Shown piece after piece: positions 1 through 64,000 of a stretch of 64,000 nucleotides of DNA. This DNA comes from Sulfurospirillum arcachonense DSM 9755 (GTDB taxonomy: Bacteria; Campylobacterota; Campylobacteria; Campylobacterales; Sulfurospirillaceae): contig NZ_JFBL01000007.1 of NCBI RefSeq assembly GCF_000597725.1, positions 1 to 64,000 on the forward strand, in the 5' to 3' direction. The stretch's first letter is position 1. The number at the start of each line of letters is the position of its first letter. A program made the translations under genes and the position numbers. The notes below the pieces were generated by a model, which saw only the letters and a list, made by a program, of their open reading frames with translations, had not been told where the DNA came from and made no database searches.

Positions 1-98
1 TCAGGAGCAGCAGCTTTTTCGCTGCTACTTCCGAACAAAAATGCTACACTAAAAATGAAAAAAAACCCTAGAGAAAAAAGAGTTTTTTTATTCTTCAT
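1..98 (-). CDS. Exported protein, N-terminal fragment (truncated by window edge)
   Basis: Only the first 32 codons are visible, because the gene runs off the left edge. The ATG lies 2 nt after the stop codon of the flavocytochrome c gene, so the two are almost certainly co-transcribed. The visible peptide begins MKNKKTLFSLGFF, continues with a hydrophobic core and then SSSEKAAAP, which is a typical Sec signal peptide and mature start. In related bacteria the flavoprotein is often followed by a multihaem cytochrome c or small electron-transfer subunit. That makes an exported cytochrome the best guess, but no haem motif is visible in this fragment. Confidence 0.55.
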   Translation of the reverse strand, partial: MKNKKTLFSLGFFFIFSVAFLFGSSSEKAAAP

Positions 99-100
99 AA

Positions 101-1657
101 TTAAATATTTTCTCCCGCAATCATACCGAATGTTAAACAATCAGTTACAGCTACACTTCCTAAACGGCTCGCTCCATGAGTACCACCTGTTACTTCTCCA
201 GCTGCATATAATCCTGCAATTGGTTTCATTGTGTTTCCTGAAATTACTTGTGCTTTTGTGTTAATCTTAACTCCACCCATTGTGTGGTGTGGTTTTGGTT
301 GTAAACGAATAGCAAAATAAGGTCCCTTATCTTCTATACATTGACCTTTATAAGTTTTTACTGGTTTACCAAATTCATCAACACCTTTTTTTGTTCCATC
401 ATTGTATTTTTTAATACTTGCTTTCAGTGCATCTACTGGAATTTTGTAATGTGCTGCTAATGCATCAACAGTGTCGAATTGTTTCATAACATCAGCTTTA
501 AGAGCTTTTTCTCTTGTAGCAATAACATTTTTATCAAATGTATTTGATGTACCAAACGCAACAGGATTTGCAGTCGGATCTTCATGAAGAATTCTATATT
601 CAGCATCAGCACGAGTTTTTCTATCAGCCATTTCATTCATGAAACGCTTACCATTTCTGATATCTACAGCGATACCGTATTTAAAAACACCACCTTGAGT
701 CATATGTGGAGCTGTACCAAAACCTCTTTCATCAGGACTTGCCCATGGACCTTGTTGAATCCATCCAATATGAATTGGCATTGCACCAATTTGGAATGCT
801 TTTAACATTGCACCAGAAGTTGCACCTAAATGATTAGTCACATCTTGATCAACACCTAATCTAGGATCTTGAAGTTTTCTGAAAACTTTATCTGCACTAA
901 AACCACCAGCTGCTAAAATAACACCTTTTTTAGCTCTAAATACTTTTTTCTCACCAGTTGTGTTTTCTGCATCATCACTTAAAAGTTTTTTATTGAATCT
1001 ATAACCAGTTCTAACTGTAATTCCAACAACACCACCTTTGTCATCCATTACAAAATCATCAAACTTAGTTCTTCTTACAATTTTACAACCAGGAAGACCT
1101 TCAACAAACTTAGTCATTGGTTTAATAATTCCTGATCCACTTGAATTTTTTGTAAAAACTGAACGAGGAACAGTGTGACCACCAAATTGAAGAGGTGGCT
1201 TATCATCTTGAAATTTAGCACCACATTCTACAGCAAATTCAAATGCTTCATGTGCTCTATTTGCAATAGTTTCTAAAAGTTCAACATGGTTAATTCCAAG
1301 TCCAGCTTTTAAACAATCTTTTATAAATAATTCATTAGAGTCTTTTATACCATATTCTGTTTGTAAACGATTTTTTGGTACAGCCATACCACCACCGTTG
1401 ATAACTGAGTTACCACCAACACGACCCATCTTTTCAACAACAAGTACTTTTAAACCTCTTTGAGATGCTTTAGCGGCTGCTGCAAGACCTGCAAAACCTG
1501 TACCAATTACGATTACATCATATGTTTCATCAAATTTAACATCTTTTTCAAGGATTGTTGCTGCTGTTGCATTAGTTGCACCTAGCATTGCTAAACCTGC
1601 TGCACCTAAAGCACCTATTTTAAGGGCATCTCTTCTTGAGACCATTTCCTTTTTCAT
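101..1657 (-). CDS. Flavocytochrome c / fumarate-reductase-like flavoprotein, Tat-exported
   Basis: A periplasmic FAD-dependent reductase of the flavocytochrome c family, which reduces fumarate or a related enoate (urocanate, methacrylate and similar). It has a Tat signal (SRRDALKIG at residues 7-15), a Rossmann FAD site (GTGFAG near 52, then GRVGGNS), a substrate segment GKRFMNE, the HHTMGG motif and the C-terminal HGASRLG, matching the His and Arg residues that bind substrate in Shewanella Fcc3. At 518 residues it is a flavin domain only, without a fused haem domain, so electrons must come from a separate subunit, perhaps the next gene. I chose the ATG at 1657 because GGAGGT lies 5 nt upstream and the Tat motif then sits at the N terminus. 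An upstream in-frame start at 1705 is unlikely. The exact substrate cannot be read from sequence. Confidence 0.88.
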   Translation of the reverse strand: MKKEMVSRRDALKIGALGAAGLAMLGATNATAATILEKDVKFDETYDVIVIGTGFAGLAAAAKASQRGLKVLVVEKMGRVGGNSVINGGGMAVPKNRLQTEYGIKDSNELFIKDCLKAGLGINHVELLETIANRAHEAFEFAVECGAKFQDDKPPLQFGGHTVPRSVFTKNSSGSGIIKPMTKFVEGLPGCKIVRRTKFDDFVMDDKGGVVGITVRTGYRFNKKLLSDDAENTTGEKKVFRAKKGVILAAGGFSADKVFRKLQDPRLGVDQDVTNHLGATSGAMLKAFQIGAMPIHIGWIQQGPWASPDERGFGTAPHMTQGGVFKYGIAVDIRNGKRFMNEMADRKTRADAEYRILHEDPTANPVAFGTSNTFDKNVIATREKALKADVMKQFDTVDALAAHYKIPVDALKASIKKYNDGTKKGVDEFGKPVKTYKGQCIEDKGPYFAIRLQPKPHHTMGGVKINTKAQVISGNTMKPIAGLYAAGEVTGGTHGASRLGSVAVTDCLTFGMIAGENI

Positions 1658-1703
1658 TTCAAACCTCCATAAAATAATTTTGATATGGAAGTTTAACAAT
1701 AGC

Positions 1704-1727
1704 ACGTGATATCTTACGTGACATCTT
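1704..1727. promoter_or_regulatory. Tandem 12-bp direct repeat upstream of the flavocytochrome operon
   Basis: Two head-to-tail copies, ACGTGATATCTT and ACGTGACATCTT, differ at one base and lie 47-70 nt upstream of the flavoprotein ATG. That position and spacing are typical of an operator or activator site. The first copy also contains a GATATC palindrome. No regulator can be assigned from the sequence. Confidence 0.4.
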
Positions 1728-1780
1728 AAATATAAATATAAAAATTTTTATTAATAATTATTTTAAGAAAAAATTTATAT

Positions 1781-1846
1781 TTATAAAATTCTTTTTGAAG
1801 AAATAGAAATTTGTTTTAAAGCTTCCAATAAAACTTCATTAGACAT
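1781..1846 (-). pseudogene. Truncated HEPN-domain toxin remnant
   Basis: A 21-codon reading frame (MSNEVLLEALKQ..., ending TAA) starts 8 nt inside the 3' end of the nucleotidyltransferase gene. This is exactly where the HEPN ribonuclease toxin starts in MntA-HepT type pairs. The peptide resembles the first helix of HEPN proteins, but the catalytic R-x4-6-H region and everything after it are missing, and the DNA downstream is AT-rich filler. I infer a decayed toxin. The alternative is a chance short frame, although the precise overlap argues against it. Confidence 0.5.
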
Positions 1847-2132
1847 ATATAGCTTCTTTAGTAATTTTGCTTTTTAAAAATTGATTCATTTTATCTCGAA
1901 TTCTAACAACATCAACACGATTTTCTAATTTATCTTCTAAATCTTGCTTTATACTTGAAAGAGTAAAAAGGTTTGGTTTTTTTAGTTCAACTACAACATC
2001 AACATCACTACTCTCATTTGATTCATCTCTAGCAACTGAACCAAATATACCTATCTTTGTAATACCATAGTCAGCATCATGTTCTATTTTATATTTTTTT
2101 AAAATATTTAGTATCTTTTTCTTTTCTAACAT
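1839..2132 (-). CDS. MntA-like minimal nucleotidyltransferase (antitoxin type)
   Basis: A 97-residue minimal nucleotidyltransferase with the family signature GSVARDES followed by SDVDVVVEL, that is GS-x-D-x-D, near residues 31-49. Family members adenylylate a partner HEPN ribonuclease and so neutralise it (MntA of the HepT-MntA toxin-antitoxin systems). The gene is complete, but the partner expected directly downstream is reduced to a short stub, so this may be an orphan antitoxin. The active-site motif is intact. Confidence 0.75.
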   Translation of the reverse strand: MLEKKKILNILKKYKIEHDADYGITKIGIFGSVARDESNESSDVDVVVELKKPNLFTLSSIKQDLEDKLENRVDVVRIRDKMNQFLKSKITKEAIYV

Positions 2133-2311
2133 AATTATACTTATATTCTAAATTCAGCGGACTGTTTTCCAGTTAAAATGATATTAATTGAGAGAATTCC
2201 ATTTTTGATTGTGGCATATCATATTTTAAATCAGATATATTAGTATACATCTCTACATGTAGATTTAATTTTGTTAAACAAAGTCTTCATGATAAAGTCT
2301 ATTTGTATGTA

Positions 2312-2320
2312 TGCTATAAT
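2312..2320 (+). promoter_or_regulatory. Extended -10 promoter for the following gene
   Basis: TGCTATAAT is a perfect TATAAT with the TGn extension, 27 nt before the next ATG. No good -35 is visible, which is usual for sigma-70 promoters in this phylum. Confidence 0.4.
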
Positions 2321-2347
2321 CAAAAAAATTGATAATAAAGTGATGTT

Positions 2348-2716
2348 ATGGAAACACTGTCTTTAAAAACTAAAAAACAAATTGTACTCTCTCGAATAAT
2401 TTATGATTACATCATTAATGGAATAGCTGATTCTATTAGCACCATATCAGAGCAAGACCAACAGCTTCTTATAATGAGAATCAACATGCAAGCAATCACA
2501 CATGCTATTGATATATCTCAAGAAGAAGAGATAACAGATTTTAATTACTCTTTTAATCAACTAGGATTATCATTTGATGCTCTTGTGCCTTTATCTGAGA
2601 TTGAGTTTTCAAATGCATTTATAGATACTCATATAGATCTTATGCGTACTGAACTAGGTGAGGATTTTGTAAATATGGTCAAATACTTAAAAAAGATGGA
2701 AAATACAGTTGTATGA
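2348..2716 (+). CDS. Hypothetical protein, 122 aa
   Basis: I do not recognise this protein. It is acidic, contains no cysteine, has no signal peptide or membrane segment and appears wholly alpha-helical. It has its own upstream TATAAT and stands alone between the antitoxin remnant and tRNA-Asn, so context gives no function. Codon use looks like that of its neighbours, and the length and clean start and stop support a real gene. Confidence 0.6.
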   Translation: METLSLKTKKQIVLSRIIYDYIINGIADSISTISEQDQQLLIMRINMQAITHAIDISQEEEITDFNYSFNQLGLSFDALVPLSEIEFSNAFIDTHIDLMRTELGEDFVNMVKYLKKMENTVV

Positions 2717-2846
2717 ACTACATTTAGGACTATAGACATACCTGAAATAAAAAGCTTGATAAATCTGCTAGATTGTTAAAATACAAAAAGTTATTATAAA
2801 AATTTAAGTGGTTTGAAATATTTTGTTTTGAAAGTTAAAAATAAAA

Positions 2847-2921
<75 letters not shown>

Positions 2922-3090
2922 ACACGCTAACGAGGACGAAATTATAGTAAAAAATCTATTCAATGTCAATAGTTTTTTGAAAAAAATTTCAAATTCTTTC
3001 TAATTATATGGCTAATTTAGCTTTTATGTTAAAAACAGATAAAAGTCGATAGAATAATTACCATATATAATTTTTTTAAAAGGAGTCTTT

Positions 3091-4038
3091 ATGACTAAAA
3101 AATTAGCAACTATCGCATTGGCTGGAGCACTTAGCATCCCTGCTTTTGGTGCAGAATTCATCACTATTGGAACAGGTGGAGTTACTGGTACTTACTATCC
3201 AACAGGTGGCGCAGTTTGTCGTCTTGTAAACAAGATAAAGAAAAAAACTGGTATCAGATGTTCAGTTGAGTCAACTGGAGGCTCTGTTTATAATGTAAAT
3301 ACAATTCGTGCTGGCGAGTTAGATTTTGGTATTGCTCAAAGTGACGTTGTATATTATGCACTTAATGGTGAGAAAAAATTTGAAGGTAATCCTTACAAAG
3401 GATTAAGAAGTGTTATCGCTATCTATCCTGAATTATTAGCATTAGTAGTTAGAAAAGACACTGGCATAAAATCTCTTGCAGATTTAAAAGGTAAAAAAAT
3501 CAATATAGATGTACCAGGTTCTGGAACTCGTCTTACAGCTGAAATTGTAATGAAAGCTGAAGGTGTTAGCCCAAGTGATTTAGCTCTTAAAAGTGAGTTA
3601 AAGTCAACTGAAGGCCCTAACATGCTTAAAGATAAGAAAATAGACGGTTATTTTGGTGTTTTTGGTCATCCTACGGCAAATATCAAAGATGCAGCTAACT
3701 CAACAGATGCTTATATCGTGCCTGTAACTGGTAAAAATATTGATGCATTAATTAGCAAATACCCTTATTATGCAAAAGGTACTATTTCTGGAACTTTTTA
3801 CAAAGGAATTACTAATGATACTCCAAGTATTGGTGTAAAAGCTGTTCTTGTAACTAGTGATAAAATCAGTGACAAAGCAGTATATACTGTTACTAAAACA
3901 ATTTTAGACAACTTTGCTGCATTTAAAAAATTACACCCTGCATATAAAACTATTACTAAAAAATCTCTTTTAGATGGTTTAAGTGCTCCTCAACACCCAG
4001 GTGCTATAAAAGCATTTAAAGAAGCTGGACTTTTATAG
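3091..4038 (+). CDS. TAXI-family TRAP transporter solute-binding protein
   Basis: This is the periplasmic receptor of a TRAP transporter of the TAXI type, which delivers an organic anion (often a dicarboxylate or glutamate-like compound) to the membrane unit. It has a Sec signal peptide ending AFGA near residue 21, then the family-typical ITIGTGGVTGTYYPTGG motif and a following STGGS element. Length (315 aa) is normal. AAAGGAG lies 6 nt before the ATG. The permease follows 75 nt later on the same strand, with a stable hairpin between them. The substrate is unknown. Confidence 0.9.
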   Translation: MTKKLATIALAGALSIPAFGAEFITIGTGGVTGTYYPTGGAVCRLVNKIKKKTGIRCSVESTGGSVYNVNTIRAGELDFGIAQSDVVYYALNGEKKFEGNPYKGLRSVIAIYPELLALVVRKDTGIKSLADLKGKKINIDVPGSGTRLTAEIVMKAEGVSPSDLALKSELKSTEGPNMLKDKKIDGYFGVFGHPTANIKDAANSTDAYIVPVTGKNIDALISKYPYYAKGTISGTFYKGITNDTPSIGVKAVLVTSDKISDKAVYTVTKTILDNFAAFKKLHPAYKTITKKSLLDGLSAPQHPGAIKAFKEAGLL

Positions 4039-4059
4039 TTCACACAAACTCAATATATA

Positions 4060-4086
4060 TGTGAGATACTTCTATAGTATCTCACA
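4060..4086 (+). other. Intercistronic hairpin between binding protein and permease genes
   Basis: A perfect 11-bp stem, TGTGAGATACT with AGTATCTCACA, encloses the loop TCTAT. There is no T-tract after it, so it is more likely an mRNA-stabilising element that raises binding-protein levels relative to the permease than a full terminator. Confidence 0.6.
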
Positions 4087-4113
4087 CTGAGAATTTAAAC
4101 ATGGATATTACTT

Positions 4114-6264
4114 ATGAATTATGATGAAAAAGAGATAGATTTAACACCACAAAGTGATACCTTACTCGAAGAATTATCTGAAAAGAGAGATCCTTTTGAT
4201 AGTGAAGAGGAACTGGATGCTGAAGAAAAGTTAATCACAGAATTAGAAGGTCAAAGAATCTTTCCAACAGGACAATGGCAATATTGGATGGTTGCTATTA
4301 TAGCCTTTGCATGGTCATCCTATCAACTTTATGTTGGTGTTGTGCCGGTAAATAGTGTATTTGTGCGCTCTGTGCATTTAGCTTTTGCTATTGTACTAGT
4401 ATACTTCATGTACCCAATGCAAAAAAAGCCTCACTTGCGTTCGAATATAACATGGTATGATTTTATTTTAGCCACAGTTTCTGCTGCTGGAGCCCTGTAT
4501 GTTTATATAGATTATACTGGTCTTTCTTATAGACCGGGATTATATTTACAAAGAGATATTATATTTGCAATAGTCTCTATTGTACTTATTTTAGAAGCTT
4601 CAAGACGTGCTCTTGGGCCTGCACTTTCCATTATTGCTCTACTCTTTTTAGTGTATGATTATTTTGGACAATATATGCCTGATTTGATTGCACATAAGGG
4701 TGCGAGTATAGCTAAAATTTCAGGACAAATGTATCTAACAACCGAAGGGATATTTGGTGTACCTCTTGGGGTTAGTTCGAGTTTTGTTTTCTTATTTGTA
4801 CTCTTTGGTGCACTTTTAGAGAGAGCTGGTGCTGGTGAATATTTTATCAACTTAGCGTATGCTCTACTTGGAAAATACAGAGGAGGGCCTGCAAAAGCTT
4901 CAGTAGCAGCTTCAGGACTTACAGGTATTATTTCAGGTTCATCTATCGCAAATACCGTTACAACAGGAACATTTACTATTCCACTAATGAAAAGATTAGG
5001 TTTTCCTAAACACAAAGCAGCCGCAGTTGAAGTAGCAGCCTCAACAAATGGTCAGCTTATGCCTCCTATTATGGGAGCTGCAGCATTTATTATTGCTGAG
5101 TTTTTAGGGCTGAGTTATACTGATGTTGTTATGGCCGCTTTTATTCCTGCTTTTGTATCATATTTTGCACTTTTTTATATAGTTCATTTAGAATCATTAA
5201 AACTTGGATTAGAGGGAGAAGACCCTGCAAAATTACCTAAAAAATGGGACTCATTTATAAGAGGGATTCATTATATTATTCCTATCTTTTTCTTAGTATA
5301 TACACTTATTGGATTAAGAGAGTCTGCAACAAGTGCAGCTATGAGTGGTATAGCTTTTATGATGATGATTATGGTGGTACAAAAACCAATTTTTGCCTTG
5401 ATAAAAAAAGAAAAACTTACAAAACATGTATTTTTTGAAGGTTTTATAGATATTGGTCATGGTATGGTCAATGGAGCAAAAAACATGGTACCAATTGCAA
5501 TTGCAACAGCAGTTGCTGGTATGGTTGTTGGTTCTGTTACGCTCACAGGAATTGGACAAGTCTTAATCGAAGTCATTGAAGAGTTATCAAATGGCTACAT
5601 TATACTTGTACTTGTTCTCACTGCTGTTACTTCACTTATACTTGGTATGGGACTTCCTACAACTGCAAACTATATTGTAATGGCAAGTTTAACAGCTCCT
5701 GTTATTATGACTCTAGCATTTGACAGTGGTTACCTCATACCTGCAATTGCTGCACATATTTTTGTATTTTACTTTGGGATACTCGCAGATGATACGCCAC
5801 CAGTGGGAATTGCCGCTTATGCGGCAGCTGGTATAGCAAAATCTGACCCTATTAAAACAGGTATCCAAGGCTTTACTTACGATATGAGAACAGCTATATT
5901 GCCTTTTATGTTCTTTTTCAATAATGAACTTTTACTCATAGGTGGTGTAGATGCTATCGATCCTGATGATGCAACAAAATGGCAATGGATAACAGATCCT
6001 GTACAAATTGGTATTATTTTTATAACTGCAGTTATAGGTATGTTTGCCTTTAGTTCTGCAACACAAAGTTATTTTATAACGAAGGTAAATACAATAGAGA
6101 GATTAATGTTTTTAGCAATAGTTCCTTTGATGTTCTTACCAAAGATTATGCAACCAATTTTACATCTTCCAAGTCACTACTTATCATATGTGATTGGTAT
6201 AGCTATTTATATAGCAATATATTTCATGCAAAAAGCAAGAATAAAAACTTCTGCTAAAGCATAA
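4114..6264 (+). CDS. TRAP transporter fused permease (4TM/12TM)
   Basis: The membrane unit of the TAXI TRAP system, with the small (DctQ-like) and large (DctM-like) subunits fused in one 716-residue chain. About 60 polar, acidic N-terminal residues precede a hydrophobic protein with well over a dozen membrane segments. DctM-type signatures include SGSSIANTVTTG, the substrate/cation loop region ASTNGQLMPPIMGAAAF, and the paired repeat GMGLPTTANYI with DDTPPVG. It uses ion gradients to import the ligand of the upstream binding protein. The start at 4114 has only a weak Shine-Dalgarno sequence, suggesting translation depends on the upstream gene. Confidence 0.9.
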   Translation: MNYDEKEIDLTPQSDTLLEELSEKRDPFDSEEELDAEEKLITELEGQRIFPTGQWQYWMVAIIAFAWSSYQLYVGVVPVNSVFVRSVHLAFAIVLVYFMYPMQKKPHLRSNITWYDFILATVSAAGALYVYIDYTGLSYRPGLYLQRDIIFAIVSIVLILEASRRALGPALSIIALLFLVYDYFGQYMPDLIAHKGASIAKISGQMYLTTEGIFGVPLGVSSSFVFLFVLFGALLERAGAGEYFINLAYALLGKYRGGPAKASVAASGLTGIISGSSIANTVTTGTFTIPLMKRLGFPKHKAAAVEVAASTNGQLMPPIMGAAAFIIAEFLGLSYTDVVMAAFIPAFVSYFALFYIVHLESLKLGLEGEDPAKLPKKWDSFIRGIHYIIPIFFLVYTLIGLRESATSAAMSGIAFMMMIMVVQKPIFALIKKEKLTKHVFFEGFIDIGHGMVNGAKNMVPIAIATAVAGMVVGSVTLTGIGQVLIEVIEELSNGYIILVLVLTAVTSLILGMGLPTTANYIVMASLTAPVIMTLAFDSGYLIPAIAAHIFVFYFGILADDTPPVGIAAYAAAGIAKSDPIKTGIQGFTYDMRTAILPFMFFFNNELLLIGGVDAIDPDDATKWQWITDPVQIGIIFITAVIGMFAFSSATQSYFITKVNTIERLMFLAIVPLMFLPKIMQPILHLPSHYLSYVIGIAIYIAIYFMQKARIKTSAKA

Positions 6265-6268
6265 ACAA

Positions 6269-6300
6269 AAAAGATAGGGCTTCTTTAAGCTCTATCTTTT
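6269..6300. terminator. Bidirectional terminator between convergent genes
   Basis: A 14-bp stem (AAAAGATAGGGCTT with AAGCTCTATCTTTT, one G-T pair) encloses the loop CTTT. A-rich and T-rich flanks make it work in both directions. It separates the TRAP permease (+) from the radical SAM gene (-), whose stop codon lies in the stem-loop. Confidence 0.8.
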
Positions 6301-7205
6301 AACTTATAAAAATTAACCCCAGCAACACTCTTTACATGTAAGAAATTTTCTTCTACTAATTGTTCAAGTATTTGTATACTTTTTGTTGAAAAACTAATAT
6401 GAACATCATCAAAGCTTTGTGGTCTTTTATCTATCATATTTAAGATCTCTTCTTTGGTAAAATCTCTTTTTTCCTCACTATAATCCCGTTTATACGCTAA
6501 ACTTATAGGAAGTGAACTTAAGATACCCGCTAACTCTTTGAGTCTTGGAATAGAAACACTTTTTACATCATAAGCTGGTGGTCTATCTACCGTACTGATA
6601 TCAATTCTATCTGGTTGTATCTCTTTTAAAATAGTTCTAAGTGCTTCAAACTCTTCTTCTTTATCATTGATACCTGCAACAACTAAAATCTCTATAACAA
6701 GCTCTTTAGAGTATATTTTTCTAAACTCTCTTATACCTTGCACAATATCTTCTACATGTAAACCTTTTAAAGGTCTATCTATCTTGTTAAAACATCTCTG
6801 TGTTGCACAATCTAATGAGAGTTTTACTATATCTATCTCTTTTAAAATTTCTCTTGTTTGTTTAGATGAAGATGTAGCACCATTGGAAAGTATCAATAAC
6901 TTTGAATCTTTTTTGATACTGTTTAACTCTTGTATCAACTCTTGTAAGTGAGGGTAAAGTGTTGGTTCACCATTTGCAGTCAGAGTGATGACATCTATAT
7001 CTTTATACTTTAAAAGTGCCTCTTTTACTGCATCGACTACTTTTTGTACTGAAGGAGGATTTTGTATAGTATCTACTGGTTTTGCACCTTTTAATTCACA
7101 ATAAATACAGTCAAAATTACACTGTTTTGCATCAGGACTTAAATCTATACCAAGAGACTGTCCAAATCTTCTTGAAGTTATTGGACCAAAAACGATTTTA
7201 TTCAT
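6285..7205 (-). CDS. Radical SAM protein (COG0731-like)
   Basis: A 306-residue radical SAM enzyme. The N terminus reads FGPITSRRFGQSLGIDL, followed by the cluster motif CNFDCIYC (Cys 29, 33, 36) that holds the SAM-binding [4Fe-4S]. Next come the glycine-rich TANGEPTLYPH and a TIM-barrel-like core, and a C-terminal extension that looks like a winged helix. This family is widespread and its reaction is not established. It resembles the wyosine-base enzymes but is not one. I chose the ATG at 7205 because it starts at the conserved family N terminus. A longer frame back to 7337 would overlap hemE. It is probably co-transcribed with hemE. Confidence 0.8.
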   Translation of the reverse strand: MNKIVFGPITSRRFGQSLGIDLSPDAKQCNFDCIYCELKGAKPVDTIQNPPSVQKVVDAVKEALLKYKDIDVITLTANGEPTLYPHLQELIQELNSIKKDSKLLILSNGATSSSKQTREILKEIDIVKLSLDCATQRCFNKIDRPLKGLHVEDIVQGIREFRKIYSKELVIEILVVAGINDKEEEFEALRTILKEIQPDRIDISTVDRPPAYDVKSVSIPRLKELAGILSSLPISLAYKRDYSEEKRDFTKEEILNMIDKRPQSFDDVHISFSTKSIQILEQLVEENFLHVKSVAGVNFYKLKDRA

Positions 7206-7227
7206 GGAATTCTCTTTACATGTAAGG

Positions 7228-7250
7228 ATAAGGAGGAAAACCTCCCTTAT
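7228..7250 (-). other. Intercistronic hairpin between hemE and the radical SAM gene
   Basis: ATAAGGAGG and CCTCCCTTAT pair with one bulged base around an AAAA loop (read as TTTT on the transcript). No T-tract follows on the minus strand, so it probably modulates rather than ends transcription. Confidence 0.35.
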
Positions 7251-7254
7251 TGTT

Positions 7255-8280
7255 TTATCTTTTAGTTTGTTCTTGAACTTGTTTAATAAAGTATTTTGCA
7301 TTTTCAACAGGGATATCTGGCAATATTCCATGACCAAGGTTGAAAATATGACGGTTATTGTTATCCATAGTTTTTACTATCTTTTCAACACCCTCTTTAA
7401 TCGCATCTTTATTATAAAGTCTTGTTGGTTCCATATTGCCTTGAAGAACATACTTGTCACCAAGTTTCTCTTTAGCAAGTTCTAATGGAGTTGACCAATC
7501 AACACCAAATACATCAAAATCACCATCAATTTTATCTAAGTAACCACTAATTCCTTTAGGGAACATAATCACTGGAATATGAGGGTATTTTGCTTTTAAA
7601 TGCGCTGAAATTTCTTTCATATAATCCCATGAAAATTCAAAATATGCACTCTCTTCAAGAGCAGCAGCCCATGAATCAAAAATCATAACAGCATTAACGC
7701 CATTTTCAATTTGTCTTTGCATATAGATTTTAATAACTTCTGTTACTTTTCTAAGAAGTGCGTGCATAAACTTAGGGTTTGAGTAGATAAGCTTTTTAAC
7801 TATTGCGTACGTTTTTGTACCTTGACCCTCTATCATATATGTAGCAAGTGTCCAAGGAGCACCACAAAAACCAATAAGTGCTTTATCTGCTGCTAGTTTG
7901 CCACGAATAAGACGGATAGTCTCATATACATACTCTAATTTATCTGCTGCTTCTTCAATACATAATGCGTCTAAATCTTCCATTGTTTTTATCGGATTTG
8001 GAAAAAGAGGACCTTCCCCTTTTACAAATTTCAATTCCATTCCCATTTCCATAGGAACAACTAAAATATCACTAAACAAGATTGCTGCGTCAACACCAAG
8101 TATATCCATTGGCTGAAGAGTTACCTCACAAGCTTTTTCTGGGTCTCTACAAAGAGATAAAAAATCTCCTGCTTGAGCTCTTACTTCCATATATTCAGGA
8201 AGATATCTTCCAGCTTGTCTCATCATCCATACTGGTGTATGTGATGTAGGTTTTCCAAAACACGCATCTACAAAAATCAT
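7255..8280 (-). CDS. hemE: Uroporphyrinogen decarboxylase
   Basis: A cytoplasmic enzyme of haem synthesis that removes four carboxyl groups from uroporphyrinogen III to give coproporphyrinogen III. It is full length (341 aa), with the N-terminal signature [12 protein letters not shown], the [13 protein letters not shown] segment, FDSWAAAL and the C-terminal NLGHGI. The start is 2 nt after the stop of the YqhA-like gene, so the two are translationally linked. Haem demand in this organism is high, given the cytochrome machinery at the other end of the window. Confidence 0.96.
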
Positions 8281-8282
8281 TC

Positions 8283-8777
8283 TTACTTACCAACCTTATT
8301 TAAAAAATATAATCCAATAGCAAGTCCCATAATCGAACCTGCAAAATATAGCATCTCTAATGCCCCATCATAACTTGTATGCAAAACTCTTTGAAAAAAG
8401 TTTACAACTAAAACCATCACTACAACTTTTGCTATTTTATCTTTTAACTGGTCTAAAGAGGTGATGTGAAGAACTTTTGATTCTCCACCTTCGTTAGTTT
8501 CTTCTATCTCACATATAAAAAGCTCATAAATACCAAAGCTAAAGATAAATAGCACAACACCAATAAGATATAAATCAATAGCGCCTATAATTTCACTTAC
8601 AATATCTGCATGAAAGTTTTCAGGATGATATGCAGCAAAAAAATATTTAAACGTTATAATTGAAACGTGTACTATATCTGCACTTGCTATTAAAAATAGA
8701 ATTATTGCTCCTAAAAGACCAAAAATTACTGCAGATATAGTTAAAAGTCTACTTGACCATAAAGCCTTTTCAAACAT
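8283..8777 (-). CDS. YqhA-family (UPF0114) integral membrane protein
   Basis: A 164-residue inner-membrane protein with four probable transmembrane helices. The N-terminal pattern [19 protein letters not shown] and the ELFICEIEE segment are typical of the UPF0114/YqhA family. Its molecular role is unknown. It sits between asd and hemE in a tightly spaced minus-strand run, 8 nt after asd and 2 nt before hemE. C. jejuni also has a small membrane protein next to asd. Confidence 0.8.
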
Positions 8778-8785
8778 ATATATAA

Positions 8786-9811
8786 TTAGCCTTCCATCTC
8801 AATCCACTTTTGTGCAATACGAACAGAGTTTGTTGCAGCTCCCACTCTTAATTGATCAGCAACACACCAAAGATGTAGTACATTATCTCTATTAATATCT
8901 TTTCTAATTCTACCAACATAAGTTTCATCAGTATCACTAGCTGTTGAAGGCATTGGATACTCATTTTTAGCCGGATCATCTATCACTGTGACATGTTGTG
9001 CATCTTTTAAAGCTTGTACCGCTTTTTCTACGCTTATATCATTTTCAAAATGAATAGTAATTGACTCACTATGACTTCTTATTACAGGAACTCTAACACA
9101 TGTAGCACTTACTTCTATGTTTCTTCCAAGAATTTTTTGAGTTTCGTTTACCATTTTCATCTCTTCTTTTGTGTAATCATTTTCCATGAAAACATCAATA
9201 TGAGGAATGACATTTAAAGCAATTTGATGTTGAAATACTTTTGGTTCACACTCTGCTAATTTAAAAGCAAAAAAGTCTTGCATTTGTGAAACTAACTCTT
9301 CCATACCAGCTTTTCCAGCTCCACTTACTGCTTGATAAGTACTAACATCAACTCTTTTAATACCAAATGCATCATCAAGTGGTTTTAAAACTTGTACCAT
9401 TTGAATAGTTGAACAATTTGGATTTGCAATAATCCCAGTATTTTTCCAACTAGTAATATCGTCTGGATTACACTCAGGAACCACTAAAGGTACATTTTCT
9501 TCCATTCTAAAGTGACTTGTATTATCTATTACAACGGCACCCGCTTCTGCTGCAAATTTAGCATAATGAGCAGATATTGAACCACCTGCACTAAAAAATG
9601 CAATTTCTATGTCTTTTTCTTCAAAAATATTTTCTGTTAACTCTAAAACTTTGTAATGTTTGTTTTTATATTCTATATCTACACCAGCACTTCTACTACT
9701 TGCTAAGGGAATTAAATTATTAATTGGAAAATCAACTTCTTCTAATATTCTAAACAACTCTTCGCCTACAGCTCCTGTTGCACCTACTATTGCTACATTA
9801 TATTTTTTCAT
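8786..9811 (-). CDS. asd: Aspartate-semialdehyde dehydrogenase
   Basis: Reduces aspartyl phosphate to aspartate semialdehyde with NADPH, feeding lysine/diaminopimelate, threonine and methionine synthesis. The 341-residue protein has the NADP-binding start VAIVGATGAVGEEL, the catalytic cysteine in IANPNCSTIQ and the VRVPVIRSHSE segment. Its ATG overlaps the flgR stop as ATGA, giving translational coupling. The flgR-asd pairing is the same as in C. jejuni. Confidence 0.96.
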   Translation of the reverse strand: MKKYNVAIVGATGAVGEELFRILEEVDFPINNLIPLASSRSAGVDIEYKNKHYKVLELTENIFEEKDIEIAFFSAGGSISAHYAKFAAEAGAVVIDNTSHFRMEENVPLVVPECNPDDITSWKNTGIIANPNCSTIQMVQVLKPLDDAFGIKRVDVSTYQAVSGAGKAGMEELVSQMQDFFAFKLAECEPKVFQHQIALNVIPHIDVFMENDYTKEEMKMVNETQKILGRNIEVSATCVRVPVIRSHSESITIHFENDISVEKAVQALKDAQHVTVIDDPAKNEYPMPSTASDTDETYVGRIRKDINRDNVLHLWCVADQLRVGAATNSVRIAQKWIEMEG

Positions 9812-11112
9812 AACGCTACCTCTATGTTATATTTATTAATTTTTTTGTCTAATACTACTTTACTCATACCCAAAATTTTTGCAGCTTCCAATTTATCATC
9901 TTGTACACTCTGCAAAACTTCTTGTATCAACTCTTTTTCCATACTATCTATTGATTTCGTTTTATTTGTATTTCTACTATCTAAAAAAAGATCTTCTAAA
10001 CTAATCACATTATTATCGCTTAAAATAGCTGCTCTTTCAACTACTGAAATTAATTCTCTAATATTTCCTGGCCAACTGTAACTATTTAACTCTTTTAAAG
10101 CCTCTTTTGAAAACTCTAACTCATCCAGTTCATATTTTTTACAAACTTCTTTTAATGTATAATTTGCAATTGGTTCTATCTCTTCTTTTCTTTCTCGAAG
10201 AGAAGGGATTTTTACTGGTATTGTATTTAATCTATAATACAAATCTTCTCTAAACTCATTTTTTTCGATTGCTTTGTGTATATCGGCATTTGTTGCACTT
10301 ACTATACGAACATCAATTTCTATCTCTTTAGTCCCACCTACACGTGTTATAACTCTTTCTTGGAGAACTCTAAGAAGTTTTGCTTGTAAGCTTATAGGCA
10401 TCTCAGCAATTTCATCTAAAAACAGTGTCCCTCCATGGGCAATTTCAAAATGACCTTTTTTTGAAGTTGTCGCATCTGTAAAAGCACCTTTTTCATATCC
10501 AAAAAGCTCACTCTCAAGTAAATTTTCAGGAATAGCTGCCATATTTATAGCTATAAACTTTCCTTTAGCCCTTGGAGAGTTTTTATGAACAAAATTTGCA
10601 AATAACTCTTTTCCCACTCCACTCTCACCCATAAGTAAAACTGAAGCATCGGTTCTAGCTGCTTTTTTTGAAAGTTTCAATGCCTTATCTAAAGCATCTG
10701 AACTTGCCACAAAATCACTATTGTCACTTTTTGAATCGTCTTTTTTACTACTTTTTACTTTTTTACTTATTATTACTTGTCTTTTTATAGCATCTACCAA
10801 AGTATCAACTTCAAAAGGTTTTGTTAAAAAATCTTTAACTCCTAACCTAACAGATTCAATAGCACGATTTAGTGTAGCGTTTCCAGTAATTACAATAATA
10901 TCATATCTACCATCTAACTCTTTTATGAATTCTATCCCATCCATCCCTGGCATATTTATATCAGTGACTATTAAATCTACACTACTATCTATCTTTTTGA
11001 GCGCATCAATTGCACTTTTATATGTAGTTAACGAAAATTCTTTGTATTCACTTAAAGCGAACTCCAAAGATTTTCTCATATTGATGTCATCTTCGACTAT
11101 TGCTATATTCAC
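9808..11112 (-). CDS. flgR: Sigma-54-dependent flagellar response regulator
   Basis: An NtrC-type activator of RpoN-dependent flagellar (rod/hook class) genes. Domains: receiver 1-115 with phospho-acceptor Asp51 (VTDINMPGMDG); AAA+ ATPase about 135-365 with Walker A GESGVGKE and the sigma-54 contact loop GAFTDA, a common variant of GAFTGA; and a short Fis-type helix-turn-helix at the end (KLEAAKILGMSK). A recognisable DNA-binding tail is notable because H. pylori FlgR has lost it. Translation starts at GTG, preceded by AAGGGG. The cognate kinase (FlgS) is not in this window. The assignment rests on domains plus the flgP-flgQ-flgR-asd order of C. jejuni. Confidence 0.88.
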   Translation of the reverse strand: MNIAIVEDDINMRKSLEFALSEYKEFSLTTYKSAIDALKKIDSSVDLIVTDINMPGMDGIEFIKELDGRYDIIVITGNATLNRAIESVRLGVKDFLTKPFEVDTLVDAIKRQVIISKKVKSSKKDDSKSDNSDFVASSDALDKALKLSKKAARTDASVLLMGESGVGKELFANFVHKNSPRAKGKFIAINMAAIPENLLESELFGYEKGAFTDATTSKKGHFEIAHGGTLFLDEIAEMPISLQAKLLRVLQERVITRVGGTKEIEIDVRIVSATNADIHKAIEKNEFREDLYYRLNTIPVKIPSLRERKEEIEPIANYTLKEVCKKYELDELEFSKEALKELNSYSWPGNIRELISVVERAAILSDNNVISLEDLFLDSRNTNKTKSIDSMEKELIQEVLQSVQDDKLEAAKILGMSKVVLDKKINKYNIEVAL

Positions 11113-11146
11113 CCAGTTATCCCCTTTTTAAAGAAATATTTAGAAT

Positions 11147-11539
11147 CTATCTTAAAACACTTATATTAGCAAATTGGTCTTTAAAATCTACTGTAAATTG
11201 TGTGGGGGTTATAGTAAGTACGCTTCTATCTAATACACCTTTTGTCTCAATAAGTGTTCTACTTATCACTTGTGTACTCATTGGATAAAAACAAGGAAGA
11301 AGTTTATTAAAGTTTTCATTTAAAAAATGAAGGGTAGATTGATACTGCTTTTTTTGAGTATCTATTTTGCATAAAAATTTATATTTATCATTTTTTGAAT
11401 CAAGCATTAGAGGAGAGATATTTCTCTCCTCATATACTATTTGTTTATTAGTAGTAGCTGATTTATAGGAAAACCAAAAGTTTTCACTTGAAATCAAGTT
11501 ACATGTAAAGAAAATTAATAAGCAAAAATTTCTTTCCAC
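11147..11539 (-). CDS. FlgQ-position exported protein
   Basis: A 130-residue protein with a hydrophobic N terminus (FCLLIFFTCNLISS) that looks like a signal peptide. There is no recognisable domain. It lies between flgP and flgR exactly where C. jejuni has flgQ, whose product is needed for stable FlgP and motility. It overlaps the 3' end of flgP by 25 nt from a GTG start. Function is therefore inferred from position: an outer-membrane or periplasmic partner of FlgP in the basal disk. Sequence similarity to FlgQ could not be checked, so I give no symbol. Confidence 0.6.
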   Translation of the reverse strand: MERNFCLLIFFTCNLISSENFWFSYKSATTNKQIVYEERNISPLMLDSKNDKYKFLCKIDTQKKQYQSTLHFLNENFNKLLPCFYPMSTQVISRTLIETKGVLDRSVLTITPTQFTVDFKDQFANISVLR

Positions 11540-12054
11540 CTAGCACCATTCATCTTTAGTTCCATTCTTACTATAAATAAACCATCTTTAAAATCATGCT
11601 CAGTAATAGTTGCATCTTTTACAAGACCATTTACTTGAGATACTATTCTAGAATCATACAATGCTGCATTTTTGATAGTATCTTTTGCATTGATTTGAAC
11701 ACCATAAAGTTTTTCAGCCATTTGTCTATATGCATCTGCAATCGCTGCTCTTTTTGCTAAAGCCATTGCTTGAGCTGGAGAAACAGTATTTTGTGGTGCA
11801 ATCCCTTCACCATTTACTGCAAAAACTCTATCTGGGTTGTTATTAAGATAAATAAACTTTTCTTCTTGAAGAATTTGTTTTATATCTTCTCTATCAACTT
11901 TTTGAACAATTACCTTTGGCTCTTTCTTTACTTGTGCTGTAGTACTTGTTTGTGTCATAGCACATCCAGAGAACAGCATAAGCATACCCATTCCCGTAAA
12001 CAGGGATATCATCCATTTATTCATAGCATACCTTTGTATCAATTTGCTAAACAT
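11515..12054 (-). CDS. flgP: FlgP-like LPP20-family lipoprotein (flagellar basal disk)
   Basis: An outer-membrane lipoprotein. The lipobox is LFSGC at residues 27-31 from the chosen start, and the mature part has the LPP20/FlgP fold, with the motif AVNGEGIAPQ followed by AMALAKRAAIADAYRQ. In Campylobacter FlgP builds the large basal disk around the flagellar motor. The ATG at 12054 has AGGAG 6 nt upstream. A second ATG at 12024 with AAAGG would give a shorter, more standard signal peptide and is also possible. It lies downstream of gyrA and upstream of the flgQ-position gene, as in C. jejuni. Confidence 0.85.
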   Translation of the reverse strand: MFSKLIQRYAMNKWMISLFTGMGMLMLFSGCAMTQTSTTAQVKKEPKVIVQKVDREDIKQILQEEKFIYLNNNPDRVFAVNGEGIAPQNTVSPAQAMALAKRAAIADAYRQMAEKLYGVQINAKDTIKNAALYDSRIVSQVNGLVKDATITEHDFKDGLFIVRMELKMNGARWKEIFAY

Positions 12055-12127
12055 AAGCAACTCCTATTCCAACTTTTTATTTTTATAAAAAACTAAACTT
12101 TTCTTAGAGTTTTATATCATCTATAAA

Positions 12128-14614
12128 CTATTCTACTAATGAACCTTCATCATCCATTGGTTCATCTTCTTCCTCTTTTTTAGGACATCTAGCAATACTT
12201 TTTACAACATCTTTTCCAGATACATTTACAACGATAACGCCACTTGTATTACGTCCAGCTTTTCTGATAGTTTGCATATCTACTCTAATCATTTTACCAG
12301 CAACTGTAAGTGCCATCATATCCATAGTTTCATCTACCATTAAACAACCAATAACATTTTTACCTGTTTTTGGTGTCATTTTCATAGCAATTACACCTGA
12401 ACCACCACGGTTAGTCAGACGGTATTCCCCAGCTTCTGTACGCTTTCCTATACCTTTTTCACTCATTACTAATATCTCTTGCTCATCATGTTTAATGATA
12501 TTCGCATCAACTACCTCATCACCTTCAAGTTTAAATTTAATACCTCTTACACCACGTGTATTTCTACCTTGGTCACGAGTTTTTTCAATATCAAATTTGA
12601 TACATTGAGACAATTTAGTCATGATAAAAAGTTGTTTTATCTCTTTATCTGCTATTTGTGCTGTTATGATTGAATCATCTTCATCTAAATTAATAGCTTT
12701 TACACCATTGCTTCTTATGTTTGAGAATTCACTTAAATTTGTTCTTTTAACAATACCATTTTTTGTAAAGAAAACTAAAGATTTTTCTTCACTAAAGTCT
12801 GTTGTAGGGTTGATTGATTGAATTTTTTCATCCGCTACAAGATTCAGAAGATTTACAACTGCTTTTCCTTTAGCTGTACGACTTCCTTCAGGAATTCTGT
12901 AAACTTTTAACCAGTGAAGTTGTCCACGGTCAGTTACAAACAGAAGTGTATCGTGAGTGTTACATGTAAAGAATCTTTCAATAAAATCATCTTCATATGT
13001 AGTAACGGCTGTTTTGCCTTTTCCACCACGTTTTTGTTTTTCATATGATTTTAATGGTACTCTTTTGATATAACCTCTATGAGTAATAGTAACGACCATA
13101 GGCTCATTTGGAATCAGATCTTCCATATCTATATCGTCATAATCATCTTCAATTTCAGTTATACGAGGAGATTTAAATTTAGCTTTGATCTCTTCTAACT
13201 CTTCTTTAATAATATTACTTAAAAGTGTTTCACTTTTTAAAATTGCACTTAGTCTTTCAATCTCTTCATGAAGAGCTTTTAATTCGTTCTCAATTTTTTC
13301 TCTTTCTAAACCAGTTAAACGGTTTAGTTTCATATCTAGAATTGCCCCTGCTTGAAGATCGCTTAGACCAAATTTTTCTACAAGACCTTCTCTTGCTGAT
13401 TTTGTATCTTCACTCCCTTTAATAAGCTCGATAATTGCATCGATATTGTCAAGAGCAATTTTAAGACCTTCTAAGATATGTGCTTTTGCTTTTGCTTTTT
13501 CAAGTTCAAAAATTGTTCTTCTAATAATGACTGTTTTTCTATGATTTAAAAATAGTCTTAAAAGTTCTAGAAGTTTAAATACTTTTGGTTCTTTATTTTC
13601 AATAGCAAGTAAGATAACACCAAAAGTTACTTCCATATTTGTTGATTTATAAAGGTTGTTTAAAACAATCTCACTCATAGCCTCACGCTTAAGTTCAATG
13701 ACAACTCTAATACCTTCTCTATCACTCTCATCTCTAAGCTCACTTATTCCCTCAACTTGCTTCTCTTTTACTAAAGTTGCAATTTGCTCAATTAGACGTG
13801 CTTTATTGACTTGATAAGGAAGTTCATCTATGATAATAATATCTTTATTACCTTTTTTCTCCATATGTATTTTAGATCTTATCTTAATACGTCCACGTCC
13901 TGTACTATACGCATCTAAAATACCTTTTTTACCAAAAATAATCCCTTTTGTAGGGAAATCTGGTCCTTTTATATATCCCATCATCTCATCTAGTTCAATC
14001 TCAGGGTTATCTATCATTGCTAAAAGGCCATCAATCACTTCATCCATACAGTGAGGAGGAATATTTGTAGCCATACCAACAGCAATACCACTTGAACCAT
14101 TTACTAGTAAATTTGGAACACGACTAGGTAATACATCAGGCTCACTCATAGAATCATCGTAGTTAGGAGTAAAATCTACAGTATCTTTATCTATATCTTT
14201 TAAAAGCTCTTCAGCTAAAGGCGTCATTCTAGCTTCAGTATATCTCATCGCCGCTGCACTATCACCATCGATAGAACCAAAGTTTCCTTGCCCATCTACT
14301 GAAGGGATACGCATAGCAAATGGTTGAGCCATACGAACTAAGGCATCATAAACAGCAGTATCACCATGTGGATGATACTTACCGATAACATCACCAACAA
14401 TACGAGCTGATTTTTTATATGGGCTACGAGAGCTGATACTTAAATCATTCATAGCAAAAAGTATTCTTCTATGTACTGGTTTTAGACCATCTCTGGCATC
14501 TGGTAAAGCACGACCAATAATAACACTCATTGAATAATCAAGATAACTAGCCTTTATCGAATCTTCGATATTTATGCTTTGTATATCTTGGTTACTGTCG
14601 AAAATATTTTCCAT
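12128..14614 (-). CDS. gyrA: DNA gyrase subunit A
   Basis: The breakage-reunion subunit of gyrase, which introduces negative supercoils with GyrB. The 828-residue protein has the winged-helix/tower region with the catalytic tyrosine in [10 protein letters not shown] (about 125), the GyrA box-type six-bladed C-terminal domain and an acidic tail. The quinolone-resistance region reads [13 protein letters not shown], with Thr86 and Asp90, the sensitive wild-type state seen in Campylobacter. It is the first gene of the flgP-flgQ-flgR-asd run. Confidence 0.98.
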
Positions 14615-14669
14615 ACATTAACCTCACTATTTTAATTTTTCTTATTTTACTCAAAAAAGGATTAAAACT

Positions 14670-14702
14670 AAATAGGGGTCAGGTCTAAACTATAAACTTT
14701 TT
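14670..14702 (+). repeat. Left terminal inverted repeat of the RAYT element
   Basis: Contains GGGGTCAGGTCTAAACT followed by ATAAACTTTTT. The inverted partner is at 15929-15961, with one mismatch (A for C). No further copy of this repeat occurs in the window. Confidence 0.85.
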
Positions 14703-14781
14703 AAGTATTTTTACTATTTTAATAGCATTAAATTAATTTTTCTTTCTTAATAAATACTTTTTTAATGAAAAAACAACAAAT

Positions 14782-15131
14782 TTAAAGCAACAATAACTGC
14801 AGAGATTCGAACCAACCATTTAAAAATATTATATCTATCTCAATCAATATTCCATCTTCTAAAGCTTCTATTTCAAAATTAATTGGCTTTTGAAACATCA
14901 ATGAAGACATAGGTCCAAAAAAACGATACTCATGAAAAAAGTTTTTGTTATATTCGTGTCCTAAGTCATTTATAATGTAGGCTTGAAACAGTCCTTTATA
15001 AATGTAAAAGAAAAATGAAGGAATATCTCCAAAACGATATATATACTCATTTTTTTAACTACATGCAATGAAGTAATATTTAAAAATCTATCCCAAATTT
15101 CTTCCTCTAAAGCTAATACATCTGTTTTCAT
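14782..15131 (-). pseudogene. Crp/Fnr-family regulator fragment, frameshifted and truncated
   Basis: Reading from ATG 15131 gives MKTDVLALEEEIWDRFLN... and then, after a one-base slip in a run of seven A residues (plus-strand T run 15050-15056), continues as YIYRFGDIPSFFFYIYKGL and later FHEYRFFGPMSS and IEALEDGILIEID. This is the cyclic-nucleotide-binding fold of Crp/Fnr proteins. The central helix and the helix-turn-helix are missing and a stop follows at 14782. It lies inside the RAYT element between the left repeat and the transposase. No part of it can act as a DNA-binding regulator. Confidence 0.75.
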
Positions 15132-15135
15132 TATC

Positions 15136-15903
15136 TTACTCTTTTAATTTTTTAATAATTTTTGCTACTCCTGCACCACTCAAACCTATCTGCTTTGCAA
15201 TTTCACTTTTACTGTACTCTTCTTCATAAGCTTCTAAGATAGCTTCATTCCTCTGTTTTTTATTCTCTACATGTAAAAAATATTCACATAAATTTTTTTT
15301 CTTTACATGTAAAACTTTTCCATCCTCTTTTTTGTATCGACTCTTATGAAGTTTCTCTATATTTTCAAGTTCATCTTTCTTAAGTGAAATATTTAATAGA
15401 TCAAACAACTCATGAGTATGATAATCACGCAACACAAAAGAGTTTTGCAAAAAAGGAGGTATTGCATCTTTTAATATGCTATAGGTTGCACAATACTTAT
15501 ATTCACCTATTTTGTTACTTATTTTTGCTTTGACTGGATTTAGTTCTATATAATGAAAGAGTGTAAAAAGATAGTTCTCATTTAACACATACCAAGACTT
15601 GTATCTACCTTGCCAAAGGTGCCCTACTCTATGGTGTCTTTTGTTAAAATAACTTGCATATTGTGAATTTATTTGACGCATACCATCGGAGAGATTTTCT
15701 TTTTTGTTTTCTATTAGAATATGATAATGATTAGACATAAGACAAAAAGAGTGAATGTTAAACTTGTACTCTTTTGATACTTGAGAAAGTATTTTTATAA
15801 ACTTTACTTTATCGTACTCATCTTCATAAACATTACTCTTGGCAACACCTCTATTATAGACATGATGATAACCACAGTTTTCTACTCTCAATCTTCTTGG
15901 CAT
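15136..15903 (-). CDS. REP-associated tyrosine transposase (RAYT, IS200-like HUH)
   Basis: A 255-residue single-strand DNA transposase. The N terminus MPRRLRVENCGYHHVYNRG is the Y1-transposase start, the metal-binding HUH motif is HYH in LMSNHYHILIE (near residue 60), and the helix with candidate catalytic tyrosines follows (INSQYASYFNKRHHRVGHL). The C-terminal 40 residues form a Trp-repressor-like helix-turn-helix (SKSEIAKQIGLSGAGVAKI) found in many RAYTs. The frame is intact and it is flanked by inverted REP-like repeats that it probably recognises. The gene seems able to act. Confidence 0.88.
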   Translation of the reverse strand: MPRRLRVENCGYHHVYNRGVAKSNVYEDEYDKVKFIKILSQVSKEYKFNIHSFCLMSNHYHILIENKKENLSDGMRQINSQYASYFNKRHHRVGHLWQGRYKSWYVLNENYLFTLFHYIELNPVKAKISNKIGEYKYCATYSILKDAIPPFLQNSFVLRDYHTHELFDLLNISLKKDELENIEKLHKSRYKKEDGKVLHVKKKNLCEYFLHVENKKQRNEAILEAYEEEYSKSEIAKQIGLSGAGVAKIIKKLKE

Positions 15904-15928
15904 GATGTTTCCTTTGGTAAATTATATC

Positions 15929-15961
15929 AAAAAGTTTAGAGTTTAGACCTGACCCCTATTT
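15929..15961 (-). repeat. Right terminal inverted repeat of the RAYT element
   Basis: The inverted partner of 14670-14702. It lies 25 nt upstream of the transposase start codon, so it could also act as the transposase operator or as a cleavage-site hairpin. Confidence 0.85.
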
Positions 15962-16058
15962 GTTTGTAAGAAACTTTTTGTTTTACATATAAAATATTTA
16001 CTTAATCTTTTTTCAATACAAACTCATTATAATAAGCCAAAAATTATAAGGAAAGTGT

Positions 16059-16802
16059 GTGATAACAAAAATAGATATGAATTCAACAGAATTCTTAACT
16101 CAATTAGAAAAAACAGAAGCATTTACTGATAAAGTATGTCAGGAATTTGGTTTTGAATATACCCCTCTTGATGAAGTAAAAGAATCAATCCAACAAGGAC
16201 TTACACGAAATAAAATCATCTATGGAAAACGTTATTGTCCTTGTTTTATGGTTATTGGTGCAACCAAAAAAGAACAAACTGAAGCAGACAATCGTTTATG
16301 CCCTTGTACTCCTGCTCTTAACGAAGAAATTCCACAAAATGGCAAATGCCACTGTACAATTTTTTGTACTCCAGAGCATGCAAAAGAGCTTGCACAAGAA
16401 GAAGATATGGAAGAAGCAGCACATACACACTCTCGAGGATTAAGTAAAGAAGAGTGTCAAGCTTTAATGAAAAAAAATCAGATTGATGGAAATGAACTTG
16501 AATCATTACTAGAAGCCAGAGAAAATGGCTGTGTTAATTTTAATCTTGTAGATACTCGTGAATGGATGGAGTGGGTAGCAAATCGTATTAAAGGTACTGA
16601 TTTTTTAGTCCCTACAACAAGCTTTCACAATGCAATGTCACAACTAAATGGACAAGAAAATATCCCTGTCATTGTTTACTGTTACAGTGGTAGTAGAAGT
16701 GAATACTGTCAACGTATATTAAAACATATGGGTTATAAAACAGTCATCAATCTTGAACACGGAATCATCTCATTTGATGGGGAAGTGCTTAGTGGTGAGT
16801 AA
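16059..16802 (+). CDS. Ferredoxin-thioredoxin reductase catalytic domain fused to rhodanese domain
   Basis: A two-domain redox protein of 247 aa. Residues 20-115 match the catalytic (beta) chain of ferredoxin:thioredoxin reductase, with all six conserved cysteines in CPC (60-62), CPC (81-83) and CHC (97-99), enough for a [4Fe-4S] cluster and the redox disulfide. Residues 155-247 are a rhodanese domain with the active loop CYSGSRS (Cys208). FTR passes electrons from ferredoxin to thioredoxin-like disulfides and rhodanese carries persulfide sulfur, so a ferredoxin-driven sulfur relay is possible. The GTG at 16059 follows AAGGAAAG closely. An ATG at 16077 is the alternative. A ferredoxin gene follows 218 nt downstream. 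Confidence 0.85.
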   Translation: MITKIDMNSTEFLTQLEKTEAFTDKVCQEFGFEYTPLDEVKESIQQGLTRNKIIYGKRYCPCFMVIGATKKEQTEADNRLCPCTPALNEEIPQNGKCHCTIFCTPEHAKELAQEEDMEEAAHTHSRGLSKEECQALMKKNQIDGNELESLLEARENGCVNFNLVDTREWMEWVANRIKGTDFLVPTTSFHNAMSQLNGQENIPVIVYCYSGSRSEYCQRILKHMGYKTVINLEHGIISFDGEVLSGE

Positions 16803-16934
16803 ATAACTTTAATATTTTTACTTTTTAATAAGGTTATGCTATTTCTATGCTACGAACTTAATGTAAAATTTTTTTGCAAAACGTTTTAAAGAAGATATCT
16901 TGATTAAAAAAAGGTGCCGGTTCAAACTGGTCAG

Positions 16935-16976
16935 ATTAAACCATTAATTTATTTTACTAAACAATACTGGTTTAAT
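16935..16976 (+). repeat. Inverted repeat in the ferredoxin leader
   Basis: ATTAAACCA and TGGTTTAAT are separated by 24 nt, 45 nt upstream of the ferredoxin ATG. Neighbouring GGTTCAAACTGG adds related half-sites. It could be an operator or a leader hairpin. The rest of the 218-nt gap holds nothing else I can support. Confidence 0.3.
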
Positions 16977-17020
16977 ATTATTTAACTTTTAATTAAAAAT
17001 TATCAAATAAAGGAAAAATT

Positions 17021-17233
17021 ATGGCAGTAAAAATTACTGATACTTGTATATCTTGTGGAGCATGTATTGATGAGTGTCCTGTAGAAGCTATCGTAGATGA
17101 CGATGAAAATCCAACAGGTGCTGAGATTTATTATGTATATGCAGACAAATGTGTTGAATGCGTAGGCCATCATGATGAACCTGCTTGTATGGAAGCCTGT
17201 CCTACAGAAGACTGTATTGTAATGGATGTTTAA
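17021..17233 (+). CDS. 2[4Fe-4S] ferredoxin, Allochromatium type
   Basis: A 70-residue ferredoxin with two cluster motifs. The first is CISCGACIDECP near residues 9-20. The second has the lengthened spacing typical of the Alvin/YfhL type, CVECVGHHDEPACMEACP, followed by an extra Cys near the end. It carries low-potential electrons in the cytoplasm. The FTR-rhodanese fusion upstream makes it a candidate donor for that enzyme, and pyruvate or oxoglutarate oxidoreductases are other likely partners. AAAGGA precedes the ATG. Confidence 0.92.
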   Translation: MAVKITDTCISCGACIDECPVEAIVDDDENPTGAEIYYVYADKCVECVGHHDEPACMEACPTEDCIVMDV

Positions 17234-17242
17234 TAAATTTTG

Positions 17243-17270
17243 GTAAGGCAGTTACATCTGCCTTACTTTA
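17243..17270 (+). terminator. Rho-independent terminator after the ferredoxin gene
   Basis: A 9-bp GC-containing stem, GTAAGGCAG with CTGCCTTAC, encloses the loop TTACAT and is followed by TTTA. Confidence 0.8.
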
Positions 17271-17347
17271 TGACGGTTATATTATAATTTTATATCTTCT
17301 TTAATAAAGTATGTGCTATCCTGAAAAAAAGCTATGGATAGTGTAAC

Positions 17348-18298
17348 ATGTCTAGTAATCTTCATTTTGAAATTCCTCTTTATGCTATTAAAGAAGAAAC
17401 TCGTATACCTTTTAACATATATAGAAAAGAAGAAGAATTTTATTCGATGATAGTAGAACAAAATGATATCTTTCCCAAAAAACTTGCATCTATTATTAGC
17501 CAATCTGCCAATAAAGCTATGTATATTAAAAATGAAGATACTAAAAAATACTATTCCTACTTAGAAAGTGTTTTGGGTAAGATTACTAGCGATACTTTTG
17601 TTTCTTTAAAAGATAAATCAAAACTTATTTATGATACTTCATCAAAAATAGTTAATGACCTTTTTGAAAAACCAGAATCAAAAGAAGCGATTGAGCGTTC
17701 TAAAAAATTAGTTGAAAATACAATCAATATTATATTGTCAGATGATTCATCCATAAGAAGTATGATGGAAATTGGCTCACATGATTATTATACCTATACC
17801 CACTCTGTTGATGTTGCTGTTTTTTCTATAGGTTTTGCTAATTATCTCAATTTTTCTTATGAGGATATATCTAACATAGGAAATGCTGCGATGATGCATG
17901 ATATTGGTAAAAGTAAGATACCTCAAGAAATCATCAACAAAAAAGGTAAATTGAGTGATGAAGAGTTTGAGATTATGAAAACTCATCCTATCCATAGTTA
18001 TGAAATATTACAATTTCATAATGAAAAAAATGAGGATATTTTAAAAGCAGCTAGAAACCACCATGAAAAAGCAAGAGGAAATGGTTATCCAGATAAACTT
18101 ACATCTAAGAATACTCATACTTTTGCAAAAATAATAGCTATTAGTGATATATTTAGTGCTCTTACAACCAAACGCTCATATAAAGATGCCTTTAGCTCTT
18201 TTGAAGCCCTACGGCTTATGAAAACACAAATGATAGATGATATTGATAAAAATTTATTTATTGAATTTATCAAATTTATGAGTAAATCAAGTATATAG
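17348..18298 (+). CDS. HD-GYP domain protein (probable cyclic-di-GMP phosphodiesterase)
   Basis: A cytoplasmic 316-residue protein. An N-terminal region of about 130 residues resembles the DUF3391-like accessory part of HD-GYP proteins. The HD-GYP domain follows with HD at 184-185 (MMHDIGKSKIP), further metal ligands in KTHPIHSYEI and RNHHEK, and the GYP triplet at 246-248 (GNGYPDKL). Such enzymes hydrolyse c-di-GMP to pGpG or GMP and so favour motility over attachment. It has no sensor domain or membrane segment. It is a single gene after the ferredoxin terminator. Confidence 0.9.
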   Translation: MSSNLHFEIPLYAIKEETRIPFNIYRKEEEFYSMIVEQNDIFPKKLASIISQSANKAMYIKNEDTKKYYSYLESVLGKITSDTFVSLKDKSKLIYDTSSKIVNDLFEKPESKEAIERSKKLVENTINIILSDDSSIRSMMEIGSHDYYTYTHSVDVAVFSIGFANYLNFSYEDISNIGNAAMMHDIGKSKIPQEIINKKGKLSDEEFEIMKTHPIHSYEILQFHNEKNEDILKAARNHHEKARGNGYPDKLTSKNTHTFAKIIAISDIFSALTTKRSYKDAFSSFEALRLMKTQMIDDIDKNLFIEFIKFMSKSSI

Positions 18299-18416
18299 TT
18301 TATAAAAAATAATTTAATCTTCCCCCCTATTTATTATTTAAATGTGAAAGCTAATTTAATTATTAAATTAAAAACCCTATAATCTATACTATTAAATACT
18401 TTTAAGGAGAAAATTT

Positions 18417-19043
18417 ATGAGTATTGAAATTTGGTTAGCATTTGTATCTACCGTTTTTGTTTTTGCGATTATTCCTGGGCCTACTGTAATATTTGTTATA
18501 GGACAAGCAATTACTTATGGCAAAAAATCTGTAGCACCTCTTGCTTTGGGAGTTTTATTTGGTGACTTTATAGCTATGGTAATCTCATTATTAGGGCTTG
18601 GAGCAATACTATCTACTTCTGCCGTGCTATATGGTATTCTCAAATGGTTTGGAGTATTTTATCTTATCTATTTAGGCATTAAAGCTTTCAAAGAAACCCC
18701 TGAAGTTAATTCTAATATGTTTACACAAAAGAATATATCTCAATATAAAATGTTTAAATCATCAGCAATAGTGACAGCTTTAAATCCTAAAAATATAATA
18801 TTTTTTGTTGCTTTTTTACCCCAATTTGTAAATACTTCTGCAAATGTTCTTCCTCAATTTATAATTTTAATGCTTTCATTCTCTTGTGTAACTTTTATGA
18901 CTATATCTTCTTTTGCAATATTTTCTGGAAAGATTCAACATAAAATAAAAAATTACACAGCAAGAAAAAGATTAAATCAAATAGGAGGAACAGCTTTAAT
19001 TGGGGCTGGAATCTTTACTGCAACTATGCACAAAAATTCATAA
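18417..19043 (+). CDS. LysE/RhtB-family amino-acid exporter
   Basis: A 208-residue inner-membrane protein with about six helices. The family N terminus IPGPTVIFVIGQAITYGKK, GLGAIL and the LNPKNIIFFVAFLPQFV motif identify a LysE/RhtB translocator, which exports amino acids or similar small metabolites by proton exchange. AAGGAG lies before the ATG. It is monocistronic and convergent with the PAS gene. The substrate cannot be told from sequence. Confidence 0.88.
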   Translation: MSIEIWLAFVSTVFVFAIIPGPTVIFVIGQAITYGKKSVAPLALGVLFGDFIAMVISLLGLGAILSTSAVLYGILKWFGVFYLIYLGIKAFKETPEVNSNMFTQKNISQYKMFKSSAIVTALNPKNIIFFVAFLPQFVNTSANVLPQFIILMLSFSCVTFMTISSFAIFSGKIQHKIKNYTARKRLNQIGGTALIGAGIFTATMHKNS

Positions 19044-19076
19044 AATAGATTTAACCTCTGCATCTATTATTTTATG
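19039..19076. terminator. Possible bidirectional terminator between convergent genes
   Basis: ATAAAATAGAT and ATCTATTATTTTAT form an imperfect stem with a 3-nt bulge around an 11-nt loop, between the LysE and PAS genes. Confidence 0.35.
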
Positions 19077-19635
19077 AAAAAAGTTTTTTCATCGTTGAAA
19101 AAAACAATTTAAAAAGCCCTTTATTTTCGACTAGACTATTTATAAAATTATCATATGTAGTATTATTGTTTTCCAAATATCCATAAAGATATTTTTCACT
19201 AGCCTCCATGCCACCCTCTTTTTCAAGTTCTAAAAGTTTTGCATAAATTGGTTCCATTGTATCTATAGCTTCTCTGGGTGCTGCTTTTCTAAATGCAGTA
19301 TGAGAAAGAATTTGATTTGTAAGAGGATCTATCTTAGGCTCAAAATCTGTTACCACCCAATAATGATCACCACTTTTTGCTAAGTTTTTAACAACAGCCA
19401 TAATATTTTGGCCTTTATTGATTCTATCCCACATCAATTTAAAAACAATTTTTGGCATATCAGGATGTCTTACAATTGAGTGAGGTTTTCCTAAAAGTTC
19501 CGCTTCACTATATCCAGCAATCTCTATAAAATAATCATTACCATACGTTATAATTCCCTTTGTATCTGTTTTAGAAACAATATATCTTTTAGTACTAAGT
19601 TTTATTTCTTTATTAGTTGGTATTGGATGAGACAT
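19072..19635 (-). CDS. PAS-domain signalling protein, Aer/CetB-like
   Basis: A soluble 187-residue protein made of one PAS domain (residues about 15-125) of the energy-taxis type: GIITYGNDYFIEIAGYSEAE, HPDMPKIVFKLMW and GDHYWVVTDFEP. This pattern is shared with the FAD-binding PAS of Aer and with Campylobacter CetB. The last 60 residues are helical, with no HAMP or chemoreceptor domain, so it would need a separate receptor partner, as CetB uses CetA. It is divergent from the CZB gene, with a soluble chemoreceptor gene close by. Confidence 0.78.
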   Translation of the reverse strand: MSHPIPTNKEIKLSTKRYIVSKTDTKGIITYGNDYFIEIAGYSEAELLGKPHSIVRHPDMPKIVFKLMWDRINKGQNIMAVVKNLAKSGDHYWVVTDFEPKIDPLTNQILSHTAFRKAAPREAIDTMEPIYAKLLELEKEGGMEASEKYLYGYLENNNTTYDNFINSLVENKGLFKLFFSTMKKLFS

Positions 19636-19726
19636 AATTTAACCTTTTATAAAAAATATAGTTATTATATAGTATTATTTCTGAAACAATATAAAAATTT
19701 CTTAAGAAAATAGGATATTGCTTAAT

Positions 19727-20170
19727 ATGAATAAAAACCAAACATTACAAAAAATGCAAGACATAAGAAAGGTCCATGTTTTCCAAACAGATAAAATTCT
19801 TGCTGCCATCACTGGTCAAAAAATTGATAAACCTACTGCACTAAATAGTACAGAATGTGAATTTGGTAAATGGCTTTACGATGAAAATAATCGTTTAAAA
19901 GATTTATGGGGATCTATTTTTTTTAATGATATTGAAACCATACATGCACAATGGCATAAAGAATATGCAAAACTATTTGAAATATTATTTAAAAAAAAGA
20001 AAAAAGGCCTTTTTTCAAAAATGATGAATTTATCTGATATAGATCCGTTAGATCTAGATAAAGCAAAACTTTATTATGTAGAACTTAAAGAGACAACTTC
20101 TCAATTATTAAAACTATTATACTTATGCGAAAAAAGGGTTTCTGCTTTAAACGAAGAAAAATTTCACTAA
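19727..20170 (+). CDS. CZB-domain (chemoreceptor zinc-binding) protein
   Basis: A stand-alone CZB domain protein of 147 aa. Expected zinc ligands are visible: His in RKVHVFQTDK, Cys in ECEFGKWLYDE, and two His in IETIHAQWHKEY. CZB domains sense zinc or oxidants such as HOCl and usually sit on chemoreceptors or diguanylate cyclases. Here the domain is free and carries a lysine-rich insertion (about residues 88-95). The ATG at 19727 is preferred over an upstream TTG, which would be too close to AGGA. It may act with the neighbouring PAS and chemoreceptor proteins. Confidence 0.75.
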   Translation: MNKNQTLQKMQDIRKVHVFQTDKILAAITGQKIDKPTALNSTECEFGKWLYDENNRLKDLWGSIFFNDIETIHAQWHKEYAKLFEILFKKKKKGLFSKMMNLSDIDPLDLDKAKLYYVELKETTSQLLKLLYLCEKRVSALNEEKFH

Positions 20171-20287
20171 TGCACTAAGAACTTTTTATATTAAATTTTA
20201 ATTAGTCTTATTTTTATCCCGCCTTTATCTTTATAATGAATAAATTTTATTTTCATAAATATAGAAGTACCTACAAAAGGACTATTG

Positions 20288-21469
20288 ATGAGTGTAAATC
20301 TACTATTAATTGGCGCAAATGAAGCAACTACACAGGAACTTGTTTCTTTAGTTGATGCAACTCTTTCGACAACAGCAATCTATGAAAAAGCAACACTTAG
20401 TAATTATCAAAATTATGATGTAAACAAATTTGATTTAGTTGTCTGTTTTACTAACCGTTATGACCAAATGGTAAAAGAATTTGGAAAAGAAGTTGTTGTT
20501 GGTGTAGAGTTTATCCCTCCAACTGATTTTTTTATCGAAGTAAGCCGTATTCCAAAAGATGAAAACGTTGTAATTTTTAATAATAGTAAATCAGGTGCCA
20601 ATGTCACACTCAAGTTTTTAAATTACTATGCTCTAAATCAAGTTCATTATACAATTGTTCCTTTTGATGAATGTAGCGAATCAGAAACAAAAGAAGCTTT
20701 AAGTAATGCTAATTATATTATAGGAACAGATGGTTATGTTTCCAAAGGTAAAGCACTTTATAGTAAATACAACCACTATTTAAAATCTAACGTCAAAGTT
20801 ATTCCAAGTCCTCCACGCTCTGCTACAGCTAAAAGTGTTAGTTCATTAGCTCAAACAGTAACTGCTATTAACAGTAATAAATCTTTACAAGACGCTCGAG
20901 ATATTTCTAAAACATTGGCTGCTCAAACAAAAGAAATTTCATTAATTACTCAAAACACTTCCCAATCCATCGAAAATACTGCCAGTACAATAGGTATTGT
21001 GAATAATAAACTTACATGCGAAGTTGAAAATGTACAAGTTACTAATAATATGGCACAACAGCTCAATACAGCAGTTGATCAAATTGGTTCAATTACAACG
21101 GCTATTAAGTACATCGCTACTGAAACCAATCTTTTAGCACTCAATGCTGCAATTGAAGCTGCACGAGCAGGAGAACATGGACGTGGATTTGCTGTAGTTG
21201 CAAGTGAAGTACGTAAACTCTCAGATCAAAGTAACAAATCAACTGATAGCATTCGCTTATCAATTATGGATGTACAAAATGTTGTGGATCAAATTGTTCC
21301 TGCATTGCAACGTACTGTTGATGAGATTATTAACACTCAATCAGAAATTGAACGTATTAGTATTGCAGCACAAGATGAAAATAAAGCTATGAATGAGATT
21401 ATTAAAAAACTTCAAATTATTGTTGATGTTTCTCAATCATTAAATAATGCAGAAAATAAAAATATATAG
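20288..21469 (+). CDS. Soluble methyl-accepting chemotaxis-type receptor with N-terminal ligand-like domain
   Basis: A 393-residue cytoplasmic receptor with no membrane segment. Residues 200-390 are the chemoreceptor coiled coil, with the highly conserved hairpin tip ([18 protein letters not shown], then [14 protein letters not shown]). Residues 1-175 are an alpha/beta domain, perhaps related to the sensor domain of PrpR-like regulators, but this is a weak impression. It lacks a CheR-binding C-terminal pentapeptide. TATAAT lies about 45 nt upstream. It is followed, 157 nt later on the same strand, by the Tct-type two-component genes and could sense an internal carboxylate signal. Confidence 0.8.
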
Positions 21470-21626
21470 TAGTATTGGTATGTATTTAACATTTTACTAC
21501 ATAGGTGGTGCTTTGGGTTCTATTAAATTTAAGTAAGCACGTCTTTCATATAAAGAACTCTTAAGCACTTTTTTCTATGATACATAGTAAAATTATCATC
21601 AAAGCTTTTTAAATCATGAGGGTTTT

Positions 21627-22286
21627 ATGCGGATATTAATTTTAGAAGACAATGTTACACTGGCTATGGGACTTAAAAAAACACTATGTAGTGAAGGATA
21701 TGCTGTTGATGTTTTTCATGATGGTGAAGAAGGTGCTAGTGTTTTAGAGTATCAAGAATATGATCTTCTTTTATTAGATCTTGGTCTTCCTAGTATTGAT
21801 GGGATTGAAATTTTAAAAAGAATACGTAAAAATCAAAAAAAAATTCCTGTAATTATTATCTCAGCAAGAGATAAATTAGATCAAAAAGTTTTAGGTTTAG
21901 AATCTGGTGCTGATGATTATTTGTGTAAACCTTTTGAGCGAGCAGAAGTTATTGCACGTGTCCATGCAATACTACGACGAGTAGCACAAAATGGACAATC
22001 CTTAATCACTATTGGAGATTTTTTATATAATACAACCACGAGAACTCTTTCTAAAAATGATATTCGTATCGAACTTAGTAATCGTGAGCTGAGTGTTTTT
22101 GAGTATTTAATCACTCATGCTAACCAAGTTGTTAGCAAAGACAGCATATCTGAGCATATTACTTCTTTTGGAGATGATTTAAACTCTACTGCTGTTGAAA
22201 CTTATGTTTCAAGAATACGAAAAAAAACAGGCGATAGTATGAAACTAAATACGGTACATGGCTTAGGCTATATCCTTCTTACATAA
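21627..22286 (+). CDS. OmpR-family response regulator, TctD-like
   Basis: A 219-residue DNA-binding response regulator. The receiver has Asp51 (LLLDLGLPS) and Lys in the CKPFERAE loop. The C-terminal winged helix ends RIRKKTGDSMKLNTVHGLGY. It lies 3 nt from the sensor kinase gene whose N-terminal domain is TctE-like, so the pair resembles TctD/TctE, which switches on tricarboxylate uptake in Salmonella and Pseudomonas. Its likely targets are the divergently transcribed binding protein and permease genes. An 11-bp-phased direct repeat before the permease is a candidate site. Confidence 0.85.
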   Translation: MRILILEDNVTLAMGLKKTLCSEGYAVDVFHDGEEGASVLEYQEYDLLLLDLGLPSIDGIEILKRIRKNQKKIPVIIISARDKLDQKVLGLESGADDYLCKPFERAEVIARVHAILRRVAQNGQSLITIGDFLYNTTTRTLSKNDIRIELSNRELSVFEYLITHANQVVSKDSISEHITSFGDDLNSTAVETYVSRIRKKTGDSMKLNTVHGLGYILLT

Positions 22287-22289
22287 ACA

Positions 22290-23684
22290 ATGAAATATCC
22301 TTCTATTAAAATAAGACTTATAAAATGGCTTATTTATTCTTTAATATTTATTTTGATTATTACATTTAGCCTTATTTTCTTTTATCTTGAATATAAAATC
22401 AACCAATACTTTGATAATGTTTTAATGCATGAAAGCAGTAGTATTATTGAGCGTTTGTATGTTCAAGACAGTAAAGTTAAATTTAAACAACCCAATATGG
22501 GTATTCATATGCAAACCTCAGCAGGAGAAAGTAGTGTTTTTTATAGTGTAGAAGATTCTACGCACAATCTTCTTGCTGGTTTTGATGATATCCCAAAGCC
22601 TAATTTAACACAAAATACTCCAGCATACATGTACTATAACACTATCTTTTTAGGTAAAAAAATTCGCTCTTTGTATATAAAACATCAAATGCTTCGTAAT
22701 GGAAATACTTATGTGGCATTTGTTTATTTAGCAGAAACATTAGAAGATAGAAATGCTATTATCAAAGAAGTACTTATTGTTATTAGTACAATTATCTTTA
22801 TAATAATGATAATTGCAATTTTTAGCTCTTTATTTGCTGTTAAAAAAGGAATTGAACCTCTTATTAACCTACAGTATTCAATAAAGCGCCGTGACATTAA
22901 TGATTTAACTCCTATTAAAGAAGTAAAAATTCCTATAGAAGTTATCTCTTTGGTCAAAAGTATTAATCAACTGCTTATTAAACTCAAAAAAAGCTTTTCT
23001 CATATTGAACGCTTTAATGCAGATATTTCTCATCAGCTAAGAACACCTCTAGCAGAGCTAAAAATGCTTACTGAAATGGATGAATCTATTGAAAATATCC
23101 CTTATAAAAAACGTAATTTAACTCTTATTTCATCTATGATTAATATCACTCAACAACTTTTATTATATGCTAAAACAAATCCAGATACTTTTAATCGTGT
23201 ACATTTTAAAGCTATTAATTTTACATTATTTTGCGAAAACATTGCTAAAGATAAAATCTCTTTTATCTATAATAGAGGATTTAAATTTGTATTTGATGCA
23301 AAAGATGAAATATGGATTTTTGGTGGCCCAATCATTTTAGAAAGTATGTTAAATAATCTTATAGACAATGCCTTAAATTATGCCGTTGATAAAAAGGACA
23401 ATCCACAAGGTACCATTACCTTAGCACTTACTCAAACTAAGGATACTGTCATATTGTGCATAAAAGATGAAGGTCCAGGAATTCCAGAAAAATATTTAGA
23501 CTCTATTTATGAGCGTTTCTTTCGACTTGATTCAAATAAACAAGGAAGTGGTTTAGGTCTAAGTATTGTCAAACAAATTGTAGAATTACATAATGCACGT
23601 ATTTCTATTAAAAATGAATCTCCACAAGGCTTATCTATTAGTATATTTTTTAAAAGATATACTCCTGAAAAAACTATGGCTTAA
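22290..23684 (+). CDS. Sensor histidine kinase, TctE-like
   Basis: A 464-residue membrane kinase. TM1 spans about 13-33, a periplasmic sensor region 34-157 matches the 2CSK_N type found in TctE kinases, and TM2 spans about 160-183. A HisKA domain with His248 (ADISHQLRTPLAEL) and an HATPase domain with NLIDNALNYA, DEGPGIPE and GSGLGLSIV follow. Its 3' end overlaps the convergent tctC-like gene by 11 bp. In Bordetella BctE a Tct-type binding protein docks on the kinase, and the same arrangement is plausible here. Confidence 0.87.
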   Translation: MKYPSIKIRLIKWLIYSLIFILIITFSLIFFYLEYKINQYFDNVLMHESSSIIERLYVQDSKVKFKQPNMGIHMQTSAGESSVFYSVEDSTHNLLAGFDDIPKPNLTQNTPAYMYYNTIFLGKKIRSLYIKHQMLRNGNTYVAFVYLAETLEDRNAIIKEVLIVISTIIFIIMIIAIFSSLFAVKKGIEPLINLQYSIKRRDINDLTPIKEVKIPIEVISLVKSINQLLIKLKKSFSHIERFNADISHQLRTPLAELKMLTEMDESIENIPYKKRNLTLISSMINITQQLLLYAKTNPDTFNRVHFKAINFTLFCENIAKDKISFIYNRGFKFVFDAKDEIWIFGGPIILESMLNNLIDNALNYAVDKKDNPQGTITLALTQTKDTVILCIKDEGPGIPEKYLDSIYERFFRLDSNKQGSGLGLSIVKQIVELHNARISIKNESPQGLSISIFFKRYTPEKTMA

Positions 23685-24660
23685 TAAGATATTGGTATTT
23701 TTTAAAAATTTTATTTGTTTCATTTAATATTTTTGTTGATTTCTCCGGTCCTGTCCATGTTCCACCAACTTTATTCTTTTTTAGAGCCCTTTGAACACTT
23801 TTTTTAGCCATAATAAGTTTAAAAGCATCTTCTATTATTTTATAACGTTCAGGATATTTTTTCTTATAAGCTGCATTCAGAGCAAATCCTCTCATATATC
23901 CAGGAACTAATGGAATTTTTATTCCAAGTGAAGATAAAGCTTCATTTACTGTTGGAATATCCCACTCAGCTTGCCTATTATTAGAATAAATTGCTAAAGG
24001 GGTTATATATTGCCTTATGAACTCACTACGTTTTGAACTAATCATAATAACATCCACATCTCCATTTGAAATAGCTTTTCTTGCATCTCCTCCACTATTA
24101 TATTTATGCAAATCAATTTTATCCATGGAGATATTCATCTCTTTAAGTAAAAAACGTAATAGTAGATATCCATTAGAATTTTCTACCACAGCTACTTTAA
24201 ACTTTTTTGTAGAGTTTTTTATTGATAAAAGTAAATCAACTAAAGATTTAATTTTTAACTTTCCATAAACAGCGATCAAATCATACCCATACCATTGAAT
24301 ATTTAAAAAATCTAAATCTTTCATCGTAAATTCTACATTTTTTTGAATAATTGCTGCTGGAATAAAAGGAGAGAATGCTGAGCAAAGTATGGTGTTTTTT
24401 TCTAATGGTACATCTAAAAAAGTTTCAATAGCAAGAGCAGACCCACGTCCAGGTATATTTCTTACATTTACTTGAATATCTAATGCTTCTGATAAATATG
24501 GTGCCATAGAGCGAGCAAGTGTATCTGTACTTCCCCCAGGTCCAAATCCAACAATTATTTCTATAGGAGAACTTATAGAATCATTTGATGCATGAAGCGG
24601 TGTATAAAATAACAATATTACTAAAATACAAAAATAGTATTTTAACCAATGAGTAATCAT
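23674..24660 (-). CDS. TctC/Bug-family extracytoplasmic binding protein
   Basis: A periplasmic tricarboxylate-type receptor, 328 aa. After a signal peptide ending near LHASND it shows the family motif IEIIVGFGPGGSTDTLAR and NIPGRGSALA, and the typical alpha/beta two-lobed pattern. No TctA or TctB permease genes are present; instead a DASS permease is directly upstream. The protein may therefore act mainly as ligand sensor for the adjacent TctE-like kinase. I chose the ATG at 24660 (AAAGG spaced 9 nt) over the ATG at 24666, which is too close to the Shine-Dalgarno. The ribosome site abuts a 15-bp hairpin. Confidence 0.82.
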   Translation of the reverse strand: MITHWLKYYFCILVILLFYTPLHASNDSISSPIEIIVGFGPGGSTDTLARSMAPYLSEALDIQVNVRNIPGRGSALAIETFLDVPLEKNTILCSAFSPFIPAAIIQKNVEFTMKDLDFLNIQWYGYDLIAVYGKLKIKSLVDLLLSIKNSTKKFKVAVVENSNGYLLLRFLLKEMNISMDKIDLHKYNSGGDARKAISNGDVDVIMISSKRSEFIRQYITPLAIYSNNRQAEWDIPTVNEALSSLGIKIPLVPGYMRGFALNAAYKKKYPERYKIIEDAFKLIMAKKSVQRALKKNKVGGTWTGPEKSTKILNETNKIFKKYQYLIKP

Positions 24661-24670
24661 AAACATTTAC

Positions 24671-24704
24671 CTTTAGATATAATTGTGAACAATTATATCT
24701 AAAG
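24671..24704 (-). promoter_or_regulatory. Perfect 15-bp hairpin at the ribosome-binding site of the TctC-like gene
   Basis: CTTTAGATATAATTG and CAATTATATCTAAAG pair perfectly around a TGAA/TTCA loop. On the transcript its last four bases, AAAG, form part of the AAAGG ribosome-binding site. There is no T-tract. It may limit translation or protect the upstream permease mRNA. Confidence 0.6.
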
Positions 24705-24732
24705 AGTATTTATATTTTGCTATAGATTAATT

Positions 24733-26196
24733 TTACCAATAGCCTAGGAATTTCCACCAAGCACCACCAACAACAAGCCAAACACTTAAATTAAGTACAC
24801 TAAAAATAAATCCCATTTTCCACCACTCTTTTAAACTCACATAACCTGAGCCAAAGATAACAGGAGATGTTCCTGTAGCATAATGTGTTAATGCCATCAT
24901 TATTGAAGAAGCCGCAGCTAAGATAAATGCTAAAAATAGAGGTGGTGCCCCCAATGCTATACCAGCAGCAAAAAATGCTGCAAACATTGCTGTAATATGT
25001 GCTGTTGTACTAGCGAAAAAATAATGCGCATATAAATATACCAATACCAATATAATCACTGAGAGTTCCCAACCAACTCCTAAACTAGAGATATTGTTTT
25101 GTACCACGCCAGAAAACCATTTAACAAGTCCTAGTTTATTAAGATAAGTTGCCATCATAACAAGAGCAGCAAACCATGTAATGGTGTCCCAAGCAGCTTT
25201 TTCTTTTAGAACATCATCCCAAGTAAGTACACTTGTTACTAGTAAAATCGAAAGTCCTAAAAAAGCCACTGTTGCTGAATGCAAAGCGTATGCTTTTCCA
25301 AAGATCATTGCTGGTACACCCGCCCATAAAAAAAGTAATAATGCAAATACACCAATCATGATCTTTTCATTAAAAGACATTTTACCCATTTCTGATAATT
25401 TATTTTTAGCAAATAAAGGAGCATCTGGTGTCTCTTTAATCTCTGGTGGAAAAAATATATTGACAACTAAAGGAACAAGAGCAATACAAACCATACCTGG
25501 AATAAACATTGCCAATGCCCACATTGTCCAAGTAATACTAACATTTGCACCTGTTACATCTGATACAAATTTTACAATAAGTGGATTTGGGGCAGTTGCT
25601 GTAATAAACATTGCTGAAGTAATTGGATTAATATGATAATTGACCAAAGCAAGATATTTACCAATTTTACCTTCTGTATGATTCTCAACAGATGAGCCTA
25701 AACTAGAAGCAATAGACTTCATAATTGGATGAATAATCCCACCACCTCTAGCTGTATTACTTGGCGTTACTGGAGCAATCACAAGTTCTGAGATTGCTAG
25801 TGCATATCCTATACCTATTGTTTTTTTACCAAAAAGTGAAATAAAATAATATCCTATTCTATTTCCCAAACCCGTTTTGGCTAAACCTCTGGAAATAATA
25901 ATTGCAATCCCAATTAACCAAATAAGTGAATTAGAAAATCCACTCAATGCATTTTTGATAGACATCTTTGGACTAGGATCAGTAACACCTGTAATAGCTA
26001 CTAACATGATAGCTATAATAGCAAGAGAGCCTATTGGCATTGCTTTACCAATAATAGCAGCTATTGTACCAATAAATAGTGCTAATAAATGCCATGCTTC
26101 TGGAGTAACCCCTTGAGGCACAGGAATCATAAACCAAATAAGAAGTGAAATACAAATTGCTATGACACTTGGTATTAATTTTACCTGACTTTTCAT
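24733..26196 (-). CDS. DASS-family (SLC13/CitT-like) anion transporter
   Basis: A 487-residue permease with about 12 membrane helices that imports or exchanges di- and tricarboxylates such as citrate, malate, succinate or 2-oxoglutarate. Family marks are the motif APVTPSNTARGGGIIHPIM, the early PQGVTPEAWHL and the late TAHITAMFAAFFAAG and YATGTSPV. It is the first gene of a two-gene unit with the TctC-like protein and lies opposite the TctDE-like genes. AAGGA precedes the ATG. A TGACAG repeat with 11-bp spacing lies in the -35 region. Confidence 0.9.
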   Translation of the reverse strand: MKSQVKLIPSVIAICISLLIWFMIPVPQGVTPEAWHLLALFIGTIAAIIGKAMPIGSLAIIAIMLVAITGVTDPSPKMSIKNALSGFSNSLIWLIGIAIIISRGLAKTGLGNRIGYYFISLFGKKTIGIGYALAISELVIAPVTPSNTARGGGIIHPIMKSIASSLGSSVENHTEGKIGKYLALVNYHINPITSAMFITATAPNPLIVKFVSDVTGANVSITWTMWALAMFIPGMVCIALVPLVVNIFFPPEIKETPDAPLFAKNKLSEMGKMSFNEKIMIGVFALLLFLWAGVPAMIFGKAYALHSATVAFLGLSILLVTSVLTWDDVLKEKAAWDTITWFAALVMMATYLNKLGLVKWFSGVVQNNISSLGVGWELSVIILVLVYLYAHYFFASTTAHITAMFAAFFAAGIALGAPPLFLAFILAAASSIMMALTHYATGTSPVIFGSGYVSLKEWWKMGFIFSVLNLSVWLVVGGAWWKFLGYW

Positions 26197-26248
26197 AACT
26201 AATATCCTTTTTAAAGTTTATTTAATAAAGAAATATTAGCAAGTAATG

Positions 26249-26265
26249 CTGTCATATATCTGTCA
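26249..26265 (-). promoter_or_regulatory. 11-bp-spaced TGACAG direct repeat before the DASS permease
   Basis: On the minus strand TGACAGATATA is followed directly by TGACAG, giving 11-bp periodicity typical of OmpR-family binding sites. A TAATAT -10-like hexamer follows at 26233-26238, 42 nt from the start codon. This is a candidate TctD-type activator box. Confidence 0.45.
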
Positions 26266-26310
26266 CGTTATTAATTATGGTTTTTCTTTATAAAAAGTTT
26301 GAAGTAAATT

Positions 26311-26883
26311 CTATTTATCTTCATTTGCATCAGCTAAAACAATTGCAAAAAGTACATTTACATTGGACTTTTCACATATTTCATTTGCTTCAATAAGAGT
26401 ATTTCCTGAGGTGACTATATCATCTATCAAAATGACATTAATATTGTCTTTACATGTAAGAGTAAAATCTCTTTTCTCTTTTTTTCTTACATCAAGTTTT
26501 TGTCCTGAATATCTTGTTCTATTTTTTGCTCTTAATTTACTATAGAGTGGCCGTAAATACTTACTTAATTCTTTTGTAATAATAGCAGAATGAGAATATC
26601 CACTTCTTATATGATCATCAATAGGAAGAGAAAATATATCTTTACATGTAAAGCTTTTTATAAAAGGGAGTACCGCATGTTTACTTAAAAGTGAAAATAT
26701 TTTTGCACCATGATACGTATGTTTCGTATGAAGGAGGTTTGAAATTTCAGAATATTTATAAAAACTATAAACTATCAGGCCATTTTCTAATACTCTTTTT
26801 GAAGGAGTTGGAGTTAATATAGTAGATAAACAGTTTTTACACAGTGGATGCCAACTTATATTTAAACAAAGTTGGCACCTCAT
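26311..26883 (-). CDS. ComF-family phosphoribosyltransferase-like protein
   Basis: A 190-residue ComF-type protein. It has an N-terminal zinc-finger-like CQLC and CKNC pair, a helical middle and a type I phosphoribosyltransferase PRPP loop INVILIDDIVTSGNTL. ComF proteins are needed for natural transformation in Haemophilus and Bacillus and may act with PriA on incoming single-strand DNA. It is the last gene of the prs-lepA-comF run, 2 nt after lepA. Confidence 0.85.
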   Translation of the reverse strand: MRCQLCLNISWHPLCKNCLSTILTPTPSKRVLENGLIVYSFYKYSEISNLLHTKHTYHGAKIFSLLSKHAVLPFIKSFTCKDIFSLPIDDHIRSGYSHSAIITKELSKYLRPLYSKLRAKNRTRYSGQKLDVRKKEKRDFTLTCKDNINVILIDDIVTSGNTLIEANEICEKSNVNVLFAIVLADANEDK

Positions 26884-26885
26884 AA

Positions 26886-28679
26886 TTAATCTAGTTTTAA
26901 AACTGTTAAGAATGCTTCTTGAGGAAGTTGAACCTTTCCTATTGATTTCATTCTTTTTTTACCAGCTTTTTGTTTTTCTAATAGTTTTCTTTTTCTTGTA
27001 ATATCACCACCATAACACTTTGCAGTAACATTTTTACCCATAGACTTTACTGTCTCACGAGCAATTACTTTATTTCCAATACTTGCTTGAACAGCTACTT
27101 CAAAAAGTTGTCTTGGGATTATCTCTTTCATAGCTTTTACAAACTCTCGTCCTTTAGTCTGAGCACTCTCACGTGGAACAATAATAGACAAGGCATCTAC
27201 TACTTCACCTGCAACAAGAACATCAAGTTTTACTAAGTCACCTTCTCTAAAACCTGATTGGTCATAATCAAAACTCGCATATCCTTTAGATACAGATTTT
27301 AGCTTATCGTAAAAATCCATAACAATTTCATTCATAGGAATTGAATACTCTAAAAGAACTCTCTCTGGAGTTAAATAGTCCATTTTTTCTTGAATTCCAC
27401 GTTTTGTATTGAGTAAGGTAATGATATTTCCCAAAAACTCAGTAGGAGTCAATATAGTTGATTTTACATAAGGTTCTGTTATTTTTTCTATCTCATTAAC
27501 TGGTGGTAATTGGCTTGGATTTTGTATATCTATAATCTCTCCATCAGTTCTTTCTATTTTATAAGTAACTGTAGGGGCAGTTGCAATTAAATCTAAATCA
27601 AATTCCCGCTCTAATCTCTCTTTAACAACTTCCATATGAAGAAGACCAAGAAATCCTACACGAAAACCATATCCCAAAGCAACAGATGTTTCAGGTTCAT
27701 AAGAGATACTAGAATCATTGAGTTTTAATTTATCAAGAGCATCACGTAAATCTTCAAACTTATCAGTCTCAATTGGATAAATTCCTGCAAATACAAATGA
27801 CTTAATCTCTTCAAAACCTTCGATTGCTTCTTTAGTTTTATTTTTATAATCAGTAATTGTATCACCAACTTGAACATCACCAATATTTTTAAGTCCAAGA
27901 ACTACAATCCCAACTTCACCAGTTTTAATAACTTGTGTTTTTTGTAATGCTAAAGGATGAGGATACATAAGGTTTAAAACCTCATGCCTTTTTCCAGTTC
28001 CCATAACATAAATATCTTGACCTTTTTTAATTTCTCCATCATATACACGAACAAGAGCAAGGGCACCTAAGTAATTATCAAACCAACTATCATAAATTAT
28101 TGCTTTTGTTGGTGCATCTTCATCTCCCTCGGGTGCTGGGATAGTATCAACAATTTTATCAAGAAGTTCAGTCACACCTATACCACTTTTAGCACTTACT
28201 CCTAAAGCATCTGTACAATCTATGCCAATAGTATGTTCTATCTCGTCTCTAACACGATCAGGATCTGCCGCAGGAAGGTCTATTTTGTTTAAAACAGGTA
28301 TTATCTCTAAATCATTTTCAAGGGCTAAGTAAACATTGGCAATAGTTTGAGCTTCCACACCTTGACTAGAATCTACTACAAGTAATGCTCCATCACTAGA
28401 AGCAAGTGAACGCGATACCTCATAAGAAAAATCAACATGACCTGGAGTGTCAATAAGATTTAATATATATGGTTCACCATCTTTAACATAAGTAAGTCTA
28501 ACACTTTGCGCTTTAATAGTAATCCCACGCTCTTTTTCTATGTCCATGGTATCCATCATCTGAGTACCCATTTCTCGCATACTTACTGCACCACATTCTT
28601 GAATGAGTCTATCTGCTAATGTACTTTTCCCATGATCAATATGAGCGATTATGGAAAAATTTCTAATATTTTTTTGCAT
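26886..28679 (-). CDS. lepA: Elongation factor 4 (LepA)
   Basis: A ribosomal translocation/back-translocation GTPase of 597 residues, the normal size. The G domain has [14 protein letters not shown], the [14 protein letters not shown] motif and NKIDLPAAD, followed by domain II, an EF-G-like domain, and the LepA-specific C-terminal domain with [17 protein letters not shown]. It helps translation under ionic or acid stress. It sits between prs and comF with very short gaps. Confidence 0.97.
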
Positions 28680-28690
28680 TTATACCAATC

Positions 28691-29620
28691 TTATATAAAC
28701 AAGCCATTAACGCTTTCATTGTGGTAAACGCGTCTAATAACTTCTGCAAATGTTGGAGCAACACTTAAAACTTTAATTTTTTCACACTCTTGAGTCAAAG
28801 GAATAGAATCAGATACTAAAAGCTCATCTAATTCACCTTCTGTAATTCTATCATATGCTGGTCCACTTAAAACTGGATGAGTACAACATGCCATAACACT
28901 TGTTGCCCCTTTATCTTTTAAAACTTTTGCTGCTTTTACAATAGTTCCAGCTGTATCAATCATATCATCAACCAAAATAACGTCTTTGCCTTCAACATCA
29001 CCTATTATATTCATAACTTCTGATTCATTTGCTTTTTCACGACGCTTATCAACAATAACAATATCCACGCCAAGTTTTTTTGCAAAACTTCTTGCACGTG
29101 CAACACCACCAATATCAGGACTAGCTATAACAGGATTTTTTAATCCTTTATTTTTAATATAGTCAAGAAAAATAATTGAACCATATAAGTTATCAACTGG
29201 AATATCAAAGAAACCTTGAATTTGTCCTGCATGTAAATCAATTGTTACAACTCTATCAATTCCTGCTGTTTCAATCATATTTGCAACTAATTTTGCAGTA
29301 ATTGGAACTCTTGGAGCTGCTTTTCTATCTTGTCTAGCATATCCAAAATAAGGCATAATAGCTGTAATAGAACTTGCTGAACTTCTACGAAGTGCGTCTG
29401 TTAAAATAAGTAACTCCATTAAATTAACATTAGCAGGTGCACAAGTAGGTTGGATGATAAATACGTCTTTTCCTCTTACACTCTCACTAATTTGTACACT
29501 AATTTCACCATCACTAAAGCGTTTTATTGATGCTTCAGATAGTGGTAAAGATAGATATTTAGCTACTTTTTTTGACAATTCTGGGTTAGCTGTTCCCGTA
29601 AAGACTTTATAGCCTCTCAT
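28691..29620 (-). CDS. prs: Ribose-phosphate pyrophosphokinase
   Basis: Makes PRPP from ribose 5-phosphate and ATP for nucleotide, histidine and tryptophan synthesis. The 309-residue protein has the metal/ATP loop MPYFGYARQDRK, the TIDLHAGQIQGFF signature and the PRPP motif VILVDDMIDTAGTI. It is the first gene of the prs-lepA-comF run and divergent from the DUF4405 gene, with a 142-bp shared promoter region that contains one TACATGTA. Confidence 0.97.
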   Translation of the reverse strand: MRGYKVFTGTANPELSKKVAKYLSLPLSEASIKRFSDGEISVQISESVRGKDVFIIQPTCAPANVNLMELLILTDALRRSSASSITAIMPYFGYARQDRKAAPRVPITAKLVANMIETAGIDRVVTIDLHAGQIQGFFDIPVDNLYGSIIFLDYIKNKGLKNPVIASPDIGGVARARSFAKKLGVDIVIVDKRREKANESEVMNIIGDVEGKDVILVDDMIDTAGTIVKAAKVLKDKGATSVMACCTHPVLSGPAYDRITEGELDELLVSDSIPLTQECEKIKVLSVAPTFAEVIRRVYHNESVNGLFI

Positions 29621-29762
29621 AATTCGTTTCCTTTGATGATGTTTAAAAGTCTTCCATTTTACTAAAAAAGGTCTTAAAAATACATTTTGCTATATCATTA
29701 ACAAGCTATTAAGATATACATGTAATAATTATTATTTGAATGATTAAATAAGGAGAATTGTC

Positions 29763-30608
29763 ATGGTAAATTTAAGACGTTTTACATCTTTATGTATTAC
29801 ATTTGCATTTTTGATTATGGTTTATACTGGTATTATGTTGTTTATAGTACCTCAGGGGAAAATTGCTTATTGGACTAACTGGGAATTATTTGGTTTATCT
29901 AAAACTCAATATGGCTCTTTACATGTAACATTTATGGTCTTGTTTTTAGTCGGTATGGTTTTACATTTATATCTGAATTGGAAACCTTTAATATCTTATT
30001 TAAAAAATAAAAATCAAGAATTTACACTGCTTACAAAAGAGTTTCTTTTATCTCTTATTTTTACTTTAGCTTTTTTATTTGGAACACTTTACGAAATTCC
30101 TCCATTTAAAACTTTTTTAGATTTTGAAGATTCTATTAAAACAAGCTGGGAAGAAGATGGAGGAATTCCACCTTATGGACATGCAGAATTATCGAGTCTA
30201 AAATCTCTTTGTAAAAAAACAGATATTGACTTAAATAAAGCAATAGCGACATTAAAAAATAAAGGTTTTATAGGAGTTAGTGCAAATAAAAAATTATTGG
30301 ATATTGCTGAAGAAAATGGATATGCTCCTAATGCAGTCTATAATCTAATTGATATAGAAGAAAATGAAATAATAGAAGAGCATCAAACAAAAAAACAAAA
30401 TATAAAAATATCAAAAATACCTAAGATGGGCTCAGGACTAGGGAAACTAACTCTTAACGAGGCTAGTCAAAAATATGGTTTAGATCTCAACAAAGCTCTC
30501 AATATTATTCACAAAATAGCTCCAAAAATTACTCAAGAAAGTACAATGAAAACTATTGCAGAAGAATTAGAAACTACACCAATGGAGCTTTTTGAAAAAC
30601 TAATGTAA
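29763..30608 (+). CDS. DUF4405-type membrane cytochrome-b-like protein with duplicated helical C-terminal domain
   Basis: A 281-residue protein. The N-terminal 115 residues have three membrane helices (about 9-30, 50-70, 90-112) with His in GSLHVTFMV and VLHLYLNW, resembling the haem-binding DUF4405 fold. The soluble part contains two copies of a unit of about 53 residues: first ELSSLKSLCKKTDIDLNKA up to PNAVYNLID (about 141-196), then TLNEASQKYGLDLNKA up to PMELFEKLM (about 229-281). Similar units occur in NapH- or NosR-related membrane proteins. A redox-linked role is plausible, but no partner gene is nearby. AAGGAG precedes the ATG. Confidence 0.7.
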   Translation: MVNLRRFTSLCITFAFLIMVYTGIMLFIVPQGKIAYWTNWELFGLSKTQYGSLHVTFMVLFLVGMVLHLYLNWKPLISYLKNKNQEFTLLTKEFLLSLIFTLAFLFGTLYEIPPFKTFLDFEDSIKTSWEEDGGIPPYGHAELSSLKSLCKKTDIDLNKAIATLKNKGFIGVSANKKLLDIAEENGYAPNAVYNLIDIEENEIIEEHQTKKQNIKISKIPKMGSGLGKLTLNEASQKYGLDLNKALNIIHKIAPKITQESTMKTIAEELETTPMELFEKLM

Positions 30609-30610
30609 TA

Positions 30611-30790
30611 TTATTTACACGAACTATATTTAAATAAAGGATATAGTGGGCAAAAGCCTACTATTCCTGTTATAAGAGGAATAATCCCTGCATATGCCAT
30701 AGGCTGATTTGCATAAACAGCATATGCTATCAATGCTGTTCCAGTTACTAATCTATTGATTCTATCTCTTCCTCCCACATTACATTTCAA
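30611..30790 (-). CDS. DUF2892 (YgaP-type) small inner-membrane protein
   Basis: A 59-residue protein with start TTG at 30790 and GGAG 6 nt upstream. It reads MKCNVGGRDRINRLVTG, then two short hydrophobic stretches, and ends VGFCPLYPLFKYSSCK. The NVGGxDR N terminus and GFCPLY motif are diagnostic of the DUF2892 family, which is often attached to rhodanese domains or encoded near sulfur genes. The start overlaps the last 11 nt of the NUDIX gene, so translation is probably coupled. Its function is unknown. Confidence 0.75.
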   Translation of the reverse strand: MKCNVGGRDRINRLVTGTALIAYAVYANQPMAYAGIIPLITGIVGFCPLYPLFKYSSCK

Positions 30791-31376
30791 ACTCTTCTCC
30801 TTTTGTTTTATAATCTAATACTTCATCTAAAAATATCTCTAAATCTTGTTTTGTTGCTCCAGCAAAAGAGTTCTCTAGAAACTTATTTATTCCTTTTTTA
30901 TTATGCTCTATAATTGGGACTATTTTGATACCAGTAGTCTCACTCATAAAACGTGATTCATCCCCTTCTTCATAAGCATGGAGTAAAATTGAACGAGAAA
31001 AACTACTTAAAATATGATAATAAATATGTAAAAACTCTAACTCATTCACTTCTAGCCCATAAAAATGTGTACATATTTTCCACTCATGAGATGCTATAGG
31101 ATGAACCTTGTCTTTTTTTATAGTAATTCCAATCTCTTCTTTTATCTCTCTTTTAAGAGCATCAAGTATATCTTCATCTTCTTTCATACCACCACCAGGG
31201 AAACCCATACGGCCATCCCATCTGTCTATCATTATAACTGCTGGGCATCTTGTATGTTTTATATCATCTTTAAAATATTTCCAAGGAGCTATGTCTTTTA
31301 CATATATAGCTAAAAATACTGCATTATTTTTAGCAGGATTTATCTTTCCAAAAGCAATACGTTTTATCTCTTCCAA
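30780..31376 (-). CDS. NUDIX hydrolase
   Basis: A 198-residue cytoplasmic hydrolase of nucleoside-diphosphate-linked compounds. The complete Nudix box runs from GGGMKEDEDILDALKREI into KEEIGI (about 61-83), with the catalytic REIKEE core. The N terminus begins at a TTG codon preceded by AAGAGA, and no ATG is available nearby. Substrate specificity cannot be predicted. It overlaps the start of the small DUF2892 gene. Confidence 0.85.
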   Translation of the reverse strand: MEEIKRIAFGKINPAKNNAVFLAIYVKDIAPWKYFKDDIKHTRCPAVIMIDRWDGRMGFPGGGMKEDEDILDALKREIKEEIGITIKKDKVHPIASHEWKICTHFYGLEVNELEFLHIYYHILSSFSRSILLHAYEEGDESRFMSETTGIKIVPIIEHNKKGINKFLENSFAGATKQDLEIFLDEVLDYKTKGEEFEM

Positions 31377-31491
31377 TTGATGTCTCTTCTTTTTCTTCTA
31401 AGTATAGTAAAAATATAATAAAAATATCTTATTAACACTGGGTTAAGATAGTAGATATATAATTAACTTATATAAATTAAAAGGATGTATT

Positions 31492-31830
31492 ATGAAAATT
31501 TCAAAATTAATTACTCTTTTCTTGGGAATTACTTTATTTGGTTCGGTGTTAAATGCTACAGGTATGAATCCTATACCCTTTAAAGCTTTTGATCATGATA
31601 GAAATGGATTCGTAACTAAAAAAGAGTTTATTATTACGAAAAAAGCGCGGATGAAACAAAATACGCATGATGGTAGATTACTAAGAAAATCTCCTAATTT
31701 ACTAAAATTCACTAGAATAGATAAAAATAGAGATGGTAGGATAACAAAACGAGAATTAATTCATGCCCAACAATTACGTAAACAAAACAAAGTAATTAAG
31801 AAAAAAGGTAGAGGCAAAAACTTTAATTAA
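31492..31830 (+). CDS. Exported EF-hand calcium-binding protein
   Basis: A 112-residue small exported protein. After a signal peptide (LITLFLGITLFGSVLNA) there are two EF-hand loops, DHDRNGFVTKKEF and DKNRDGRITKREL, each with the Dx[DN]x[DN]G...E calcium ligand pattern, followed by a very basic tail. Such proteins bind calcium in the periplasm and may act as buffers or sensors. It is monocistronic and convergent with mnmA. Confidence 0.8.
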   Translation: MKISKLITLFLGITLFGSVLNATGMNPIPFKAFDHDRNGFVTKKEFIITKKARMKQNTHDGRLLRKSPNLLKFTRIDKNRDGRITKRELIHAQQLRKQNKVIKKKGRGKNFN

Positions 31831-31832
31831 AA

Positions 31833-31852
31833 AGAGAGGAAAATTCCTCTCT
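31833..31852 (-). terminator. Terminator for mnmA
   Basis: AGAGAGGA pairs with TCCTCTCT over a 4-nt loop. On the minus strand it is followed by TTTTTAATTAAAG, a suitable T-tract. The mnmA stop codon lies at the stem base. Confidence 0.65.
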
Positions 31853-32867
31853 ACTCTATCCAACCACCACCAATAACTTGATTTTTTCTATAAAAAACAG
31901 CCATTTGTCCAGCCGCTAAACCTTGAACATCTTCATATAGAGTCACCCTAGCATTTTTTCCCTCTACATGTACACTGCACTTAATCTTAGGACTTCTATA
32001 TCTGATTTTTACAGAACACTCAAAATCTTGTTCATCTATGAACATATTAATATCTTTAATTTTAAATTCTTTAATATTTAAATCTTCTTTGAGTCCAACT
32101 GTAATCTCATTAGTTTTAGCATTAATTGCTGTAACATAATGAGGCTCATGCGCCAGTTTTACATCAAATCCTCTTCTTTTACCTATTGTATAATGCATAT
32201 AACCTTTATGAGTTCCAACTACCTCACCCTGAGTATTTAAAACATTACCAGGTTTATCTATGTCCATATGTTTTTTTAAAATATCTGTATAAGCATTAGG
32301 CACAAAACAAATTTCACTACTCTCTTTTTGAGTAGAAAACTCTTTTAATACTTCTATAGTTGCAGCGAATTTTTTGACATCAACTTTATGCATTGTTCCA
32401 AGAGGAAACTCAATAAAAGCTAAATTTTCTTTTTTTACATTTGCTAAAAAATATGTTTGATCTTTACTATCATCAATAGCTTCAGTGATTAATCCATCTT
32501 TGATTTGTACATAATGGCCAGTTGCAAGTTTATCCATACCTAACTCTTTTGTAAAATCTAAAAGAGCTCCAAATTTTATATTTCTATTGCACAATACACA
32601 AGGATTTGGCGTTAAGCCATTTTTATAAGTATTTACAAATGGCTCATAAACAAAATCATTAAATTTATCACTTAAATCAAGGACATGATATTTAATATCT
32701 AGATAATCTGCTACTTTTTTTACTTTTCTTATATTTTCTTCATGGGCAAGTACATCGTCATGTAAACGCATATACACGCCTTCTATATCATGACCAGCAT
32801 TTTTTAACTTATATGCAGTAACAGTAGAGTCAACTCCACCACTCATTGCAACTAATATTTTTGACAT
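31851..32867 (-). CDS. mnmA: tRNA 2-thiouridylase MnmA
   Basis: Adds sulfur to U34 of tRNA Lys, Glu and Gln. The 338-residue enzyme has the PP-loop [12 protein letters not shown], the catalytic cysteine pair ([16 protein letters not shown] and [11 protein letters not shown]) and the KRRGF beta-barrel segment. Its length is slightly below the E. coli protein, as usual in this phylum. In C. jejuni mnmA is also encoded near the fliY-fliM block. It ends in its own terminator. Confidence 0.96.
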
Positions 32868-32916
32868 TTTTTTACTCTTTATATTATAAATATTTTAGAC
32901 CAAAAAACTAAATTAT

Positions 32917-33651
32917 CTATGACTTTTGAATATGGTCTATTGCTTTCTTATAATACTCAGTATCGCTTAAACCACTATTTTTTAAATCATTAATATGTAA
33001 AATTAATCTTTCATCTATATCCTGAGCGATTTTATCAAGATTATCTGTAAAAGTTATAAGTTCAATATCTTCAGGATTTATAACTCCATTTTCAACCATT
33101 TCATTTTTTATAAAATCATATATTTTATCCCAGTATTGCGTGCCTACTAAGAATATACTTATTTTTGAAATTTTGTTAGTTTGGGTAAGTGTTAATGACT
33201 CAAAAAACTCATCTAATGTTCCAAATCCACCAGGAAAAATGACATATGCTAAAGAATACTTTACAAGCATTACTTTTCTTGCAAAAAAGTAATCAAAGCT
33301 CAAATCCTTCGTAGTATAGCCATTTCCACCCTGTTCATGTTCTAATTCTATATTTAATCCAATAGATTCAGCTTTACCACTCTCATAAGCTCCTCTATTA
33401 GCTGCTTCCATGATACCACTTGAACCACCAGAAATGATATTATAACCCTTATCAGCTAGCATTTTTGAAAGTTTTCTAGCTTCTTTATAATACCTATTCT
33501 TTTCATCAAATCTCGCACTACCAAAAAAAGTTACTGATGGACCAATATCTTTAAGTTCATCAAAACCTTTTACAAAATCACTCATTATTCTAAGAACACT
33601 CCAAACGTTTGAGCGTTCCGTATCTTTTATATGTTTACTTCCTGATGTCAT
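32917..33651 (-). CDS. LOG-family protein (TIGR00730, nucleotide phosphoribohydrolase-like)
   Basis: A 244-residue Rossmann-fold protein of the LOG/lysine-decarboxylase-like family, with the phosphate loop GGSSGIMEAANRGAYESG and the signature FPGGFGTLDEFFESLTLTQT. Characterised members release adenine-type bases from nucleoside monophosphates. Older annotations as lysine decarboxylase are wrong. It follows fliY by only 3 nt and is probably read from the flagellar operon. Confidence 0.87.
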   Translation of the reverse strand: MTSGSKHIKDTERSNVWSVLRIMSDFVKGFDELKDIGPSVTFFGSARFDEKNRYYKEARKLSKMLADKGYNIISGGSSGIMEAANRGAYESGKAESIGLNIELEHEQGGNGYTTKDLSFDYFFARKVMLVKYSLAYVIFPGGFGTLDEFFESLTLTQTNKISKISIFLVGTQYWDKIYDFIKNEMVENGVINPEDIELITFTDNLDKIAQDIDERLILHINDLKNSGLSDTEYYKKAIDHIQKS

Positions 33652-33654
33652 ATA

Positions 33655-34521
33655 CTACCTAAGCTTTTCTAGGCGTTCTCTTTTTGTACCTATTTCACTT
33701 ATTTGTACACCAAAGTTACCATCTATAATGACAACTTCACCTTGAGCTATAATTTTATCTCCTACAAGAATTTCTAAAGGATCATTAGCAAGTTGATCTA
33801 ATTCTATGACAGAACCTATATCCATACTTAATACATCTTTTAAAAGCATTTTTTTTGAACCAATTCTTACCCTTATAGGAAGTTTTACATCTTTAATAAG
33901 CTCAATATTTTTCATCTCTTCATTTGATAAATTATGAGAATAACTAACCTTCTCATGTTCTACATGTGATGGAACTTCTTCTAAAGCTGGAGAATCTTCT
34001 TTTTTTTCACCCATTATTGCGGCTAAAAAATCTGAACTAAATGCAAAAGATATATTATCAGTAGTACTTTGGATTCCCATATCAAATACATACAATTTAG
34101 AAAATCCATCAAAATTAATATCACCTGTAGGCTCTATATACCTTATATCATCCACACTAAAAGCAAAATTTGGCATGCTTTTTTGTCCACTTAAAGTAGT
34201 CGATAAAGAACCCAGAATATTTGAGATTATCTCTTTTGTTGCATCTAAATCATCATCATCCATCTCTTCTTTTTCAATGCCTTCACCACCAAGCATCATA
34301 TCTCCAAGAGCCGTTGCTAATATAGCAGATATTGTAATTCTCAATGATGTATCTAAATCACCACTTACACTGACATCTAAGACGGCAAGAGGTGGTAATA
34401 ATGTTGTTTTATCATCTGCAGATGTCTCTTTATTTAACACTACAGTAGGAGCAATTCCTGTTAAACCTTCAATTGTTGAGACTATTTCACCCTCTAATAT
34501 CTTTACAAATTCATTTACCAT
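33655..34521 (-). CDS. fliY: Flagellar motor switch protein FliY
   Basis: A C-ring switch protein of 288 aa. The C-terminal 80 residues are a FliN/SpoA domain (VRIGSKKMLLKDVLSMDIGS, then LANDPLEILVG). The N-terminal part is a CheC/CheX-like fold, making it FliY rather than FliN. A linker rich in Glu and Ser lies at about 165-190. It forms the switch with FliM, which precedes it by 66 nt, the order found in C. jejuni. Confidence 0.92.
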   Translation of the reverse strand: MVNEFVKILEGEIVSTIEGLTGIAPTVVLNKETSADDKTTLLPPLAVLDVSVSGDLDTSLRITISAILATALGDMMLGGEGIEKEEMDDDDLDATKEIISNILGSLSTTLSGQKSMPNFAFSVDDIRYIEPTGDINFDGFSKLYVFDMGIQSTTDNISFAFSSDFLAAIMGEKKEDSPALEEVPSHVEHEKVSYSHNLSNEEMKNIELIKDVKLPIRVRIGSKKMLLKDVLSMDIGSVIELDQLANDPLEILVGDKIIAQGEVVIIDGNFGVQISEIGTKRERLEKLR

Positions 34522-34587
34522 TAATGCCCCTTTTCATTGAACCTAGAGTTGTACTAAAAGTAAACCTCTTTTTATTTTTTTGTTTTA

Positions 34588-35664
34588 TCATATTTCTTTG
34601 TTTTCATTATTTTCTTCAGATGTAGCATAAATTTTTTCCATTCTTTTTGATTCTAATTGTTCTAAAACAGATTTAACTTCATCTTTATCAGTTTTTATTA
34701 ATGATTTTAGTTTTATTGATTTTCTAAATCTATGCAAACCAATTTCTGCTAAAAATAAATCTTTTTTATCTATAGACACTATTGCATGATCATCAGCTGC
34801 CCTGTCAAGTATGATAACATCACCTGCTTCAATATCAAGTAATTCTCCTACACTTAAATCAGCTGTGCCTAAAATAGCCTCATTAAAAACTTCTGCACGA
34901 CTTACAAGTGCATTTAGTTCTTTATTCCTACTCTTTTTAGCACTCGTCTCACCAAGCATAATATCTCTATTGGCTAAGCGTGACAAAATTGGCTCAAGAT
35001 AGATAACAGGATAACAAAGATTTATCATACCACTAGAATTTCCAATGATAATTTCCATAACAACCATAATTACAATTTCATTTTGACTTACTACTTGCAC
35101 AACATTTGGACTAGACTCTTTAGTCTCAACAACAGGATACATCTCTGTAATTGGTCCCCATGCTTCTCTAAGTCTTTGCATAACTATTCTTAAAATTGCA
35201 TCTAATAAGTTTAATTCAATATCTGTTAATTCTCTAGTAGATTCAAATGACTCTCCTAACCCACCTAAAAGTCTATCAATCATAGGAAAAGCTATAGAAG
35301 GATTAATTTCTATAACACAGCTTCCATCAAGTGGCTTTATAGAAAAAACATTAAAACTAGTAGGACTTGGTAAACTCATTAAAAATTCACCATAAGTCAT
35401 CTGATCAACAGAGTGAAGTTGAATTTCAACGATACTTCTCATTATAGAAGAAATTTGAGCAGCAAGATTTCTTGCCATTTTATCATGTATACCTTTTACA
35501 GCACGAAGTTGCTCTTTTGATACTCTATTGGGACGTTTAAAATCATAAAGAATTATCTGTCTATCATCACCCTCTTCTCCAGATTCAACAGATTCTGTAT
35601 CTCCATCTTCTTCAACAACTTCCAATAAGGCATCAATTTCTTCTTGACTTAATATATCAGCCAT
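34588..35664 (-). CDS. fliM: Flagellar motor switch protein FliM
   Basis: A C-ring protein that binds phospho-CheY and reverses rotation. The N-terminal CheY-binding segment is MADILSQEEIDALLEV. The middle CheC-like domain contains VDQMTYGEFLMSLPSPTS, and a C-terminal SpoA domain (LSVGELLDIEAGDVIILD) follows. At 358 residues it is of normal length, with a Glu/Asn-rich tail. Its ATG overlaps the 3' end of fliA by 8 nt. Confidence 0.95.
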   Translation of the reverse strand: MADILSQEEIDALLEVVEEDGDTESVESGEEGDDRQIILYDFKRPNRVSKEQLRAVKGIHDKMARNLAAQISSIMRSIVEIQLHSVDQMTYGEFLMSLPSPTSFNVFSIKPLDGSCVIEINPSIAFPMIDRLLGGLGESFESTRELTDIELNLLDAILRIVMQRLREAWGPITEMYPVVETKESSPNVVQVVSQNEIVIMVVMEIIIGNSSGMINLCYPVIYLEPILSRLANRDIMLGETSAKKSRNKELNALVSRAEVFNEAILGTADLSVGELLDIEAGDVIILDRAADDHAIVSIDKKDLFLAEIGLHRFRKSIKLKSLIKTDKDEVKSVLEQLESKRMEKIYATSEENNENKEI

Positions 35665-36364
35665 TGCCTAATCCTAACTCTTCTTTTATTTTTGATAATA
35701 ATTTTTTATGAATCTGAGAAATTCTAGACTCACTAATTTCTAATATAGCACTTATCTCTTTGAGATTTAATTCTTCAAAGTAGTATAGCTGAATTATCAA
35801 TTGTTCTCTTTCATTAAACTTCTCCAAAATCCCTTTAATTAAATCAATAAGCTCATCTTTTTCAACCTTCTGAGCAGTATCTTCTTCAGAAAGTATTGTT
35901 ATTTGCTCATTTATAGGCATTAAAGCAACTACTCTTGTACCACTTCTTGCTTCTTCTATTTTTTCTAAACTTTCTTCTAAGACTTTTGCTAAATACTCAC
36001 TAGTTGGTTCTTCTTCATACTCACTAAGATATTTTTCAATTTCTCTATCAACTGCTTTTATTAATCTTCTATTTGATCTGCTCATAACATCAAGACTTCT
36101 TAAGTAATCAAGCATTGATCCATATACTCTTTTACGTCCATATCCCCAAAAAGAATCATTTTGACTTACATCATATTTACGAGAGAGTTTTATCATTTCC
36201 TCAGTAGCAATAGAAATTAAATCATTAACATCAATGGATGATGGTAATCTTTCTCTTAATCTATATGCCATTGCTCTAACCGCAGGCAAGTATTGTAATA
36301 CTAAATCATCTTGATCTTTTTTTATATGTTTAGAATATGGATTAAGCTGCTTTTTTATGTGCAT
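35657..36364 (-). CDS. fliA: Flagellar sigma factor FliA (sigma-28)
   Basis: The RNA polymerase sigma factor for late flagellar genes. The 235-residue protein has region 2 (YLPAVRAMAYRLRERLPSSI, then DLISIATEEM and the YGRKRVYGSMLDYLRSLD segment) and region 4 helix-turn-helix (ELNLKEISAILEISESRIS). It overlaps the upstream membrane-protein gene by 23 nt and fliM by 8 nt, so the switch genes and their sigma factor share one transcript. No CGATAT-type FliA promoter was seen within the operon itself. Confidence 0.95.
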   Translation of the reverse strand: MHIKKQLNPYSKHIKKDQDDLVLQYLPAVRAMAYRLRERLPSSIDVNDLISIATEEMIKLSRKYDVSQNDSFWGYGRKRVYGSMLDYLRSLDVMSRSNRRLIKAVDREIEKYLSEYEEEPTSEYLAKVLEESLEKIEEARSGTRVVALMPINEQITILSEEDTAQKVEKDELIDLIKGILEKFNEREQLIIQLYYFEELNLKEISAILEISESRISQIHKKLLSKIKEELGLGNG

Positions 36365-36710
36365 CTACTTCAGGTTCTTTCTTTTGTTTTGTTTCTTGTT
36401 CATATTTTATATTCATTTTTTCTACTTCAAGAAGTAAACTATCCATTCTTTTTTCTCTAACATCTAGTTCACCAACAAAATATTCACTAATTTCTTCATA
36501 CTCTTTTTTATTAAAAAGACTCACGCCAAAACGTTTTATGTCCACAAAATTCATGATTACAATATGTATAAAAAGATAAAAAAAGAGTGTTATCTCTGCA
36601 GTGTAAAGAATAATATCTTCTGGTAATGTAAAATTTATTATCGTAAATATTAAACCAATAAAAAAACCACATACTGTAAAAAAATAAATAAAATTATTTG
36701 GACTAACCAC
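36342..36710 (-). CDS. Small membrane protein between flhG and fliA
   Basis: A 122-residue protein with two transmembrane helices near residues 8-30 and 35-57, followed by a charged, helical and probably coiled-coil cytoplasmic tail. No known domain. C. jejuni has an uncharacterised membrane gene at the same place between flhG and fliA, so conservation of position points to a flagellar or polar-placement role. It starts 10 nt after flhG and overlaps fliA. Confidence 0.7.
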   Translation of the reverse strand: MVSPNNFIYFFTVCGFFIGLIFTIINFTLPEDIILYTAEITLFFYLFIHIVIMNFVDIKRFGVSLFNKKEYEEISEYFVGELDVREKRMDSLLLEVEKMNIKYEQETKQKKEPEVDAHKKAA

Positions 36711-36720
36711 TTTTTAACCT

Positions 36721-37596
36721 TTAAAACTTTTCTATAAGACTCTTTATAAAGTTACCAAAACCTCTGCTTTCGTTGTTATTAAGCACTTTGTGTTCCAATC
36801 TATAAACTAAATTATTCACAATCCTTTTTATATCTTGTGAAGCTAAAGAATTTGGTGCATCATCTGTAAAGAGTGTTCTTTGTTTTATACTCTTTGCAAT
36901 GAGTTTATCCTCAGGAAGACGTCCTAATAAATTTAAACTCAAATTCTTAATATTTGCCATAGCTACTTTAGATATTTTATCATAAATAAGTTCCGCTTCT
37001 TTAGAACTCTTTGTCATATTTAATACTAAATGGATAACTGGTTTGACTTTACTTGTTATTTTAATCGTTGCATATGCATCTGTAATAGCTGCAGGATCTG
37101 GAACAGTCACAACGATAACTTCATCAGCAGCTTCTAAAAATAGTTGTGTATGTCCACCAATACCAGCACCTGTATCTATTATCATAAAATCCAAATCATC
37201 TAAAACCTTTGTCTCTTCAAAAAATCTTTCATATAAAAATTGGTCGTTATATTTTAATATCTCATCTCCACTCTCACCAGGTATTAAAAAAAGATTCTTT
37301 TTTACAGAAACAACGATATCTTCAAGTTTTGCTTCACCCTTTAGCACGTGAAGTATATTTTTTTCTATTCTTACATTTAAAATAACATCAAGATTGGCTA
37401 ATCCTATATCAGCATCAAACAAACCAACTTTATAACCATTTGTAGATAAAACATTAGCTAAATTTGCACTAAGCGTACTTTTTCCAACTCCACCTTTTCC
37501 ACTTGTTATTGCTATATACTTTGTTTGTTTATTTTTTTTAGTAGATTGTGTACCATCTTTAACAAGTTCTTGAAGTTTATTTGCTTGAGTTTGCAT
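36721..37596 (-). CDS. flhG: Flagellum number regulator FlhG (MinD-like ATPase)
   Basis: A ParA/MinD-type ATPase of 291 aa that limits flagellar number at the pole and acts with FlhF. It carries the deviant Walker A SGKGGVGKSTLSANLA, the switch DADIGLANLDV and DTGAGIGG. The C-terminal amphipathic end (GFGNFIKSLIEKF) may bind membrane. The ATG at 37596 fits AGGA and gives a sensible N terminus; a start at 37620 is less likely. It overlaps flhF by 20 nt. Confidence 0.93.
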   Translation of the reverse strand: MQTQANKLQELVKDGTQSTKKNKQTKYIAITSGKGGVGKSTLSANLANVLSTNGYKVGLFDADIGLANLDVILNVRIEKNILHVLKGEAKLEDIVVSVKKNLFLIPGESGDEILKYNDQFLYERFFEETKVLDDLDFMIIDTGAGIGGHTQLFLEAADEVIVVTVPDPAAITDAYATIKITSKVKPVIHLVLNMTKSSKEAELIYDKISKVAMANIKNLSLNLLGRLPEDKLIAKSIKQRTLFTDDAPNSLASQDIKRIVNNLVYRLEHKVLNNNESRGFGNFIKSLIEKF

Positions 37597-38851
37597 CTTT
37601 TTGCTTCCTTTCAAAACCATTTAACATACATTCCACTAAAAAATCACTATTTGCAACTACTATATCATCAGGAACTTCTTGCCCTACTGAAAAGTAACTC
37701 ACCGGTCTATCTATATCATAAATCAAAGAAAATACTGTTCCAAAAACTTTTGTTTCATCAAATTTTGTAAAAACAAGTGTATCAATATCTAAAAATGAAA
37801 AGTTTTTATAAATCTCTTTTAAATCTTCTAATTTGCTTCCTGCAGAAAGCACTAAATTAACATCTATTTCATAATCACTATTTTGAATAAACTTACTTAA
37901 TTTTGATAATTTATCTTTATCATACTGAGAGCTCCCTACAGTATCTATTAATATAACATTACAATGACTTAAAGAACGAAGTGCATTGTTAAAATCACTT
38001 GGATCTACAACATCTTCTATTGGAAGTCTCATCATTTTTGCATACTGAAAAAGTTGTTCTACAGCACCTATTCTATAGGTATCGAGTGTAATAATGCCTA
38101 CCTTATCTCGTTTTTCTTTTATATATGAAAAACGAGCAGCTAATTTTGCTATAGTTGTTGTTTTGCCAACTCCTGTTGGCCCTACGAACATGATAAGTTT
38201 TTTACTTCCTTTGGGAACTTCCCTCTCATGACGAACAGGAACCATTTTACGAAGAAGCACTTGAAAATATCTTTTGATTGATTCACTACTTTGTCTCATC
38301 TTCTGAGGCATATGCTCAAGAGTCAACTTCATTATATTATCCAAATGGTCTGGTCCCATACCACTTGTTTTTGCTAACTTATATATTTCAGAAAACTCTG
38401 GTGGTATTGCTAAGTTATTTCTCTGTGGTGCTTTTTCTTCCCAAAACATTTCTTGAATAAGTTTAATTTTATCTGCAAGTTTTGTTATTTCTACTTTTAT
38501 ATCACTTACATCTTCATCTTTTCTACTTTTTTCTTCTATAGAAATATTGGTTTTTCTTTTACCGGGCATACTCTCATCAGTTACTCTGGCAATCTGAGAA
38601 ATTTGTTTTGCTGCTTCTGATATATTGAGTAATACATCTTCGCTGCTTTTTAAATTTTCTTTTTTAGGAACTTGAGGAGCTGCTACTTTTGCATCTTCTA
38701 CTGCTACAACAACTTCATAAAGAGCAGGGGCATTCACTGTCTTTTTTTTCACTTGTTTAGTACTGACAACTAAGGCATCTTCACCACACTCTATTTGTGC
38801 TTGTTTTAAAGCAGCTGCTGGTGTTTCTGCACTAAAAGTTAAAAACTTCAC
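37577..38851 (-). CDS. flhF: Flagellar biosynthesis GTPase FlhF
   Basis: An SRP-type GTPase that fixes the site of polar flagellar assembly and, in Campylobacter, also supports sigma-54 flagellar gene expression. The 424-residue chain has a variable basic N domain (1-150), a helical N-like part and the G domain with MFVGPTGVGKTTTIAKLAA, TLDTYRIGAVEQL and LIDTVGSSQYD. It follows folK without a gap and overlaps flhG. Confidence 0.95.
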   Translation of the reverse strand: MKFLTFSAETPAAALKQAQIECGEDALVVSTKQVKKKTVNAPALYEVVVAVEDAKVAAPQVPKKENLKSSEDVLLNISEAAKQISQIARVTDESMPGKRKTNISIEEKSRKDEDVSDIKVEITKLADKIKLIQEMFWEEKAPQRNNLAIPPEFSEIYKLAKTSGMGPDHLDNIMKLTLEHMPQKMRQSSESIKRYFQVLLRKMVPVRHEREVPKGSKKLIMFVGPTGVGKTTTIAKLAARFSYIKEKRDKVGIITLDTYRIGAVEQLFQYAKMMRLPIEDVVDPSDFNNALRSLSHCNVILIDTVGSSQYDKDKLSKLSKFIQNSDYEIDVNLVLSAGSKLEDLKEIYKNFSFLDIDTLVFTKFDETKVFGTVFSLIYDIDRPVSYFSVGQEVPDDIVVANSDFLVECMLNGFERKQKDANSSK

Positions 38852-39316
38852 CTATATTTTCCTTTTCAAGTTTAAAAGTGGTAGAACCACGGACTCTCGC
38901 TCAAACCACTTAGGGTGTGGTATCACTAAATTTTTACTTCGAATTTGCATATTATTAAAAAATATTATATCCAAATCAAGTGTTCTTGGGGCATTTTTAA
39001 AACTTCTCTCTCTTTTAAAAATCTTTTCTACATGTAAAAGAAATTTTAAAAATGCCTTTGCACTCATAGACGTTCGTAAAACAATAATAGCATTGTAAAA
39101 ATCATCTTGTTCTAAGTATCCAAAAGGTGGATTCTTTAAAATCGAAGATGTTTCACTTATACTTATCAGTGGGCATTTTAAAAGATACATGTAAAGATTT
39201 CTAAATCTTTTTCTCATATCACCCTTATTTCCACCAATGCCAACTACTGCTTTATATTTATAATTTTTATTTTCATTTTTTACAATAGGAAAAAACCTAT
39301 CACAAAAAAATGTCAT
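38852..39316 (-). CDS. folK: 2-amino-4-hydroxy-6-hydroxymethyldihydropteridine pyrophosphokinase
   Basis: The HPPK enzyme of folate synthesis, which transfers pyrophosphate from ATP to the pterin alcohol. The 154-residue protein has the start VGIGGNKGDMRKRF, PPFGYLEQDDFYNA and the signature RTLDLDIIFFNN, followed by IPHPKWFERESVVLPL. It lies immediately before flhF, as in C. jejuni, and overlaps the end of the M24 peptidase gene by 4 nt. Confidence 0.93.
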   Translation of the reverse strand: MTFFCDRFFPIVKNENKNYKYKAVVGIGGNKGDMRKRFRNLYMYLLKCPLISISETSSILKNPPFGYLEQDDFYNAIIVLRTSMSAKAFLKFLLHVEKIFKRERSFKNAPRTLDLDIIFFNNMQIRSKNLVIPHPKWFERESVVLPLLNLKRKI

Positions 39317-40347
39317 TGACCAATAACCTCAGCACCACCGTTTGTAACAACTATTGTATCTTCGATTCTTACACCAAATTCATCTGGAAGATAAATCCCA
39401 GGCTCAATTGTAAAAATCATTCCTTCTTCGAGTATAGTTTCACTTTTGGAAGATATTATTGGTAACTCATGGATATCTAAACCAACCCCATGACCAGTAG
39501 AGTGAATAAAAAACTCACCAAAACCAGCTTTATCAATCACTTCTCTACAAGCAAAATCAACTTCACAAGCTTTTATACCTGTTTGAACTTTTTTTATGCC
39601 AGCTTCTTGTGCTTTTAAAACAGTATCATAAATCTTTTGCTGTTTTGCATCACTAAAGGTTTGAATTTTAGAAAAATTTATCTTTTTATCAAACTGTGCT
39701 GTTCTTGTTCTATCTGAACAATATCTTTTATACTTCACACCTGCATCAAAAAGAATTAAATCATTTATTTCAAGAGAATCATTTGAAGGAAGAGCATGAC
39801 ACTTTGCAGCATTTCTTCCTAATGCAAAAATAGGAGAAAAACTTAATTCATATTCACCTTGTTTTTTCAAAATATTTTCTGCTTCATAATGTAATCGTTG
39901 TTCACTTGCACCTAAAGAGTTTTCATTAAGATACTTTGCAAATCTATCAAAAGCATCTGCGCCAATGCTTGAAGCATGTCTTAAAATATCTAACTCTGTA
40001 TCACTCTTTATTATCCTTTTTTCTTGTGAAAAATTAGGAACTTGTTTAAAATTTACTTCATCTAAATCTAAAGTAAATTTTTCATATTTTGCTAAGCTCC
40101 ACTCATTTGGATTAAAAACAAGCTCTTTTATATTTGATTTTTTTATAAACTCTCTTACTGTTATAAACAAATCTCTTCTATCCCCAACAATAACCTCTGC
40201 ATTTTGAATATACTCTTTTGCTTCAGTATCATATCTAGAATCTGTTATAAAAAAAGCTTCACTTCCAAGTTTTAAAAAGACAACATTATCACATGAAAAG
40301 CCGCATTCATAAAATACGGCATTTTCATCTCTTAAAATAAAGTTCAT
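39313..40347 (-). CDS. M24-family Xaa-Pro aminopeptidase/dipeptidase
   Basis: A cytoplasmic two-metal peptidase of 344 aa that removes residues before or after proline. The creatinase-like N domain (1-115) is followed by the pita-bread fold with the metal ligands Asp in LFDAGVKYKRYCSDRTR, His in STGHGVGLDIHELP and Glu in TIEPGIYLP and RIEDTIVV, all present. It is inserted between aroQ and folK, which are adjacent in C. jejuni. Whether it is PepP- or PepQ-like cannot be decided, so no symbol is given. Confidence 0.9.
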   Translation of the reverse strand: MNFILRDENAVFYECGFSCDNVVFLKLGSEAFFITDSRYDTEAKEYIQNAEVIVGDRRDLFITVREFIKKSNIKELVFNPNEWSLAKYEKFTLDLDEVNFKQVPNFSQEKRIIKSDTELDILRHASSIGADAFDRFAKYLNENSLGASEQRLHYEAENILKKQGEYELSFSPIFALGRNAAKCHALPSNDSLEINDLILFDAGVKYKRYCSDRTRTAQFDKKINFSKIQTFSDAKQQKIYDTVLKAQEAGIKKVQTGIKACEVDFACREVIDKAGFGEFFIHSTGHGVGLDIHELPIISSKSETILEEGMIFTIEPGIYLPDEFGVRIEDTIVVTNGGAEVIGQ

Positions 40348-40355
40348 TATTATAC

Positions 40356-40832
40356 TTAAGCTTCTGCTTGTACTTTTTGAGCTTCTTTTGCTGCTTGAAT
40401 TTCACCTAAAATTTGTGTCATAGAAATCATTGCTAAATGGTAACCAAATGGACCAAAACCAACAATTTGACCTGCACAAACTGGAGCAATTAAACTTTTA
40501 CTTCTAAATTCTTCACGTCTATGAATGTTAGAGATATGAACTTCTACTACAGGCATTGCTGCTGCTGCAACTGCATCTCTAATTGCAATTGATGTATGAG
40601 TATATGCTGCTGGATTGATAATAATACCATCAGCATCACCAATACACTCTTGAACTTTATCAACAATCTCACCTTCTAAATTAGATTGAAAAAATTCTAT
40701 TTCAATTTTATTTTGTTTTGCAATATTTTCCATTTGAGTATGAATCTCTTCTAATTTCATTGGGCCATAGATATTTTGTTCTCTATGTCCTAATAGATTT
40801 AAATTTGGACCTTGAATTACTACGATTTTCAT
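40356..40832 (-). CDS. aroQ: 3-dehydroquinate dehydratase, type II
   Basis: Dehydrates 3-dehydroquinate in the shikimate pathway. The small dodecameric enzyme of 158 aa has [18 protein letters not shown] carrying the active tyrosine, [16 protein letters not shown] and the catalytic region [14 protein letters not shown]. It is the first gene of the minus-strand aroQ-to-fliY run and is divergent from the amidohydrolase gene. Confidence 0.96.
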
Positions 40833-40915
40833 TAAACACCTTTATATAAATTTTTGCTATTATACCTATTCTTAGCATAATTTAAGTATAATTCAAAAAA
40901 AATACAAGGACAAAT

Positions 40916-42130
40916 TTGAAGATAATAAATGCAAGTTACATCCTTACATGTAACGATGAATTTGAAATTTCAAAAGATAAAGCAATTTGTTTTGATGAAA
41001 AAATTATAGATATAGATAATATTGAGGTTTTGAATGTAAAATATCCTGATGCAGAAATAATAAATCTACCAAAAAATTCTGTGCTTATGCCAGGACTTAT
41101 TAACCCTCATGTTCACTTAGAATTTAGTGCAAACAAATCTTCTTTAACTTATGGTGATTTTATAGCCTGGTTAAATTCAGTTATCGTAAAAAGGGATGAT
41201 TTACTTTTGGCTTGTACAGATGAAATTATAGAGGAACAGTTAAAAATCATGCAAAAAAGTGGTACTACTTCTATTGGTGCTATTAGTAGTTTTGGTAAAG
41301 ATTTTGAAGCATGCCTAAACTCTCCTCAAAGAGTTGTGTTTTTTGCAGAAGTTTTAGGAAGTCGTCCTGATGCAGTGGATATACTTTTTAATGATTTTTT
41401 ATCAAGACTAAGAGCTGCACAAGATCATCAAAGTGAAAGACTTATCCCTGCTATTTCTATTCATTCACCATACTCTACTCATCCAATTTTAGCTCGTAAT
41501 GCACTTGATATTGCAAGAAAATATAATTATGTCGTTTCAACTCACTTTATGGAAAGTGTAGCTGAGAGAAATTGGTTGGATAAAGGAGATGGGGATTTTA
41601 ATAACTTCTTTTCAAATTTTGCACCAAACTCAAAACCTATGAGCAATGCAGATGATTATATAAAACTTTTTAAAGGCTGTAAAACACTTTTTACTCACTG
41701 CGTCCAAGCAACTCCAAAAGAAATTAAAGAAATAGAAGATGAAGGAGGAAGTATCACTCACTGTCCTGTTTCTAATAGACTTCTTGGAACAGGTAAACTC
41801 AACATTAGAAATATTAACAACCTGACAATCGGAACAGATGGTCTAAGCTCCAACATCTCTTTAAATCTTTGGGATGAATTAAGAGCAGTAATTTTAACAC
41901 ATGAAAAACAAGATATTAATTCACTTGCAAAAAAATCTCTTCTTGCTGTTACGAAAAATGGAGCAAATGCACTCAATCTAAACTGTGGTGAAATAAAAAA
42001 AGACACTTTGGCAGACTTTATAGTATGTGAACTGCCAGAGGATGTTTACTGTGAAGAAGACATTCCTTTAGAACTAATTCTCCATACTAAAACAACCCAC
42101 TCGACTTATATAGGAGGTAGGAAATTATGA
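40916..42130 (+). CDS. mqnF: Amidohydrolase, probable 6-aminodeoxyfutalosine deaminase
   Basis: A 404-residue COG0402 amidohydrolase. Metal ligands are seen in LINPHVHLEF, in the HFMES and THCVQATP strands and as the Asp in IGTDGLSSN. Homologues in this phylum, next to sppA, are annotated as aminofutalosine deaminase of the futalosine route to menaquinone. I assign that role from family and context, and a generic nucleoside or triazine deaminase is the alternative. Translation starts at TTG 40916 behind AAGGA. The stop overlaps sppA by 4 nt. Confidence 0.7.
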   Translation: MKIINASYILTCNDEFEISKDKAICFDEKIIDIDNIEVLNVKYPDAEIINLPKNSVLMPGLINPHVHLEFSANKSSLTYGDFIAWLNSVIVKRDDLLLACTDEIIEEQLKIMQKSGTTSIGAISSFGKDFEACLNSPQRVVFFAEVLGSRPDAVDILFNDFLSRLRAAQDHQSERLIPAISIHSPYSTHPILARNALDIARKYNYVVSTHFMESVAERNWLDKGDGDFNNFFSNFAPNSKPMSNADDYIKLFKGCKTLFTHCVQATPKEIKEIEDEGGSITHCPVSNRLLGTGKLNIRNINNLTIGTDGLSSNISLNLWDELRAVILTHEKQDINSLAKKSLLAVTKNGANALNLNCGEIKKDTLADFIVCELPEDVYCEEDIPLELILHTKTTHSTYIGGRKL

Positions 42131-42978
42131 TAATTTTTAGATGGATAGGCAACTTCATAAGTTATATCCATAACCATTTCAAAGCTATGCTTTTTCTTCT
42201 TTTATTGTTTTTTATATTTAACCCTTTAAACAAAGAAACATTACAAAAAGCAAATCTAGCAACAATACGAATTGAAGGTCAAATAAATCAGATAGACACC
42301 ATCTTAGCAAATATTGAAAAAGCAGCACTTAATAAAAATATAAAAGGTGTATTACTTAGAGTAGACTCTCCAGGAGGTGCTTTGGCCCCTTCAATTGAAC
42401 TTAGTATGGCTGTTAAAAGATTAAATCAAATTAAACCTGTTGTTGCATATGCAGCTGGGAGTATGACAAGTGGAAGCTATTATGCATCTATTTGGAGTAA
42501 AAAAATTATAGCAAATCCTGGAGCTTTTATAGGTTCAATCGGCGTATTATTCCAAGCACCAAACATTAAATCACTTGCTGATAAACTAGGAATTAGTGAA
42601 CAAGTTATAACAGCTGGTGAATATAAACAAATGGGAACATTTACAAGAGAGTGGAATGAAAAAGAAAAAATGGCTCTTAAAGAACTTATAAGTGATGCTT
42701 ACACTCTTTTCACAACAGATGTAGCAAATGCAAGAAATCTTAAAATAGAAGATACAAAAAGTTTTGCAAATGCAAGAGTTTTTATTGCACAAAAAGCAAA
42801 AAAAGAGGGCCTTATTGATGAAGTTGGATCTTTATACACTGCCCAACTTGAATTAGAAAAAATTAGTGGTGTTCAAAATCCTATTTGGGAAAAACCAAGT
42901 GAAATGGATATGTTTTTACAAGAATTAAAAGGTGTCAATGCCTTAAGCTTTTTTAATATTAAAAGTTCTCTACGATAA
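42127..42978 (+). CDS. sppA: Signal peptide peptidase SppA, short form
   Basis: An S49-family membrane serine protease (283 aa) that degrades released signal peptides. The N-terminal membrane anchor (about 18-35) is followed by one peptidase domain with the nucleophile serine in AGSMTSGSYYAS and the general-base lysine in TAGEYKQMGTF, as in the Bacillus-type short SppA. It overlaps the amidohydrolase gene by 4 nt (ATGA), the same pair as in C. jejuni. Confidence 0.92.
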   Translation: MIIFRWIGNFISYIHNHFKAMLFLLLLFFIFNPLNKETLQKANLATIRIEGQINQIDTILANIEKAALNKNIKGVLLRVDSPGGALAPSIELSMAVKRLNQIKPVVAYAAGSMTSGSYYASIWSKKIIANPGAFIGSIGVLFQAPNIKSLADKLGISEQVITAGEYKQMGTFTREWNEKEKMALKELISDAYTLFTTDVANARNLKIEDTKSFANARVFIAQKAKKEGLIDEVGSLYTAQLELEKISGVQNPIWEKPSEMDMFLQELKGVNALSFFNIKSSLR

Positions 42979-43004
42979 AAGAGTATTTCACAATACTCTT
43001 TTAT
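42975..43004. terminator. Strong bidirectional terminator
   Basis: A perfect 13-bp stem, ATAAAAGAGTATT with AATACTCTTTTAT, encloses the loop TCAC. It ends both the sppA transcript and the long minus-strand respiratory cluster. A TACATGTA palindrome follows at 43006. Confidence 0.85.
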
Positions 43005-43018
43005 TTACATGTAAAGGT

Positions 43019-44389
43019 TTATACAAAAAAAGCAAAAGTAACTATAGTGCCTTCATTCTCTTTACTTTGAAGTTCAACCTTTCCACCGTGTAATGTAACA
43101 ATCTTTTCACAAATTGCCATTCCTAGACCAGTTCCTCCTGAATTTTTGTTTCTGCTTTTATCAGTTCTATAAAATTTTTCAAATATTTTTTTATGTTCTT
43201 TTTGAGGAATTCCAATACCAAAATCTTGAATACTGATAATATATTTCTCATCCTTTATATAATTTTCAACTATGACATTTTCATTTTCATGACTAAAAAG
43301 AATGGCATTTTTTATAATATTTTTTATAGCCACTTTAAGTAATTTTGAATGCCCTTGCATCTGCATAGCATCTTTTATTTCATACTCTATACTCACATTT
43401 TTTAACTTTGCAAAACTCTTAAGTTCATTTATTGCCTCAAGTGTTACTTCATCTAAATATATTAACTCTTTAGAATTACTATTTAAAGGTTCTTCAGACT
43501 TTGCTAAAAAAAGTAAATCATCAATAGTGCGTTGTATAATTAAAATTTCTTCTAAATTATTTTCTAAAATCTCTTTATACTCCTGAGTAGTTCTCTCTTT
43601 TCTAAGTCCTACTTCGATCTCTCCTCTTATAATAGTAAGTGGCGTTTTCAGTTCATGTGAAGCATCGCTACTAAATTGAGAAATTTTATCAAAAGAAATT
43701 TCCAGTCTTGATAAGAGGCTATTAATCTCTTTACTTAACAAGTCTATTTCATCATTGTTATCTAAAGTTTCTAGTCTTTTTGATAAATCTGTTGCATTGA
43801 TTTTTTTTAAATTCATTAAGATTTCGTTAATTGGTAAAAATGATTTATAAATTAAAAAATATCCTCCTGTAGTTGATAAAATCAATACAATTGGAACTAT
43901 AAAAAATAGAATATACAAAAGATTTTCTAAAGTATTATTAAAATAATTTTGATTTGTAGCAACTTCTATCACATAATCTATATTTTTTATATCTATTTTC
44001 ACTCTACTAATAACATAATGATTTTGATGTTCAAAAGTAATAGTTCCTTGTTTTAAAAATTTTAAATCTGAATATTGACTAGAAATATTTTTAGGAAATG
44101 TTAAAGAACTTATGGTTTCTAAAGAATCACTGACTTTTAATAACCTAAAATACAAAGGCTCAAATTTATACTCATTTTCTTCATTAAAATTAATGCTATG
44201 AAGTTCATTTTTATGATGTACTATATCATCTGCAACATCTAATACAATCACTCTTAAAGTAGTTTTTAACTTATCCATGGTAGCTATATCTAAAGATTTA
44301 TATAAAGAAAAAGAGAAAATACATAAAACAATAAGTTGTATAAAAAAGCCGTAAATAAGTAACTTTTTTTTAATAGATAACTTATTCAT
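43019..44389 (-). CDS. Sensor histidine kinase (CusS-like), last gene of the sulfite-type cluster
   Basis: A 456-residue membrane kinase. TM1 spans about 11-31, the periplasmic sensor about 33-155 and TM2 about 157-182. A HAMP segment, HisKA with His near 245 (SSDASHELKTPLTIIRGE) and HATPase with NIIKNAI, DFGIGIPQ and GTGLGMAI follow. Layout and length resemble the heavy-metal (CusS) class, so copper or another periplasmic cue is plausible. The gene overlaps its response regulator by 8 nt. In the Wolinella mcc system I recall a two-component pair called MccR/MccS; this pair would be the counterpart. ATG 44389 is preferred over GTG 44392. Confidence 0.82.
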   Translation of the reverse strand: MNKLSIKKKLLIYGFFIQLIVLCIFSFSLYKSLDIATMDKLKTTLRVIVLDVADDIVHHKNELHSINFNEENEYKFEPLYFRLLKVSDSLETISSLTFPKNISSQYSDLKFLKQGTITFEHQNHYVISRVKIDIKNIDYVIEVATNQNYFNNTLENLLYILFFIVPIVLILSTTGGYFLIYKSFLPINEILMNLKKINATDLSKRLETLDNNDEIDLLSKEINSLLSRLEISFDKISQFSSDASHELKTPLTIIRGEIEVGLRKERTTQEYKEILENNLEEILIIQRTIDDLLFLAKSEEPLNSNSKELIYLDEVTLEAINELKSFAKLKNVSIEYEIKDAMQMQGHSKLLKVAIKNIIKNAILFSHENENVIVENYIKDEKYIISIQDFGIGIPQKEHKKIFEKFYRTDKSRNKNSGGTGLGMAICEKIVTLHGGKVELQSKENEGTIVTFAFFV

Positions 44390-45050
44390 CACATATCTTA
44401 AAACCTAAACCTCGTACAGTTTTAATCAACTTCTGCTCATAAGGTTTATCAATTTTATTTCTTAGTCTATAAATATATACATTTACCGTATTACTTAAAT
44501 TCATTTCATCAATATTGCTTAATGATGAACTTATCAATGTTTCAGATAAGACTCTACCTTTATTTTTTATTAAAAATTCTAAAAGAGAAAACTCTTTTGC
44601 GGTTAATACTATATTATCGCCGTTTCTTTTTGCAGTTTTTTGCAATAAATCTAACTCAAGATCTGCAATTTTTAATTTAATATCAGATGTGTTTTTTGCT
44701 CTTAATTGTACTCGAATTCTTGCTAATAGTTCAGCAAAGGAAAAAGGTTTTGCTAAATAATCATTAGCCCCTACATCTAATCCAATTATCTTATCTTCGA
44801 TAGAATCTTTCGCTGTTAACATGATTATTGGTGTTTGAATATTAGAAGAGCGTAATGTTTTGCATACTTCCATACCATCTTTAACTGGGAGCATAATATC
44901 TAATAAAATTAGATCATAATTATTTGTAGAAGCCAGATATATACCTTCATCACCATTGAGTGAATAATCAACTGTATAACTTTCTTCTTTTAAGCCTTTT
45001 TTCAAAAAATTTACAATTTTTATATCATCTTCTATAATTAAAATTTTCAT
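44382..45050 (-). CDS. OmpR-family response regulator (CusR-like)
   Basis: A 222-residue transcription factor. The receiver has Asp51 (LILLDIMLPVKDG) and Lys in YLAKPFSF. The winged helix (TAKEFSLLEFL, NVYIYRLRNKID, RGLGFKICDE) belongs to the OmpR/PhoB class. It lies 3 nt after the phosphoesterase gene at the end of the respiratory cluster and overlaps the kinase gene. Its likely site is the triple 11-bp repeat at 51013-51045 or an unseen one before the cluster's first gene. Confidence 0.85.
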   Translation of the reverse strand: MKILIIEDDIKIVNFLKKGLKEESYTVDYSLNGDEGIYLASTNNYDLILLDIMLPVKDGMEVCKTLRSSNIQTPIIMLTAKDSIEDKIIGLDVGANDYLAKPFSFAELLARIRVQLRAKNTSDIKLKIADLELDLLQKTAKRNGDNIVLTAKEFSLLEFLIKNKGRVLSETLISSSLSNIDEMNLSNTVNVYIYRLRNKIDKPYEQKLIKTVRGLGFKICDE

Positions 45051-45053
45051 AAT

Positions 45054-45785
45054 TTATTGTACCTTTTTTGAAATTAATTTTAAAATAGTCATTTCTGCTT
45101 TTGCTTTATACCTATAATCAATACCCCAAGTACCTAATCCTTTATTGACATAAATAGCAGTTTTATTCACATAAAAAAGGCCATTTAAAAAAGGTTGTAC
45201 TAAACGCACAAGATAATGAAAAGGAAAAATTTGTCCTCCATGAGTATGTCCACATAAAAAAAGCTCCGTTTGTGAATTAACAGCTATTTTATAATCTTTG
45301 GGCTGATGTGCTAAAAATATCGATGGGCTACTTTTTTTTAATATATTTTTTATTTTTTTTTCATCTCTTTTGTGACCAAAAAATTTCGAAAATCGATCAC
45401 TTAAACCTATTATATTTATACTATTACCCTTAAACTCAATTGTTTTTATTTGGTTATCTAAAAAAATAAAATTACTTAGAACTTTTTGAAGTGAAGACAA
45501 GCCGTAAAAGAGATCATGATTGCCACTAATATAATAAACACTTTTTGATATAGAATTTAAAATTTGCAATTTTTCTTTGATAAATTTTACTTTACAATCT
45601 ATAATATCCCCAGTCAATGCTATAAAATCAACCTCTAAATCATTACACTGTTTTACTAATAACTTCAATACTTCACTATTCGTTTTTTTATTGATATGCA
45701 AGTCACTTAAGTGAAGTATTCTAAGGTTGTTTAAAGAAGTATTCTCTACAAATACTTCTAAAACAGTAGGTTCTACAATATGCAT
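45054..45785 (-). CDS. Calcineurin-like metallophosphoesterase (YkuE-type)
   Basis: A 243-residue metal-dependent phosphoesterase with every core motif: DLH in LHLSDLHINKK, GDIID, GNHDLFYG, AHQP and GHTHGGQIFPFHYL. The last is typical of the YkuE/UDP-diacylglucosamine-hydrolase-like group. There is no clear signal peptide. It is encoded in the respiratory cluster directly before the two-component genes. Its role there is unclear; YkuE-type enzymes may act on lipids or nucleotides at the membrane. Confidence 0.85.
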   Translation of the reverse strand: MHIVEPTVLEVFVENTSLNNLRILHLSDLHINKKTNSEVLKLLVKQCNDLEVDFIALTGDIIDCKVKFIKEKLQILNSISKSVYYISGNHDLFYGLSSLQKVLSNFIFLDNQIKTIEFKGNSINIIGLSDRFSKFFGHKRDEKKIKNILKKSSPSIFLAHQPKDYKIAVNSQTELFLCGHTHGGQIFPFHYLVRLVQPFLNGLFYVNKTAIYVNKGLGTWGIDYRYKAKAEMTILKLISKKVQ

Positions 45786-45790
45786 CTTGA

Positions 45791-46246
45791 TTACTCAAAA
45801 ACTTTTGCTAAATCTTCTTTTGTTGTAATGAAATTTATACTTTTGATAACTCCATTTTCAAGTTTATAAATTGTTGATTGATCTTCTTTATGTAAAAATC
45901 TATCATCATTTTCTTTATATATTAGTAAGATGTCATGCTTATAATCTCTCATTTTAGGAAGAGCGAACAACTTTGTAATAATTGAAGGCATCAAAGAAAT
46001 ATCTGCAATAAATACTGCTTTATGCTCTTGTAAAAAACTTGGTTCCTTTGATGCCAAAAAATCATTAACCAGCTTACCTGTATCTTTTTCAAAAGAGACT
46101 ATTATAATTTTTGCTTTATTATCTACAACATGAACTTTGTCAAATTGATCTGGTAAAGAAAAACTACCAATAGTATCACTAACTTTAAAACTAGCTCCAA
46201 ATATATATACTGAAAATAGTGTTAAAAATAAGATTTTTTTTATCAT
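45791..46246 (-). CDS. Exported thioredoxin-fold-like protein without CXXC
   Basis: A 151-residue protein with signal peptide (KKILFLTLFSVYIFGA). The mature part starts VSDTIGSFSLPDQFDKVHVV, reminiscent of AhpC/TlpA-like or YtfJ-like thioredoxin folds, with IIIVSFEKDTG where the redox CXXC would sit. It contains no cysteine, so it cannot be a thiol oxidoreductase and may be a structural or binding homologue. It overlaps the YceI-like gene by 4 nt within the cluster. Confidence 0.6.
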   Translation of the reverse strand: MIKKILFLTLFSVYIFGASFKVSDTIGSFSLPDQFDKVHVVDNKAKIIIVSFEKDTGKLVNDFLASKEPSFLQEHKAVFIADISLMPSIITKLFALPKMRDYKHDILLIYKENDDRFLHKEDQSTIYKLENGVIKSINFITTKEDLAKVFE

Positions 46247-46776
46247 TTATTTACCTTTTTATATGTTAAATTATAAGTTATATCTATTTGGTCTCTCACA
46301 GTTAAAAACAATAATGTTGGTGGTGTCATATCATACTGTGTTAATTGAATAGAGAAATTTCCTTCTAAACTCAAGTTATTACTATCTTGTTTGATTGAAG
46401 CTATGGAAAGGACATCTTTTTGAACTCCATTAAGCGTTAAAACACCTGCTATTTGGTAATCATCTTTTATTTTACTTATTTCTTTTATTTCATATGAAAT
46501 AGTTTTATGAAGTTGTGTATTTAAAAGCTCATACATATGCTCATCTCTATCTTTTTTATCACTATTTAAAGAAAGAGTATCAATAAATATTTTGCCTCTT
46601 AGTGACTCTATATTAGCATCTATCATAAGTTTTGAGTGAATCTCTTTTGTACTTGGATTAATATTACTATCACCAAATATCTCTGTATGTGCTGATATAT
46701 TTCCCTTTTGTAAAGTTAAATCTGAGGCATTTGCCCAAAGACAAGTTACTAAAACAAAAATAACTATTCTATACAT
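46243..46776 (-). CDS. YceI-like periplasmic protein
   Basis: A 177-residue exported protein. After the signal peptide (ending LWANA), the pattern SAHTEIFGDSNINPSTKEIH and later LTLNGVQKDVLSIASI and LEGNFSIQLTQYDMTPPTLL follows the lipocalin-like YceI beta-barrel, which binds long isoprenoids such as quinones. A quinone-related or storage role would fit next to an NrfD-type quinol dehydrogenase cluster. It overlaps the neighbours on both sides by 4 and 8 nt. Confidence 0.7.
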   Translation of the reverse strand: MYRIVIFVLVTCLWANASDLTLQKGNISAHTEIFGDSNINPSTKEIHSKLMIDANIESLRGKIFIDTLSLNSDKKDRDEHMYELLNTQLHKTISYEIKEISKIKDDYQIAGVLTLNGVQKDVLSIASIKQDSNNLSLEGNFSIQLTQYDMTPPTLLFLTVRDQIDITYNLTYKKVNK

Positions 46777-47743
46777 GACGTATCTCCTTATTTATTATAC
46801 TTAATTTCTCATAAGATATGATGATTCTAAAAAATGCAATTAAAAATATAATTGGTACAAATAAAATCAAATTTTCTACAGCAACAAATAAACCTGTCCC
46901 AGAAGCTATCCATCCAATAAATACCATATAAATTGATATTGTTTTTAAATCTTTTTTCAATATTGTTTGAAGTATGACAACATTATAATAAGAAATAACA
47001 AACGGATAGACAATAGCTAATATATTAGCTTCTCTCAAAAAATATAAGAGATAACTTATAGCAAACAGCACCATTATCAATAACTCTTTTTGATTCTTTT
47101 CTAATTTCACACCTAAAGCTGCTATGACCCCCACAATGTGAAACAGAGCAATCTGAGAACTATAACCACCTCTCCATATAGAAATACTTAAATCTCTAGA
47201 AAGGGATTCAAACAAAGCAGAGTCTAAAAACACCCACAAAACCATAGCAAAGAGTGAATAATTTTCATATTTCATTCTAGAAACTTTTTGTTTTGGTAAA
47301 AATCTTGAACAGACTAAAGTTATGAGACTTAAAACTATAGCTATACTCCCTCGCTCAGAAGCTTCATAATTAAATAAGAAAGTTCCAACAACATAAGAAA
47401 GACTCAAAGATAATCCTATATCCAAAGCCGTAGCTTTTTTTAACTCATTAATTATAAGTGGAGCTAAAGCTCCAACACTAATGCCTAAAATAAAAAGCAT
47501 AATAAAAGAGAATTGGGGATATAAAAAACTCATAATAAGCTGAATAATTAGAAAAAATAATATTTTATTTGAATTAGATGTTTTTATGTAAAAGCTTAAA
47601 AAAGAACCTAATACTCCACCTATAGGAAGTGACGCAATCAAATAAATATTTGATGAAAAATACTCAACAATACCCGTTTGAGCAATAAGTAAATAATAAC
47701 ACAACTCAGAAGCTATAAAAAGCACTAGAATGAATCTTTGCAT
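46769..47743 (-). CDS. Polytopic membrane protein of unknown function
   Basis: A 324-residue inner-membrane protein with about ten hydrophobic helices. The pattern of short loops, and GGVLGSFLSFYIKTSN followed by GISVGALAPLIIN, faintly resembles half of a major-facilitator transporter, but I do not recognise the family. It overlaps the oxidase-like gene upstream by 19 nt and the YceI-like gene downstream by 8 nt, so its product is made together with them. Confidence 0.6.
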   Translation of the reverse strand: MQRFILVLFIASELCYYLLIAQTGIVEYFSSNIYLIASLPIGGVLGSFLSFYIKTSNSNKILFFLIIQLIMSFLYPQFSFIMLFILGISVGALAPLIINELKKATALDIGLSLSLSYVVGTFLFNYEASERGSIAIVLSLITLVCSRFLPKQKVSRMKYENYSLFAMVLWVFLDSALFESLSRDLSISIWRGGYSSQIALFHIVGVIAALGVKLEKNQKELLIMVLFAISYLLYFLREANILAIVYPFVISYYNVVILQTILKKDLKTISIYMVFIGWIASGTGLFVAVENLILFVPIIFLIAFFRIIISYEKLSIINKEIRHV

Positions 47744-49293
47744 AACATCTTTCCTTTCTTTAAAAAAACTACATAAAAAAGTGCAAATACCAAATCAAAT
47801 ACACAAATAACTAAAGCTTCTTTCCCTAAAATATTTGCTGAATACAAAGAAAAGAATACTGCGCTTATAAAAACTCTTATTAATGCTGTAAGCGAGGTCA
47901 AAATATCTTCATGTTCTTTATATTTTAAAGCCATAAAATGAATAACTCCTGTAAGACTTACAAAAGCAAATACAATGTACTGGTACTTTCCATCAAAAGG
48001 TATTTGCATATAAGGGTATATAAAACTTGCTAATAAAATTAAAAATACCCCTCCTAAACCATCATTTAAAACCCCTAGTACATTGTATATTTGTAAATTC
48101 GTTGCTTTGATTTTATAATCTATAAATACGATAATAGATGCAAACGTGATAATTCCAAAGAATGTTCGTGCCATCCAAAGTTGCAAGATATCAATATCTA
48201 TAAAACCTGCTTGTGATAAACCACTCACACTTAAAACACTAAAAATACCGAGCATACCTAAAAGATACACAGTATAAAAAAAGTTTTTTTGAAGTTCTTT
48301 TATATATTGTGTAAACATAGCAATTACCATAAAAAATGCACCTATACCCATGGCTACATGAGCGTGAGCTACCACTAAATCATTTCTATGAAATACCCAT
48401 CGTAGTTCTGGAATAAAAAGAATATTGCCTTCAATATCTACAAATACAAAGGCTAAAATTGATACAAGAAGAGCTTTTTTAGCAAATCCTTCAATATGAG
48501 TATCCTTATACCACTTGTAAAGTAATGGCACATACAAAAATGTTAAATACTGTAAAAACCACTCTTGATTATAAGTAAGTGGCACAAAAAAGATTCTATA
48601 CAAAACAGAAGAAAAATAAAAAATAGTAGGAATAATCCAAAAAATATTCCACTTAGCAACAAATTCACCTTTATTGAGTAATTTTATAATCAAATAATAC
48701 AAAGGGATCATCGATAAACTCATTCCTAAAGTATTATCTCCATGAGGTCCACTTATCGTTCTTTCAACTTGACCGATAATAGGATTCATTAAAATCAACA
48801 GTGTAATTGGCGCAATAATTACTATCTTTAAACATACTTTTACCCAAGTAGGTAACACCTTATATTGTTTAATAAACTTAAATAAAGCGATAATATAAAA
48901 AACACCTGCGAGTGCTAAAATAAAATTCAATTCATAAGGAAAATCATAAAAAGCTAAACCTCTTGTATTTCCAAAAAGAAGTGAGAAAATCATAAATATT
49001 AAAAATATATACCAAAAAATTGTATATAAATTTAAATAATGGAGTCCATCACTGCAACTTCCGACTTCTTTATTAATAATTAAAAAAGGAAGATACGAAA
49101 GCATTAATGTCACAAAACCATAAAGCATTAAACTAATATGGATTGATCTCATATTTGAAGGTAACAATGTTTGTGAATCTATAAAAATACCCAGTAAATT
49201 TAAAGAGTATATAATGCCAAAAAACAGTCCTAATGCAAAAAATACAAAAGATATTTTAAAATTTCTTTGAATAAAACTATTAAAGTTGTCCAT
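47725..49293 (-). CDS. Heme-copper-oxidase subunit I-like protein lacking CuB ligands
   Basis: A 522-residue protein with 12 or more helices. The low-spin haem histidine of helix 2 is in SNMRSIHISLMLYGF (His52), and the helix-10 pair is in VVAHAHVAMGIGAF, matching the HxH that binds low- and high-spin haems in oxidases and NorB. The helix-7 His-His pair and the helix-6 metal ligand are not visible; the latter region reads GPHGDNTLGMS. It is therefore unlikely to be a working terminal oxidase or NO reductase. It may bind b-type haem and move electrons or act in haem or metal handling for the cluster. It overlaps the ABC ATPase gene by 14 nt. Confidence 0.75.
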   Translation of the reverse strand: MDNFNSFIQRNFKISFVFFALGLFFGIIYSLNLLGIFIDSQTLLPSNMRSIHISLMLYGFVTLMLSYLPFLIINKEVGSCSDGLHYLNLYTIFWYIFLIFMIFSLLFGNTRGLAFYDFPYELNFILALAGVFYIIALFKFIKQYKVLPTWVKVCLKIVIIAPITLLILMNPIIGQVERTISGPHGDNTLGMSLSMIPLYYLIIKLLNKGEFVAKWNIFWIIPTIFYFSSVLYRIFFVPLTYNQEWFLQYLTFLYVPLLYKWYKDTHIEGFAKKALLVSILAFVFVDIEGNILFIPELRWVFHRNDLVVAHAHVAMGIGAFFMVIAMFTQYIKELQKNFFYTVYLLGMLGIFSVLSVSGLSQAGFIDIDILQLWMARTFFGIITFASIIVFIDYKIKATNLQIYNVLGVLNDGLGGVFLILLASFIYPYMQIPFDGKYQYIVFAFVSLTGVIHFMALKYKEHEDILTSLTALIRVFISAVFFSLYSANILGKEALVICVFDLVFALFYVVFLKKGKMLCKDSF

Positions 49294-49900
49294 CTTTCAC
49301 CTCATATATTGTGTCTGCTAATGCAGCTAATTTTAAATCATGAGTTGCAACTATAATAATAGTCCCCTCATTTGATAACTTTTTAAACAATTCAAATACC
49401 TTTAACGAATTTTTAGAATCAAGGTTTCCGGTAGGCTCATCTGCAAATATAACAGTAGGTTTATTCATCATTGCACGCGCTATAGCTACTCTTTGCCTTT
49501 GTCCCCCTGATATTTCACTTGGATATTTATTAACTAATTCTTGAATATCTAATTTTTCTAAAAGTGTGTTAATTTCTTCTTCACTGACTTTTTCATTCGC
49601 AATTTTTAAATTATCTTTTACATTAAGATAATTGATTAGATAATGAAACTGAAATATAAATCCAATATTTGTTTGTCTAAAGGTATCTATATTTTCTATC
49701 TCTTTATAATTTGTATCATTGAAGATTACATCTCCCTCACTTGGTTTTAAAAGTGTTGATAAGATAGAAAGTAAAGTAGACTTTCCACTGCCACTCTCTC
49801 CTATTATCGATACAAATTCACCCTTTTTTATCTCAAGGTTTACTCTGTTTAATGCTAAATCATTATTGTATTTATGAGTTATATCTACTGCTTTTATCAT
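49280..49900 (-). CDS. ABC transporter ATPase, LolD/MacB type (module 1)
   Basis: A 206-residue nucleotide-binding subunit with Walker A GESGSGKSTLLS, the Q-loop in IGFIFQFHYL, signature ISGGQRQRVAIARA and Walker B VIFADEPTGNLDS. The last three mark the FtsE/LolD/MacB group. Its partner permease gene overlaps as ATGA (49897-49900). Such systems transmit force to periplasmic partners rather than move solutes across the membrane, and could load or release proteins or metal cofactors for the respiratory enzyme. Confidence 0.9.
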   Translation of the reverse strand: MIKAVDITHKYNNDLALNRVNLEIKKGEFVSIIGESGSGKSTLLSILSTLLKPSEGDVIFNDTNYKEIENIDTFRQTNIGFIFQFHYLINYLNVKDNLKIANEKVSEEEINTLLEKLDIQELVNKYPSEISGGQRQRVAIARAMMNKPTVIFADEPTGNLDSKNSLKVFELFKKLSNEGTIIIVATHDLKLAALADTIYEVKDGQL

Positions 49901-50979
49901 ATTCTATTACCTTGTATTAAACTAACAGGATCAGTTTGAGCCGCATTAAATGCTGGAATAATAGCTCCTATAACAGCCATAGAAATGGAAGTTAGAAAAA
50001 TACTTAAAGCCAATGAAAAAGTTATCTCCCCATTTACATAACCTTGTAAATGAGAAGAATGTTTTATGAGATAAAGAGCAAATTCAGATAACAAAAATGC
50101 ACTTACAAAACTTAAACATCCTAATATCAAACTTTCAAACATAATTGAATAAATAATCTTTTTCATAGAGATACCTAATGCTCTTTTTATACCAAATTCA
50201 CTTTTTCTTTGATTTATAGTGATACTCATAATACTTACAATTCCAAGTAAGCCCATGGCAAAAGCAATTAATGAAATAACATTTGAAGACGTTTTGATGA
50301 TTTTAAATTGATTATAATTATCTACAAAATTATCTGTAGATTTTGCATCGATATTAGTATCTAAAGATTTAATATTTTTTATTAAAAGTTCTATATTAGC
50401 ATTCAAATCACTATTAACCATTATCATAGAAGCACTTTTATTAAATATTTTTCCTGCTTCATCAATATTTATAACAACACTCCCATTTTCAAAGCCTACA
50501 TCACTTGTAAAAACTCCCGATATTTTAAAATCTTTATTTGCAATAGAAATACTATTTTTATTTTTTAGATTCGTATATATTGCTTCTCCAACAAGAGCTT
50601 CATTTTGCTTTGGATAATTATTTTTTATAAGTTTATAATTCTTTAACCTATTTTTAGTCACTCCATAAACAGCAACTATTGGTAGTTTTTCAACTGGTGA
50701 TGCTCCTACTATCATTGCTGATGATTCTTTAACACCATTGAGTCTATCTATCTTGTTTATAAGATTAATATCAACATTAGAGAAGAATGTATCAGAAATC
50801 TTTGCTTGAGTTATTATGATATCACCATCGCTTTTAAGCATACTACTATACATACTTATAATCCCACTAGAAATTGCACTTATTAAAAATATAGATACAA
50901 TTGAAAAAATGAGGCTAAAGTATATAAGAGTTGTTTTTAAAGCATTCGCTTTTAAAGCTTTTATTGCATTACTTAACAA
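49897..50979 (-). CDS. ABC transporter permease, MacB/FtsX type (module 1)
   Basis: A 360-residue protein with one N-terminal helix (about 17-38), a periplasmic MacB-PCD-like domain (40-235) and three C-terminal FtsX helices, the classic type VII ABC layout. Motifs INQRKSEFGIKRALGISMKK and the C-terminal IIPAFNAAQTDPVSLIQGN are typical. Translation begins at TTG 50979 behind AAAGGAA. The 137-nt upstream gap is the longest inside the cluster and carries a triple 11-bp repeat and a -10-like sequence, so an internal promoter is likely here. Confidence 0.87.
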   Translation of the reverse strand: MLSNAIKALKANALKTTLIYFSLIFSIVSIFLISAISSGIISMYSSMLKSDGDIIITQAKISDTFFSNVDINLINKIDRLNGVKESSAMIVGASPVEKLPIVAVYGVTKNRLKNYKLIKNNYPKQNEALVGEAIYTNLKNKNSISIANKDFKISGVFTSDVGFENGSVVINIDEAGKIFNKSASMIMVNSDLNANIELLIKNIKSLDTNIDAKSTDNFVDNYNQFKIIKTSSNVISLIAFAMGLLGIVSIMSITINQRKSEFGIKRALGISMKKIIYSIMFESLILGCLSFVSAFLLSEFALYLIKHSSHLQGYVNGEITFSLALSIFLTSISMAVIGAIIPAFNAAQTDPVSLIQGNRI

Positions 50980-51012
50980 ACTATTCCTTTATATTTTTTG
51001 TAAATATAACAT

Positions 51013-51057
51013 CCGAATATGAAAGGTTTATGAATTGTATATGAACAAATATTCATA
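51013..51057 (-). promoter_or_regulatory. Triple 11-bp direct repeat, candidate response-regulator box
   Basis: Three consecutive 11-bp units end in TATGAA on the plus strand (51013-51023, 51024-51034, 51035-51045). Read on the minus strand each begins TTCATA. The last unit also forms an inverted repeat, TATGAA-6-TTCATA (51040-51057). They lie 34-66 nt before the TTG start of the ABC permease, followed by AT-rich -10-like sequence (TTATAT near 51004). The phasing is typical for OmpR/PhoB-class activators. Confidence 0.5.
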
Positions 51058-51116
51058 TTAAAAGAAGTGTCAAGTAACTAGTAAATTGTCAGTAAAAAAA
51101 GCAGTGAGTTTTATTT

Positions 51117-51701
51117 CTATTTTGGGTATAGTATCAGTTTTTTAATCAAAGGGTTCAGCAAAGTTTCTCCTCTAAGTACATAGAGTCTCACTTCATCAAA
51201 TTCATATATATCTTTTTCTGCATCTGATTCTTTATAATTTTGCAGTCCATACTCATGAGCGGAAAATGTAAAATCACTACCAAGTGCACCCATTGAAGTT
51301 CCGTATGCTCTGACGCCATATCCAATTGGCGTTATACCATCTCTTATATACCAAGCTTCATATGCATCAATATAACATGAACATTCAGGGACAAAAACAA
51401 ACATTTTTATATCTTTTTTAAAACTTTGTTTATCAACCCAACGAATCATACACCCAACATCATCAAAAAAATAAGTTCTTCCACTTGGAGTTACAACTTG
51501 TGCAGAAGTATCAAGTTTTTTGACCATCATGCCACAATCACTACATATAACAGTTTTTTCTTTTTTTATTTCAACTACAGGAAGAGGCTCTTTTTTTATA
51601 TTCTCATCTACATAATATACATTTTCTGAAGTAGTCTGTGCATAATTATAGATAAAAATACCAAATATAATTAAAATAAAATATGGTAATACTCTTTTCA
51701 T
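51117..51701 (-). CDS. NosL-family copper-binding protein
   Basis: A 194-residue membrane-anchored periplasmic protein. An N-terminal anchor/signal (VLPYFILIIFGIFIYN) precedes a NosL domain with the copper motif CSDCGMMV (Cys54, Cys57, Met59), VTPSGRTYFFDDVGCMIRW, the downstream pair PECSCYIDA and MGALGSDFTFSAHEYG. NosL delivers Cu(I) to N2O reductase, and a NosL homologue (MccL, as I recall) belongs to the copper-haem sulfite reductase cluster. GGAG 7 nt before ATG 51701 fixes the start. It overlaps the upstream membrane gene by 4 nt. Confidence 0.88.
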   Translation of the reverse strand: MKRVLPYFILIIFGIFIYNYAQTTSENVYYVDENIKKEPLPVVEIKKEKTVICSDCGMMVKKLDTSAQVVTPSGRTYFFDDVGCMIRWVDKQSFKKDIKMFVFVPECSCYIDAYEAWYIRDGITPIGYGVRAYGTSMGALGSDFTFSAHEYGLQNYKESDAEKDIYEFDEVRLYVLRGETLLNPLIKKLILYPK

Positions 51702-52651
51702 AAAAGCACTCCATTTTTTAAATAATAACTCACTACAAAATATGTAGATAAAGCAACAAATATGGTGGTAAACAATATACAATACTTATGCAAATAAGTA
51801 TATTTTTTTAATGTTATAGATTCAATTATATAAGGAGATATACCAAAAAAAACTCCTAAAAAAAGAGAAAACCAAATAAAGTAGCCTACATAAAAATACT
51901 CTTTTTGCAACATGCAAAATGGACATTTATGGTTTGGTAATTCATAAATGTATGTGCCAAAAAAATACGTAACAGCATAATATGATGTAAATAAAAACAG
52001 TATATTTGCAAAAAAACTAATGATGCTTTTTTTATAGTACGATGATATTAAGATAACTACAAAAAGTAAGTAATATATTATCAGTAAGCCTGATGTGTTT
52101 AATTCAAATGGTAAATTATCTAATTTAAAAACTGTACTACAACAAAAGACTGGTACACTTAATGGTATATTCATAAAATAAAATAGCTCTAAGCAAAACT
52201 CTATACATGTAAGAACAAAAATAAAACTAAATAGATAATACTTCTCTTTTATATATGGAAAAACTTTTGATTCTAAGTCAAGTTTATTAATAATAATCCA
52301 AATACTAAGTAAAAATAACATAAAAATTTTAAACAACAATAAAATGTTTCCGTAGGAATTTGCTCCAATAACACCTGTTGCACACATAGCTCCAGGAACT
52401 AAAAGTGAAAGCTCATCCAATGATTTAACAAAAAAGATAAAAAGTACTATTTTTACTGATACTGTAAAATATATTATAGTATTAACCAAATAATTTCTTT
52501 TTTCCAAAGCATATTGAAAAGTAGTGGTTGCACTAAAATCCCAATATTTTAAAACTTTTAAGACAGAAAATTCACTAATAAATAACAAAAGTAATAAAAT
52601 AACTTCTATAAATATAAAAACTACTATGTCATTTAACAAAAAAAGAGACAT
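51698..52651 (-). CDS. Cys-rich polytopic membrane protein with CPFC motif
   Basis: A 317-residue integral membrane protein with about eight helices. Cysteines are placed at loop/helix borders: Cys90, Cys149 and Cys153, Cys170-Cys171, and a CPFCML motif at 243-248. The last recalls thiol-oxidoreductase or VKOR/DsbB-like membrane proteins, but I do not recognise the family. Position between a NosL gene (4-nt overlap) and an ABC ATPase gene (1-nt overlap) suggests copper or thiol handling in the periplasm. Confidence 0.65.
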   Translation of the reverse strand: MSLFLLNDIVVFIFIEVILLLLLFISEFSVLKVLKYWDFSATTTFQYALEKRNYLVNTIIYFTVSVKIVLFIFFVKSLDELSLLVPGAMCATGVIGANSYGNILLLFKIFMLFLLSIWIIINKLDLESKVFPYIKEKYYLFSFIFVLTCIEFCLELFYFMNIPLSVPVFCCSTVFKLDNLPFELNTSGLLIIYYLLFVVILISSYYKKSIISFFANILFLFTSYYAVTYFFGTYIYELPNHKCPFCMLQKEYFYVGYFIWFSLFLGVFFGISPYIIESITLKKYTYLHKYCILFTTIFVALSTYFVVSYYLKNGVLL

Positions 52652-53328
52652 TAAATAATTGCTCCATCTTCTATATTTACATATGTATCAACAAAAGCTA
52701 AATTATCAAATATTGTATCATGAGTTGCTACAACTACCGTTTTATTTAATTGTTTGAATTTTTTTAAAATATCAACAAATATTAATGAATTATTTTTATC
52801 TAAATTTGCAGTAGGCTCATCAGCTAAAATAAGAGAAGGTGAATTGACTAAGGCTCGTGCAATTGCACACCTTTGTTTTTCTCCTCCACTTAAATTTGAA
52901 ACCATCTGTTGAGACTTATGCGCTATGTTTGCAACTTCTAAAGCTAAATTAATTTTTTTCTTTAATTCATCTTGATTTATATTACTTAATACTAGAGGAG
53001 CTTTAACATTATCATAAACACTTAAGCCATCTACTAAATTGAACGATTGAAATATAAATCCAACCTCTTCATTTCTATATTGCGAGGAAAAAATATCAGG
53101 AAGTTTTGCAATATTTTGCTCATTTACCAATATATCACCGCTACTTGGTTTACTTAGTGCTCCAATAAGAGAAAGTAAAGTACTTTTTCCACTGCCACTA
53201 ATACCTTTTATAATAACAATTTCTCCACACTTTATATTTAAATTTATATTTTTAAGGGCAAAAAACTCATTTTCTTTTTTTTCATTATAAATCTTGTATA
53301 AATTTCTTATTAAAATTTTGGATCTCAT
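52651..53328 (-). CDS. ABC transporter ATPase, LolD/MacB type (module 2)
   Basis: A 225-residue nucleotide-binding subunit with Walker A KGISGSGKSTLLSLIGAL, Q-loop EVGFIFQSFNL, signature NLSGGEKQRCAIARALV and Walker B LILADEPTANLDKN. It is clearly related to, but distinct from, the module 1 ATPase at 49280. It overlaps its permease gene by 4 nt (ATGA) and the Cys-rich membrane gene by 1 nt. Confidence 0.9.
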   Translation of the reverse strand: MRSKILIRNLYKIYNEKKENEFFALKNINLNIKCGEIVIIKGISGSGKSTLLSLIGALSKPSSGDILVNEQNIAKLPDIFSSQYRNEEVGFIFQSFNLVDGLSVYDNVKAPLVLSNINQDELKKKINLALEVANIAHKSQQMVSNLSGGEKQRCAIARALVNSPSLILADEPTANLDKNNSLIFVDILKKFKQLNKTVVVATHDTIFDNLAFVDTYVNIEDGAII

Positions 53329-54425
53329 TTTATTACCTCACTCATATCTTCTACTGCTATTTTCCATGCAGGCAATAAAATAGAGGCTAAAAAAGGAATA
53401 ACAGTAAATATAAACATAACAAAAAGTGTTTTTACATCTACAATAGGTGTAAATATAATATGGCTAGCATCATGCCCTAAAAATATATTTTTTAATAATG
53501 GAGCACCAAAGATAAATACAAAAATATATGCTAAGAATACACCTAAAAAGTAAGAACAAAGAGCAACTACACTATTTTGAATAAATTTAAGAAAAATAAT
53601 ATCTTTTATCGCAAACCCTATACTTCTAAATATTGCTATTTCACGTTTTTTTTCACCAAATACAGAAGATATTTGATTTTTTAAAAGAATAAAAAATGAT
53701 ATCATCGATACTATATATAAAATCATAAATATACCTCCTTTATAATAAAAAACATATTCATAATCTGACTTTAAATCATTTTTTGTTTTTACCTTTATAT
53801 CAGGATACAAATCAACTATTTTTAGTGAAATAAAATCTATCTCACTATTATTAGGAACTAATACATCTAGATAAGAGTATTCATCTTCATCCATATTCAA
53901 AATTTTTCTTGCAATATCTTCGTTTACTAAGATAACATCATTAGAAATGATATTGGATTTAATAACTTTTTTAATATCCAAGCTAGTAATACCATCTTGG
54001 GTTAAAAAATTAAATTGAGTGGTGTATTTAAATTTTGCTAAAATAGATTTAATTTCAGAAGATATAATCATACTATGCTCATCTAAAGATTCATCAACAA
54101 CTATATGAAAATATCGTCTATCTTGAGCAAAATAATAATAGCCATCAACTTTACCTTTAACGTTATCCACTCCAGAAATTTGTAAAATACTATCAATATG
54201 CTCTTCACTTAAAGGTGTATACCTACCAGACTTTGTATTTTTTACTATAATTTGGTGCTGTTTATCCAAAGCTATAAACAGATCATGTTTAATAGAATCT
54301 GATATAAATAAGATTGAACTTGCTAAAAAAACAATAAAAGTAAAAATAAAAAAACTAAATAAGTACTCTTTTTTATCTTTTAAAAGTAAAAGTATAGAAA
54401 AATCAACAAAATTTTTATTTATCAT
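53325..54425 (-). CDS. ABC transporter permease, FtsX type (module 2)
   Basis: A 366-residue type VII ABC permease with one N-terminal helix (about 20-42), a periplasmic domain (43-240) and three C-terminal helices. The FtsX signature is FGEKKREIAIFRSIGFAIKD, and the end reads FTVIPFLASILLPAWKIAVE. ATG 54425 with AAGAAG is preferred over a longer start at 54455. It works with the ATPase at 52651. The gene overlaps the preceding small-protein gene by 11 nt. Confidence 0.85.
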   Translation of the reverse strand: MINKNFVDFSILLLLKDKKEYLFSFFIFTFIVFLASSILFISDSIKHDLFIALDKQHQIIVKNTKSGRYTPLSEEHIDSILQISGVDNVKGKVDGYYYFAQDRRYFHIVVDESLDEHSMIISSEIKSILAKFKYTTQFNFLTQDGITSLDIKKVIKSNIISNDVILVNEDIARKILNMDEDEYSYLDVLVPNNSEIDFISLKIVDLYPDIKVKTKNDLKSDYEYVFYYKGGIFMILYIVSMISFFILLKNQISSVFGEKKREIAIFRSIGFAIKDIIFLKFIQNSVVALCSYFLGVFLAYIFVFIFGAPLLKNIFLGHDASHIIFTPIVDVKTLFVMFIFTVIPFLASILLPAWKIAVEDMSEVIK

Positions 54426-54603
54426 AAACAAACTTCTTATATTCTTTTGACGCAAAGGAAAAAGAGGGAGATATAGAAGTCATTTTTGAAGAAATCTCCT
54501 TAATCTTATCTTCTTTTTCAACATAATCATAAGTCACTAAATCACCAATAATGATTACTAAAAAAATGAAAAAAATAATTAATATCCTTTTTATAAAAAA
54601 CAC
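54415..54603 (-). CDS. Small single-span membrane protein, 62 aa
   Basis: A short protein with one strong hydrophobic helix (ILIIFFIFLVIIIGDLVTY) and a charged C-terminal tail of about 40 residues, probably periplasmic. No family is recognised. It starts at GTG overlapping the TAG stop of the NosL-like gene and overlaps the next permease gene, so it is embedded in the operon. It may be a small accessory subunit of ABC module 2. Confidence 0.6.
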   Translation of the reverse strand: MFFIKRILIIFFIFLVIIIGDLVTYDYVEKEDKIKEISSKMTSISPSFSFASKEYKKFVYDK

Positions 54604-55664
54604 TACAGCTCCTCAATCTCTTCTAAAACATCTTGATCAATGTCATAAAAAGTAAGTACTTTTTTTCCAAAATGATCTTTTTTAAATGCATACGCACTAA
54701 TTTCAGAGCTAAAAGGTATAAGCTCATTTCCCATAGGACCATATACGTTAGATCCAAATACAAAATATGCATCTTTAGCTTTAATTTTCGTTGTTGAAAA
54801 ATAATCAGTTATATAAATATTTTTTACATCTATATCTTCTTTATGAGAAAAAATATACTTTATCATATCTTTCACACCATCAAAATAGAGCTTTTTATCT
54901 GCATCTATCATAGCTGCCCATTTTGGATACTTATGAACAAACATACCACATATAGGACATTTTGCATCTTTTGGTACTTTAATCGAACCTATTGCCCCCA
55001 TTTTTTTATGAAGTTTTTGTGTATCCCAAAGATATACAGCTACAGCTTGCAAAGCTTTATCTTTTGAAATCTTACATTCACTTTTTAGCCCTGCTTTTAA
55101 AGAGGCTATACTCTCAAAAGCTTCTGGGTTTACTTTATTACATTTAGCTAAATACAATTTTTTGCCAACTTTATAGACTTTTTTTTGTCTTTTTGTATTT
55201 ATCATTGATGTATCTTTTTTTAAATCTATTTTTGCTAATTCATATGCTTGTGCAAAATCAACAATTTGTCCACCATATTTTTTTCTAAACTCTTGTACAT
55301 CTTTTTCTTTTGCAAATGCATATTTGCTATGTACACTCATTGTCCCTTTTTTGGTGCTATTAACCACATAATAAGCATTTTTTACACCAATAAACTTTAA
55401 ACTTTTAGTATCTACAACTTTTGCATCTTGAAGTTTTTTTCCATTATTTGATTCAGCTAAACAATGTAAAGAACAGTACTGATGATTTTTATGAATATGA
55501 TTTGTTTTATAAAACTTTGGTAAATTCATCCCGCAATTTGGACAATACAATTTTGTATTACCTTTTTGAACAAATGTCCCTTTGTCTTCAGATATTGACT
55601 GAAACATTTTTGCATTTGAAACAGTAAACATGAGTGCTAATATACATAAATACTTAACAAACAT
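54603..55664 (-). CDS. Double NosL-domain periplasmic protein
   Basis: A 353-residue exported protein with two NosL-type copper sites. After the signal peptide (ending VSNAK) the first site is CPNCGMNLPKF at 41-46, with extra cysteines in QYCSLHC (64, 68). The second is KCPICGMFVHKYPKW at 236-241. Each is followed by the NosL-like pattern with a YFDG or similar segment and a late GPMG motif. Two domains in one chain would bind two metal ions or hand copper from one site to another. ATG 55664 has AGGA upstream. Confidence 0.82.
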   Translation of the reverse strand: MFVKYLCILALMFTVSNAKMFQSISEDKGTFVQKGNTKLYCPNCGMNLPKFYKTNHIHKNHQYCSLHCLAESNNGKKLQDAKVVDTKSLKFIGVKNAYYVVNSTKKGTMSVHSKYAFAKEKDVQEFRKKYGGQIVDFAQAYELAKIDLKKDTSMINTKRQKKVYKVGKKLYLAKCNKVNPEAFESIASLKAGLKSECKISKDKALQAVAVYLWDTQKLHKKMGAIGSIKVPKDAKCPICGMFVHKYPKWAAMIDADKKLYFDGVKDMIKYIFSHKEDIDVKNIYITDYFSTTKIKAKDAYFVFGSNVYGPMGNELIPFSSEISAYAFKKDHFGKKVLTFYDIDQDVLEEIEEL

Positions 55665-55665
55665 A

Positions 55666-56508
55666 CTAATTTCCTTTTTTACTATCATCTAAATATTTAT
55701 AATTGGTACATGCTAATTTAAGCCCTTTATCACAGGCTGTTTTAAAAAGACTTTTAGCTTTTATAGTATCTTGTTTTACACCATTTCCCTGAATATGTAA
55801 TATACCAAGGTTATTACATCCTTTAGCAAACTTTTTATCACATGCTTTTTTGTACAATTGGGAAGCTTTTTTATAATCTTGTTTGAGCCCTAAACCATTT
55901 TCATGCATAACACCAAGATTTTCACAAGCCATATAAACATTACCATCACATGCTTTTTTATAAAATGCATTTGCTCTTTTATAATCTTTTTTAACGCCTT
56001 CACCATGAGCATACATGTAACCTAAATTATTACATCCTATCAAATCAAAACTTGCACAAGACTTTTCATAAAAAGTAGTTGCCATTTTTTTATCTTGAGT
56101 AACTCCATCACCTTGGGCATAGATTCGTCCTAAATTATTACAAGCTGCTCCATCCTTATCTTTACATGCTTTTTTATATAATTTCACTGCTTTTTTTATA
56201 TCTTTTTTAACATTTTTTCCAGCGCTATAAATCACCCCTAAGTTATAACATGCTGAAGTAAATTTTTCATCACATGCTTTTTTATAATAACTCATGGCTT
56301 TAGTAACATCTTTTTTTATTCCATCTGAGCCCATATATAAAACACCTAAATTATAACAAGCTGATGCTTTTCCTTCATTACAAGCCTTTTGATATATACT
56401 TGCTACTTTTTTATGCTCACCTTTTTTATGCGCTTCAACACTTTCTTTTATATACCCAGCTTCAGCTGTAAGAAAAAACGCCATTAATATAATTATAATT
56501 TTTTTCAT
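55666..56508 (-). CDS. Sel1-like repeat, Cys-rich exported protein (HcpA type) A
   Basis: A 280-residue protein with signal peptide (IIIILMAFFLTAEAG) and seven Sel1-like repeats of about 36 residues. Each repeat carries two cysteines in the pattern YKKACDxxxxxxCYNLG, which form a disulfide in the Helicobacter cysteine-rich proteins. It is a solenoid scaffold likely to hold periplasmic partners together, and old annotation as beta-lactamase is doubtful. It is followed 1 nt later by the double-NosL gene and preceded by a second Sel1 gene. Confidence 0.85.
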   Translation of the reverse strand: MKKIIIILMAFFLTAEAGYIKESVEAHKKGEHKKVASIYQKACNEGKASACYNLGVLYMGSDGIKKDVTKAMSYYKKACDEKFTSACYNLGVIYSAGKNVKKDIKKAVKLYKKACKDKDGAACNNLGRIYAQGDGVTQDKKMATTFYEKSCASFDLIGCNNLGYMYAHGEGVKKDYKRANAFYKKACDGNVYMACENLGVMHENGLGLKQDYKKASQLYKKACDKKFAKGCNNLGILHIQGNGVKQDTIKAKSLFKTACDKGLKLACTNYKYLDDSKKGN

Positions 56509-56519
56509 TTTGATTCCTT

Positions 56520-57353
56520 TTAAAAACCCATATCAGTTAACATTAAATACTCTATACAGCTAGCATTATCACCCATACTACAAGCTCTTTTATATATCTT
56601 TCTTGCTTTTGGGTAACTTTGTTTTACACCTCTACCTGTTGAATACAAAATAGCTAATTTATAACATTGTGTAGTGTTACCAACTTTACACCCCTCAGTA
56701 TACTCATCAAAAACTTTTTTAAAATCTTTAGAATCAAGTGCTGCTACACTTTTTATTTGAATATCTACAAGACGAAAACAAGATTGCGTATCTTCTCGAT
56801 CACATCCTTCTTTGTACCATTTTATAGCTTTCTTTTTATCTTTTGGCTCATAAATATTACCTAACTTGTAACATCCTAAAATTGCTCCTTTTTCACATGC
56901 TTGTTCATACATACTCACCATATTTTCTTTATTTTTATCAGGATTTAAAGAATATTGGTACATCCCTCCTAAATTATAACAAGCCAATGAAAAACCATTT
57001 TTACAAGATTTTTTATAATAAGTTTCTGCTTTTAAATAATCCTTTTCAACATTTACAATACCACCCTTATCAAAACAAACACCTACTTGAAAACAACCTC
57101 TTGCACTACCAAAAGTACATGCTTTTTCATATAAATTGAAAGCTTTTCTAAAATCTTGCTTGAGACTTTGTTTATTTTCATACATAAAACCCAATTTATA
57201 GCATCCATCTGCATTATTGTTATCACATGCTTTTTCATAATTTAGTGCTGCTTGTTTATAATTTCCTTTAGCGTATGCTTTTATACCATCTTCTAAAAAA
57301 CTTCCATAAAGTAACATTGAACCCATAAATAAACAAATTATAATCTTTTTCAT
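56520..57353 (-). CDS. Sel1-like repeat, Cys-rich exported protein (HcpA type) B
   Basis: A 277-residue relative of the neighbouring Sel1 protein. The signal peptide (IIICLFMGSMLLYGS) is followed by seven Cys-paired repeats, with more degenerate spacing and an insertion near repeat 4 (NPDKNKENM). The pair probably arose by an old duplication, because the sequences differ widely outside the repeat core. It is 11 nt from its neighbour and co-transcribed with the cluster. Confidence 0.85.
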   Translation of the reverse strand: MKKIIICLFMGSMLLYGSFLEDGIKAYAKGNYKQAALNYEKACDNNNADGCYKLGFMYENKQSLKQDFRKAFNLYEKACTFGSARGCFQVGVCFDKGGIVNVEKDYLKAETYYKKSCKNGFSLACYNLGGMYQYSLNPDKNKENMVSMYEQACEKGAILGCYKLGNIYEPKDKKKAIKWYKEGCDREDTQSCFRLVDIQIKSVAALDSKDFKKVFDEYTEGCKVGNTTQCYKLAILYSTGRGVKQSYPKARKIYKRACSMGDNASCIEYLMLTDMGF

Positions 57354-57368
57354 ATCTATCCTTTTTGA

Positions 57369-58649
57369 TTAATTTAATGTCTCAGTCATAATTGACTTTC
57401 TCAACATTGCTCTAATATTATCCATACCCATATAAAACTCCTTCATCATAGAAACAATAAGAAACTCTCCAAATCTAGTTGGATAAATAATCCCTTTTTT
57501 TATATCAATTGCTTTAACTCTTTTTAGCATAAAAATTTCTAATTTTAAAATGTTTTCTAAATTAACTTTAAATAGTTTATTAAACTTTTTAATTTCAACA
57601 CAACCACCAAAAAGATATAGTAAAAATTGATATTGAATATGTTTTTTAAGTGTAAATAGCTTACTCGAAGCAATAATGGCATTAGTATTATTGGTAACTA
57701 ATTCTTTATATTGATTTAAATCATAAGCATTTACATGTAATTGATTATTAATATGGCTAAAAGCTCCACTGCCTATACCTATATATTCACTATTCGTAAC
57801 TGTGTATTCATCACTAATATTTGTCTTTGTTTTAGAAAATGACCATGCATTATTTAAACTATAATCCGCTAATTCTTCTCTTATAATATTATATAACTCA
57901 AACTCTTTACTCTTCTTCAAAGTCAAAAAATGCTCTAACATTGACTGATTTATGGCTTTTGAATTCATAAGAGGATATGTAGTGATTTGTTCAACATCTA
58001 ATTGTTTTGCTATATGTAAATCATGTCTTAGCATCTCTTCATTTTGCATATCCAAATTAAAAATTAAATCTAAACTAATAATAGGGATAATTCCTACAAC
58101 AGCAGAAATTTTATCTTGCAAAATTTCAGATGAACCATATTTATCATATCTTGAAATCTTTTTTAATATGCTATTATCAAAAGTTTGAACACCAATAGAG
58201 AGTCTATCAATAAGTCCTTTAAAATTTGTAAGGATATTTGCATCTATATGATTTGGTGTACTCTCACATGAAACTTCTTTGATATCAAAAAGTTTCTTTG
58301 CTAACTCTAACGTTAGCATAAGTTCTTTTTCATCGATTAGAGGAGTCCCTCCACCAATGTATAAAGTGTCAAAAGAAAATCCTTCTTCTTTTGCTTTTAA
58401 TAATTCTAATCTTACATTTGCAAAATACTCTTTACATGTACTTTCATTGTATTTAAATTTGTGGAAAGTACAAAAAGTACAAAATTCATGGCAAAAAGGT
58501 ACATGTATATATAAAAAATAACTTTTATTTTTATCAAAAATATGTTTTGTAGGTGATGTTGTATAACCTAAATCCAAATTAGAAGCCATAGATTTTCTTA
58601 TTGCTTCTGCACTACTAAATAATGAGGCTGTTTCTATAATCTTTTTCAT
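57369..58649 (-). CDS. HemW-like radical SAM protein
   Basis: A 426-residue radical SAM protein of the HemN/HemW/HutW superfamily with cluster motif CHEFCTFC (Cys53, 57, 60), LYIGGGTPL, RLSIGVQTFD and a C-terminal HemN-type domain with IGIGSGAFSHI. The fourth HemN-specific cysteine (CxxxCxxCxC) is absent, so it is not a coproporphyrinogen dehydrogenase. HemW-like proteins bind haem as chaperones and HutW-type ones open haem. In a cytochrome-maturation cluster, haem delivery is the better guess. Confidence 0.78.
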   Translation of the reverse strand: MKKIIETASLFSSAEAIRKSMASNLDLGYTTSPTKHIFDKNKSYFLYIHVPFCHEFCTFCTFHKFKYNESTCKEYFANVRLELLKAKEEGFSFDTLYIGGGTPLIDEKELMLTLELAKKLFDIKEVSCESTPNHIDANILTNFKGLIDRLSIGVQTFDNSILKKISRYDKYGSSEILQDKISAVVGIIPIISLDLIFNLDMQNEEMLRHDLHIAKQLDVEQITTYPLMNSKAINQSMLEHFLTLKKSKEFELYNIIREELADYSLNNAWSFSKTKTNISDEYTVTNSEYIGIGSGAFSHINNQLHVNAYDLNQYKELVTNNTNAIIASSKLFTLKKHIQYQFLLYLFGGCVEIKKFNKLFKVNLENILKLEIFMLKRVKAIDIKKGIIYPTRFGEFLIVSMMKEFYMGMDNIRAMLRKSIMTETLN

Positions 58650-58660
58650 TGTTTTTTATT

Positions 58661-59164
58661 TCAATCTTTAAGGGTTGCTATTTTATAAATAATAAATCCA
58701 AATATAATAATTACGGCTAACGAATACCACAATAAAGAATCTTTTATAACTACGTAACTTACAATCAATGTTGATAACAAAGTTGGTACTTCATTATATG
58801 CTCTAAAAAAATGACCGCTTTTTGTACACTCATTTTTTGCTAAACTTACTCTATAGTATTCCATACTAAAACTATATATTATTAAAAAACCTAACGCTAA
58901 AATTTTTAAATGCATCCATGATTCTTGTAAAAGATATGGATTTAAATACAATATTAATCCACCACTGGCAATAGAAGCCCACAAAGCTGGTAAACCAATG
59001 TATTTATATAATTTGTATTCTTGAATCTCAACTACTTGAACAAACTCTTTTTTATGACTATGTTCTTTATGATAAACAAATAACCTTGGCAAATAAAACA
59101 TTACTGCCATCCACGACATCACTGACATAAAATGAAATGTCAATATATATGTATAATACTCCAC
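58661..59164 (-). CDS. HemJ/CopD-like four-helix membrane protein
   Basis: A 167-residue membrane protein of the HemJ (UPF0093)/CopD-like family. The conserved N-terminal His is in ILTFHFMSVMSWMAVMFYLPRL, with LFVYH, then four helices and a late NEVPTLLSTLIVSYVVIK. HemJ oxidises protoporphyrinogen IX to protoporphyrin IX in bacteria without HemG or HemY, and the related CopD acts in copper uptake. Both fit a haem- and copper-requiring enzyme cluster. Translation starts at GTG behind AAGGA. Confidence 0.72.
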   Translation of the reverse strand: MEYYTYILTFHFMSVMSWMAVMFYLPRLFVYHKEHSHKKEFVQVVEIQEYKLYKYIGLPALWASIASGGLILYLNPYLLQESWMHLKILALGFLIIYSFSMEYYRVSLAKNECTKSGHFFRAYNEVPTLLSTLIVSYVVIKDSLLWYSLAVIIIFGFIIYKIATLKD

Positions 59165-59197
59165 AATCTATCCTTATTTTTGAGTTTTAAACTCATT

Positions 59198-61879
59198 TTA
59201 TTTAATTACTTTAACCGCTCGACCTCTATAAGCTAATGATGCTATTATAAGAACTATCAAAATCATATAATATACAAAATTAGGCACAGGTACCTTATCT
59301 CCTGAGGCATATGAATGAAGACCTGAGAGATAAAAATTGACTCCAAAATACGTCATTATAATTGATGCAAATGAAATAACTGAAGCCACTGAAAATACAT
59401 AAATAGTATTCAGCTTTGGAATGAAACGTAGATGTAAAACCATGGTGTAAACAACAATTGAGATAAAAGACCATGTCTCTTTTGGATCCCAACCCCAATA
59501 TCTTCCCCACGATTCATTTGCCCAAACACCACCAATAAAATTACCCACTGTTAATAACGACAAACCTATTATTAAACTTATTTCAGTAATTGCTGAAATC
59601 TGTCTTATTTGAATATCTAATCTAATTTCATTTTTTTGATTTCTAAATATCATCAATACTAGTGCAATAAAAGCAAGTAAAGCACCAAGTCCTAAAAATC
59701 CATAACTAGCAGTAATAACTGATACATGTATGCTTAACCAATACGATTTTAAAACAGGAACAAGCGTTGTAATTTGAGGACTAATAAAATTAAGATGCGC
59801 TACAAGCATAATGACTCCACCTAAAAGTGCTGATGCAGATAATGCTAATAATGATTTTCTAAACACTATAAGACCAGCTAAAAGTGTTGACCATCCAATA
59901 TATATTAGTGATTCATAAGTATCACTCCAAGGAGCATGATTTGAAATATACCATCTCATAAGAATTCCAGCACTATGAAAGAGAAATCCAAAAAGTAAAA
60001 GATAAAAAAATATTTTATTTAAATATCTATAATTTTTTTCAAAAAATATTGAGATAATTGCAATTACTAAAATAATAAATCCCAAGATAAAATAAAAACT
60101 TATAAGCTTTTGAAATATTTTCAATTTATTAAATAAAATCTCAACATCTAATTGACTTTTTGTTGGCAATATATCACTACTGTATTTTAGTTGATTATTT
60201 TTTAACGCTTTTAATGCTTTATTAGCTTCAGCCCAATCATTATTTTTTATGCCTACTTTTAACGCTTTTATATATGTATACAAAGTTTCACGGATATTTT
60301 GTTCTAACCATATCTCTGCACTAGCATCTTGAGGGCTATACCATGTATTTTTTTCATCATTTGGTTTTGGAATAAACTTAGTAAAAAATCCTTTAGATGC
60401 CATATAAAATATATTTAATCTTTCATCTAATTTAATGAGATCCTTATCAAAAGTTCCTCTTTTAGCAGGTGCTTTTGCATTAGCCTCATCAACTTCATTT
60501 TTGAGTTTATACTCTCCATTTTCTTTAAAAATATCAGAAAAAGATATATATTTTTCTGATTGACGAATACCTATAAGTTTTTTTATTTTTTTATTTTTTA
60601 TTTTAATTAATTTTACATCTTCCCAAACTAAAGGATCTGCTAAAATCCCTAACATAATTTGCTCTGGTTTTAAACCAAGTAATGAATCTTTTCCTGACAT
60701 TTTGTGCATAACATCAATAGACTCTGTACTCATAGGTTTAATACGACCATTATAATCTTGCACTAAAAGTTTTCCAAAAGCTTTTGAGTGTTCTAGAGAA
60801 TTCACTTTGTATTTTTCAATATATGCCAAAGCATCCGCTTTTAAACAAGTTGAGAAACTCATAAGAACAACTATCATAAGAGACAAATTACTTTTGTGTA
60901 AAAAACTTTTTAGTCTAGAAAACCTACTTCCTTTTGTAAAAAAGTTTAATACAAATCCTAAACTCAACAAGAAATAGCCTAAATATGTAGGCCATTTACC
61001 TGGATCATTATTAACAGAAAGAATTGTGCCTAACTCATCTCTGTCATATGATGATTGAAAAAATTTAAAACCTTTATAAGAGAGTGGGTGATTCATAAAA
61101 ATTCTATGTTTAACATTAATATTTTCTTTTTCATCTATTAGTGTTACTTCACTAGCATATGAAGAAGGACTCATAGAGCCAGGGTATCTATCTATTTGAA
61201 AATCTTCTAATTTAATTTTAAAAGGTAAATTAATCAACTTTGAACCCCAAGATACTTGAACTTCTAAACCATCATAATAAAGACTACTTGGAGGCTCAAT
61301 ACTACCATGTCCCCCTCTTACTTCTATCTCTTTTACTTGTCCATTATAAGTGACTTTTAAAGTTAATTTATCTACATTTGTAATTTTAAAATATTGATAC
61401 TCTTTAAATTCTACAATAAAGTTTTTACCTTCTATTTTATCTTCAAATTTAAAATTATTATTTCCTATTTTTCCAAGGGCAAGTAGATGCTCGTAGCTTT
61501 GATTTTCCGTATTGATTTGAAGGTATGACTCTTCTGATATTACTTTATACTCACTCATACCTTCTCTTACATGTAAAACTCCTTCGTAACCAAAATATCT
61601 TGTTACTCCAGCACCAATTAAGACAACAACAAATCCTACATGAAACACAAAAGCTCCAAGTCTTCTCCACATTTTTCTCTTATATACTAACCCTATTAAT
61701 GAAACAGCTAAAAACACCATAACCACTTCATACCAAAGCGCATGATAAACTAATACTTTAGCAGTTTGACTATCATAATCATTTTCTATAAATGTAGCAA
61801 TAGCTGCCCCAACTCCTAATATAAAGAGCATTAAAATAACAAAACTATAAGAGAAAAACACTTTTTTGAAAAAACCCAT
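59198..61879 (-). CDS. CcsBA-type cytochrome c haem lyase (system II), CcsA1-like
   Basis: A fused System II synthetase of 893 residues. The N-terminal ResB/CcsB part has four helices and a large periplasmic domain (about 100-300), and the C-terminal CcsA part carries the haem-binding WWD region ANESWGRYWGWDPKETWSF and flanking histidines. It exports haem and attaches it to apocytochrome c. Campylobacterota carry several paralogues with different specificity; the one in the Wolinella mcc locus (CcsA1) serves the unusual wide-spaced haem motif of MccA. Position beside FKBP-FeS-NrfD genes points to that dedicated role. Confidence 0.88.
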   Translation of the reverse strand: MGFFKKVFFSYSFVILMLFILGVGAAIATFIENDYDSQTAKVLVYHALWYEVVMVFLAVSLIGLVYKRKMWRRLGAFVFHVGFVVVLIGAGVTRYFGYEGVLHVREGMSEYKVISEESYLQINTENQSYEHLLALGKIGNNNFKFEDKIEGKNFIVEFKEYQYFKITNVDKLTLKVTYNGQVKEIEVRGGHGSIEPPSSLYYDGLEVQVSWGSKLINLPFKIKLEDFQIDRYPGSMSPSSYASEVTLIDEKENINVKHRIFMNHPLSYKGFKFFQSSYDRDELGTILSVNNDPGKWPTYLGYFLLSLGFVLNFFTKGSRFSRLKSFLHKSNLSLMIVVLMSFSTCLKADALAYIEKYKVNSLEHSKAFGKLLVQDYNGRIKPMSTESIDVMHKMSGKDSLLGLKPEQIMLGILADPLVWEDVKLIKIKNKKIKKLIGIRQSEKYISFSDIFKENGEYKLKNEVDEANAKAPAKRGTFDKDLIKLDERLNIFYMASKGFFTKFIPKPNDEKNTWYSPQDASAEIWLEQNIRETLYTYIKALKVGIKNNDWAEANKALKALKNNQLKYSSDILPTKSQLDVEILFNKLKIFQKLISFYFILGFIILVIAIISIFFEKNYRYLNKIFFYLLLFGFLFHSAGILMRWYISNHAPWSDTYESLIYIGWSTLLAGLIVFRKSLLALSASALLGGVIMLVAHLNFISPQITTLVPVLKSYWLSIHVSVITASYGFLGLGALLAFIALVLMIFRNQKNEIRLDIQIRQISAITEISLIIGLSLLTVGNFIGGVWANESWGRYWGWDPKETWSFISIVVYTMVLHLRFIPKLNTIYVFSVASVISFASIIMTYFGVNFYLSGLHSYASGDKVPVPNFVYYMILIVLIIASLAYRGRAVKVIK

Positions 61880-61906
61880 ACTTATCCTTGAAATAAACTA
61901 AACAAT

Positions 61907-62848
61907 TTATACGCTAAAAATTTGCCCTGCATACACTATAAATAGACGTAAACAAAAAACGCCAACTAAACTAGAAAGTCCAGATGTATAAAATACCGCT
62001 AATGAATTTGACATCTTTTTTCCTAAGGCAAAATTTAAAACTAGTGGTAATATAAAACCAATACCTACAACACCAAACCAAAACACATTTGCCCAGACTC
62101 CACTGTGAAATCCTTCTATAGCAACATGTCCTGATGCTCCACCTACTAATAAACCAACATAAAGCATGCTTAAAAACATTACTTCTACAAACATTATTGG
62201 CCATTCAACTTTATGAAGAATTTTCATATCGCCAGAATGCATATCTTCTTTAAATAATTTATGTGATACTAAACTCAACGATGCAACACCAACTGAAAGT
62301 CCAGAAACTACAAACAGGGCTGGTAAAATTGCAGTATTTAACATAGGAAAACGAACTAATATTGAAATTAGAAACCCTGTATAAGCACATATAATCACAG
62401 CAAAAAATACTGTCACACCTTCAAGAGGACTTCTTACTATTTTTAATAAATCTATAATTGGAGATAAAAATCCAAAAAGTGATTTAATTTCTTTTTCAAA
62501 AGCATATATAACTATTACACATGTTAAAGGAATATACACGGATATCGCAGCAACACCAATAGACATAACAGAAGAAAAATTATAATTTATTAAAATCTTC
62601 CAAAAAACAAAAGGTTTTTCCAAATCTGCTACTAAAAAAACCATTCCTAACATAATTGTCGAACAAGAAATTAAAGCAGACGATTTGTATACTGCTGTAT
62701 TTTCAGTTTGCTTTTTATAAAACCGGATTGCTAAAGCTAATATTAATGCTCCTCCAGAAATACCTGCTAACAACAAATAAACAGCAATTGGCCAATGCCA
62801 ACCTATCCCTTCAGTGAAACCAACTGTAAAATTAATTGATTCATTCAT
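61907..62848 (-). CDS. NrfD-family quinol dehydrogenase membrane subunit (MccD-like)
   Basis: A 313-residue polytopic protein with eight or more helices. The NrfD-type N terminus is INFTVGFTEGIGWHWPIAVYLLLAG, where GWHW and the following loop form the quinol side, and VADLEKPFVFWKILI marks the family. NrfD proteins bind (mena)quinol without haem and pass electrons to a partner iron-sulfur protein, here the gene 2 nt upstream. Together they would form the quinol dehydrogenase MccCD for sulfite reductase. NrfCD- or PsrBC-type use for another reductase is the alternative. Confidence 0.88.
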   Translation of the reverse strand: MNESINFTVGFTEGIGWHWPIAVYLLLAGISGGALILALAIRFYKKQTENTAVYKSSALISCSTIMLGMVFLVADLEKPFVFWKILINYNFSSVMSIGVAAISVYIPLTCVIVIYAFEKEIKSLFGFLSPIIDLLKIVRSPLEGVTVFFAVIICAYTGFLISILVRFPMLNTAILPALFVVSGLSVGVASLSLVSHKLFKEDMHSGDMKILHKVEWPIMFVEVMFLSMLYVGLLVGGASGHVAIEGFHSGVWANVFWFGVVGIGFILPLVLNFALGKKMSNSLAVFYTSGLSSLVGVFCLRLFIVYAGQIFSV

Positions 62849-62850
62849 GA

Positions 62851-63528
62851 TTAAACTCCTAACTTAACAATAGGTATGTATCTTAAACTAGGTTTTGTAC
62901 CAAAACCTGGTTTCATACGAACAGAATCTTTCACTCTTAATAATTTATTTATATAAGATGTTTCATCATTTAAATCTCCAAATACTAAAGCTGTATACTT
63001 ACAAGCTTCAACACATGCTGGTTTTTTGCCTTCTTTAAAATTGCTATTTAAACAAAAATTACAATTTTCAGCAGCTTTTGTCTCTTCATTAATAAAACGA
63101 ACATCATAAGGGCAAGCAACAATACAATACTTACATCCTATACAATCATCCGCATTCATAGTAACAATATTTGTTATTGAATCTCTATGTGAAGCATTTG
63201 TAGGACAGGCTTGCACACAAGGAGCCTCTTCACACTGTTGACAAGAAACACGAACATATCTTTTCTCATCAGTATGATTCTGATCAGTTTTATCTTGAAC
63301 AAATAGACGTTTTTGCCCTTTTGGTACTAAATTTATCTCTGCACATGCATTTTCACAATCAGTACAACCAACACATTTATTTTGATCAAAAACCATCCCA
63401 TAATGGGGACTTTTGTCAACTTTTTGATTTTCTTCATTAGCACTTAAACTATATTGCATAGTGCTAAGAAGAACTGAACCAAAACCTATGCCCTTTAGGA
63501 AAGTTCTTCTATCATTTTTATTACCCAT
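62851..63528 (-). CDS. Tat-exported four-[4Fe-4S] protein, NrfC type (MccC-like)
   Basis: A 225-residue electron-transfer protein. The Tat signal is DRRTFLKGIGFGSVLL. Sixteen cysteines sit in four groups (CVGCTDCENAC, CQQCEEAPCVQAC, CIGCKYCIVAC, and CNFC with CVEAC), giving four [4Fe-4S] clusters. It would accept electrons from the NrfD-type subunit and pass them to the periplasmic cytochrome. A strong GGAGG precedes the ATG. The gene is 26 nt downstream of the FKBP gene and 2 nt upstream of nrfD. Confidence 0.9.
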   Translation of the reverse strand: MGNKNDRRTFLKGIGFGSVLLSTMQYSLSANEENQKVDKSPHYGMVFDQNKCVGCTDCENACAEINLVPKGQKRLFVQDKTDQNHTDEKRYVRVSCQQCEEAPCVQACPTNASHRDSITNIVTMNADDCIGCKYCIVACPYDVRFINEETKAAENCNFCLNSNFKEGKKPACVEACKYTALVFGDLNDETSYINKLLRVKDSVRMKPGFGTKPSLRYIPIVKLGV

Positions 63529-63554
63529 TTTTGCCTCCTATAAACTCTTTTACA

Positions 63555-64000
63555 TTACTTCAAAGTTTTCTTTTTATAGTCTTTTGTATCACTCATCATC
63601 TCAAATTTTTTCTTTTGTTTCATTGCCCCAGGTTTTAAAACTTTGAGCAACTCTACTTCAAATGTTAAAACTGAATTAGGTGGAATATCTCTCATTTGAA
63701 CATCCCCATAGCCTAATTTACTTGGAATCGTCAGCTTCAACTTTGAGCCTTCATGCATAAACATCAAGCCCTCTTTCAAACCTTCTACTATATTAATCAT
63801 AGATAAATGTGCTGGAGATTTTCTTTCATAAGTACTATCAAATACATATCCATCAATCAGTGATGCTTTATAGTTAATAACAACTATGCTCTCTGGTTTA
63901 GGAGTCTGTCCTTTTCCATCTTTTATTATTTCATATTGTAAACCAGACTTTGTAACTTTTACACCATCTTTTTTACTATTTTTTTGAAGATAATCTTTTT
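63555..64000 (-). CDS. FKBP-type peptidyl-prolyl isomerase, C-terminal part (MccB-like, cut by window edge)
   Basis: The frame stays open to the right edge and reads 147 codons. The FKBP domain is clear: KSGLQYEIIKDGKGQTPKPE, then VVINYKASLIDGYVFDSTY, NIVEGLKEGLMFM and the active-site end IPSKLGYGD with IPPNSVLTFEVELL. A basic tail follows. Periplasmic prolyl isomerases of this class help large exported proteins fold. MccB in Wolinella is a prolyl isomerase encoded next to the sulfite reductase gene mccA. The N terminus and any signal peptide lie beyond the window. Confidence 0.88.
   Translation of the reverse strand, partial: KDYLQKNSKKDGVKVTKSGLQYEIIKDGKGQTPKPESIVVINYKASLIDGYVFDSTYERKSPAHLSMINIVEGLKEGLMFMHEGSKLKLTIPSKLGYGDVQMRDIPPNSVLTFEVELLKVLKPGAMKQKKKFEMMSDTKDYKKKTLK

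Follow-up and report, generated by a model that had tools for sequence, protein, structure and literature searches.

How does copper reach the haem-copper centre of the sulfite reductase MccA, and why do some nos clusters carry additional ABC transporter genes? The two questions meet in Sulfurospirillum arcachonense DSM 9755, at a locus with two ABC ATPase-permease pairs around genes for a NosL protein and a Cys-rich membrane protein, and both now lead to a single conserved set of six coupled genes, marked by a clear signature protein here called CPFC. The window analysed was the whole stretch of DNA from position 1 to 64,000 of contig NZ_JFBL01000007.1 (64,000 nucleotides). A sequence-only reading of it had proposed that both ABC pairs may form a single new device for loading copper or folding the reductase.

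Two ABC pairs in two operons

All genes named in that reading are open reading frames on the minus strand, and their coordinates stand (Table 1). The two ATPase-permease pairs were found as described, each with PF00005 and PF02687 domains and an ATGA junction (at 49897-49900 and 53325-53328), and so was the 62-aa protein belonging to one of them, the ORF of which overlaps the genes on both sides. The composition of the six-gene block had to be revised: the pair at 52651-54425, the NosL protein, the 62-aa protein and CPFC remain in it, the pair at 49280-50979 drops out, and a protein with two NosL domains (NosLL) is added. The unit thus defined extends from 51117 to 55688 on the minus strand in the order NosLL-62aa-FtsX-ATPase-CPFC-NosLs. 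All six genes are translationally coupled, the CPFC and NosLs genes by an ATGA junction at 51698-51701.

The unit is the tail of a complete mcc operon, the catalytic subunit gene of which lies beyond the end of the window. Judged by its sequence, this operon has every feature by which we recognise mcc: an octahaem MccA with a CX15CH motif and two non-haem cysteines, MccB, MccC, MccD and a Ccs synthase. MccA has seven CXXCH motifs in addition to CX15CH, and alignment with PDB entry 4RKM places its C407 and C504 on the two invariant non-haem cysteines of that protein. Every mcc locus examined contained at least one Sel1 gene.

Table 1. Features of the locus, with the evidence for each assignment.
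Feature	Position	Strand	Evidence
COX1-like protein, separate operon	47725..49290	-	PF00115, below cut-off
ATPase, separate operon	49280..49900	-	PF00005 (5.5e-36)
MacB-type permease, separate operon	49897..50979	-	PF12704 (MacB_PCD) and PF02687 (1.2e-16)
NosLs, membrane-anchored single NosL domain, last mcc operon gene	51117..51701	-	weak PF05573, conserved ligand positions
CPFC protein, 8 predicted helices, undescribed family	51698..52651	-	conserved Cys, model
ABC ATPase, LolD/FtsE-like	52651..53325	-	PF00005 (1.1e-32), conserved motifs
FtsX/LolC/MacB-type permease	53325..54425	-	PF02687, AlphaFold model, Foldseek
62-aa protein	54415..54603	-	ORF, overlaps, recurring small ORFs in other loci
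NosLL, two NosL domains, putative soluble periplasmic Cu(I) chaperone	54603..55688	-	PF05573
Two Sel1-repeat proteins, mcc operon	55666..57353	-	PF08238 (1.3e-55 for 55666-56508)
HemN-like radical SAM protein, mcc operon	57369..58649	-	PF04055 (8.3e-15)
HemJ-like (UPF0093) membrane protein, mcc operon	58661..59164	-	PF03653 (2.1e-45)
CcsBA cytochrome c synthase	59198..61879	-	ResB and Cytochrom_C_asm domains
MccD, NrfD-type quinol dehydrogenase membrane subunit	61907..62848	-	PF03916 (4.4e-67)
MccC, 4Fe-4S protein	62851..63528	-	
MccB (FKBP-type isomerase), then MccA	contig 63555-66530		
MccA, octahaem haem-copper sulfite reductase	contig 64419-66530, just past window end		

The coupled unit does not include the pair at 49280-50979. 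A gap of 137 bases separates its permease gene from the NosLs gene, and it belongs to an operon with the order permease-ATPase-COX1-like-TM324-YceI-p151-phosphoesterase-RR-HK. This operon is present in 23 of the 249 genomes surveyed, and in none of the 16 other genomes read does it lie near mcc. The idea that both pairs form one device was rejected because the genes of this pair recur elsewhere in a conserved operon of their own. The MacB_PCD domain is confined to its permease and is not found in that of the unit. The COX1-like protein scores 27.7 bits against PF00115 (cut-off 34.8) and keeps His51 and H309-x-H311, which are invariant in 12 members; a TM7-like His-His pair was not seen in its sequence, and its profile had no match among PDB sequences. 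This operon around a cytochrome-oxidase-like protein merits its own study.

Predicted components of the unit

From their sequences, the six coupled genes probably encode a machine for copper delivery and site assembly that serves the periplasmic MccA, the gene of which lies upstream in the same operon. Copper would be carried by the NosL proteins. NosLL matches PF05573 in two stretches (4.1e-42, 144 bits), passing the Pfam cut-off, and has the motifs C49-x2-C52-G-M54 ... M117 and C244-x2-C247-G-M249 ... P318-M319-G; these positions are conserved in 43 homologues, and the second domain aligns with NosL of PDB entries 7og7/7osf. NosLs scores 18.7 bits (0.0024) against a Pfam cut-off of 24 bits, with the motif C56-G-M58 ... 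M126, of which C, M and M are conserved in a family of 128. The Cys, Met and Met of NosL domains are what we take to be Cu(I) ligands. Fold and ligand conservation suggest that NosLL and NosLs together could offer as many as three NosL domains for holding Cu(I).

The permease of the unit has the PF02687 FtsX C-terminal domain (3.9e-9, above the cut-off), and its AlphaFold model (pLDDT 82.7) comprises a helix, a large periplasmic domain and three helices. Its best Foldseek matches in the PDB were LolCDE (1.9e-14) and MacB (2.4e-12), at about 10-15% structure-aligned identity; the ABC proteins of the unit were below every NCBIfam cut-off shown. By its modelled fold, the permease is predicted to be part of a type VII (MacB/LolCDE/FtsEX) ABC machine. 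Walker A, signature and Walker B motifs are intact in the ATPase, and the motif residues are conserved in 142 homologues. The two proteins would form a mechanotransmission pump like LolCDE or MacB, in which ATP hydrolysis would reshape the periplasmic domain. With LolC/LolE and MacB as the best fold matches of the permease, and an FKBP-type isomerase in MccB, such a pump could also free a lipoprotein or fold MccA. We consider this highly improbable, because the block contains no lipoprotein, adaptor or outer-membrane gene, and NosL genes and the Cys-rich protein accompany the pump across settings.

The 62-aa protein has one helix, at its N terminus, and an F-V-Y tail at the other end. A search of 126 loci by a strict pattern placed a small ORF with a tail of the form F-[VIAG]-Y ahead of the FtsX gene in 75; in longer forms of 100 aa, an F-[VT]-Y motif is internal. 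Its position suggests that it may be a small coupling subunit of the pump.

CPFC represents an undescribed membrane protein family. Searches of 27 members against Pfam and NCBIfam gave no match, and nothing in the PDB matched CPFC by sequence or by fold (best E 1.9). Its model has 8 helices (pLDDT 90.1, pTM 0.84). The motifs G-A-M-C90-x2-G, V-x-C170-C171 and Y-x-Y-x2-P-x-H241-x-C243-P-x-C246 are invariant or near-invariant, and all lie in three loops that the model and the charge distribution place on the periplasmic face. The five cysteines are present in all members of two alignments (65/65 and 72/72). The C-P-F-C motif recalls DsbB/VKOR-like proteins, a candidate assignment that was rejected because neither PDB folds nor Pfam gave such a match. 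Among 433 relatives, the top 80 are named as Campylobacterota, bar one labelled only 'Proteobacteria bacterium'. Plasmid-borne spread of the unit was also rejected, as PLSDB gave no match.

If the predicted topology is correct, CPFC would present Met89, His241 and its five invariant cysteines to the periplasm, and could serve as a Cu(I) relay site or as a thiol redox partner keeping Cu-site cysteines reduced. These cysteines, which include C-P-x-C, also fit an explanation by thiol redox support, whereby the pump and CPFC move reductant or pass disulfides so that cysteines in MccA and NosL stay reduced, akin to the reductant relay suggested for FetABCDEF or CydDC. MccA depends on free cysteines, both for its eight haems and for the Cu site, and FetABCD of Campylobacter jejuni likewise joins ABC permeases, an ATPase and a Cys-rich 8-helix protein (PMC10783030). 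We find this explanation unlikely: CPFC has no DsbB, VKOR or DsbD fold match, the gene set contains no thioredoxin, and NosL is a near-constant companion of the unit. It may not be possible to separate reduction from the loading of Cu(I).

Distribution of the unit

The unit is far from a chance association. Among the 142 loci fetched for CPFC, FtsX occurs in 131, the ATPase in 133 and a NosL protein in 123; FtsX, ATPase and CPFC stand without a NosL gene in 15. This type of MccA occurs in 41 Campylobacterota genomes of our survey of 249; in 40 of them the unit follows it, with CPFC 9.4-12.7 kb from MccA. In the 41st, MccA lies at a contig start and the contig with the unit ends at MccB. The operon of the crystallised MccA, whose product is 100% identical over 702 residues to PDB 4RKM, carries the same six genes.

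The unit recurs inside nos clusters, beside NosD (PF05048), NosY (matching 7o0y) and NosZ, and stand-alone copies also exist. The sequence-only reading had noted that nos clusters use a different ABC system, NosDFY; its permease is of the ABC-2 type, that of the unit of the FtsX type. CPFC was found in 58 of 75 genomes with NosZ versus 29 of 174 without (Fisher p 6e-20, uncorrected for ancestry). Since 17 of the 75 NosZ genomes lack CPFC, NosZ does not need it. In the tree, mcc copies form a single supported clade and the nos placement requires at least 11 changes (starred branches), which suggests that the unit has passed from one copper-enzyme setting to another. A related 'short' MccA (35 genomes) has no unit nearby and keeps the same two non-haem cysteines; hence, the Cu ligands of MccA alone were rejected as an explanation for the presence of the unit. 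Short MccA is not a clean counter-example, as its copper binding cannot be assumed.

Nearly half of the CPFC copies (49 of 103) lie away from MccA and NosZ, S. arcachonense has a second copy of the unit (contig C2) and no NosZ anywhere in its genome, and a DsbD_2 / HCxGMCGG membrane protein adjoins the block in 41 of 142 loci. These observations could point to general copper homeostasis, in which the unit would export or sequester periplasmic Cu(I) or supply several enzymes, such as cbb3 oxidase, its mcc placement reflecting co-regulation only. The DsbD_2 neighbours are equally in keeping with copper-site assembly. Against general homeostasis stand the constant association of the unit with the MccA operon, seen across several families, and the single mcc clade, and we regard this explanation as unlikely. 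CcoN of cbb3 occurs in 237 of the 249 genomes and CPFC in just 87, so cbb3 does not need the unit, and a role as general cbb3 factor was rejected.

Searching other mcc and nos loci, as the sequence-only reading had advised, recovered the unit at 51117-55688 at both and the pair at 49280-50979 elsewhere. The copper-loading device that it proposed remains a probable reading for one pair, conserved with the NosL proteins, the 62-aa protein and CPFC at these loci, and fails for both pairs together. Occurrence away from copper or haem enzyme genes, which it had named as counter-evidence, holds in part, although nearly all copies of the unit keep a NosL gene.

The unit is a widespread but unexplained gene set. 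Its tie to mcc loci, and its presence beside NosDFY in nos clusters, make a role in copper-site assembly distinct from NosDFY the best reading. As we propose that it works at NosZ and elsewhere too, it could serve Campylobacterota as a general module for assembling Cu(I) sites, an analogue of NosDFY but not a homologue. More tentatively, CPFC may be the founder of a new family of membrane Cu(I)/thiol proteins and, together with the FtsX-type pump, the small protein with its F-V-Y tail and the NosL domains, make up an ATP-driven copper insertase of a second kind, distinct from NosDFY and used by enzymes as different in chemistry as haem-Cu MccA and NosZ. If the copper role of the unit is right, copper sites would have another ATP-driven route to assembly besides NosDFY, and the five invariant cysteines of CPFC yield specific predictions.

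Comparison with known systems

The unit shares its predicted permease fold and ATPase class with LolCDE, MacB and FtsEX but has no adaptor or lipoprotein partner. FetABCD resembles it in combining an ABC transporter with an 8-helix membrane protein with Cys pairs in a metal context (PMC10783030). The fetMP-fetABCDEF genes of C. jejuni form an iron system with two permeases, FetM, FetP, and a FetA with DUF2318 and YHS domains (PMC10783030), whereas the unit has one permease, and CPFC has neither DUF2318 nor any other Pfam match.

For the tail genes of mcc, we found no tested function in the literature searched, which did not extend to the original mcc papers. In the nos cluster of Sulfurospirillum cavolei, a five-gene insertion between nosL and nosY (a hypothetical protein, ABC permease, ATPase and two hypothetical proteins) was reported in 2016, uninterpreted and not linked to mcc (PMC4794192). 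Matched by order and neighbours, not by sequence, it corresponds to the small protein, FtsX, ATPase, CPFC and NosLs of nos clusters.

Like NosDFY-L, the unit joins an ABC ATPase and permease to NosL proteins, here putative Cu(I) chaperones, and its genes accompany that of a periplasmic copper reductase. It differs in its permease, which is of the FtsX/LolC type by Foldseek and has no BLASTP similarity to the ABC-2 type NosY, in lacking NosD, and in having CPFC and the small protein in addition. The two systems co-occur in one cluster, true NosD and NosY standing beside the unit in nos loci, and the mcc operon of Wolinella succinogenes (MccA, PDB 4RKM) matches that of S. arcachonense in gene order from MccA to NosLs.

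The unit at the tail of the mcc operon

The six genes from the double NosL-domain protein (NosLL) to the small single-domain NosL protein (NosLs) are all on the minus strand, and the genes named by the sequence-only reading are at the places it gave. They form the tail of the operon of the octahaem haem-copper sulfite reductase MccA (mcc) and share its gene direction. Read from the sequence, the genes overlap at every junction within this series, with ATGA between permease and ATPase (53325-53328), TAATG between ATPase and the Cys-rich membrane protein CPFC (52649-52653), and ATGA between CPFC and NosLs (51698-51701). A gap of 137 bases separates NosLs from a MacB-type permease gene.

Genes of the six-gene unit and of the second set
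Feature	Position	Strand	Remark
NosLL	54603-55688	minus	first of six in gene direction
62-aa protein	54415-54603	minus	second gene
FtsX-type permease	53325-54425	minus	third gene
ATPase	52651-53325	minus	fourth gene
CPFC protein	51698-52651	minus	fifth gene
NosLs, small NosL protein	51117-51701	minus	sixth gene; Pfam score below cut-off
MacB-type permease	49897-50979	minus	second set
ATPase	49280-49900	minus	second set; ATGA junction with MacB-type permease
COX1-like protein	47725-49290	minus	second set

Upstream of the unit are genes for two Sel1 proteins, a radical-SAM HemN-like protein, a HemJ-like protein, CcsBA, MccD (NrfD), and MccC (4Fe-4S); MccB (FKBP) and MccA lie past the window end, at 63555-66530 of the contig. 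MccA has seven CXXCH motifs and one CX15CH motif and matches the MccA crystal structure 4RKM. Among 26 aligned MccA sequences, neither of its non-haem cysteines, C407 and C504, varies; at a constant offset of 12 the two would correspond to Cys399 and Cys495 in the published numbering, which we take to be the copper ligands. Names for the tail genes, among them a NosL-like MccL, may already have been given in the first papers on mcc (Kern et al. 2011; Hermann et al. 2015; Eller et al. 2019), and we therefore do not claim these genes as unnoticed.

A search of other Campylobacterota mcc and nos loci, within a draw of 249 genomes, found the unit in both settings. CPFC is present in 87 of the genomes (103 copies). 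The window's type of MccA (identity of at least 62%) occurs in 41 genomes, and CPFC lies 9.4-12.7 kb from it in 40 of them, the 41st having a contig break. Full reading of the mcc loci L037 and L039-L049 gave the order Sel1-NosLL-62aa-FtsX-ATPase-CPFC-NosLs behind CcsBA, which is also that of records named Sulfurospirillum, Campylobacter concisus, and Campylobacter showae, and of MAGs; in a few of them the small gene is uncalled. The MccA of one such locus is 100% identical to 4RKM over 702 residues. Its genome (G166) also carries a very divergent stand-alone copy (L085), with a CPFC identity of 26-28% and the longest branch of the tree.

A shorter MccA homologue (47-52% identity) is found in 35 other genomes, in none of which the unit is near it. 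Its partner in the 15 loci read (L170-L184, e.g. L172:6731-8794) is a six-CXXCH protein, with rhodanese-like and cytochrome b561-like domains in the one member scanned. The homologue has an extra cysteine three residues before the first non-haem cysteine (CPAC) in 14 of 15 sequences, and possibly acts on another substrate or uses another metal.

The second ABC pair

The MacB-type permease and its ATPase begin a separate operon (43019-50979), which continues with the COX1-like (cytochrome-oxidase-like) protein, a 324-aa membrane protein (TM324), YceI, a 151-aa periplasmic protein (p151), a metallophosphoesterase, a response regulator, and a histidine kinase. Strong matches to the permease and to the COX1-like protein each occur in 23 of the 249 genomes, in the same order. 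In the 16 genomes read, the set runs on to TM324 and usually also to YceI, p151, the metallophosphoesterase, and the two-component system, with no mcc genes nearby; in G206, where an mcc locus is present too, it lies some 0.8 Mb from this operon. The idea that the two ABC pairs form one device was thus not borne out, and they probably adjoin only through the arrangement of this genome. The COX1-like protein retains H51, H183, and H309-x-H311; we saw no TM7-like His-His pair in it, and its profile matched no PDB chain.

The unit in nos clusters and elsewhere

In nos clusters (e.g. L052, L053, L056, L072, L075, L080, L082, and L089) the unit goes with the gene order NosD-G-C-C-H-F-L-Y, and at L243 it lies upstream of the gene for nitrous oxide reductase (NosZ); the identities of NosD, NosY, and NosZ were checked on representatives. 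Sorted by distance, 40 CPFC copies lie close to MccA, 12 close to NosZ, and 51 close to neither; the last group includes two mcc loci (one at a contig break, one in a genome without any MccA found), so that 49 remain. At the genome level, CPFC occurs in 58/75 genomes with NosZ vs 29/174 without (p 6e-20, uncorrected for relatedness). NosL genes are present at 123 of 142 CPFC loci, and in 41 the block adjoins a gene for a DsbD_2 protein that carries the motif HCxGMCGG. The mcc copies form one clade of the CPFC tree (SH-aLRT 96), which the nos-borne copies adjoin; placement in nos clusters requires at least 11 changes by starred branches, part of them due to neighbours hidden by contig ends. The window's genome, which has no NosZ, carries a second copy of the unit on another contig (L006:9044-14418), where the NosLL fusion is replaced by two genes (233 and 300 aa), one for each NosL domain.

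Predicted structures and a possible mechanism

Pfam and NCBIfam gave no match for 27 diverse CPFC members, nor did PDB sequences match a 72-row CPFC profile. The AlphaFold model from this alignment (pLDDT 90.1, pTM 0.84) predicts eight long helices, and a Foldseek search with it against 350,542 PDB chains returned nothing below E 1.9. The Cys motifs sit in loops 2-3, 4-5, and 6-7. Since the opposite loops, 3-4 and 7-8, contain more Lys and Arg (means of 3.6 and 3.4 vs 0.5, 1.0, and 1.3 in the Cys-bearing loops), the predicted topology places the cysteines in the periplasm. Seven residues are invariant, namely the five cysteines C90, C170, C171, C243, and C246, together with H241 and M89.

In the model of the permease (pLDDT 82.7), a long first helix is followed by one large periplasmic domain, and there are three further helices; the permease matches the structures of LolC/LolE, MacB, and HrtB and has no similarity to NosY. 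The small gene before the permease is conserved in position and in a C-terminal F-V-Y tail, and one-helix short proteins with this tail are encoded directly before the FtsX gene here and among 126 related loci, in two size classes (about 60-90 aa and about 100 aa).

The make-up of the gene set, its coupling, its conservation, and its domain assignments are direct observations; folds and topology are predictions. NosL is known to carry Cu(I) (PMC7558416), and the NosL domains of the unit may do the same. The pump would work by mechanotransmission, CPFC could provide a copper or thiol platform, and MccA would be the target. In the published nos cluster of Sulfurospirillum cavolei, five genes (hypothetical, ABC permease, ATPase, and two more hypotheticals) were left unexplained (PMC4794192). 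NosDFY-L is a functional parallel to the unit, but its permease is non-homologous.
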